Positions 1-33,825 of a stretch of DNA of 33,825 nt are shown here, one piece after another. The position numbers and the translations under genes are program-made. Location: positions 1-33,825 of the IMG/VR virus record IMGVR_UViG_3300046011_008061, one strand, 5' to 3'. The DNA comes from a virus. How positions within the stretch are numbered: position 1 is the stretch's first letter; every line of letters starts with the position of its first letter. The notes under the pieces were generated by a model that ran no database searches, was not told the origin of the DNA, and worked only from the letters and a program-made list of their open reading frames with translations.

Positions 1-134
1 GAATCCGTGTCCAAAACATCTTCAATCTTTGTATTATCTTTTATGTCATGACCCGTAACTTTATGACCTAATTTCTCAAAACCATATTTACATGCTGAGC
101 CAATAACACCTAATCCAATTATACCTATTTTCAT
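1..134 (-). CDS. Nucleotide-sugar dehydrogenase-like protein, N-terminal fragment
   Basis: Only the first 44 codons lie in the window; the gene runs off the left edge. The visible part starts with a beta strand and a dinucleotide-binding glycine motif, GLGVIG, at residues 7-12, and has an acidic residue (HD) near residue 30 at the end of the second strand. This fits the NAD-binding half of the UDP-glucose/UDP-ManNAc/GDP-mannose 6-dehydrogenase family. It follows the preceding gene by 2 bases and is the last visible gene of the minus-strand glycan cassette. With a UDP-GlcNAc 2-epimerase encoded in the same array, a UDP-ManNAc dehydrogenase (WecC-like) role is attractive. That is inference: the catalytic Cys and substrate-binding half are outside the window, and another Rossmann dehydrogenase is possible. 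Confidence 0.6.
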   Translation of the reverse strand, partial: MKIGIIGLGVIGSACKYGFEKLGHKVTGHDIKDNTKIEDVLDTD

Positions 135-136
135 CT

Positions 137-913
137 TTATTTAATTATTTTTTCAATATCAATAATAGTGTCTTCTAACAGATTTGTATACACTTTTTCT
201 GTGTCATACCAAAAACATTTTTGTGCGTGAGGAGAGTGGGTACTAGAGTTTTCGACTATATAATCATCCGAATTTAAACCAAAGTTAGAGAAGAGTTTCT
301 GTGTAAATTCTTTTATATTTGTTAAAACACCAGAACCTACAATTGAATCTTTTTCAATGTTATTTATTTTATCGACTATCATTTTTGGGTGAATGATGTC
401 TCTAAAAATATTTATGTTACCAACCTCAACTTTAGATTTATTTATAAGGGATTCAAAAATCTTTGCAAATAAAAATCCTTGTTTTCTATATGGTGAATTA
501 AAGTTAAAAGGGTGAATAAAAAAAACATTTTCCATTTTACCTTTATATTGTTCTTCCTTTACTTTCTCAAATAATTTTTGTTTTGAAAAAATGTAATGAC
601 TGTATTGATAGTCAAAAGGAAGACTTTCATTTATTGGTCCATTATAGTTATTCCATAATTCACTTGAACCAAACAAAATAATCTTATCATTATTATCTGA
701 AAGTTTTTTAGCTATATCAAACGTATAATTGACATTAACATCTATATAATCTTCAATTGGGAGATTTAAGTAGGTTCTTTGTTCTGCGAACGTTAAAATA
801 ACTTTACTGTAACCAGTATCTAATCCTTCATAATTTCTTGAGCTCACGGAAATAGTATCTTGTGGGTCAAAATAATTTATAAGTTGGGAGGTATTTCCTA
901 CTACTAAGTTCAT
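137..913 (-). CDS. Extended SDR-family NAD-dependent epimerase/reductase-like protein
   Basis: The 258-residue protein resembles extended short-chain dehydrogenases acting on nucleotide sugars. A Ser-containing strand motif GSSELW (residues 82-87) is followed by Y107-x3-K111, so the Ser-Tyr-Lys catalytic set appears present. A segment around residues 135-150 parallels the substrate-binding region of the GDP-mannose dehydratase group. The N-terminal glycine motif is abnormal (VVGNTSQL instead of GxxGxxG) and the protein is short for the family, which is usually near 300-350 residues. It could be the 4-reductase/5-epimerase step after the dehydratase and ColD-like enzymes encoded upstream, analogous to ColC. 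The altered nucleotide motif makes activity uncertain. It sits 3 bases after the preceding glycosyltransferase gene. Confidence 0.62.
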   Translation of the reverse strand: MNLVVGNTSQLINYFDPQDTISVSSRNYEGLDTGYSKVILTFAEQRTYLNLPIEDYIDVNVNYTFDIAKKLSDNNDKIILFGSSELWNNYNGPINESLPFDYQYSHYIFSKQKLFEKVKEEQYKGKMENVFFIHPFNFNSPYRKQGFLFAKIFESLINKSKVEVGNINIFRDIIHPKMIVDKINNIEKDSIVGSGVLTNIKEFTQKLFSNFGLNSDDYIVENSSTHSPHAQKCFWYDTEKVYTNLLEDTIIDIEKIIK

Positions 914-916
914 ATC

Positions 917-1690
917 CTAATAAAAATGAAGTCCGCCAAAAAATCCATTACCCTGATGTGGGTCCAAGTTTTCTAATAGTCTACAGTGACTATTAACTTT
1001 TGCAGGTTCCTTTAATAACGTTTGTAATGCGTCACTTTTAGCTATTGAACACTTGTAATAAATTTCATTAAATTTGTTATTTAAATAACTGTCAGTCAAA
1101 CTTTGTTCAATTTGTTTACGACTTCCTTTTGCTCTTTCGTGACATGTTTTGAATAGGTCAGTTCTTATAAACAAACCAGGGAATTCAAAAAACCAATCGT
1201 TTTTAAATTCTTCCATTCTTCTGAATACGAGATAGTTATCGTTACCCAAAATTTTATTCTCTTCCATAAACTTTAAATCTCCGATAAAATTTGTTGCACT
1301 ATCAAATTGGGTACCACCCAAAGTCATGGACACCATACCACATTTTCTACCATCAATTTCATGATTGAAGGTATATTCTAAATCTTCAATTTTAGGTAGA
1401 TTTGCCTTTACGTCATCTTCGTTGTAAAAAATATATTCGCTATCAATATTTTCAAATACCCTATTCATTGATAAAATTCTACTTTTGAAATTATCTATTA
1501 ATACTGTCCATCCATTTTGTTCTAAAAATTTAATAGTATTCCAATCAACAGTATGTCCATCAAATTGGTCTATTGAAACAATTTTTTTACAAAACGGAAA
1601 ATTTTGTTGGTCCATATGAATGATAGTTTCCATTAACCATCTAAGTCTATCAGGGTGAGCAATACCCATAATAAATGCAGTTATATTCAT
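917..1690 (-). CDS. Putative GT-A fold glycosyltransferase
   Basis: The 257-residue protein begins directly with a beta strand and lacks a signal peptide. It has a hydrophobic strand followed by FYNEDDV (residues 88-94), with E91-D92-D93 at the place where GT-A enzymes carry their metal- and nucleotide-sugar-binding DxD-like acidic motif. The opening segment (residues 1-25) is arranged like other GT2-type enzymes in this cassette. No close family is recognised, so donor and acceptor are unknown. It is separated by 3 bases from each neighbour and is presumably co-transcribed with them. The call rests on fold-level resemblance and context. Confidence 0.6.
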   Translation of the reverse strand: MNITAFIMGIAHPDRLRWLMETIIHMDQQNFPFCKKIVSIDQFDGHTVDWNTIKFLEQNGWTVLIDNFKSRILSMNRVFENIDSEYIFYNEDDVKANLPKIEDLEYTFNHEIDGRKCGMVSMTLGGTQFDSATNFIGDLKFMEENKILGNDNYLVFRRMEEFKNDWFFEFPGLFIRTDLFKTCHERAKGSRKQIEQSLTDSYLNNKFNEIYYKCSIAKSDALQTLLKEPAKVNSHCRLLENLDPHQGNGFFGGLHFY

Positions 1691-1693
1691 AAA

Positions 1694-2452
1694 TTAAAAC
1701 GTTTTGATGTGGTGTTTATATGTTGTAAAGTAACTGATTAAATTTGGTGCTAAAACTGACTCGTCCCATTTTTTATATGTTTTATTTTCATATAAACTTT
1801 TATAAAGGTTTCTGTCCTCATAATTCATTTCTTCTTTATGTTGAATCAATGTGTTATTTGGTGAATCTTCAGTCCACTTTGTGTCATAATAACCTTTGTT
1901 TATATGACCTAAATCCATCCACGTACTGTTAATCGTTTCTCCATTATAATTTCTCTCTTCAGCAACATCACCAACAAAAATACCAACATCATTTGTTCTC
2001 AGTCTATTCCAAAAATCTGTATCCTCAAATTGACCACCTTCAAATCCTTCATCAAAAAATCCAACAACAGTCATTAAATGTTTATGGAATCCGAAAAAAT
2101 GAAGACCATCAAAAGTAACTAGCCCGTAACCCTCATCAAGTTTTTGTTTAATCGTTTCAAAGTGTTCGATTGTGGGTCTTTGTCTCCAAGATGCTATAAT
2201 AACATAATCTGTTGGACAATTTTTAATACAATGATTCCAAATTTTAACTAAAGGTCTTCTTTCAGTTGATTCAACATGTATGAATGAAACATTCTCATGT
2301 TGTATATAATCTTCGTCTTTTCCATTATCATCAACAACTATAATTTTTAAATCACAGTTATTAACTAAGTGTGTAATTGCTTGGTTTGCAAATGGTAAAT
2401 TATTAGAATTTACCGGTAACATTATTGTGTAATTTTCCATATTATTGAACAT
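1694..2452 (-). CDS. Putative GT2-like (GT-A) glycosyltransferase
   Basis: The 252-residue protein shows the GT2 pattern: an N-terminal strand, VVDDNG at residues 39-44 (nucleotide-binding Asp pair), and a later GFF-DEG-FEGG-FEDTDFW stretch (131-149), which matches the acceptor-side acidic loop of GT2 enzymes. Where the central DxD is usually found, the sequence reads IIASWRQRP (86-93), so the metal motif seems lost or displaced. The enzyme may be divergent or metal-independent. The annotated start overlaps the upstream gene by 11 bases. An internal ATG four codons later (at 2440) would leave a 1-base gap and is equally plausible. Confidence 0.65.
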   Translation of the reverse strand: MFNNMENYTIMLPVNSNNLPFANQAITHLVNNCDLKIIVVDDNGKDEDYIQHENVSFIHVESTERRPLVKIWNHCIKNCPTDYVIIASWRQRPTIEHFETIKQKLDEGYGLVTFDGLHFFGFHKHLMTVVGFFDEGFEGGQFEDTDFWNRLRTNDVGIFVGDVAEERNYNGETINSTWMDLGHINKGYYDTKWTEDSPNNTLIQHKEEMNYEDRNLYKSLYENKTYKKWDESVLAPNLISYFTTYKHHIKTF

Positions 2453-3260
2453 TTATACTTTCTCCTCTCACGAAATGATATGTTACACAATCCTTCACTA
2501 ATAACTCTTCGTATCCGTCAAGTTGTAATGTATCATGTATCGCAACATCACCAGTTATCCCATTTCTAAAAACAGGTATTGGTCCATATTTTGACCATTC
2601 TTCTTTAGTCATCAACCATGAACAACCATCAACTCTATTGATGACCCCAAGAGTTGTTTGTAGTTGAGTTGGTTTACCCCAGTGTTTTAAACAATCGTCA
2701 ATCGTTAATACCTCTTGGGTTAAATCTCTATTTATTCTTGATATGAATTTTTCATATCCTTCATAATCAAACGTGTCGAACGTGAACCCTAAATCCATAG
2801 TGAAGTGTCTACTAATAGCATTAATTTCTCTAATTCTTGTGGTGTTCTCTATCGTGTTTGCTTGTAGAATAATCTTTCTATGTGGTTCATTAATTCTAAA
2901 GTTTTCTGCAATTTCATATAGTCTAATAAAACTATCTTTAGAAAAAACTTGGTCGGAACCACCTCTAAAAACATAACCTTCAGAAGATTTCTCATAACCT
3001 AAGTTCCAACAAGCATAAAGATTATCAATAAATGTGTTGTATGGTTCATCGTAGATAACATGAGTTAAACCATTTTGATTACAATAATTTATCAAGCTTT
3101 CTGTTACTGCTGGCGGTATATTATTATTTCTATAGATTATAATAATGAATTCTTTTTCACAAGGTAACCTATCAAACCCCGCGTAATTTCTAACATTCTC
3201 TACGTGACCTTTTAGTAAGTTCAAATCCTTACCGATTATTGTATAATATGTAAATTTCAT
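2442..3260 (-). CDS. Putative GT-A fold glycosyltransferase
   Basis: This 272-residue protein is probably a glycosyltransferase. It starts on a hydrophobic strand, has an IIIIYRNNN strand (residues 39-47), a later helix rich in Asn/Tyr, and VFRGGSDQVF (97-106) at the expected position of the DxD-like metal site. The middle and C-terminal parts hold His/Trp-rich loops (CLKHWGKP, CSWLMTKEEW) typical of acceptor-binding regions. Its start codon overlaps the stop of the upstream aminotransferase-like gene by 4 bases, indicating translational coupling. Sugar specificity cannot be inferred. Confidence is moderate because the assignment depends on pattern and cassette context. Confidence 0.58.
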   Translation of the reverse strand: MKFTYYTIIGKDLNLLKGHVENVRNYAGFDRLPCEKEFIIIIYRNNNIPPAVTESLINYCNQNGLTHVIYDEPYNTFIDNLYACWNLGYEKSSEGYVFRGGSDQVFSKDSFIRLYEIAENFRINEPHRKIILQANTIENTTRIREINAISRHFTMDLGFTFDTFDYEGYEKFISRINRDLTQEVLTIDDCLKHWGKPTQLQTTLGVINRVDGCSWLMTKEEWSKYGPIPVFRNGITGDVAIHDTLQLDGYEELLVKDCVTYHFVRGESINVQ

Positions 3261-4408
3261 AGTTGTTCGTTAATTGTGTTTATAATAAATTGAAGTTCTT
3301 CATCGGATAGACTGTGATTATTTGGAACATAAATTCCAAGACTGTCAATCAAATCACAATTTTTAAGTTCTTTAACTCCATATCTTTCTGTATAAAATGG
3401 TTGTCTACCCATACTACCACATACTAAAGGTCTACACTCAATACCATTCTCAATTAGTTTTTCGATAATTTTGTCTTTATTTGGGTGTATAATAGGAACA
3501 CAAAAGTTAGATGTCAAACTACCGACCATTGATGGTTTCCAAAAATCATTTTTAATTTCAGAATGAAACTTTTTATAGTTTTCAAATCTTTTCTCAATAA
3601 TAAAATCTAATTTTTCTAACTGACCTAGACCAATATATGCTTGTAGGTCTGTTGAACGTAAATTAAATCCAGGATAGTAAAAGGTATAAAAGGCGTCAAA
3701 ATCACTAATGTTATTTTTTTCTCTTAATTCTTTTTGTTTTTCAACACTTAAGTCTCTATCCCAACCGTGACTTCTGATACTTAATAATAAATCATTCATT
3801 TCGTCGTCGTTGGTAGAAACAATGCCACCTTCGATTGTGGAAATGTGGTGACCAAAATACGTAGAGAAAGAGGACATCAATCCAAACCCACCTAATTTTT
3901 TATTATCGTATTCAGTACCCAAAGACTCACAATTGTCTTCAAGTAAGATTACATCATACTTTTTACACAATTCAAGAATCTCATACATTTTCGGTGAGAA
4001 ACCTAAGATAGATACTAATAATAGTGTTGAAGGTTTTTCCTCAATAAAAATCTTTTCTAATTCGTCCAAGTCAACCGCGAGAGTTTCTAAATCAACATCA
4101 CAAAGTATTGGTTCTAAATTTAATTGTAAAATAGGTGCCAAATCAGTTGCCCAACATAGTCCTGGTAAAACCACTTTATTGTTTTTCATTCGACCTGAAA
4201 TAATCAAAGCATATAACATTAAAAGATTAGCGGATGAACCTGAGTTAACAAATACACTATACTTGGTTCCTAACCATTTCGCCCATTTTTGTTCAAACTC
4301 CAAAGTAACTTTACCTTTTGTTAATCTTGGGTACGTTTTTAACCATTCGATTAGTCTATCGATATCTGCGTCATTGATTGTGTCTCTTTGTAATGGAATA
4401 TTATTCAT
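3257..4408 (-). CDS. colD: ColD-like GDP-4-keto-6-deoxymannose 3-dehydratase (DegT/DnrJ/EryC1/StrS family)
   Basis: The 383-residue protein has the fold type I PLP enzyme signature of the DegT family: SGSSANL (residues 56-62) for phosphate binding, LEDNCESLG (156-164) with the Asp that contacts the PLP ring nitrogen, and a GGFG loop (173-176). The segment that normally holds the Schiff-base lysine reads SFSTYFGHHISTIEGG (180-195), with His at 187 and 188 and no Lys. Replacement of that lysine by His is the known hallmark of E. coli ColD, where residue 188 is the active-site His. ColD removes the C3 hydroxyl of GDP-4-keto-6-deoxymannose on the way to GDP-colitose. The gene encoding the enzyme that makes this substrate, Gmd, lies one gene away. 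A sugar aminotransferase role is unlikely without the lysine. Confidence 0.85.
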   Translation of the reverse strand: MNNIPLQRDTINDADIDRLIEWLKTYPRLTKGKVTLEFEQKWAKWLGTKYSVFVNSGSSANLLMLYALIISGRMKNNKVVLPGLCWATDLAPILQLNLEPILCDVDLETLAVDLDELEKIFIEEKPSTLLLVSILGFSPKMYEILELCKKYDVILLEDNCESLGTEYDNKKLGGFGLMSSFSTYFGHHISTIEGGIVSTNDDEMNDLLLSIRSHGWDRDLSVEKQKELREKNNISDFDAFYTFYYPGFNLRSTDLQAYIGLGQLEKLDFIIEKRFENYKKFHSEIKNDFWKPSMVGSLTSNFCVPIIHPNKDKIIEKLIENGIECRPLVCGSMGRQPFYTERYGVKELKNCDLIDSLGIYVPNNHSLSDEELQFIINTINEQL

Positions 4409-5288
4409 GTGATTTTAATTTTTGAATGAAGTTTATAATATCTTGAGAGTATTTTGACCAAGTCATATCACTCACTTGAGCTCTTCTTTTTAATAAGGGC
4501 TCCTCAATCTTTTCAAATATTTCTTTTAGTTTGTTCTCATTGTCTGTTTCAAATGTGTAATCGGCAAAAAACTCATATCCGTTAAATCCAACATCTGCGG
4601 ATATTACAGGTGTTCCCGTACTTAATGCTTCTTGCATAGACATAGGTCCTGCGGTCCAAAGACCAGGGATAAGAAGATAATCAATCTTTTGATAAAAAGA
4701 TGGATAAATAGAATAGTCGGTATCAGGTAAAATTTCTAAATCAATATTTCTACTTTGAGCGATAGACTCAATATTGTTCCACCCATTACCTAAAAACTTA
4801 AATCTGAAGTTTTGTAAATTTGCGGTAGATAAAAATCTTTCCATAAACTGCTGACCATAACCGGGATAACCCCCTCTTGATACAATACCTATTGTTATTT
4901 TTTTAAGGGGAAAAGTATCATGAGTTTGACCAGGAGTAATAGTTTCAAGTTTTTCTTTAGGGAACCCAACTCTTTCTAACATGTCGGTATATCTTTTATT
5001 CATACTCACAATACCATCCAGATTATTAAACGAGTTTGTGTAGTGTAGTAAGTTTTTTAACCAAACCTCACTATTCATATCCGCGTGAGTAAAATAACCA
5101 ACGTCGAATTTTGTCTTTTGACCTGTGTAACAATTTTGTAAATCACAATAGTAATTAACATCTGCGTTATAATCGGCACTGTGACCAACAGTAATTACAA
5201 CATCAGGATTTGTGTTGTAATCTTTCATTCTCTCTGCTATTTTCTGAAGTATCCAACCACTAGATACTGTTACTACGTGTATGTGCAT
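4401..5288 (-). CDS. GT4-like (GT-B) glycosyltransferase
   Basis: This 295-residue protein has a GT-B layout. The N-terminal half (1-125) is acceptor-binding and begins with a strand and Gly-Trp loop. A linker leads to a C-terminal Rossmann half starting at IGIVSRGG (133-140). The nucleotide-sugar-binding segment GPMSMQEALSTGTPVI (214-229) carries the conserved Glu (E220) of the GT4 E-x7-E region. It is shorter than usual GT4 enzymes (350-400), with a compact N-terminal domain. Its start lies inside the end of the gmd gene (29-base overlap), and its own end overlaps the next gene by 8 bases. Donor and acceptor are unknown. Confidence 0.75.
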   Translation of the reverse strand: MHIHVVTVSSGWILQKIAERMKDYNTNPDVVITVGHSADYNADVNYYCDLQNCYTGQKTKFDVGYFTHADMNSEVWLKNLLHYTNSFNNLDGIVSMNKRYTDMLERVGFPKEKLETITPGQTHDTFPLKKITIGIVSRGGYPGYGQQFMERFLSTANLQNFRFKFLGNGWNNIESIAQSRNIDLEILPDTDYSIYPSFYQKIDYLLIPGLWTAGPMSMQEALSTGTPVISADVGFNGYEFFADYTFETDNENKLKEIFEKIEEPLLKRRAQVSDMTWSKYSQDIINFIQKLKSHE

Positions 5289-6258
5289 ATTTTCTCTCTA
5301 ATAGTTTTATATCATTATTAATCATAACATTTACCATTTGGTTAATGTCCGTTTTAGGTTCCCAATTCAAAACTTTTTGGGCTTTGGATGAATCCCCAAG
5401 TAAGAAATCCACTTCGGCAGGTCTAAACAATTTAGGGTCTTGGACCACGTATTGAGACCAGTCATCTATACCAACCTCAGCAAACGCTAAATCTAAAAAG
5501 TCACGTACCGAATAAACTTTGTTTGTTGCTATAACATAATCATCAGGAGTATCTTGTTGTAACATTAACCACATCGCCTCTACATAATCAGGAGCATACC
5601 CCCAATCACGTTTAGCGTCTAAGTTTCCTAAATAAAGTTTATCTGCAAGACCCAAGTGTATTTTTGCAACACCATCTGTAATTTTTCTAGTTACAAACTC
5701 ATGTCCTCTTCTTTCTGATTCATGATTAAATAGAATACCAGAACAATTAAACATGTCATAAGACTCTCTATAATTTTTAGTAATCCAGTGTCCGTAAAGT
5801 TTAGCAACACCATAAGGACTTCTTGGGTAGAAAGGTGTATTTTCATTTGCTGGTTCAGTACCCATTTTACCAAACATCTCAGATGAGCTTGCTTGATAAA
5901 ATTTAATTTTCTTACCACATTCTCTGATTGCTTCTAACATACGTAAAACACCCATTCCTGTTGTGTTACTTGTCATCTCAGGTGTATTCCAACTTTCAGC
6001 AACAAACGATTGTGCACCTATATTATAAATTTCATCTGGTTCGCTTTGTTTGATTGCTCTAAGAATTGAATTTTGGTCTGTAAGGTCACCTGAAATAATA
6101 TTTATTTTTCCGTCTAAATGTTCGACGTTCGTATTATTTTTTACTGAGGTTCTTCTTTCTAAACCGAATACTTCATAATCTTTACTTAAAAGTAAGTCTG
6201 CTAAATGACTTCCATCCATACCTGTTATGCCGGTAACTAATGCTCTTTTTTTTGCCAT
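5260..6258 (-). CDS. gmd: GDP-mannose 4,6-dehydratase
   Basis: The 332-residue extended SDR converts GDP-D-mannose to GDP-4-keto-6-deoxy-D-mannose, the branch point for fucose, rhamnose, perosamine and colitose. Visible motifs are VTGITGMDGSHLAD (8-21) for NADP binding, SSSEMFG (124-130) with the catalytic Ser/Glu pair, SPYGVAK (147-153) giving Y149-x3-K153, and NHESERRGHEFVTRKI (178-193), which is diagnostic of Gmd. Length is slightly below bacterial Gmd (about 345-375). Neither a GDP-fucose synthase nor a lysine-containing perosamine synthase is seen nearby; a ColD-like 3-dehydratase is. So the product is probably channelled to a 3,6-dideoxyhexose. The start is 5 bases after the preceding gene. 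Confidence 0.95.
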   Translation of the reverse strand: MAKKRALVTGITGMDGSHLADLLLSKDYEVFGLERRTSVKNNTNVEHLDGKINIISGDLTDQNSILRAIKQSEPDEIYNIGAQSFVAESWNTPEMTSNTTGMGVLRMLEAIRECGKKIKFYQASSSEMFGKMGTEPANENTPFYPRSPYGVAKLYGHWITKNYRESYDMFNCSGILFNHESERRGHEFVTRKITDGVAKIHLGLADKLYLGNLDAKRDWGYAPDYVEAMWLMLQQDTPDDYVIATNKVYSVRDFLDLAFAEVGIDDWSQYVVQDPKLFRPAEVDFLLGDSSKAQKVLNWEPKTDINQMVNVMINNDIKLLERKYAHTRSNSI

Positions 6259-6263
6259 TTTTA

Positions 6264-7052
6264 TTAGTTCGTTGTTTGATTTTTATTGTAGATTTCTCTG
6301 ATTTTTTCTAAATTTTTTGGGTCTGTGCTTTGCGTTATCTCAAACCATTTAGGTAAATATGCAAATGGTAAAAGTTCAGTCTGTAGACCTTCTTCGTTAA
6401 GTAATCTTTCAAGTGCCCATCCGTTTTGTCCGTTTGCTTTATATGTGTCATATTTGGTCATGATTTGATAGTCAGTTGCAAAACCTCTATGGATTACACA
6501 GTAATTTGTTTTTACTGCCGATTGCAAACCATCAGGATATTGTTTGTGATGAAGTCCTGATTGTTGTGGGAATGTCAGATTACCTGTATTTCTCCAAAGA
6601 GGAACCCAACCACCATTCAATGAATGGTATTGGTCATCCACTCTATAATGGATGTCACTCCTCCAAAGGTTGTAGTGGTCAAAGAAAAATGCGTCAACTC
6701 GTTCGAAACTACCTTGTCGACATAATTCTTTTAATAATTTTCCATCGTCATCTAACAAACGACCGTCTAATAATAAGTCACCATCTAACCATAAAATCCA
6801 ATCCGTATCAGGATGTTCTTTTAATAATTTTGTTAATAGTTCATTTTTACAAACAAGTTCTTCAGAAAAACGATTAACCTCAGATTCTATTACGGTTACA
6901 TTATCAAATTGTTTATAATATTCTTTACTTCCATCTGTGGAATTTTGGTCAAAAATGTACATGTGGTCACATACCGACATACACTTGAACCAATTTTCAA
7001 GGTTTCCCTTTTCTAATTCATTTCTCAACTGTGTGAAACCAACTATTTTCAT
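6264..7052 (-). CDS. GT2-family glycosyltransferase
   Basis: The 262-residue protein is a clear GT-A/GT2-type enzyme of the class that begins MKIVGFTQLRNE. It has FDQNSTDGS (residues 34-42), the usual nucleotide-binding loop, and WLDGDLLL (88-95) containing the D-x-D metal motif (D90, D92). The C-terminal part is rich in Trp/His (for example GGWVPLWR and GLHHKQYPDG) and probably forms the acceptor site. There is no membrane segment, so it should act in the cytoplasm on a soluble or peripheral acceptor. Spacing to neighbours is 1 and 5 bases. Specificity is unknown. Confidence 0.82.
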   Translation of the reverse strand: MKIVGFTQLRNELEKGNLENWFKCMSVCDHMYIFDQNSTDGSKEYYKQFDNVTVIESEVNRFSEELVCKNELLTKLLKEHPDTDWILWLDGDLLLDGRLLDDDGKLLKELCRQGSFERVDAFFFDHYNLWRSDIHYRVDDQYHSLNGGWVPLWRNTGNLTFPQQSGLHHKQYPDGLQSAVKTNYCVIHRGFATDYQIMTKYDTYKANGQNGWALERLLNEEGLQTELLPFAYLPKWFEITQSTDPKNLEKIREIYNKNQTTN

Positions 7053-7053
7053 A

Positions 7054-7854
7054 TTAATTTCTTATTTTATGCGATTTTAGTTTTTTAGTAATAGTATTAA
7101 AGAGATGCTGATTTCTGTATGCTTTATTTATTAAAACTGCGTCTTTAACTAAATTAGTGTAATGCCACTGGTGAATGGCAATTGGTTCATTAACAATTTC
7201 AAGTTTTAGATTCATTAATCGTATTCTTAAAAGTAGTTCGTCATCGTCAAAGGCGTGACCTTCAGCATATCTTTCATCAAATCCCCCAAGTTCATCCATA
7301 TTTTTTTTAGTCATCGCAGAAACAAAATGATAATAACTTGGTCTACAAAATGAGTGATTGTACCAGGCTTCCTCACCTTCTTGCGTGAACCCAATCATTT
7401 TGAATTCACCAATCTCGGTTTTAATTTTATCGTAGATGTTTTGCTCTTGAAAATCTAAGTTACCGATTCTTTGTGTTTTTTCTTGGTTGATTGCGTATGT
7501 GGAAAACGTTAAGTAATTTGTGTCGTTAATATTCTCTCTAATATATTTTAGTATGTCCCCCAAGTGTAGACACTCAGGATTTTGTAGGATGACAACATCA
7601 CCTTTTGCTTCTTTAATTCCTACATTAAATGGTACACAAGGGTTATGGTACCATTTGTCTTTTTTTTCTAATCTAACAACTTTAAGGAAACTAAAACGTT
7701 CTTGTAAATCTTCAATTCGTTCATTCTCATCAGAACAATCATCAACAACAATAAACTCTGTATTATCAACTTCGCTTGATTTTTTAATTGTTTCTAATGT
7801 GTTGATTAGTTGTGATTTTCTATTGTGGTAGGCACTTACGATTGATAATTTCAT
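7054..7854 (-). CDS. GT2-family glycosyltransferase with galactosyltransferase-type C-terminus
   Basis: The 266-residue enzyme carries the full GT2 pattern: strand MKLSIVSAYHNR, FIVVDDCSDE (residues 34-43), a QNPEC segment (91-95) at the DxD site, and GGFDERYAEGHAFDDDELLLR (190-210). The last resembles the acidic C-terminal motif of the GT2/GT27-type galactosyltransferase C-domain. The central acidic pair is reduced (NPE), which is common in this subgroup. Its start overlaps the upstream epimerase gene by 4 bases (ATGA type), suggesting coupled expression. Given the UDP-galactopyranose mutase in the cassette, a Gal or Galf transferase is possible but not shown. Confidence 0.82.
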   Translation of the reverse strand: MKLSIVSAYHNRKSQLINTLETIKKSSEVDNTEFIVVDDCSDENERIEDLQERFSFLKVVRLEKKDKWYHNPCVPFNVGIKEAKGDVVILQNPECLHLGDILKYIRENINDTNYLTFSTYAINQEKTQRIGNLDFQEQNIYDKIKTEIGEFKMIGFTQEGEEAWYNHSFCRPSYYHFVSAMTKKNMDELGGFDERYAEGHAFDDDELLLRIRLMNLKLEIVNEPIAIHQWHYTNLVKDAVLINKAYRNQHLFNTITKKLKSHKIRN

Positions 7855-8912
7855 AATAGATTTTTTAATGTTTCAATAATTTTATCTGACGTAGTACCAT
7901 CACCTAACCATTCAGTATTAATTTCTTTTTCGGAGTCTAACCAATCAAATGAGTCAGACCAAGTTTGATTATTTTCGGTGTTTACGTTAATCATAAATGA
8001 ACAATTATTTTCAACAGACTCAGGTCTTTCTGTAAAATCTCTTGGTACGATTACGGGTACTCCTAATAAACAAGGTTCTTCTTGTGCTGTACCAGAATCC
8101 GAAATAATAAACTTACATGAATTTATTTTTTTCAGGTAATTTTTGAAGGACATTAAATCAATTTTTTTAATGTTTCCTAAATCAATATTTTGTTTTTCTA
8201 ACTCTTGAACGGTTCTATTGAACGATAACATCTCAACTTCGCAGTTATACTTCTCAGCAACTAAATTTGCGTATTTTATGATGTTCTCAAGTCTTTCTTT
8301 ATATTTGAAATTTTCAGGTCGGTGGATATCTAAAACAATACTATTTTTCTTTTCTTCTTTTTCAAACGTTACTCCGTTAACAACTTCAACAATCGTATTA
8401 CCAACAACAAAAATATTTTCTGGTGAAATATTCTCCTTCAATACCTTTTCCTTGTAGTTATCGTGATAAACAAAAAGATAATCACTACAATGGTCACAAA
8501 TTGTTCTGTTAATTTCTTCTAACATTCTTTTATCGTATGACCTCATACCTGCTTCAATGTGTGCTATTTTATAACCTTCTTTTTTCAAAACTGTAGACGC
8601 TAACACAGAGTTTGAGTCACCTAAGAAAATAATAACATCAGGATTTAAATTCTCATTTCTGATTAACTCAATTAGTTTAATTTGTAATTCACTTGTTTGA
8701 TGAAAATGTTCTTTACCCATCCCACCAATACCTAAATTGTAATCAGGTTTTCTAATTTCTAATTCATCAAAAAAAACATCTGACAAAAGTTTATCGAAGT
8801 GTTGTCCTGTATGGATTAATATGTGATTAAAGCTATCATCTAACTTTTTGAAAATACTGGACATTCGGATAAAATCTGGACGAATACCAGAAACTGTAAT
8901 AATTGTTTTCAT
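7851..8912 (-). CDS. wecB: UDP-N-acetylglucosamine 2-epimerase (non-hydrolysing)
   Basis: The 353-residue GT-B-like epimerase interconverts UDP-GlcNAc and UDP-ManNAc. Recognisable family positions are SGIRPDFIRM (8-17, usually GTRPE), HTGQHFD (34-40), LGDSNS (97-102) with the Asp corresponding to E. coli WecB D95, HIEAGMRS (118-125), LEEINR (131-136) with the catalytic Glu pair, DIHRPEN (195-201) with the conserved His, and SDSGTAQEE, the UDP-binding loop. Length fits WecB (about 370). The altered GIRPD motif suggests a divergent member. UDP-ManNAc made here could be a donor directly, or a substrate for the dehydrogenase fragment at the left edge (UDP-ManNAcA). The gene lies between two glycosyltransferase genes, with a 4-base overlap downstream. 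Confidence 0.92.
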   Translation of the reverse strand: MKTIITVSGIRPDFIRMSSIFKKLDDSFNHILIHTGQHFDKLLSDVFFDELEIRKPDYNLGIGGMGKEHFHQTSELQIKLIELIRNENLNPDVIIFLGDSNSVLASTVLKKEGYKIAHIEAGMRSYDKRMLEEINRTICDHCSDYLFVYHDNYKEKVLKENISPENIFVVGNTIVEVVNGVTFEKEEKKNSIVLDIHRPENFKYKERLENIIKYANLVAEKYNCEVEMLSFNRTVQELEKQNIDLGNIKKIDLMSFKNYLKKINSCKFIISDSGTAQEEPCLLGVPVIVPRDFTERPESVENNCSFMINVNTENNQTWSDSFDWLDSEKEINTEWLGDGTTSDKIIETLKNLL

Positions 8913-8916
8913 CTTT

Positions 8917-10554
8917 TTAATTTATTATTTTAATATATTCTTCTTTTATTTTTTTTGCAACTTCAATTGAATTGAACTTCTCGACATCAACAGGAATTTC
9001 GTGTTTTTCTTTACTAAGAATTTCACCTTTGTCGTCTACTTGATAAATCCATCCGGGTTTTCCACATAACCAACCTTCTATGGTTGTTCTACCAAGTAAA
9101 ATACCTGCGGTTTCTGTACAGTTTTTTACATACTCCTCAACTTTATTGGTTGCCTGAAAATGTTTTACATGTGTATTTTCAAGTAATTCTGAAAGATAGT
9201 TCGATTTATTTTCACCAACTAACCAAAGTTCTTTGTTTTGTGATTTTGAATACTCCACTAAATCTTTAATTGTTTTTTCCCTTAAGTAATCTATTGTACC
9301 AACAAAAAGTACATAGGGGTATGTTTTAGTGTTTTTAGTGTTAAATCTATTAGTATCAATGGGATTATATATAACCTCAGTTAATTCTTGTTGTATATCA
9401 AAATTGTCAATTATATGTTTTTGTATTTCAGGTCTAATACAAATGTATTTTTTAATAGAATCATTTATAACGGGATTCTCCAAACTGATTACTTCTGAAT
9501 GTATTGTAGAAATTTTTGGGATATTTGGATACAATCCACAGATATGGTTAGTGATTGGGTTGTGTTGGGTATGGATGATATCGTAGTTTACTTCAGATAT
9601 CTTATACATCATGTTAGGTTGACTTTTAACAACACCTTGTGGTGTGTTTAATCCCCAAACACCATCACCAAGTTTATAACCTGGTGGTTCAGAAAATGGT
9701 AAAACTTTTACACCCTGTTGTTGTGCCAATTTAGATAGAGGACCCTCAATATCAGAAAGTACTGTTACATCACAATTTAATTTCTTTAAGCTTTTTGCCA
9801 ACTCATACACATACATTTCTGACCCCGTAAAGTTTTTGAAGAATAAACAAGACAATAATACCTTCAAAGGAGAGTTAACATCAAGGTTTCTTTTTATTTT
9901 GACGGGGAGTTTATCTTTGTGTTTCTCCGCAAACTTAATTCTGTTTTGTTCCCATTCTTCATTTGTGGCACCAATAGATTTGTGAGTTACTCTTACATCA
10001 TAGATAACACCAATTTTTACCTCTTCAATAAAATTTCTAAACGAAAAATCTACATCATAAAAGTGAAACCCTTTTATTTCTTCATTAAAAGTTTGTTTAA
10101 TGTTTTTCTTATTTAATACAATAAAAAGACCATCTACTAAAACAACGTCTTCTATTTGATTACCTAAACTTGCTGAGTATTTTGACTCCCATTTTTTACC
10201 GTCATGTTCGTGATTAACGATACCTTTCATTTTTGAAAAGTCTTCCCACCATTTAGCGGATTCGGGTAATTGTGTTGAACCAGCAAGTCCTAACACACCA
10301 TATTCGGGACTTCTTTTGAAGTGCTTTAATATTTTACTACCCCAATTCTTACTATCAAAATAGATGTCGTCATGACATAGCACAACAATATCATTTGTTG
10401 CTTGTTCTAAAATCATATTGTAAGCTTCAGGTAATGAATACTTACCTTCATTTTCTATTGGGATTATTTGTGGGTTCGATACCCCACATGATTTTTTTAA
10501 TAGCTCAACAAAACCATTATCAATTTTTCTGGTTGAAAATCCTATTGTTATCAT
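8917..10554 (-). CDS. Two-domain glycosyltransferase: GT2-like (N-terminal) fused to GT4-like (C-terminal)
   Basis: The 545-residue protein has two catalytic modules. Residues 1-215 are GT2-like: MITIGFSTRK start, LPEAYNMILEQATNDIVVLC leading to HDD (61-63), and GFHFYDVDFSFR (162-173). From about 230 a GT-B module begins: VLLSCLFF, then FTGSEMYVYELAKSL (242-256, a typical GT4 glycine/helix start), DIIHTQHNP, a VLFVGTIDYLREKT Rossmann start and a C-terminal GR-TIEGWLCGKPG loop with the conserved Glu. Such fusions may add two successive sugars to the same acceptor. The start overlaps the upstream UDP-galactopyranose mutase gene by 4 bases. The call as a double glycosyltransferase is firm; the sugars are unknown. 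Confidence 0.85.
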   Translation of the reverse strand: MITIGFSTRKIDNGFVELLKKSCGVSNPQIIPIENEGKYSLPEAYNMILEQATNDIVVLCHDDIYFDSKNWGSKILKHFKRSPEYGVLGLAGSTQLPESAKWWEDFSKMKGIVNHEHDGKKWESKYSASLGNQIEDVVLVDGLFIVLNKKNIKQTFNEEIKGFHFYDVDFSFRNFIEEVKIGVIYDVRVTHKSIGATNEEWEQNRIKFAEKHKDKLPVKIKRNLDVNSPLKVLLSCLFFKNFTGSEMYVYELAKSLKKLNCDVTVLSDIEGPLSKLAQQQGVKVLPFSEPPGYKLGDGVWGLNTPQGVVKSQPNMMYKISEVNYDIIHTQHNPITNHICGLYPNIPKISTIHSEVISLENPVINDSIKKYICIRPEIQKHIIDNFDIQQELTEVIYNPIDTNRFNTKNTKTYPYVLFVGTIDYLREKTIKDLVEYSKSQNKELWLVGENKSNYLSELLENTHVKHFQATNKVEEYVKNCTETAGILLGRTTIEGWLCGKPGWIYQVDDKGEILSKEKHEIPVDVEKFNSIEVAKKIKEEYIKIIN

Positions 10555-11627
10555 TTGATATTTTCTATAAAATTAAGTGCTGATAATATTACTTTATCCA
10601 TATCATAATATTTGTATTCAGCGAGTCTACCTCCAAAATAAACATTTTTTTCCTTAATGGAAAGTTTTTTATACTTTTCATAAAGTTCATTATTTGTTTT
10701 ATCGTTTACGGGGTAGTATGGGTCAGTAATATCAGGTTGGTATTCTACTGGAAATTCGTCAGTAACCCAAGTCACGTCTGATTCTGAATTTTCAAAATGT
10801 TTATGTTCTATGGTTCTTGTTTTTCGTGTTTTTTTATCAGTGTAGTTCATTATTGCGACTCCCTGATAATTTTTTGAATCTAACCTCATATGCTCAGATT
10901 CAACCGTTTTATACTCTAAAGGACCAAATTGATAGCTAAAATACTTATCTATTGGGCCCGTATATATCAACTTTTTATGTTTGGGTAAGTCATCCTTAAA
11001 AAAGTCAGTATTTAACTTTACATCAATACCGTCTAATAATTTTTCAAATATTTTTGTATAACCACCAATAGGTATTCCTTGATATTTATCATTAAAATAA
11101 TTGTTATCGTAGTTTAATCTTACGGGTAATCTTTCAATGATTTCTTTAGGTAAAAGTTTTGCCGACTTTTTCCATTGTTTTTCAGTATAACCTTTGATAA
11201 GTTTTTTGTAACATTTTTTACCAACTAAACTTATTGCGCATTCCTCTAAATTTTTTGGGTTGTCGTTCTGATACTTTTTTAATTTTTTAATTAGTTGGTG
11301 TGGGTGTGTAATGTTGTATATTTTAGAAAAAGTCCACATATTAAAAGGGAGAGAATATATCTCACCCTTGTAATTTGCAACAGTCCTAAGAGTAAAATTA
11401 TTAAATGATGTAAATTGGTTTATCCAAGACCAAACTTTTTCATTAGATGTGTGAAAAATATGTGGACCGTAGTCATGTACGTTAATGTTATCTCTGTTGG
11501 ACGTATAGCAATTCCCACCAATGTGATTTCTTTTTTCAATAACGCAGACTTTATGTCCCTTTTTGTGTAACTCATGTGCACAAATAGAACCAAAAAATCC
11601 TGAACCAACTATCAAATAATCATACAT
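10551..11627 (-). CDS. glf: UDP-galactopyranose mutase
   Basis: This flavoenzyme converts UDP-galactopyranose to UDP-galactofuranose. The sequence opens MYDYLIVGSGFFGS with the FAD GxGxxG motif, followed by an IEKRNHIGGNCYT segment and HDYGPHIFHT, the conserved substrate-side His region of the Glf family. Further family marks are RLPVRLNYDNNYFN, GIPIGGYTKIF, YTGPIDKYF and the C-terminal FGGRLAEYKYYDMD. From this start it is 358 residues, close to the usual 365-385. An upstream in-frame ATG at 11654 would add nine residues with no family counterpart and overlap the dUTPase gene by 26 bases. The start at 11627, one base after that gene, is therefore preferred. Galf-containing glycans are thus a likely cassette product. 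Confidence 0.95.
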   Translation of the reverse strand: MYDYLIVGSGFFGSICAHELHKKGHKVCVIEKRNHIGGNCYTSNRDNINVHDYGPHIFHTSNEKVWSWINQFTSFNNFTLRTVANYKGEIYSLPFNMWTFSKIYNITHPHQLIKKLKKYQNDNPKNLEECAISLVGKKCYKKLIKGYTEKQWKKSAKLLPKEIIERLPVRLNYDNNYFNDKYQGIPIGGYTKIFEKLLDGIDVKLNTDFFKDDLPKHKKLIYTGPIDKYFSYQFGPLEYKTVESEHMRLDSKNYQGVAIMNYTDKKTRKTRTIEHKHFENSESDVTWVTDEFPVEYQPDITDPYYPVNDKTNNELYEKYKKLSIKEKNVYFGGRLAEYKYYDMDKVILSALNFIENIK

Positions 11628-11628
11628 A

Positions 11629-12246
11629 TTACAATCCCGTAGAACCGAAACCATTACTGTTTCTGTCCTTATCTTCTATTTTTTCAACTTGGATTAAATT
11701 AACAAACTTTCCGCAAATAACAGGACATAAAACTGCTTGTGCAATTTTTTGACCTTTCTGTATTTTAACTCTTTCGTTTGTTGTGTTAAATAAAATTACT
11801 TTTATTTCACCTTGATATCCGCTATCAATAGTACCTGGTGAATTCAATACAAACAACCCTTGATTAAGTGCTAATCCACTTTTAGACCTAATTTGCACTT
11901 CATAGGATTCACTAATATCTAATCTAATACCTGTAGGAATTAAAGCTCTTGAATTTGGTTGGACCCAAACTTCTTCAGACGCTCTTAAATCAAATCCAGA
12001 ATCAGATGAGTATTCATAATGAGGGTTCTTATTTTCGGAAGAGTTTATATATTTCAAATCAATTTTGATTGGCTCGTCACCATACTCTTCATTCATTTGA
12101 TTAAAATGATTGTTCAAATCTTCTATATCAATACCTAAAGATTCTATAAATTTTTGAGGATTAGATAAGTCCGCGTTACCCAACATAGACTTCATCTCTT
12201 TAATCATTTTAATTTGTTGTTTAGCGTCTTTTAATTTATCAAACAT
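11629..12246 (-). CDS. dut: dUTPase (trimeric type) with N-terminal helical extension
   Basis: The 205-residue protein hydrolyses dUTP to dUMP. All five trimeric dUTPase motifs are present: SDSGFDLRA (motif 1), RSKSGLA (motif 2, one residue longer than the usual RSGLA), the NSPGTIDSGYQGE loop (motif 3 with the catalytic Asp), GQKIAQAV (motif 4) and RNSNGFGSTG (motif 5). About 60 residues precede the dUTPase core. They are Lys/Met/Glu-rich and probably helical, which is unusual for this family and may be an oligomerisation or interaction arm. The start ATG overlaps the stop of the upstream exonuclease gene as TAATG. The gene sits between glycan genes, unlike typical nucleotide-metabolism clusters. 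Confidence 0.93.
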   Translation of the reverse strand: MFDKLKDAKQQIKMIKEMKSMLGNADLSNPQKFIESLGIDIEDLNNHFNQMNEEYGDEPIKIDLKYINSSENKNPHYEYSSDSGFDLRASEEVWVQPNSRALIPTGIRLDISESYEVQIRSKSGLALNQGLFVLNSPGTIDSGYQGEIKVILFNTTNERVKIQKGQKIAQAVLCPVICGKFVNLIQVEKIEDKDRNSNGFGSTGL

Positions 12247-12974
12247 TATTTTAAGGATTTTAATTGTAAAATTGCGTTTATTAAAACATCTACATCTTTT
12301 TCGCAGTATTCTGCGATTTCTTGTAGTCTGTTATGGTTCCAATAAGCTTCATGAACCATTCCACCATTAATTGGTCCGTCTTTAGGAGTAGGAATATCTA
12401 AACACGTACACATTAAATCTAATGAACCAATTGCTGTGTATGCGCCATATTGCCAAATTTCTTTTGTGTCGATTGCCTTAACCTCCCAAGGTTTCGTATC
12501 GTATGAAGGAAGTATCTTTGAAGGCATAATTCCATTGATAATCATACGTTTTGCTAACATAGGAATATCAAAGTTTTTAAGGTTGTGACCACAAAGATAA
12601 AAATCTAATTTATGACATCTATTCAAAAGGTCTCTTACTTCTAACAATAACTTGTGTTCATCGTCGTTAGAAAAAGTTTGTTTTTTAATCTCACCATTTT
12701 CCAAAACAAACGCCATTGATACACAAACTATCTTAGCAAACTCAGGAACTAATGCTGTTCGTTTAGCATATACATCATCCATTTTTTGCATTTCTTCCTC
12801 AAGACCATTTGTTTCAACATTATCTTCTGGAAATCTTTTTAAAAACCAATCAAAGTATTTAACAAATTGCTCAGCAATTTTGGGGTGACTTTGTTGACAA
12901 GAACGCCAGTCTTTACATAGACCAACAGTTTCTATGTCTAAAAATAAAATTTTGTTAATAGGTACGTTTATCAT
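12246..12974 (-). CDS. DnaQ-like 3'-5' exonuclease (DEDDy)
   Basis: The 242-residue protein carries the three exonuclease motifs of the RNase H-like DEDD superfamily: FLDIETVG (11-18) with D13 and E15, GHNLKNFDIP with the second Asp, and a C-terminal Y-C-E-K-D pattern of the DEDDy class. It has a long insertion after motif I (WRSCQQSHPKIAEQF onward), a feature I associate with stand-alone PolB-type exonucleases in Bacteroidota and their phages. It would trim 3' ends of DNA in the cytoplasm, for example in repair or nucleotide recycling. It overlaps the upstream glycosyltransferase gene by 4 bases and the dUTPase gene by 1 base. Confidence 0.88.
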   Translation of the reverse strand: MINVPINKILFLDIETVGLCKDWRSCQQSHPKIAEQFVKYFDWFLKRFPEDNVETNGLEEEMQKMDDVYAKRTALVPEFAKIVCVSMAFVLENGEIKKQTFSNDDEHKLLLEVRDLLNRCHKLDFYLCGHNLKNFDIPMLAKRMIINGIMPSKILPSYDTKPWEVKAIDTKEIWQYGAYTAIGSLDLMCTCLDIPTPKDGPINGGMVHEAYWNHNRLQEIAEYCEKDVDVLINAILQLKSLK

Positions 12975-14185
12975 TTTATTAAGGATTTATATAATTCTGC
13001 TCTATCTTTTGTTACGTTATTCAAATCGTATTTATCTTTTACCGTTTCATAAAGTTTTTGTCCTAAATCATATGCTAAATTAGGGTTGTCAATTAATTTT
13101 TTCATGTATTTTGACCAATCGCTATGATTTCTTGCTTCATCAACTAACAACGCATTTCCGTCAGTAAATTCTCCTTTGTTTAGTGCGTGTTTCAAATCGA
13201 TAGTGTAAGGACCAATATTTGAAGCAATTATTGCCTTTTTATAGAACCCCGCCTCAATAACTTTAAGTTGTGATTTAACTCTATTAAATACGTGGTTTTT
13301 AATTGGAGCTAAAGAAACGTCAAACCATTTGTAGTTGTTTGCATAACTTGTTACGGGTTTTGTCCATATTCTATTGTAGAACGGAAGTTCATCACTTTTG
13401 TATTCCTCTTCAGCAAACTTCATTAAAAAATCTTTATGTTTACTATCAACTAACTTGTAATTGTCTGTAAAAATTTCTTCGTATCTTGCCCATACCGTTT
13501 CTTGTGGTAAGATATCTCTTTGTTTTTGTTCACCAGTTTGTTGGTTAATTTCTGTAACAGTACCTCTAATGTCAAAACCACATAAGTACATACTAAACTT
13601 ATCTTTTAATGGTGATAATTTATTCATAGTACCATCCAATAATTTCAAATCATGAAGGTGAGAAGAACCACCTAACCAACCGAATCTTAACTTATCTGAC
13701 GGTTCAGTTTTTGCTTTAAATTGTGGTTCATTTGGATTAATTGCGTTCGGTAAAACAAAAACATTTTTGTTAAACTTGGAAATCTCGTTCGCAAAAAACG
13801 ATGTTGTTGTTGTTACATAAGATGCAACTTTAAGATTTTCTATAATTTTTTTATGAAGATTAGTTTGTAAAACCATCTGATGTACGGGATGTTCTTTAGT
13901 TGGTAACCAATAGTCGTCTAAATCCATAATTGTTATGATACCAATAGAATTTAATCTTTGAATTAAGTCTACTGAGTTATCATAGTTGTGTGCGATTGTT
14001 CTGTGGAAATGTACGATGTCGTAATTTTTCCAAAAATTGTAATCATTAACTTTTGGTTCGTAGTCAATATCTACGTGAAATTCATCTGGATATAAATTTT
14101 GTAAACTTACGTGAGGGTCAATAGACCTAAATTTGCCCACACCTGTTTTATCTGAAGGTAGTACTAATACTTTAATTTTATTCAT
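12971..14185 (-). CDS. GT4-like (GT-B) glycosyltransferase
   Basis: This 404-residue enzyme has a GT-B arrangement. The N-terminal domain contains VLPSDKTGVGKFRS (8-21), IVHFHR (57-62) and DLDDYW (88-93). A short VLPNAIN linker follows, and the C-terminal domain begins at FGWLGGSSH and ends with the KVIEAGFYKKAIIASNIGPY donor-binding loop carrying the conserved Glu. The pattern resembles GT4 members from T4-like phages and bacterial surface-glycan clusters. It is the first gene of the minus-strand cassette, starting 37 bases after the terminator hairpin at 14225-14249, so a promoter for the cassette may lie in that gap. Sugar specificity is unknown. Confidence 0.8.
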   Translation of the reverse strand: MNKIKVLVLPSDKTGVGKFRSIDPHVSLQNLYPDEFHVDIDYEPKVNDYNFWKNYDIVHFHRTIAHNYDNSVDLIQRLNSIGIITIMDLDDYWLPTKEHPVHQMVLQTNLHKKIIENLKVASYVTTTTSFFANEISKFNKNVFVLPNAINPNEPQFKAKTEPSDKLRFGWLGGSSHLHDLKLLDGTMNKLSPLKDKFSMYLCGFDIRGTVTEINQQTGEQKQRDILPQETVWARYEEIFTDNYKLVDSKHKDFLMKFAEEEYKSDELPFYNRIWTKPVTSYANNYKWFDVSLAPIKNHVFNRVKSQLKVIEAGFYKKAIIASNIGPYTIDLKHALNKGEFTDGNALLVDEARNHSDWSKYMKKLIDNPNLAYDLGQKLYETVKDKYDLNNVTKDRAELYKSLIK

Positions 14186-14224
14186 GAGTGTTTTTTCAGT
14201 AAAAGTAGGTGAATTAAAATAAAA

Positions 14225-14249
14225 AATCCACCCCTTTTGAGAGTGGATT
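14225..14249 (-). terminator. Rho-independent terminator-like hairpin
   Basis: Seven-base arms AATCCAC (14225-14231) and GTGGATT (14243-14249) flank an 11-base loop. Read on the minus strand, the hairpin is followed at once by a T-rich run. It lies 20 bases past the stop of the minus-strand gene ending at 14269 and before the first glycosyltransferase gene, so it probably separates the two transcription units. Confidence 0.7.
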
Positions 14250-14268
14250 GAAAATCATTTTATTTATT

Positions 14269-14877
14269 TTATTTTAATTTTTTAATCTTAGTTACGTTAC
14301 CCACAAATAAATGATTACCTACTTTGAATTGGATAATGTCGTTTGATTTTGTTGTAGATTCTACTAACATACCTGCTTCCATTAACTCTTCTCTAACAAC
14401 ATCCCTTACGGTATCTCTAACAACATCTCGTATCATAGATTTCATTTCGTTCAAGTTAAAATTAGATGGTGATGGTTGTTTTGTTGTTAAACCCTTAGCT
14501 GATGATTCTTGTGAAGTTGTTGAGTTTGCATTCATACCCATTAATCTTTGAGCTCCCTCGATGATTTCATTACTAATTACTGAACCCCCATTCATAGAGC
14601 TTGGTTGTACGATTGGTTGTTCAATCATCAATTTTTTTATTTCATCAGGTAGTTTAGAATTCATAATTCTATCCGATTCGATTGGTTTTGATGGGTCGAA
14701 ATTAGAACTTTTAGTTGTTGATTCCATCATATACTCCTGAGGTATATTATATGACGCATTAGGAGTATCATAATTTTCAACCATCGGTATTGATGGCGTT
14801 GCAGTTCCTCTGTTTATTCCATTATGTGCGTCCATAATTTTTTTAGAAATTGCTAATTTTTGCATTAAATCTGACAT
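14269..14877 (-). CDS. Unknown phage protein with C-terminal helical repeat
   Basis: I do not recognise this 202-residue protein. The first 140 residues are low-complexity, rich in Ser, Asn, Pro, Met and Thr, and probably disordered. Residues 145-166 form a charged helix built of RDVV/RDTV-like units, likely a coiled coil. The last 25 residues (FKVGNHLFVGNVTKIKKLK) look like a small beta unit. It is the last gene of a five-gene minus-strand group that starts with a late-promoter-like motif, and it ends at a terminator. A virion scaffold or internal structural protein is plausible from layout only. Confidence 0.7.
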   Translation of the reverse strand: MSDLMQKLAISKKIMDAHNGINRGTATPSIPMVENYDTPNASYNIPQEYMMESTTKSSNFDPSKPIESDRIMNSKLPDEIKKLMIEQPIVQPSSMNGGSVISNEIIEGAQRLMGMNANSTTSQESSAKGLTTKQPSPSNFNLNEMKSMIRDVVRDTVRDVVREELMEAGMLVESTTKSNDIIQFKVGNHLFVGNVTKIKKLK

Positions 14878-14878
14878 G

Positions 14879-15277
14879 CTATGCTATATTTTGTGTGTCG
14901 TCGAATTTTGCGTTTAATATCACACTCGACATAAGTTTATCACCATCTGGGTTATAATCAGGTCTCATTTCATAAAAGTTATCACCCTGTGGTTGATAAG
15001 TCAATATTTTTACTAACTTAAAAAACCTCCAACCAGGAATAGGGTTATTTTTTGTAACTTTTGAATGTGATACCCCTTGTCTTTCCCAAGCACGTAATAC
15101 TAATTCTCCCTTTTTAGAATAACCAACACAAACAGGTTCAATATCACGGAATCCTCTACCGTATTCCTTACCCTCATAGTTAATTGTTATCACTTGTTTT
15201 TTTCTAATACTATCTTGAACCACATCTAAATTTGCGGCTTCTAAAATAAGTTGAGAAAGATTATTTAGTAGTTTCAC
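14879..15277 (-). CDS. Small protein with WYL-like beta domain and capsid-targeting-like N-terminus
   Basis: The 132-residue protein has a leader MKLLNNLSQLILE-A followed by a beta-rich region. Residues 25-95 follow the layout of a WYL domain: an I-x-Y strand, GRGFRDIEPVCVGY, a Lys/Gly turn with ELVLRAW, and PGWRFFKLVKI. WYL domains bind ligands or nucleic acid in bacterial regulators; here there is no DNA-binding partner domain. The I-L-E/A at residues 11-14 matches the T4 prohead protease consensus, so the protein could be packaged in the capsid and trimmed. It starts with a 4-base overlap with its upstream neighbour and lies 1 base before the next gene. Confidence 0.7.
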   Translation of the reverse strand: MKLLNNLSQLILEAANLDVVQDSIRKKQVITINYEGKEYGRGFRDIEPVCVGYSKKGELVLRAWERQGVSHSKVTKNNPIPGWRFFKLVKILTYQPQGDNFYEMRPDYNPDGDKLMSSVILNAKFDDTQNIA

Positions 15278-15567
15278 GATACAGTGTAGTAAGGATTATT
15301 TTGTGAGAATTTATTAATTTTTAAATCATCTTTTCTTTCTGTGATATCTTGTGATGTACCAGCATTTTGATTATAAATATCTAATTCACCACCCGTACCC
15401 CTACCAATTTTATCACCGTCGGCTATTGCATCAGGGTGAACTGTTGAATATTGGTCAGCAGGGTTGAAGTCATTTCTTGGGAAAAGTTTTTTTCTTTGTT
15501 CTTCAGCAATACGACTTAATTCATTAGCCGGTTGTGAGAAGTCCATCTTATCTGATTGAACTGCCAT
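15274..15567 (-). CDS. Unknown small phage protein
   Basis: This 97-residue protein is not recognised. It is hydrophilic, rich in Asp, Asn and Gln, with no cysteine, no membrane segment and few predicted strands, so it is probably extended or disordered. It shares a 1-base overlap with the gene upstream and a 4-base overlap with the gene downstream, so it is translated as part of the five-gene group. A structural or scaffold-associated role is possible but unsupported. Confidence 0.65.
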   Translation of the reverse strand: MAVQSDKMDFSQPANELSRIAEEQRKKLFPRNDFNPADQYSTVHPDAIADGDKIGRGTGGELDIYNQNAGTSQDITERKDDLKINKFSQNNPYYTVS

Positions 15568-16031
15568 TATATTATTTTTTTATAAAGTTTATTCATTATA
15601 TCAAATTCTTCCTTTAGTCTCACGTCAATATCACTATTTGTTTTTGTGTTAGACACTAAAGGGTTTGTTATTAAATTATTTTTTTCGTGGTCATCAATAA
15701 ATTGATTTTGCATCCCCGCATTCATCTTTATGGTTTTACCATTTTTATCATTTTCTCTCCAAACTCTCAAAACCTCATCACACCATGTTTTCATTCTATC
15801 ACCACCATTCAATATAAATGGGGCATCTTCTTTTTTTCCTGAAAAATTATCAAACCAACTTTTGATTCTTTTAATTTGTTGGTATGTCGCTTGTTTTGAT
15901 TTTCTTAATTGTTGGTTTCTATTATAACCTTCAATGTTTTGATTACCCTGTACTGTACTAAAACAATCGTCAAGGTGTTTCACAAGACTATCAGGGATTA
16001 TTGCAATTCTATCATATAGATTTTTATTCAT
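15567..16031 (-). CDS. Unknown phage protein
   Basis: The 154-residue protein has a helical first half (IIPDSLVKHLDDCF, then a basic helix QATYQQIKRIKSWFDNF at about 53-69) and a conserved-looking FILNGGDRMKTWCDEVL segment (about 78-94). I associate this pattern with uncharacterised proteins of T4-like metagenomic phages. No catalytic motif is evident. The start lies within the end of the upstream gene (8-base overlap). Function is unknown. Its neighbours suggest a late, virion-related operon. Confidence 0.68.
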   Translation of the reverse strand: MNKNLYDRIAIIPDSLVKHLDDCFSTVQGNQNIEGYNRNQQLRKSKQATYQQIKRIKSWFDNFSGKKEDAPFILNGGDRMKTWCDEVLRVWRENDKNGKTIKMNAGMQNQFIDDHEKNNLITNPLVSNTKTNSDIDVRLKEEFDIMNKLYKKII

Positions 16032-16764
16032 CTCTTAACATTTGCATTAATTCTTTTACGGAAATTCCTTGTTCCTTAGCCAATTTTTTTATTGACCTAA
16101 TGTTTCTTAAAAGAAGAGGATTTATTAAATCTTTAACTTTTCTTTTTTCAATATCTTCACCTGATTTTTTATCAAAGATAACATCTTCACCCACTTCTTT
16201 TTCTTTTAGGATTGGTCTACCAACAAAACCTTTTTTATTTTTGTATGGTGATTTTTCGTCTCTTTCAGGGCTTTTACCAAATTCATCCTCAACTCTTTTT
16301 TCGGCGGAATTATCATCCATTTCTAATTCGTCTTTGAAGTATTCTAATGTTTCTTCAGCATCCATATTCATAGTGTCCTTATAACCATAAGCTTTAGACA
16401 TGTCATTTTCCTTAACACGACCTTCACCATAGTATCCATACCAACCTCTTAACAATGGGTCTCTTGGGTTTCTAGCTGCCTGTACTATTTGGTCGGTAGT
16501 ACTGGTTCCAATACCCGCACTTGCTGGTGAAAGAATAGGAATATCCGATGATAACCACGTACCATCGTCATCAACAAGCTCAGTGACCTCCTGTTCTTTA
16601 GGTTCGTCCTCAGAAGAATTTATCTTTTTTAAAAATATTTCGTGGGACTTGCATGGCATATATTTTCTATCACCATTTTCGTTGTGATAGTGTGAACCAG
16701 TACAACCGAGTGTTTTTGCAACTCTTTCTGCCCTTTCTTCTGTTGAGTATTTGTACGTTTTCAT
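16024..16764 (-). CDS. Unknown phage protein with Cys/His N-terminal module
   Basis: The 246-residue protein opens with a compact module (residues 5-45) containing C21, H25, H27, C38 and H41, spaced as a possible metal-binding unit. This TLGC-SHYH/MPC-SHE arrangement seems to recur in phage proteins of unknown function. The middle (45-190) is acidic and probably disordered. The C-terminus (200-246) holds basic helices (NIRSIKKLAKEQGISVKELMQMLRDE). It is the first gene of the minus-strand group; its start lies 14 bases after the left arm of the inverted repeat at 16779-16804. A head-assembly or DNA-associated role can be suggested but not shown. Confidence 0.72.
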   Translation of the reverse strand: MKTYKYSTEERAERVAKTLGCTGSHYHNENGDRKYMPCKSHEIFLKKINSSEDEPKEQEVTELVDDDGTWLSSDIPILSPASAGIGTSTTDQIVQAARNPRDPLLRGWYGYYGEGRVKENDMSKAYGYKDTMNMDAEETLEYFKDELEMDDNSAEKRVEDEFGKSPERDEKSPYKNKKGFVGRPILKEKEVGEDVIFDKKSGEDIEKRKVKDLINPLLLRNIRSIKKLAKEQGISVKELMQMLRDE

Positions 16765-16778
16765 CTGAGCTTTTACCT

Positions 16779-16804
16779 ATAAATACTCCATACAAAGTAT
16801 TTAT
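16779..16804. promoter_or_regulatory. Perfect inverted repeat with divergent TATTTAT-type promoter-like motifs
   Basis: ATAAATACT (16779-16787) and AGTATTTAT (16796-16804) are exact 9-base inverted arms around an 8-base spacer. They lie between divergent genes starting at 16764 (minus) and 16816 (plus). Each arm presents AGTATTTAT toward its own gene, 14 and 11 bases before the start codons. The motif also occurs before other late genes here. It could be a pair of divergent promoters or one operator. Confidence 0.55.
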
Positions 16805-16815
16805 CATAAAAAAGA

Positions 16816-19221
16816 ATGCCAACTCAAAATTTAAATACATATTATTACCCAAAGTACAAATCTTTTTTGAACACAAGTCAATATTTTGACCTTACGTTGG
16901 CCGCGGATGAAAGAGACTATGATGAGGAAGTTGTTTTCTCAACTGACATTATAGGTGCTAATGATGGAACAAGATTACCAATACGTTTAGATTTGAATGA
17001 TGCAGGTTCTTGTCCCCAACTTTCTATGACTTTTGATAATTTTTACACAGGTGCAACATTAGTGTCCAAAAATTATTATAATCCAAATAACTTGGATTTA
17101 AGTTGTCTGTCTGCGTTTACAGGTACTTGTGATGTTGGTTTGACCGCCACTGATAATGGTTTGTATACCGGAATGACAGGACAAACGTTGTACTATACGA
17201 TGGGAGTTAGAGATGATTATAAGTTTCACCCACATTATTATGATAGAAGAATGAAATTACATATGGTTACGGGATACACTTTGAGTCCTAACCAAGTTTT
17301 TTCAGGTAGACCAAAAAATGCGATGTACAACATCGTTTCGAAAAGTGCGTCTACAATTGGATATTATCAAGAACTATACGGAGGTTTCTACCAAGGTTTT
17401 TATAAATTGTTTGGTTATGACTATGAAGTTTTTCCTGAGAGATTAAATAAGGGTTGGACTATGGAAACGGTTATTAAACCTAGAATAACTGATGAATATT
17501 CAATAAGTGCATCCACAGAAGAATACTTAAACACTCGTTATCCTGAAAATGCTGGAACATTCTTTTATTTTGGAACAAGAGCAGAAAATAAATATTACCA
17601 TTTTGCCGACGGACATCCTGAAAGTGATAGTGGATATACAAGAGTCACATCAGGACTCACAAGTTTGAGTAGCTGTACTTGTAATCAAACAGGGTTTACA
17701 AATGCGAATTGTTTAATGGTTTATCCAAAAAGTGCAACAACGGCATATCATAATATTGGATGTGGTTGTGGTGCTTGTACAACACAATTACCGGTACAAC
17801 CTTTGGACCCTAAGTTTGATGTTTTATCAAACGCATTATCGATGAGGTTTAGTGGTTGTCCTGCCGACCCTAGAATATGTGTAAAAGTAATGACAATAAC
17901 CGGTAACTGTGTTACCACAGGTACTTGTGCAACAACAGGATTAACTTATCAAACGGGATATACCATAACTGAATTTTGTAGTGAACCAATATATAGTGTT
18001 TGTGATTACGTTTGTTCTGCTATTACAACAGACAGATGGGTTATGATTACATCTGTTTTTGAAAGGTATACTACGATAGAAGAGTGTGATTTATTAAATT
18101 TAGGTGGTCTTGGGGATTTACGTAAAGTTACTTATCAGTCGATACTTAACGACACATCTTATAATTTAATAATGCCACCTGAAACACATTCGGGAGGAAC
18201 AAAAGAAAATAAAGTTTATAAAATAGATTTTCGTAAACGATGGTTTGATGATGAGTGGTATCGATTAGGTAGATTAAAAGTTTATGTGAACGGATACTTG
18301 TTCATGACTATAGAAAATTTCGAAGAGATTATACCAAGAGAATTGAATTGTGAAAAAGAAAAACAACTAGGAGTCCCTTTCAACATATCTTGGGGTGGGG
18401 GTACTCAAGGTTTACACGACCATTTAATTTTTTCCGCAACAACTACACTTACTGGTCCATATAAACAAGACCCTGAGTTATTTCCGGATGAAATTTTGTC
18501 AGCAACAACATATAGTGGTTTAACAACGCAAATTTTAATGGAACAAAACTTTGGCGGGACTTTCATGGGCGGTATATCACAATTCAGAATGTACACTGAG
18601 TCGTTTAATAGTTCCCAAGTACAACATAATTTTAGAATTTTGAAAGATAGGTTTAATCTTTTTGATTTTTGGTGTCCCGATTGTTTAATACCAAGTACTC
18701 CCACTCCTACACCGACCCCAACACCTACACCTACACCGACCCCAACACCAGTACCTGGTACACCTTCAACATTTAATATGAGATTGTTTGAATCAGGTTC
18801 AGATGTAATCTTGTCGGGTACAGGTAACTTTAACACAACCAATTTAACTTTTGCATTTCCAGGTTCTTTGAATGGTTCAGTTAGACCTAATAATGCCAAT
18901 TTCTTTAGTGGGGAAGGTAATATTACACAACTTTCTTCTAATGCGTATGGTGGTGCGTCGTTAAGTATACCAAGTAATTTTGGTTCTGGTGCCTTAACTC
19001 AGGCTAACACAGGAAATGGTGTATCGGTCGGAATACAGACCCTTGGACTTTCACCATATTTAATACTACCAACAGGGTACACATCAAACTCTACTATCAC
19101 AACACAATCAACTTTTACAGGAAAAACTCTATCAAGTTTAGGCGCAACAGTAGGTACTTATACTTATAGTTGGGGAACTGGTTCAAATGCTGGAACCATA
19201 TCACTTCAGGTTGGACCTTAA
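16816..19221 (+). CDS. Lectin-like (LamG/ConA-type) phage appendage protein with Thr-Pro linker
   Basis: The 801-residue protein is probably a tail fibre or capsid adhesin. Residues about 205-610 resemble a concanavalin A/LamG jellyroll, with GWTMETVIKP (213-222), RWVMITSVFERY (407-418), RLKVYVNGYLF (486-496) and GGISQFRMYTESFNSSQVQHN (585-605) in the expected order. This core is Cys-rich (for example C287, C289, C316, C318, C321). A W-C-P-D-C stretch (619-623) ends it, followed by nine Thr-Pro dipeptides (628-645). The last 150 residues form a Gly/Ser/Asn-rich beta domain similar to one I recall in exported PEP-CTERM bacterial proteins. The start follows the promoter-like repeat by 11 bases. 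Carbohydrate binding is inferred, not shown. Confidence 0.75.
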   Translation: MPTQNLNTYYYPKYKSFLNTSQYFDLTLAADERDYDEEVVFSTDIIGANDGTRLPIRLDLNDAGSCPQLSMTFDNFYTGATLVSKNYYNPNNLDLSCLSAFTGTCDVGLTATDNGLYTGMTGQTLYYTMGVRDDYKFHPHYYDRRMKLHMVTGYTLSPNQVFSGRPKNAMYNIVSKSASTIGYYQELYGGFYQGFYKLFGYDYEVFPERLNKGWTMETVIKPRITDEYSISASTEEYLNTRYPENAGTFFYFGTRAENKYYHFADGHPESDSGYTRVTSGLTSLSSCTCNQTGFTNANCLMVYPKSATTAYHNIGCGCGACTTQLPVQPLDPKFDVLSNALSMRFSGCPADPRICVKVMTITGNCVTTGTCATTGLTYQTGYTITEFCSEPIYSVCDYVCSAITTDRWVMITSVFERYTTIEECDLLNLGGLGDLRKVTYQSILNDTSYNLIMPPETHSGGTKENKVYKIDFRKRWFDDEWYRLGRLKVYVNGYLFMTIENFEEIIPRELNCEKEKQLGVPFNISWGGGTQGLHDHLIFSATTTLTGPYKQDPELFPDEILSATTYSGLTTQILMEQNFGGTFMGGISQFRMYTESFNSSQVQHNFRILKDRFNLFDFWCPDCLIPSTPTPTPTPTPTPTPTPTPVPGTPSTFNMRLFESGSDVILSGTGNFNTTNLTFAFPGSLNGSVRPNNANFFSGEGNITQLSSNAYGGASLSIPSNFGSGALTQANTGNGVSVGIQTLGLSPYLILPTGYTSNSTITTQSTFTGKTLSSLGATVGTYTYSWGTGSNAGTISLQVGP
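18697..18750 (+). repeat. Thr-Pro codon repeat (nine six-base units)
   Basis: Nine consecutive ACN-CCN units encode a Thr-Pro linker in the lectin-like protein. A 17-base stretch (ACACCGACCCCAACACC) occurs twice, at 18709-18725 and 18733-18749, indicating recent duplication or slippage. The linker separates the jellyroll core from the C-terminal beta domain. Confidence 0.9.
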
Positions 19222-19240
19222 AATATTTAAAAATTTAAAC

Positions 19241-19594
19241 GTGGAATTTTTTATAAAACAAAATACAACTTTACCGATAGTCAAAATGGATGTAGTTTTT
19301 GACGGTAGGACTGACGCGGGAGAAGAATTTTACTCAGTATTGGATAATGCGACTTTAAGATTTTCTATGATTAGCGAAGATACCGGTATACCTAAAATTA
19401 GTATGAAACAGGCTTACATAGTTGCAAAAGACAAAAGAAATCCCGACGCACCATGGGAATATTACATTTACTACAAGTGGGGTGCGAAGGACACGAATAT
19501 TAAGGGAAGATTTTTAGGTCAGTTTTTAGTTGTGTTAGAAAGCGGAGAGTTAATTTCACCGATTAGAGAAAATCTTTATATCAACATTATTTGA
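19241..19594 (+). CDS. Small beta-rich, baseplate-like phage protein
   Basis: From the GTG at 19241 the protein has 117 residues and begins VEFFIKQNTTLPIVKM. The alternative ATG at 19187 would overlap the previous gene by 35 bases and add unrelated residues, so GTG is preferred; the true start is not certain. The alternating strands, the FSMISEDTG turn, the YYIYYKW strand and the final GRFLGQFLVVLESGELISP pattern resemble the N-terminal beta-sandwich of BppU-type baseplate/upper tail proteins, which plug fibres into the virion. It directly follows the lectin-like adhesin, which supports a role in adhesin attachment. The family assignment is tentative. Confidence 0.68.
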   Translation: MEFFIKQNTTLPIVKMDVVFDGRTDAGEEFYSVLDNATLRFSMISEDTGIPKISMKQAYIVAKDKRNPDAPWEYYIYYKWGAKDTNIKGRFLGQFLVVLESGELISPIRENLYINII

Positions 19595-19636
19595 CATTAA
19601 CACGACTCATTTTTATATTTATTAAAGAAGGGAAAC

Positions 19637-19652
19637 CACGACTTAGTTCGTG
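19637..19652 (+). promoter_or_regulatory. Small hairpin in the DNA polymerase leader
   Basis: CACGA (19637-19641) and TCGTG (19648-19652) form a five-base stem with a six-base loop, 33 bases before the polymerase start at 19686. A weak TATTTATT motif lies just upstream (19616-19623). T4 polymerase represses its own translation through a leader hairpin; a similar role here is only a possibility, because the stem is short. Confidence 0.25.
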
Positions 19653-19685
19653 AGAACAATAACCCAAAACTAAAAAATATAAAAT

Positions 19686-22514
19686 ATGGTTCCACAAGAA
19701 GAAATTGAACGCTTCCTATTAGGCGAAGACGACGAAAAATATATCGTATCACTCGAATACGATTACAAATCCTCAAAGATTTATAAAGTAATACAAGACC
19801 CAGTTAAGGGTAAATTATTACGCCCCGACACATTTATTCCATTTGCTTGGGTTGGTGACTTGAAAGGTAAAAACTTTTACAAGAACGATAAACACGCACA
19901 AAAACGTGCGATGAGTGAAAATGGTATTATCATAGAAAGACTTGATACTCACGATGATGAACGTTTAGAAAACGGATTAAAGTATTTGGTTAAAACAACC
20001 AAGTCATATTCCAATCTTGTAAACTTCTTTAAGGGTGGTGGATTAGACCCGTGGGGTAGAGACAACACAGACTCAATTCAAATATTATCACCTGTCGAAC
20101 AATACTTAATTCAAAAAAGTAAAAGACTATTCAAAGGTTTTGATGAATACGATGAAATCCACAGGTTTGTATTCGATATCGAGACCACAGGTCTTGACCC
20201 CAAAACAAGTAAGATATTCTTGATAGGGATGAAAGACAATCGTGGTTTTCTAAAATTATTATCGGCACAAAATGAAGATGAAGAACGACAAATGATTGTC
20301 GACTTCTTTAAGACTATTGATGAGTTAAAACCATCTTTGATTGGGGGTTACAACTCAGCATTCTTTGACTTCCCATTTATTTTGAAAAGAGCTGAGATAT
20401 TAAAAGTTAACATCAAAAAAATCTGCAAGACCTTACATCCCGATTATACACTGAAACAAAAAGATGGTATCCTAAAGTTAGCAAACGAAATGGAACCATA
20501 CGTTCAGACTCAGATGTGGGGATATAACATTGTGGATATTGCACATGCTGTTCGTAGAGCACAAGCAATCAACTCAGATATTAAGAGTTGGTCTTTGAAG
20601 TATATTACCAAATTTATTGAAGCAGAAAAACCAAATCGTGTTTATGTTGAAGGCGATAAGATTGGTAAAATCTATTTTGATAATTTTGAATATTGGATGA
20701 ACAAAGAAAACGGAGCTTATAAAAAAGTTGGGTTTGATTCAAAAATAGATGAGGTATGTAAAAGAAGGGATGATGTATATAAATTAGTTACAGGTTCAAA
20801 AATTATTGAAGACTACTTGGACGATGACCTTTATGAAACAATGGTGGTTGACGAACAATTCAACCAAGCAAACTTCTTATTGTCCAAACTTGTACCAACA
20901 ACCTATGAAAGACTTTCAACGATGGGAACCGCAACGTTATGGAAAATGATTATGTCCGCATGGTCATATAAACATAATTTAGCGTTACCAAGAAAATTAG
21001 AGAAAAGAAAGTTTACAGGAGGTCTTTCTCGTTTGGTTCAGGTTGGGTTCTCTAAAAACGTATTGAAACTTGACTACTCTTCACTATACCCATCTATTCA
21101 GTTGGTTCACGACGTATTCCCTAAATGTGACGTAACAGGAGCAATGAAAAGTATGTTAAAGTATTTCCGTGATACTCGTATCAAATATAAGAACTTAGCG
21201 AGTGAATATAAGTCTATTGACCCTAAACTTGCAATTTCTTATGACCGAAAACAATTACCAATTAAAATCTTCATCAACGCATTCTTTGGTTCATTATCCG
21301 CACCACAAGTATTTCCGTGGGGTGATATCGATATGGGTGAACAGATTACATGTACTGGTAGACAATATCTAAGACAGATGATTATGTTCTTTATGAAAAG
21401 AGGTTATGTTCCACTTGTAATGGACACGGACGGTGTAAACTTCGAAACACCACAAGATAGGGAATCGTATAAGTACATTGGTAAAGGTTTGAACGGTCTT
21501 GTTAAAGAAGGTAAAGAATATGTTGGTGCTGAAGCGGATGTCGCAGAATACAACGATTTATTTTTACGAGGTGAGATGGGATTAGATATTGATGGGGTTT
21601 GGCCTTCAACTATAAACGTGGCTCGTAAAAACTACGCACTTCTTACAGACAAGGGTAAAGTAAAACTTACCGGTAATACAATTAAATCTAAAAAACTTCA
21701 AACATATGTTGCTGAGTTTTTGGATACAGGTCTTCGAATGTTATTAGATGGTAAGGGTGGTGAGTTCTTGGACTTCTACTATGAATATGTGGACAAACTA
21801 TATAACAGACAAATTCCTTTGGCTAAGATTGCAAACAAAGCACGTGTTAAACAATCAATAGATGATTACAAAGTTCATATCACTAAAACCACAAAAGCGG
21901 GTAATATGATGTCCCGTCAAGCACATATGGAACTTTTAATTAAAGAAGGTAAAAATCCTGGTCTTGGTGATACAATCTTCTATGTTAATAATGGTGAAAA
22001 GAAATCTCATGGGGACGTTCAAAAGAAAAAAGATGAATTAGTTTTGAATTGTTATTTGATTGATGAACGTGACATTGAATTGAATCCCGATTTATTAGGT
22101 GAGTATAATGTTCCGAGATATTTGGCGGCATTTAATAAAAGAATTGAACCATTACTTGTTGTTTATAAACCTGAAATTAGAGAAGACATTTTAATTGAAA
22201 ACCCAAAAGATAGACCTATATTTACTAAAACACAAACTGAATTAGTACGTGGTTATCCTATGAAAGAGGCTCACCAAGATACGTTAGAGGAAGTATTAAC
22301 ATTATCTGATACAGAATTAACGTTTTGGAAAAATGTAGGTATTGACCCTTACTATATGTATTTGGAAGGAACGGTCGATTTAGTAGACACTGAATGGGTT
22401 GAAAATAACAGAAGTCTAATGGAACAATATGTCCAACAACAAAAGAAAGTAGATGCTGATGAATATTATGAATTTGATGTTGATGGTGATTTGATGGCTC
22501 TTAGTTTCGACTAA
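19686..22514 (+). CDS. Family B DNA polymerase (T4 gp43-like)
   Basis: The 942-residue replicative polymerase has exonuclease and polymerase domains. Exo I is FDIETTGLD (163-171; D164, E166) and Exo II is GYNSAFFDFPF (221-231; D228), so proofreading should be active. Polymerase motif A is DYSSLYPSI (from D463), motif B is KQLPIKIFINAFFGS (from K522), and motif C is MDTDGVNF (D580, D582; the usual Y-G before D-T-D is replaced by V-M). KLTGNTIKSKK starts the thumb-side region. Length is close to T4 gp43 (898). The gene starts 91 bases after its neighbour with a hairpin leader, and its end overlaps the convergent gene by 4 bases. It copies the phage genome with a sliding clamp encoded outside the window. 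Confidence 0.96.
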   Translation: MVPQEEIERFLLGEDDEKYIVSLEYDYKSSKIYKVIQDPVKGKLLRPDTFIPFAWVGDLKGKNFYKNDKHAQKRAMSENGIIIERLDTHDDERLENGLKYLVKTTKSYSNLVNFFKGGGLDPWGRDNTDSIQILSPVEQYLIQKSKRLFKGFDEYDEIHRFVFDIETTGLDPKTSKIFLIGMKDNRGFLKLLSAQNEDEERQMIVDFFKTIDELKPSLIGGYNSAFFDFPFILKRAEILKVNIKKICKTLHPDYTLKQKDGILKLANEMEPYVQTQMWGYNIVDIAHAVRRAQAINSDIKSWSLKYITKFIEAEKPNRVYVEGDKIGKIYFDNFEYWMNKENGAYKKVGFDSKIDEVCKRRDDVYKLVTGSKIIEDYLDDDLYETMVVDEQFNQANFLLSKLVPTTYERLSTMGTATLWKMIMSAWSYKHNLALPRKLEKRKFTGGLSRLVQVGFSKNVLKLDYSSLYPSIQLVHDVFPKCDVTGAMKSMLKYFRDTRIKYKNLASEYKSIDPKLAISYDRKQLPIKIFINAFFGSLSAPQVFPWGDIDMGEQITCTGRQYLRQMIMFFMKRGYVPLVMDTDGVNFETPQDRESYKYIGKGLNGLVKEGKEYVGAEADVAEYNDLFLRGEMGLDIDGVWPSTINVARKNYALLTDKGKVKLTGNTIKSKKLQTYVAEFLDTGLRMLLDGKGGEFLDFYYEYVDKLYNRQIPLAKIANKARVKQSIDDYKVHITKTTKAGNMMSRQAHMELLIKEGKNPGLGDTIFYVNNGEKKSHGDVQKKKDELVLNCYLIDERDIELNPDLLGEYNVPRYLAAFNKRIEPLLVVYKPEIREDILIENPKDRPIFTKTQTELVRGYPMKEAHQDTLEEVLTLSDTELTFWKNVGIDPYYMYLEGTVDLVDTEWVENNRSLMEQYVQQQKKVDADEYYEFDVDGDLMALSFD

Positions 22515-22843
22515 GAGTTTTTCAATCCATCAGAAGATAAAATATACCAATAGTCACCTATTTTTCTATACTCAACACAGGCACCTTTATCTAACTCAAT
22601 AATATCAAATTCCTCATCAATTAAAGAATCCGCAGTTACATTTACTTTTGTGAGAGCTTTGATGACAACGTGGTCTGTCGTTTTTGAATTTAAAAATAAA
22701 TCACAGGAATCAATATCTTTTATTACAATCGCCGACTCCCCATTTGTTGAATAGGATTTATTTGTAACGACCGCAACATCTGAGGTTGTTATCTCATGTC
22801 CATTGATTATTCTTCTCGATGGTATTGACCTAAATACTGACAT
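22511..22843 (-). CDS. Small beta-rich protein, unknown, probably virion-associated
   Basis: The 110-residue protein is not recognised. It is almost all short strands and turns: SYSTNGESAIVIKDIDSCDLFL, HVVIKALTKVNVTA, and a C-terminal ACVEYRKIGDYWYILSSDG. That layout (charged Ile/Val strands, then a W-Y-I-L-S ending) is common in small phage decoration and fibre-trimer proteins. It lies 5 bases after the neck-like gene and converges on the polymerase gene with a 4-base overlap. A head decoration or joining role is a guess from shape and position. Confidence 0.65.
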   Translation of the reverse strand: MSVFRSIPSRRIINGHEITTSDVAVVTNKSYSTNGESAIVIKDIDSCDLFLNSKTTDHVVIKALTKVNVTADSLIDEEFDIIELDKGACVEYRKIGDYWYILSSDGLKNS

Positions 22844-22848
22844 AAAAA

Positions 22849-23970
22849 TTAAATTACTGTGTATGGGCTTTGGAAGGCTCTTAACTTTAATAATTTGTTT
22901 AAGTTCTCCGCTTGTAAAGCCTTTTGTTCCATCATTTTTTCTGGACGTAATCTTTCAAGTCTTGCTTTAAGTTCTTCCCATAACATTGCCTTCTCATCTT
23001 TTGCTTCTGTTGCTAAAGAAGTGTAATCCATTGTTAACTCAGAATCGGGTGTTTTAAGATTACCACTAAACTTACCTCTAACTCTTCCTAAAGTTTCTTT
23101 ACAGTATGCAGTGAACCATCTTCTAACCCACGTTTGTGCGGGTGGATTAAGTTTATCCCATCTTAATTTATCTAATGGAACATCAGAAGGAAGTCTAATA
23201 ACGTCTGGGTTTTTAGCCAAACAATCTTCTCTATCGTAAGTATCATAATACCAATACCAAACTCGATAGTCATTTCGTTTCATATTACCAAAATCAAACT
23301 TACCACCAGGTACATTCATCAAGTGAATTGCTTTTTTTCCTTCAGGTAATGCGGTAACTCTATATGTTAAATCACCTGTAATAATTCTTCTTTTCATTTG
23401 AATGTCTGCCATTCTTAAAAGAATGTCAAATGCTGGTGTAATAAAATAATTACCCGTTGTTCCCATTTGTGAAAAACCGGCACCACCACCTAAACCGATA
23501 CCACCAAAACCCCCAAATCCACCCATGAATGGGTCAAAGTAAGCCGCGTCCAATTCAGGTCTTGCAAACCACAATAATTCGTTAAGTTCACGACCTGCGG
23601 GTATTTCATAAACTTGTTGGTTCGGCACTAAGTCGATATAATCTTTTTTTAACACCCAATCACCACCAGCCTGTAAACCTACAATTTTTGAATATGCATA
23701 AGTGAATTGTGTTTCCCAATCCATACTACGAGTAGATAGTGCTCTTGTAATAGATTGTTCATCAAGATTCAATCCGTAAACCGATGTCCATTGAGATTCA
23801 ATCAACCAGTCTTGTACGTGTTGTTCATAATCCTCAATAGATAACTCCAATAGTGAGTCCATCATTTCGTCTTCAAGTTCTACTGAACGTAAAGGTGCTC
23901 CCAAAAGATTACGTATTCTTTTGTAAAGTTTACTTCTATCTGGTTCGTTGATAATAACTGTAGTTGACAT
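22849..23970 (-). CDS. Neck protein-like (T4 gp13-type head completion candidate)
   Basis: The 373-residue protein starts with a short helical domain, YKRIRNLLGAP-LRSVELEDEMMDSLLELSIEDYEQHV (residues 16-51). It resembles the N-terminus of T4-like gp13/connector proteins, where a conserved L-G-x-P precedes an acidic helix. Residues 150-165 form a glycine-rich insert (GGFGGFGG-IGLGGGAG), an odd flexible loop. The C-terminal third is helical and charged. T4 gp13 is about 310 residues, so the size fits with the insert. A TATTTATA motif lies 11 bases upstream of the start (23982-23989), as expected for a late structural gene. The family assignment is by pattern only. Confidence 0.6.
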   Translation of the reverse strand: MSTTVIINEPDRSKLYKRIRNLLGAPLRSVELEDEMMDSLLELSIEDYEQHVQDWLIESQWTSVYGLNLDEQSITRALSTRSMDWETQFTYAYSKIVGLQAGGDWVLKKDYIDLVPNQQVYEIPAGRELNELLWFARPELDAAYFDPFMGGFGGFGGIGLGGGAGFSQMGTTGNYFITPAFDILLRMADIQMKRRIITGDLTYRVTALPEGKKAIHLMNVPGGKFDFGNMKRNDYRVWYWYYDTYDREDCLAKNPDVIRLPSDVPLDKLRWDKLNPPAQTWVRRWFTAYCKETLGRVRGKFSGNLKTPDSELTMDYTSLATEAKDEKAMLWEELKARLERLRPEKMMEQKALQAENLNKLLKLRAFQSPYTVI

Positions 23971-23981
23971 AGATTTTTTTA

Positions 23982-23989
23982 TATAAATA
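23982..23989 (-). promoter_or_regulatory. TATTTATA late-promoter-like motif
   Basis: On the minus strand GATATTTATAT precedes the neck-like gene start at 23970, with 11 bases between motif and ATG. The same octamer occurs in other short gaps before structural genes in this window. Confidence 0.45.
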
Positions 23990-24005
23990 TCCTATCAAAA
24001 CAAAT

Positions 24006-25094
24006 CTAAACAGACTTCTTTTTAATTTGTGTTGTATATTGGTCGTTTACAAATCCCCAATTCACAACTTTCCAAAAGTTTTTAATATATTCGTCTCGTT
24101 TATTTTTATATTTTAAGTAGTATGCATGTTCCCATAAATCTAACCCTAATAGAGGATAACCATTTTCTTTTTCAGTATTCATTAAAGGATTATCTTGATT
24201 AGATGTTGTAACAATTTTTAATCTATTATTTTTTGTTAAAATTAACCAAGCCCAACCTGAACCAAATTTAGTTTTAGCCTCTTCACTAAATTGTTCTTTA
24301 AATTTTTCAAATGAACCAAAATCTTTTTTTATTTTAGAAAGTATTGGGTCGGATATTTCTTGTTTTTTCGGAGATAACATTTTCCAAAACAAAGCGTGAT
24401 TAAAGGCACCACCACCATTGTTTTTAACAACCTTATTAAATTTTGAAATCTTTTCTATAATTTCCTCAAGGTCTAAATCTTTTCCTTTAATTTTTTCTAA
24501 CTCGACATTGAGTTTTTCAACATAACCTTTGTAATGTTTGTTGTAGTGAGTATTCATTGTTTCACTATCAATAAATTTTTCTAAGGAATTATATTCATAT
24601 GGAAGTTTATCAACACTTACTTTTTTTATTTCGTTAATTAATAATTCTTTCTTTGATGACTCAACCTCTAATAACGTTTCAATTTTTTCAATTTGTTCTG
24701 AAAAAGATTTGTATATAACTTTTTCCATTTCCTTATTATTTTTTTCAAACTTTTTAATTTCTTGGGATGCCTGTGAACTAGCATCATCCTCGTTTTTTCC
24801 ACCAATATCTTTTCCTTTTTTTCTTTTCAAAATTGTTCTTTGATATTCATGCGACCATTCGTGAGCTAATGTTCTTAATACATCACGATTTAATCTGTCT
24901 TTTACTAAAATTTTAAGTTTGTTTTTATCGGTTCTTGAACCTGTAGTCATCGTACCTGTTCTTTTATTTTGAAATAGAATATCAATATCATCCTTTAACG
25001 GATAATTTTTTTTAAGTTGTGAAATAAAATTGTTAATTAAAACTTTATCACTTTTACTAGGTTCAACTCCAATATATTCAATATTTACGTCCAT
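24006..25094 (-). CDS. Metallopeptidase-like domain fused to Fe/Mn superoxide dismutase domain
   Basis: The 362-residue protein has two parts. Residues 1-95 include LAHEWSHEYQ (76-85), a zinc-peptidase-type HExxH (H78, E79, H82). A charged, Lys/Glu-rich helical linker (96-160) follows. Residues 163-360 are a complete Fe/Mn superoxide dismutase: LPYEYNSLEKFID, THYNKHYKGY (H183, Y191), NGGGAFNHALFW (H233), GSGWAWL, NQDNPLM (Q300) and GLDLWEHAYY (D319, H323). All four metal ligands are present. Gly-rich 227-229 and Gln300 favour the manganese subgroup. SOD converts superoxide to oxygen and peroxide. The domain pairing is unusual. A late-type motif directly precedes the start, so it may be a virion or late protein. 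Confidence 0.9.
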   Translation of the reverse strand: MDVNIEYIGVEPSKSDKVLINNFISQLKKNYPLKDDIDILFQNKRTGTMTTGSRTDKNKLKILVKDRLNRDVLRTLAHEWSHEYQRTILKRKKGKDIGGKNEDDASSQASQEIKKFEKNNKEMEKVIYKSFSEQIEKIETLLEVESSKKELLINEIKKVSVDKLPYEYNSLEKFIDSETMNTHYNKHYKGYVEKLNVELEKIKGKDLDLEEIIEKISKFNKVVKNNGGGAFNHALFWKMLSPKKQEISDPILSKIKKDFGSFEKFKEQFSEEAKTKFGSGWAWLILTKNNRLKIVTTSNQDNPLMNTEKENGYPLLGLDLWEHAYYLKYKNKRDEYIKNFWKVVNWGFVNDQYTTQIKKKSV

Positions 25095-25098
25095 GATA

Positions 25099-25106
25099 TA
25101 TAAATA
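25099..25106 (-). promoter_or_regulatory. TATTTATA motif within a short palindrome
   Basis: ATGATAT (25093-25099) and ATATCAT (25104-25110) form seven-base arms around ATAA. On the minus strand the core reads TATTTATA, 4 bases before the SOD-fusion start codon at 25094. The whole sits in the 12-base gap after the helicase stop. Transcription from here would give a nearly leaderless message. Confidence 0.4.
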
Positions 25107-26870
25107 TCATCGGTTTCTAGAAATCATATTTAACATTTCTTCTATTATTGATGCCTCGTCAAATGTATCATCACCCATCACCGTTGATATGATTTTTTTC
25201 TTTCTATTTAAGATGTCGTAAATTGCACCTTCGATACTATTTTCAAATAGGGGGTAATACACTGATGTTGAATTTTTTTGTCCTATACGATGTGACCTGT
25301 CTTCTGCTTGTGAATGTTCTGCAGGTACAAAAGACAAATCATTCATGATTACAGCCTCTGCTGAGGTTAAAGTAATCCCAACACCTGCAGCTTTCAAGTT
25401 TCCAACAAATACTTTGATTTTATCGTTTGTTTGAAATTCATCGACCGCATTTTGTCTGTGGAACTTAGAACAACTACCATCTAAATAAACCGCAGATTTA
25501 CCAAAGTGGTTATAGATTTGATTTAGTGTGTCGGTAAAGTTTGTAAATATAATAACCTTTTTACCTTGTTCTATAATGTTTTCGGCTAACTCGATTGTGT
25601 TATTAATTTTTTCTTGAGCAATAACTTTTCTAACTTTCATCAATTTTGAAAACTGAATTGTAAGTGAAGAAGACTCTTCAGGGTTCTGGTCATACCAATT
25701 AAAATACTCACCCATTAATTCTTCGTAATCTTTAGATTTGAGTCTTAAATAAACAGGTGTGATAATTTTTTCAGGTAAATCTAAAACGTCTTCTTTTAAT
25801 CTTCTTAGAATGTGTGTTGAGGTTCTTTCTCTTAATTCTTCAAGATTAGATGCGCCTGTAACGTTCCACACTTTTCTTTTCCCAACACTAAATTGAAATC
25901 CATTACAATATCTTTTAGCATAAGCCATCCAATTCATAGCAACTGGACTATCAACAAGATTTAATAAATTGTAATAATTCATAGGTCGCGATGTCATAGG
26001 TGTTCCTGATAACAACCAAACTCTATTTGATTTACTTGCGATGTCGTTAGCAATTTTTGTTCTTTGTGCTTGGGGGTTAGAAATCATATGTGCTTCATCC
26101 ATGATTACTAAATCAAAATTAATTTTCATAATTTCTGATTTTTCTTTGTCCTTTGTATCATGGAAATTTTTTAAGATGTCATAATTTACAATAACAAAAT
26201 CATGTTCATCTGAAAATTTTTTACCTTCTGCAATATATACGGTCCTATCTGAATAATTTGCAATCTCTCTTTGCCAGTTTATTTTCAAAGATGCTGGACA
26301 CACAATCAAAACTTTTTTAGCTCCCGTCTCTAAAGCTGCTATGATTGTTGAGGTAGTTTTACCAAGACCCATGTCATCAGCCAAAATAAACTTTTTATTT
26401 CTTACAAGTTTTTCGATAGCCTCTTTTTGGTGTTCCATAGGTGGTCTATGGGTGTATTTACCATAATCTATAGAAATGTTTTTAACTTCATTATCTTTTA
26501 GTAATGCGGACTTTGGCATCCAAAAGTCGTGTAGAGTTTCTCCTGAAAATATTTTACCCCAAATATGATAAGCTTTATCTTTTTCAACCAACAACTTCTC
26601 GACATAAATTTCTGAAGGTTCTTTGGTATACATCTTATCTTCCATTAGTTTTTTACCAAAATAAGAGTCTAACTTTACCCATTTTTTTGCAACTTTTGGT
26701 TGTAGGGTATGATAATTATTGATGTAATCGGCCTGAGGTCTCGTAGGAACAAAAGACTTACTATTTTGTTTTTTGTGTTTTAAGTTAAGGATATAGTTAT
26801 TTGACCCTTCATAATCGTCTAATATTAAAAGGGCTTTTGATTCGGGTGTTTTAGGCACAAAATCTTCCAT
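25107..26870 (-). CDS. SNF2/HARP-like DNA helicase (SF2)
   Basis: From the ATG at 26870 the protein has 587 residues. An open frame continues upstream to 27140, but those 90 residues are hydrophobic, lack family resemblance and overlap the divergent gene, so they are excluded. Helicase motifs are DDMGLGKT (165-172, Walker A), MDEAH (257-261), LSGTPM (287-292) and GNLKAAGVGITLT. The C-terminal AEDRSHRIGQ is the arginine-finger motif VI typical of SNF2 proteins. The closest look is SMARCAL1/HARP-type annealing helicases, a group often found in phages in place of, or beside, T4 UvsW. It would remodel forks or recombination intermediates. Confidence 0.92.
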   Translation of the reverse strand: MEDFVPKTPESKALLILDDYEGSNNYILNLKHKKQNSKSFVPTRPQADYINNYHTLQPKVAKKWVKLDSYFGKKLMEDKMYTKEPSEIYVEKLLVEKDKAYHIWGKIFSGETLHDFWMPKSALLKDNEVKNISIDYGKYTHRPPMEHQKEAIEKLVRNKKFILADDMGLGKTTSTIIAALETGAKKVLIVCPASLKINWQREIANYSDRTVYIAEGKKFSDEHDFVIVNYDILKNFHDTKDKEKSEIMKINFDLVIMDEAHMISNPQAQRTKIANDIASKSNRVWLLSGTPMTSRPMNYYNLLNLVDSPVAMNWMAYAKRYCNGFQFSVGKRKVWNVTGASNLEELRERTSTHILRRLKEDVLDLPEKIITPVYLRLKSKDYEELMGEYFNWYDQNPEESSSLTIQFSKLMKVRKVIAQEKINNTIELAENIIEQGKKVIIFTNFTDTLNQIYNHFGKSAVYLDGSCSKFHRQNAVDEFQTNDKIKVFVGNLKAAGVGITLTSAEAVIMNDLSFVPAEHSQAEDRSHRIGQKNSTSVYYPLFENSIEGAIYDILNRKKKIISTVMGDDTFDEASIIEEMLNMISRNR

Positions 26871-26914
26871 GATATAATAAAATATAATAAACATCCATAA
26901 AAAATCAATTAAAG

Positions 26915-26922
26915 TATTTATA
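26915..26922 (+). promoter_or_regulatory. TATTTATA motif next to a start codon
   Basis: AAAGTATTTATAGGT directly precedes the ATG at 26926, leaving only 3 bases between motif and start. On the opposite strand the same bases read TATAAATA, the T4 late-promoter core, about 45 bases before the helicase start at 26870. It may therefore serve either gene. Confidence 0.4.
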
Positions 26923-26925
26923 GGT

Positions 26926-27441
26926 ATGGCAGATAATAGAGTTCCGATAACCAGACTAAATAAGTTTTTTTCTGAAGAAGACTTTAACTTAGATATTTCT
27001 ATGGGTGATGAATGGTTAGGTGGGGATATGAATTTTACCCTTGTTTTATACCGTATTGATAGACAAAGAACTATTAGTGATGATGTGTACGGTGAGACCT
27101 TAGAAGATGGAATACAGTTTTTACCTCCCGTTGAATTCAAGGGATATGTACAAATTGAAGCTCCTTCTAATGTTGATTATGGTTCCGCTAAATTATCACA
27201 AACAGAACCAGGTAATTTGAAAGTTGGCGTTTATCAAAAACAATTAGAGGAATTAGGTATTGATATAAACTATGGTGATTATATTGGGTATTACGAAGAC
27301 GAAACAAGAGTTAGATATTATAGTGTTGTAGATGACGGTCGTGTATTTTCTGATAACAAACATACATACGGTGGTTACAAGGCTTTCTACCGTTCTGTTA
27401 TTGCGGCACCAGTAACCGATAACGAATTTAGAGGAATATAA
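26926..27441 (+). CDS. Neck/head-closure-like phage protein
   Basis: The 171-residue protein starts with a basic N-terminus and continues with strands and turns: YGETLEDGIQFLPP, VEFKGYVQIEAP, and YGDYIGYYEDETRVRYYSVVDDG (about 124-146). The Y-G-D-Y-I-G-Y element and the YGE-PP pattern are typical of phage head-closure and neck proteins of the gp14 kind in marine T4-like phages. The assignment is only by pattern. It lies 1 base before the next structural gene and forms a unit with it, upstream of the tail sheath gene. That position supports a role in joining head and tail. Confidence 0.55.
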   Translation: MADNRVPITRLNKFFSEEDFNLDISMGDEWLGGDMNFTLVLYRIDRQRTISDDVYGETLEDGIQFLPPVEFKGYVQIEAPSNVDYGSAKLSQTEPGNLKVGVYQKQLEELGIDINYGDYIGYYEDETRVRYYSVVDDGRVFSDNKHTYGGYKAFYRSVIAAPVTDNEFRGI

Positions 27442-27442
27442 A

Positions 27443-28672
27443 ATGGCATTACCAAGTAAAGTAAAAAAACATTTACCACTAACACCTGAAAAAGTTGGTC
27501 AAGAAAGAAGACAACAAATGTTAGATGATATTATTGATTATGGTACTTTTCTACCTAAAGGTGTTTTACATGCCGATTTAGATTTGGGTATCTTAGATTT
27601 TGTAAAAGAAGATTTGAAATTAGTCGTTGGTGAAAAGTTAGTACCGACAGTTGATAAAATCATAACTAATCAAAACTGGTCACAATTTACTGAAACATGG
27701 AACTTCCAAGATTTAGATAAAAACATTTCATTACCATTTATTGCGACAGTAAGAACTCCTGAAGTTAAATACGGAACATTTCAAGGAGGAGCTGCGAATA
27801 TACCAAACAGAAGACAATTCTTTTACTATACTGTACCAACATGGGACGGACAACGAAAAGGTGCGGATGTTTACACAATACCCCAACCAATTCCTGTTGA
27901 TATTACATATAATATTAAATTGTTTTGTAACAGGATGCGTGAACTTAATGAGTTTAACAAAATTATTATGCAAAAGTTCACGTCAAAACAAGCGTACACT
28001 CAAATTAAAGGTCACTACATGCCAATAATAATGGAGACGGTATCAGATGAATCGGCTAAAGATTTACAAAAAAGAAAATATTATATTGCAAGTTATACGT
28101 TAATACTAAAAGGTCTTTTAATTGATGAAGCAGAATTCAAAGTTTCCCCCGCGATATCAAGACAAGTATCTTTATTTGAAACTGATGAAAGAGTAAAAAC
28201 AAGAAAGACCAAAATAGAACCACCAAGACCTAACAACTTTGATTTAGATTTGTTATTTGTAAGTGGTAATACACAATTATCTGAAGTTTTTAGGTATTCG
28301 GTAGATTTAAAAGTTACTGAAATAGAAAATTTAATTAGTTGTTATAATGCAACTTATACAGCAAAAACAAATACAAACTTATCTTATACTAATTGTTCTG
28401 GGAATATAGTAACTTCTGCACTTACAAGTGGTAATACGAGTACAATATGTGTTAAAGGTGGAACTCTACCATCATTTTCAAACATAACAGGAGCAACCTA
28501 CAACACCACTACGTCTTGTGCTTCCGGCTATTCAGTATTTATTAATAATAATTACGTTGGGGATGATTTAGAAACCATACAAATAAATGATGGTGATACT
28601 TTATCTATTACCGTCTACAAAGATGACAATACAAAACAATCGGTTATTAAAACGGTAGCATACTTAGTGTAA
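27443..28672 (+). CDS. Tail completion/sheath-stabiliser-like protein (gp15-type candidate)
   Basis: The 409-residue protein has a core (about 60-285) with an LPFIATVRTPEV start, a QFFYYTVP strand, YTIPQPIPVDITYNIKLFCNRMRELNEFNKIIMQKF, and a terminal ILKGLLIDEAEFKVSPA. This is the pattern of phage tail-terminator/T4 gp15 proteins that cap the tube and sheath. T4 gp15 has about 270 residues. The extra 120 residues (about 285-409) are Thr/Ser/Asn-rich with five Cys (YTNCSGN, STICVKG, TTTSCASG), ending in an Ig-like strand pattern. The gene lies between the neck-like gene and the sheath, matching a T4-like tail order. The gp15 label is tentative. Confidence 0.58.
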   Translation: MALPSKVKKHLPLTPEKVGQERRQQMLDDIIDYGTFLPKGVLHADLDLGILDFVKEDLKLVVGEKLVPTVDKIITNQNWSQFTETWNFQDLDKNISLPFIATVRTPEVKYGTFQGGAANIPNRRQFFYYTVPTWDGQRKGADVYTIPQPIPVDITYNIKLFCNRMRELNEFNKIIMQKFTSKQAYTQIKGHYMPIIMETVSDESAKDLQKRKYYIASYTLILKGLLIDEAEFKVSPAISRQVSLFETDERVKTRKTKIEPPRPNNFDLDLLFVSGNTQLSEVFRYSVDLKVTEIENLISCYNATYTAKTNTNLSYTNCSGNIVTSALTSGNTSTICVKGGTLPSFSNITGATYNTTTSCASGYSVFINNNYVGDDLETIQINDGDTLSITVYKDDNTKQSVIKTVAYLV

Positions 28673-28834
28673 TTACTCTCCGTATATATCTTTAACCTCT
28701 TTACAATTATCGGTAATTAGTTTTTCTAAAAACTTATACATCTTCAAACCATTTTTATCACAATACTCCTTTAAGATAGTATGTACTTCAGGTTTTATTT
28801 TTAAGTTTTTTATTTTTTTTTCTTGGTTTTTCAT
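28673..28834 (-). CDS. Small (53-residue) basic protein with ribbon-helix-helix-like features
   Basis: The minus-strand frame opens with ATG at 28834 and ends in TAA abutting the stop of the gp15-like gene. The protein begins MKNQEKKIKNLKIKPEVH, then has a helix HTILKEYCDKNGLKMYKFLEKLITDNC. The short strand (LKIKPEVH) followed by two helices with a Gly turn resembles ribbon-helix-helix or RepA-like regulators. A TATTTATC motif lies 37 bases upstream. No other gene is possible in this gap. It may be a small DNA-binding regulator; this is inferred from shape only. Confidence 0.6.
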   Translation of the reverse strand: MKNQEKKIKNLKIKPEVHTILKEYCDKNGLKMYKFLEKLITDNCKEVKDIYGE

Positions 28835-28871
28835 AATGGTAGAAAAAAGGCAGAATTTATTCTTACTCTTT

Positions 28872-28879
28872 GATAAATA
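28872..28879 (-). promoter_or_regulatory. TATTTATC promoter-like motif for the small minus-strand gene
   Basis: On the minus strand TATAATATTTATC is present 37 bases before the ATG at 28834. It stands in the 124-base gap between this small gene and the divergent sheath gene, whose own TATTTATA lies at 28916-28923. The gap therefore mirrors the other divergent gap at 16765-16815. Confidence 0.35.
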
Positions 28880-28915
28880 TTATACTAGGGTAAAGTTTTT
28901 TGTTATTTGGTGATG

Positions 28916-28923
28916 TATTTATA
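28916..28923 (+). promoter_or_regulatory. TATTTATA late-promoter-like motif before the sheath gene
   Basis: GTATTTATATATAAAA lies 35 bases before the sheath start at 28959, followed by an A/T-rich leader without a Shine-Dalgarno sequence. Sheath proteins are late genes, so this supports a late-promoter reading of the motif. Confidence 0.5.
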
Positions 28924-28958
28924 TATAAAAAATAAATTCTAAAAACATTTTTATTAAC

Positions 28959-31900
28959 ATGGCATCATCTAATAAGGTTTTTGTTTCTCCGGGTGTGTAT
29001 ACATCAGAAAGAGACTTAACATTTGTTGCACAAAGTGTTGGTGTAACTACATTAGGAGTGGTTGGTGAAACTCTTCAGGGACCAGCTTTCGAACCTATTT
29101 TCATCACAAACTTTGACGAATTCCAAACATATTTCGGAGGTACTAGCCCTGAAAAATTTGTAAACACACAAATACCAAAATATGAATTGGCTTACATTGC
29201 AAAATCATACCTATCACAATCTAATCAACTTTTTGTTACAAGAGTACTTGGTCTTTCAGGTTACGACGCTGGACCATCTTGGTCTATTGTAACAATTGGT
29301 AATGTAAATTCAGCAACAATTACGGCTACGGGTATAACTACGGCAGTTGGTGTAACATTTACAGGTAGTACAGGTGGCACCGTAACATTAACATCGGTAC
29401 CTGCTTCGTTAAATGCAAGCGGTAATTTCTACACACCATACACTGAATTTAACGGTGGAACATCTACAATTGGTGGTGATTTACAAACATACATTTCTAA
29501 TCAAATTTCACTTTACTCAACAAGTGCATCGACTTCAGGTTCAAGTGCAATATTTTGGGGTACGGTAAGTGCATCTACATTTAACAGTACAACAGGTGTA
29601 ACACTTAATGGTACAGGTTCAATTTCAGCATGGACTGAAAATTTTGGTGTGGGTGTATTGACAGGTGCGACCGCAGCTTCACTAAGCGCTCAAACAACTA
29701 ACGACCCTTGGTATTACGCTTTATTTAATTACCAACCAGGTACAATTAATTCTTACTATGGTCAAGGTATGGGAGCGGCACTTTCAGGTATTTCAACAAC
29801 ACCTACTTCAGGTGTGTTCTCAGGTACTGTTGCATTCTATACAACAACATACTCGGCATTACCATACACAACATATGATGATATGGTAGTTGCAACATTA
29901 AGGTCAAGAGGTATATCTACATATACATCAACAAATGCGGGACCTTTCTATGAAGTTTCAGGTACATCTGATGTTAAGATGATATGTACAGGTTCTTATT
30001 CAGCGGTAACTGAAGACCCTTACGCAATATTCCAAATCTCAGGTAAAACTTACGATAATGATAATTTCACATTTGAAACTTCAATGTTAAGTACCGATAA
30101 AAATTATTTGAGAAATGTATTTGGAGCATCTAACTTTGGTAAATCAAGAACTGAAGTACCTTTATTTGTTGAAGAAACATATCCAGCATTACTTCAAACA
30201 GGATATAGAGCAGGACAAATTAGAGGTTTATATTGTAATTTGGTAAGTCTACCAGGAGCAAGGTCAGGTAATTCAGATAGTCTTGGATTCTATTTAGAAC
30301 AATACCAAACACCTGAAACACCATTTGTTGTTTCTGAACTAAGAGGTAATAAAGTTTTCAAATTATTTAAGTTTGTTCTAATCTCTGACGGTAACTCAGC
30401 TAATACATACGTTAAGTTGTCTATTGGTAATATTTCATTCAACAATGGAACATTCGATGTATTTGTAAGAGACTTCTTTGATAACGACCAAAACGTAAGA
30501 GTACTTGAAAGTTTCACAAACTGTTCATTAGACCCAACCCAAAACAACTACATAGCAAACAAAATCGGTACATCTAATGGTGAATACCAAGTTAAGTCTA
30601 AGTATGTTATGTTGGAGATGAGTGATGAAGCACCAACAAACGCACTACCTTGTGGATTCGAGGGTTACATCTCAAGAGAATATGCAAATGCAACTCCTCC
30701 ATTTGTACCTTATAAAACAAAATACTACACAGCGGGAGAAACAATTTACAACCCACCTTTCGGCTCAACTAATGGTGGAGATAATCCTGTAATCTCAAGT
30801 GGTGAAAACCCAAGAAGAGCTTACTTAGGTATTTCTAATATTACAGGTTTTGACTACGATTTCTTCCAATATAAAGGAAAACAACTTCCAGCAAGTTTAG
30901 CAACAGACACAACAGGTGCGGCTTGGGGTTATTTAACTAAAGGTTTCCACATGGATAGTGGAGCAACAGTTGTTACTATAACAAACGCTTATGCCACATC
31001 AGGTCAATCGGCATTTGAAGTAGGTGTTGGTTCATTTAATTCAGAACCAACTGATACAAATAACCCATACTACAGATTGAATACTCGTAAGTTTACATTA
31101 TTAGCTTACGGTGGTTTTGATGGTTGGGATATCTATAGAGAATATAGAACGAATAGTGACTCATATGCTTTAGGTCAAACAGCATTCAAATATGGTGCTG
31201 CAAGTTCGGTAACATATCCTACAGCATCAGGATGGGGAGCATTTAAAGCAATTTCAGGACCTAACCAAGAAAGTTGGGCTAATACTGACTACTACGCATA
31301 CAAATGGGGTCAAACAACATTTGCTAACCCCGAATCAACAAACATCAATGTGTTCGCTACACCAGGTATTGATTATGTAAATAACTCAAACTTAGTGGAA
31401 GATGCAATTGATATGATTGAAACAGATAGAGCAGATTCAATCTACATTACTACAACACCTGACTTCAATATGTTCTTACCAACTTATCAAGACATTACTG
31501 AAGGATTAATTTACCCACAAGAGGCGGTAGATAATTTAGAGGGTACTGGTATTGATTCAAACTATACCGCAACTTACTACCCTTGGATTTTAACAAGAGA
31601 TACGGTTAATAATACTCAAATCTATATTCCTGCAACTTCTGAGGTTGTAAGAAACTTAGCTTTGACTGATAACATCGCATTCCCTTGGTTCGCTTCAGCG
31701 GGTTACACAAGAGGTTTAGTAAATGCTATTAGAGCAAGACGTAAGTTAACACAAGACGATAGAGATACTTTATATAAAGGTAGAATCAACCCAATTGCAA
31801 CTTTCTCTGATGTAGGTACGGTAATTTGGGGTAACAAAACTCTTCAAATCAGAGAATCTGCACTTGACAGAATCAACGTAAGAAGATTGTTACTACAAGC

Positions 31901-32177
31901 TCGTAAATTGATTTCAGCGGTGGCTGTAAGATTATTGTTCGAACAAAATGATAACAAAGTAAGACAAGATTTCTTGGATTCAGTTAACCCAATCTTAGAC
32001 CAAATTAGAAGAGATAGAGGTTTGATTGACTTTAGAGTTCAAGTATCTAACACACCTGAAGATTTAGATTCAAATACATTAACAGGTAAAATCTTCTTGA
32101 AACCGACAAGAGCGTTAGAATACATCGACATCGAGTTTGTCATTACACCAACAGGAGCGTCTTTTGACAATATCTAA
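28959..32177 (+). CDS. Contractile tail sheath protein (T4 gp18-like)
   Basis: The 1072-residue protein forms the contractile sheath around the tail tube. The N-terminus SPGVYTSERDLTF (10-22), GVVGETLQGPAFEP (33-46) and YLSQSNQLFVTRVLG are the conserved sheath opening. The C-terminal 140 residues (LQIRESALDRINVRRLLLQARKLI, then FEQND and FRVQVSNTPEDLDSNTLTGKIFL) match the conserved inner domain that links neighbouring subunits. T4 gp18 has 659 residues. The excess comes from inserted regions, chiefly a Ser/Thr/Gly-rich beta stretch between about 105 and 345. The motif at 28916-28923 precedes it, and a strong GNRA-loop hairpin follows its stop. Confidence 0.95.
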   Translation: MASSNKVFVSPGVYTSERDLTFVAQSVGVTTLGVVGETLQGPAFEPIFITNFDEFQTYFGGTSPEKFVNTQIPKYELAYIAKSYLSQSNQLFVTRVLGLSGYDAGPSWSIVTIGNVNSATITATGITTAVGVTFTGSTGGTVTLTSVPASLNASGNFYTPYTEFNGGTSTIGGDLQTYISNQISLYSTSASTSGSSAIFWGTVSASTFNSTTGVTLNGTGSISAWTENFGVGVLTGATAASLSAQTTNDPWYYALFNYQPGTINSYYGQGMGAALSGISTTPTSGVFSGTVAFYTTTYSALPYTTYDDMVVATLRSRGISTYTSTNAGPFYEVSGTSDVKMICTGSYSAVTEDPYAIFQISGKTYDNDNFTFETSMLSTDKNYLRNVFGASNFGKSRTEVPLFVEETYPALLQTGYRAGQIRGLYCNLVSLPGARSGNSDSLGFYLEQYQTPETPFVVSELRGNKVFKLFKFVLISDGNSANTYVKLSIGNISFNNGTFDVFVRDFFDNDQNVRVLESFTNCSLDPTQNNYIANKIGTSNGEYQVKSKYVMLEMSDEAPTNALPCGFEGYISREYANATPPFVPYKTKYYTAGETIYNPPFGSTNGGDNPVISSGENPRRAYLGISNITGFDYDFFQYKGKQLPASLATDTTGAAWGYLTKGFHMDSGATVVTITNAYATSGQSAFEVGVGSFNSEPTDTNNPYYRLNTRKFTLLAYGGFDGWDIYREYRTNSDSYALGQTAFKYGAASSVTYPTASGWGAFKAISGPNQESWANTDYYAYKWGQTTFANPESTNINVFATPGIDYVNNSNLVEDAIDMIETDRADSIYITTTPDFNMFLPTYQDITEGLIYPQEAVDNLEGTGIDSNYTATYYPWILTRDTVNNTQIYIPATSEVVRNLALTDNIAFPWFASAGYTRGLVNAIRARRKLTQDDRDTLYKGRINPIATFSDVGTVIWGNKTLQIRESALDRINVRRLLLQARKLISAVAVRLLFEQNDNKVRQDFLDSVNPILDQIRRDRGLIDFRVQVSNTPEDLDSNTLTGKIFLKPTRALEYIDIEFVITPTGASFDNI

Positions 32178-32191
32178 AAAAATAAAATAAG

Positions 32192-32213
32192 TGGGGGGTA
32201 GAAATATCCCCCA
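32192..32213 (+). terminator. Strong hairpin with GAAA tetraloop after the sheath gene
   Basis: TGGGGGGTA (32192-32200) and TATCCCCCA (32205-32213) pair over nine positions (one G-T) around a GAAA loop. The hairpin starts 15 bases after the sheath stop. The following sequence is T/A-rich but lacks a continuous T run, so it may be a weak terminator or a 3'-end stabiliser for the abundant sheath message. Confidence 0.7.
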
Positions 32214-32236
32214 TAAATTATTTAACACATAACACT

Positions 32237-32374
32237 ATGAAAATAGAAAAAAAATTAATCAAAGAATCTTTAGGTTATAATACTAAAGGAAAACAAACTT
32301 TCGCAGATAAGAAACAAAATATCATTATCACCGAAGCACAATTAGAAAAACTTTTAGAAAAACTTAAAAAATAA
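32237..32374 (+). CDS. Small (45-residue) basic protein with capsid-targeting-like start
   Basis: The frame opens at ATG 32237 and ends with TAA whose final A begins the next ATG (TAATG), so the two genes are translationally coupled. The protein starts MKIEKKLIKESLGYN and ends with an amphipathic IIITEAQLEKLLEKLKK helix. The N-terminal I-K-E/S at residues 8-11 resembles the prohead cleavage consensus (Leu/Ile-x-Glu). The function is unknown. The protein could be a small internal head protein or an assembly factor. Confidence 0.6.
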   Translation: MKIEKKLIKESLGYNTKGKQTFADKKQNIIITEAQLEKLLEKLKK

Positions 32375-33243
32375 TGAATATTAATAAATACGTAAGGGAT
32401 TTTGTAAAAAACAAACTTAACGAAGGTTTTACGGAAGAAGGTAATCCCGATACAAAGTATTATGCTTTTGATTGGGATGATAATATAATGTTTATGCCTA
32501 CGTCAATTATTGTTTTAAGTGAAAACGACGAAGAGGTTCCGATGTCCACAGAAGACTTTGCTGAACACAGACACCAAATCGGTAAAGAACCATTTAGTTA
32601 TAAAGGTACAACTGTTGTAGATTTTGCACCAGACCCATTTAGAAATTTTGGAGTTAAAGGTGATAAGAGATTTGTATTAGATGCTATGGTTGCATCTGTC
32701 GGTCCATCTTGGAATGATTTTGTTGAGTGTATTAATGGTGGTTCCATTTTTTCAATCATCACGGCAAGAGGACACAATCCAAATACCTTAAAAGAGGGTG
32801 TGTATAATTTAATAATGGCTAATAAGAATGGTCTTAATAGTAGAACATTAGCCGAAAACCTTTATAGATATAGAAATATCGGTAATGAAGTCACTGGTGA
32901 AAATAAGTCAAAAGCATTAACACCAAAAGAATTACGTGAGTATTTGGACCTTTGTAGATTTTATCCCGTGTCTTTCGGTGAGGGGTCTGCAACTAATCCT
33001 GAAGAGGGGAAAATCAAAGCGATGAGGGAGTTTATTTCTTATTGTAAAGATATGGCTCAAGAAATAGGTGAAAAGGCATTCTTCAAAAATGATGTAGAAA
33101 ATAATGAAATACTACCTATTATTGGTTTTTCTGATGATGACCCTAGAAATATAGATAAGATGAAAGAATTTTTAGATGATGAAGATACTGAAAAACTAGT
33201 AAAAACTTATTTAACTAAAGGAGGAGAAAAAAAGGAAATCTAG
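32374..33243 (+). CDS. HAD-superfamily hydrolase-like protein with capsid-targeting-like N-terminus
   Basis: The 289-residue protein shows the four HAD phosphohydrolase motifs: motif I FDWDDN (32-37; D33 and D35 as nucleophile and acid), motif II SIITARG (127-133; T130), a lysine near 213-215 for motif III, and motif IV GFSDDDPRNI (251-260; D254-D256). HAD enzymes act on phosphate esters, including nucleotides and DNA 3'-phosphates; the substrate here is unknown. The first 18 residues (MNINKYVRDFVKNKLNE-G) form a basic helix ending in L-N-E/G, which fits the T4 prohead protease consensus. It could be a packaged enzyme. It sits between the sheath and tube genes, where T4 has no such gene. Confidence 0.75.
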   Translation: MNINKYVRDFVKNKLNEGFTEEGNPDTKYYAFDWDDNIMFMPTSIIVLSENDEEVPMSTEDFAEHRHQIGKEPFSYKGTTVVDFAPDPFRNFGVKGDKRFVLDAMVASVGPSWNDFVECINGGSIFSIITARGHNPNTLKEGVYNLIMANKNGLNSRTLAENLYRYRNIGNEVTGENKSKALTPKELREYLDLCRFYPVSFGEGSATNPEEGKIKAMREFISYCKDMAQEIGEKAFFKNDVENNEILPIIGFSDDDPRNIDKMKEFLDDEDTEKLVKTYLTKGGEKKEI

Positions 33244-33310
33244 AAATACTTATAATGCAACGATAATTTTTAAAAATAACAAAGTAAATAGAAAAAAATT
33301 TAGTTGGATA

Positions 33311-33318
33311 TATTTATA
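33311..33318 (+). promoter_or_regulatory. TATTTATA late-promoter-like motif before the tube gene
   Basis: GGATATATTTATAATAA lies 33 bases before the tube protein ATG at 33352, at nearly the same distance as before the sheath gene (35 bases). The remaining gap (33244-33351) is A-rich and holds no gene. Confidence 0.5.
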
Positions 33319-33351
33319 ATAAAAATAAAAGAAACAAAAAAATAGATAGAC

Positions 33352-33825
33352 ATGGCTGATTTGTTAATGAAAATGCCCTTTCAGTATGAACCAAAAAGAA
33401 AAAACAGGTTCATCATAACTTTCCCATCTTCTTTGGGGATTAACTCTTGGTATGTTGAAAGTGCTTCAAGACCAAAAATTGAAATTAAAGAAGTTCCAAT
33501 TCCGTTCTTGAATACTGAAACATATGTTGCAGGTCAATTCAAATGGGGTTCAATTGACGTTACATTCCGTGACCCAATCGGTCCTTCAGCATCACAAGCT
33601 CTTATGGAATGGGTTCGTTTACATGCTGAATCAGTTACAGGTCGTATGGGTTATGCTGCGGGTTATAAAAAAGACATTGACCTTGAAATGTTGGACCCAA
33701 CAGGTGTGGCAGTTGAAAAATGGATTTTACAAGGAACATTCTTAACAAATGTTGACTTTGATTCATTAGGTTACGGTGAAGATGGTTTAATTACAGTTAA
33801 AGCAACATTAAGACCTGATAGATGT
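33352..33825 (+). CDS. Tail tube protein (T4 gp19-like), N-terminal part
   Basis: The gene starts at ATG 33352 and runs off the right edge after 158 codons without a stop. It begins MADLLMKMPFQYEPKRKNRF, followed by FIITFPSSLGINSWYVESASRPKIE and a DVTFRDPIGPSASQALMEWV strand-helix unit. This is the pattern of T4 gp19 tube subunits (strand, F-x-V-x-F, then S-x-x-R-P). The later ILQGTFLTNVDFDSLGYG and ITVKATLRPDRC match the C-terminal strands of the tube fold. T4 gp19 is 163 residues, so nearly the whole protein may be visible. The protein stacks as hexamers inside the sheath. Confidence 0.93.
   Translation, partial: MADLLMKMPFQYEPKRKNRFIITFPSSLGINSWYVESASRPKIEIKEVPIPFLNTETYVAGQFKWGSIDVTFRDPIGPSASQALMEWVRLHAESVTGRMGYAAGYKKDIDLEMLDPTGVAVEKWILQGTFLTNVDFDSLGYGEDGLITVKATLRPDRC

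Follow-up and report, generated by a model that had tools for sequence, protein, structure and literature searches.

A metallopeptidase-like HExxH domain fused to a Mn-type superoxide dismutase in uncultured T4-like phages: a putative head-cargo polyprotein

Main finding

We have identified a gene in which an HExxH domain is fused to a complete superoxide dismutase (SOD) on a virus record of 33,825 nucleotides, a fragment which is called the window below. The fusion is real and occurs in T4-like phages of a widespread, uncultured group. Between the two domains lies a linker ending in a predicted prohead-protease site, and comparable sites border other modules in relatives. Considering the architecture, the conservation, the placement of the motif, the shuffling of modules and the gp21- and gp23-type genes of relatives, we lean slightly toward the reading that the protein is a late-made polyprotein of head-packaged cargo, which would be processed by the prohead protease and then probably be delivered into the host by ejection. 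The features are collected in Table 1.

Table 1. Features of the fusion gene and its surroundings (positions in the window)
Feature	Position	Strand	Basis
Whole ORF: HExxH domain, leader-like linker and Mn-type SOD, 362 aa	24006..25094	-	Frame, Pfam, PDB, full-length homologues
Minimal zincin-like domain (IrrE/SprT/M61-like fold), residues 1-120	24735..25094	-	AF2 model, PDB and BFVD matches, standalone homologues
HEWSH motif, residues 78-82	24849..24863	-	H78, E79, W80 and H82 invariant (53/53)
E102, candidate third metal ligand, in GGKNEDDA	24789..24791	-	Invariant (53/53); role inferred from gluzincin/IrrE pattern
Variable linker, residues 121-155, resembling the N-terminal leader of HExxH-less SOD proteins	24630..24734	-	Linker/leader alignment
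LINE, residues 152-155, predicted prohead-protease site LINE|IKK at SOD start	24630..24641	-	E155 53/53; P3 I/L 51/53
Complete Fe/Mn SOD domain, residues 156-355, Mn-type markers G317, L318 and Q300	24030..24629	-	Pfam, PDB, alignment, fold match; metal markers from PMC10172142
TATTTATA box, late-promoter-like, 12 nt before ATG	25099..25106	-	GATATTTAT-type box in nearly all relatives
Downstream neighbour, head-tail connector (neck) protein	22849..23970	-	phrog_211, E 2.5e-10; synteny kept in relatives

Occurrence and conservation of the fusion

The fusion is encoded by a single uninterrupted frame of 362 residues (24006-25094, minus strand), which starts with ATG and shows no frameshift. A search of IMG/VR returned at least 559 stretches related to this ORF, and four scans recovered at least 117 distinct complete fusion proteins from IMG/VR contigs. 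From the 117 we took a representative set of 53 proteins at less than 85% identity; these are related to one another, and the counts out of 53 are not independent trials. Because the full-length fusion is seen on many independent contigs, a frameshift or assembly join between two genes was rejected, and the HExxH-like domain fused to a complete SOD that the original prediction had described is upheld.

The fusion was found neither in the bacterial genomes nor in the annotated phage records that were searched. A bacterial origin of the fusion was rejected: at 57 bacterial and archaeal loci the match covers little or nothing beyond the SOD part and begins only at residue 110 or later. As far as collections show, the family has no cultured member, and in the open-access literature searched we found no paper that describes an HExxH-SOD fusion or that ties a phage SOD to the prohead or virion in such a system.

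The residues H183, H233, D319, H323, Y191 and Q300, all of which had been named in advance as metal ligands or companions, are correct and invariant in the 53 representatives, as are W281 and, in the N-terminal domain, H78, E79, W80, H82 and E102. For the SOD the dN/dS values are 0.03-0.12; those of the HExxH part are mostly 0.07-0.18, although one pair reaches 0.42, and the linker usually has higher values. By these sequence comparisons, both domains are under purifying selection.

Superoxide dismutase domain

Sod_Fe_N (1.5e-22, residues 161-241) and Sod_Fe_C (3.1e-42, residues 250-351) were both found above the Pfam cut-off. In the PDB sequence search 160 distinct sequences match, and those among the matches listed are SODs throughout; they are Mn and cambialistic SODs, with S. 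aureus SodA (5n56, E 3e-58) as the best. With regard to a possible loss of ligand geometry, the modelled SOD part superposes at the fold level on a Sphingobacterium MnSOD (Foldseek, target-normalised TM 0.89, rmsd 1.7). Mn preference is associated with a C-terminal Gln and with Gly or Ala at XD-2, two residues before the Asp ligand (PMC10172142). Both Q300 and G317, which occupy these positions, are invariant in the 53 representatives, indicating that the domain carries the Mn-type preference markers, in agreement with the metal type first proposed. The same proposal had offered a structural scaffold as one role of the SOD; this is unsupported, because all catalytic residues are invariant and the dN/dS of the domain is as low as given above.

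The likeness to SodFM1-type MnSODs, such as S. aureus SodA and the Sphingobacterium enzyme, extends to all ligands, the C-terminal Gln, the Gly at XD-2 and the fold. Unlike these, the phage SODs carry a fused N-terminal domain and in many cases a C-terminal module, and the 27 placed in a tree form one clade on a long branch (support 100/100), whose nearest bacterial row is a weakly placed Saprospiraceae SOD. Standalone SODs are also encoded by Vibrio phage 2.275.O, Pseudomonas phage PA5oct and Bacteriophage sp. MW462191. These are likewise Fe/Mn SODs in phage genomes, but they share only 26-36% identity over the SOD, and the annotated phage records searched contain no full-length match.

N-terminal HExxH domain

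Residues 1-125 were modelled with an AF2 pLDDT of 90.6. The invariant E102, which was absent from the original list of residues, is by analogy a candidate third zincin ligand. The best match in a PDB fold search was an M61 aminopeptidase (probability 0.97, but a weak E of 0.067), and BFVD returned a phage HExxH protein (E 2.7e-11) and viral models including IrrE/SprT-like proteins (E 1e-4 to 1e-5). The domain search of the window protein gave no match to a curated Pfam peptidase model, and DUF6055 (0.00076) lies below the cut-off.

The model resembles minimal zincins (HExxH...E). With IrrE/ImmA (M78), SprT-like proteins, M61 gluzincins and small phage HExxH proteins, the domain shares the HExxH, a downstream Glu in E(D/N)xA and the existence of standalone phage homologues, and it may share a zincin-like fold; it differs in its fusion with an SOD, in lacking a Pfam peptidase match and in the weak E of its PDB fold match. 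The domain is found alone in 129-aa genes (contigs L244 and L251-L253), and distant free-standing homologues occur in cyanophages S-SRM01 and B23, of which the latter matches M78 below the cut-off (0.00089). The B23 protein starts with MNYKQFLRE|STE, resembling the capsid-targeting sequence of T4. Such an N-terminal sequence is absent from the intact fusion protein, which counts against the head packaging proposed below, whereas HExxH-less SOD homologues start with a leader-like sequence that may have a targeting role.

Linker and predicted prohead-protease site

The linker (about residues 118-155) is variable, and its sole invariant residue is E155 (53/53). Residue 153, at P3, is I or L in 51 of the 53 proteins and V in the other two. 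In T4, the prohead protease gp21 recognises L/I-x-E and cuts behind the Glu (PMC9026906). At P1' the fusion proteins mostly have M or I, whereas T4 gp22 is cut at Glu-Ala; this counts against a gp21-type cut, although L/I-x-E is stated as the whole motif. By distance to the LPY motif, the site lies at most one residue from the N-terminus of ordinary SODs. The I/L-x-E context of E155 at the SOD start thus suggests a predicted prohead-protease cut site. The linker holds 3.2 [LI]xE motifs per protein versus 1.7 +/- 0.14 in shuffled sequences, although such a short motif is partly expected from the composition of an E/L/I-rich helical linker.

The gp21-type Peptidase_S77 is encoded on 6 of 16 related contigs and Gp23 on 7 of 16. 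In the 33.8-kb window itself neither gp21 nor gp23 was identified, and the homologues come from relatives. In all five gp23-type proteins of relatives that we examined, [HF]LINE|A precedes the conserved capsid region, and the LINE of the window linker (LINE|I) consists of the same four residues.

An internal start that yields free SOD was also considered. Codon 156 is ATG in 38 of the 53 genes and ATA, ATT or ATC in 15, and it encodes Ala in two HExxH-less forms, so an internal start is not supported. Since the codons vary and the residue is M, I or A, the constraint on E155 acts at the protein level. A proteome-wide count of double-LxE leaders at protein N-termini gave 9, versus 2.0 in shuffled and 3.5 in internal sequences. 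Because one capsid protein accounts for five of the nine and single LxE motifs are hardly enriched (61 versus 52), this general enrichment was not convincing and was set aside as evidence.

The main alternative is that the protein stays uncut in the infected cell as a late bifunctional enzyme. In this case, the SOD would help to maintain the redox balance of the host late in infection as an auxiliary metabolic gene, the HExxH domain would have host or phage proteins as its targets, and a flexible helix would be all that the linker provides. Both active sites are intact, and in a study of Lake Erie a viral Fe/Mn SOD is counted among the auxiliary genes, with viral SODs read as protecting the infected host (PMC12542629). 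The linker is also predicted to be helical, with low model confidence over residues 130-168. However, an uncut enzyme leaves the invariant E155 in a gp21-type motif unexplained, and the same is true of the sites and leaders of relatives described below. We therefore consider it rather unlikely.

Exchange of modules among relatives

In 27 of the 53 representatives the ORF extends past the SOD into unrelated modules, which form at least three unrelated groups and one further. An [LI]xE follows the SOD in every one of the 27, versus 13 expected from shuffled sequence windows (background about 0.31); this regularity is the second that an uncut enzyme does not explain. A contrast between these 27/27 and the 2/26 found among short C-termini was set aside as confounded, because most short tails stop before the site.

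Further arrangements were found through a neck-gene search. Nine SOD proteins do not have the HExxH domain and retain the leader at the N-terminus, which again an uncut enzyme leaves unexplained; two of these leaders end in LISE|A or LIEE|A. No HExxH was found elsewhere on the SOD-only contigs, which are partial. The C-terminal modules are encoded by genes of their own as well, with leaders of the MKxIxTES type, for example MKYIFTESQLDILKNKILINE|DFTAKNFP, and tandem small genes in relatives start with MKIIITES or MKIIISES. As the leader is found at N-termini or between domains, it travels with the modules, which would be predicted for a processing site and not for a plain linker. The C-terminal modules gave no convincing match in Pfam, PHROGs or PDB sequence searches, and motifs of the GIDCxI...QIKPF type are what mark some of them as nuclease-like.

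It is also conceivable that the HExxH domain is a mere long propeptide or head-targeting domain, cut off and lost during head maturation so that the SOD alone stays. Prohead propeptides of 111-254 residues are known from SPN3US (PMC10052503), and the cut here would fall at residue 155. The invariance of the HExxH motif and E102 under purifying selection and the existence of the domain as a free protein argue against such a role. In addition, SOD homologues exist that do not have it, so the domain is not needed for targeting in all of them. We regard this explanation as improbable.

Two observations were made beside these counts. HExxH-less leader-SOD proteins of about 510 aa, followed by a PD-(D/E)xK-like module (GIDCxI...QIKPF), are encoded on contigs L434 (1270-2799), L436 (from 2439), L437 (from 752), L464 (from 2419), L470 (from 2441) and L480 (from 2441). 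Between the fusion and the neck gene, contigs L415-L421 carry tandem genes of 103-151 aa with the MKIIITES or MKIIISES start, some of which are like the C-terminal modules; these genes are possibly a family of small cargo proteins.

Late-type box and gene neighbourhood

In nearly all relatives the fusion gene is preceded, at almost the same position, by a GATATTTAT-type box. The TATTTATA form also precedes the neck, gp14-like, sheath, tube and other structural genes, and it is called late-type because of this company only. It is found within 45 nt upstream of 39 of 242 genes of relatives, versus 11 for the reverse orientation. On the coding strand it reads as the T4 late consensus TATAAATA reverse-complemented. 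Accordingly, the late-type motif noticed at first stands as a box common to structural genes, but its orientation is opposite to that of T4. The box is possibly the late promoter of this phage group. In the window it also lies on the coding strand 11-43 nt before the structural genes at 22849-23970, 26926-27441 and 28959-32177.

The neighbour that had been called neck-like indeed matches the phrog_211 head-tail adaptor, and the order SNF2-type helicase, fusion ORF, head-tail connector, small protein and DNA polymerase B is kept. The adjoining connector gene and the box common to both would fit a neck or tail-completion component with the SOD as a structural domain. On the other hand, the catalytic residues are invariant, and the domain make-up varies across relatives while the neck gene stays. 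The nearest phages in sheath and capsid searches are Flavobacterium phage immuto, Microcystis phage Mel-JY01, uncultured phage LR756508 and Rhodothermus phage RM378; the fusion is absent from all four, including the complete immuto genomes, which also speaks against a neck component. We consider such a role very improbable. A Bacteroidota host is plausible.

Proposed mechanism and comparison with known systems

In the reading that we favour, prohead-protease-type sites suggest a concrete route to the virion carriage that was first proposed. The fusion gene would be expressed late, alongside the structural proteins of a T4-like phage, and the polyprotein would enter the prohead. A gp21-type protease would then cut the linker after [I/L]-x-E, with the last cut at E155|I156, freeing a MnSOD with a near-native N-terminus and a separate small putative metallopeptidase. 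In relatives, a third module, with a nuclease-like motif in some families, may be freed likewise. The mature proteins would remain with the DNA and would probably be ejected into the new host, where the SOD may remove superoxide at the start of infection; it may also shield the virion contents beforehand.

The T4 internal head proteins (Alt and IPI-IPIII, processed by gp21) are alike in the proposed late head cargo, the I/L-x-E sites and the possible ejection, and the same protease and capsid families are present in relatives of the window phage. They are unlike in that one polyprotein here would combine an SOD, a zincin-like domain and exchangeable modules as cargo, with the leader between domains and the processing predicted. 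In giant eukaryotic viruses, SOD is listed among virion-packaged proteins (PMC9405923). This is alike as SOD cargo of a large virus, which we propose here, but the Megavirus enzyme is a Cu,Zn-SOD, and enzyme and viruses are unrelated.

More tentatively, and with somewhat less confidence than doubt, we propose that this lineage builds modular cargo polyproteins (metallopeptidase, SOD and further modules, some with nuclease-like motifs) in which re-usable prohead-protease leaders separate the modules. The capsid protease would then serve as a polyprotein processor, and an antioxidant enzyme would be delivered into the host with the genome. If this is true, the phage carries its own superoxide defence in the particle, and reactive oxygen would genuinely limit early infection or persistence in sunlit water. 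T4-type capsid proteases would then process modular cargo polyproteins, and leaders bounded by [LI]xE are a suggested way to read cargo modules from sequence.

Other genes in the window

The tail sheath protein (28959-32177, plus strand) has 1072 aa, and the PHROG sheath models match its C-terminal part only. By eye, a large cluster at 137-14185 (minus strand) holds glycosyltransferase-, GDP-mannose dehydratase-, aminotransferase- and UDP-galactopyranose mutase-like genes. The ORF at 32374-33243 (plus strand) starts with MNINKYVRDFVKNKLNE|GF and has a DWDDN motif; it may be a HAD-like enzyme whose N-terminus resembles a leader.
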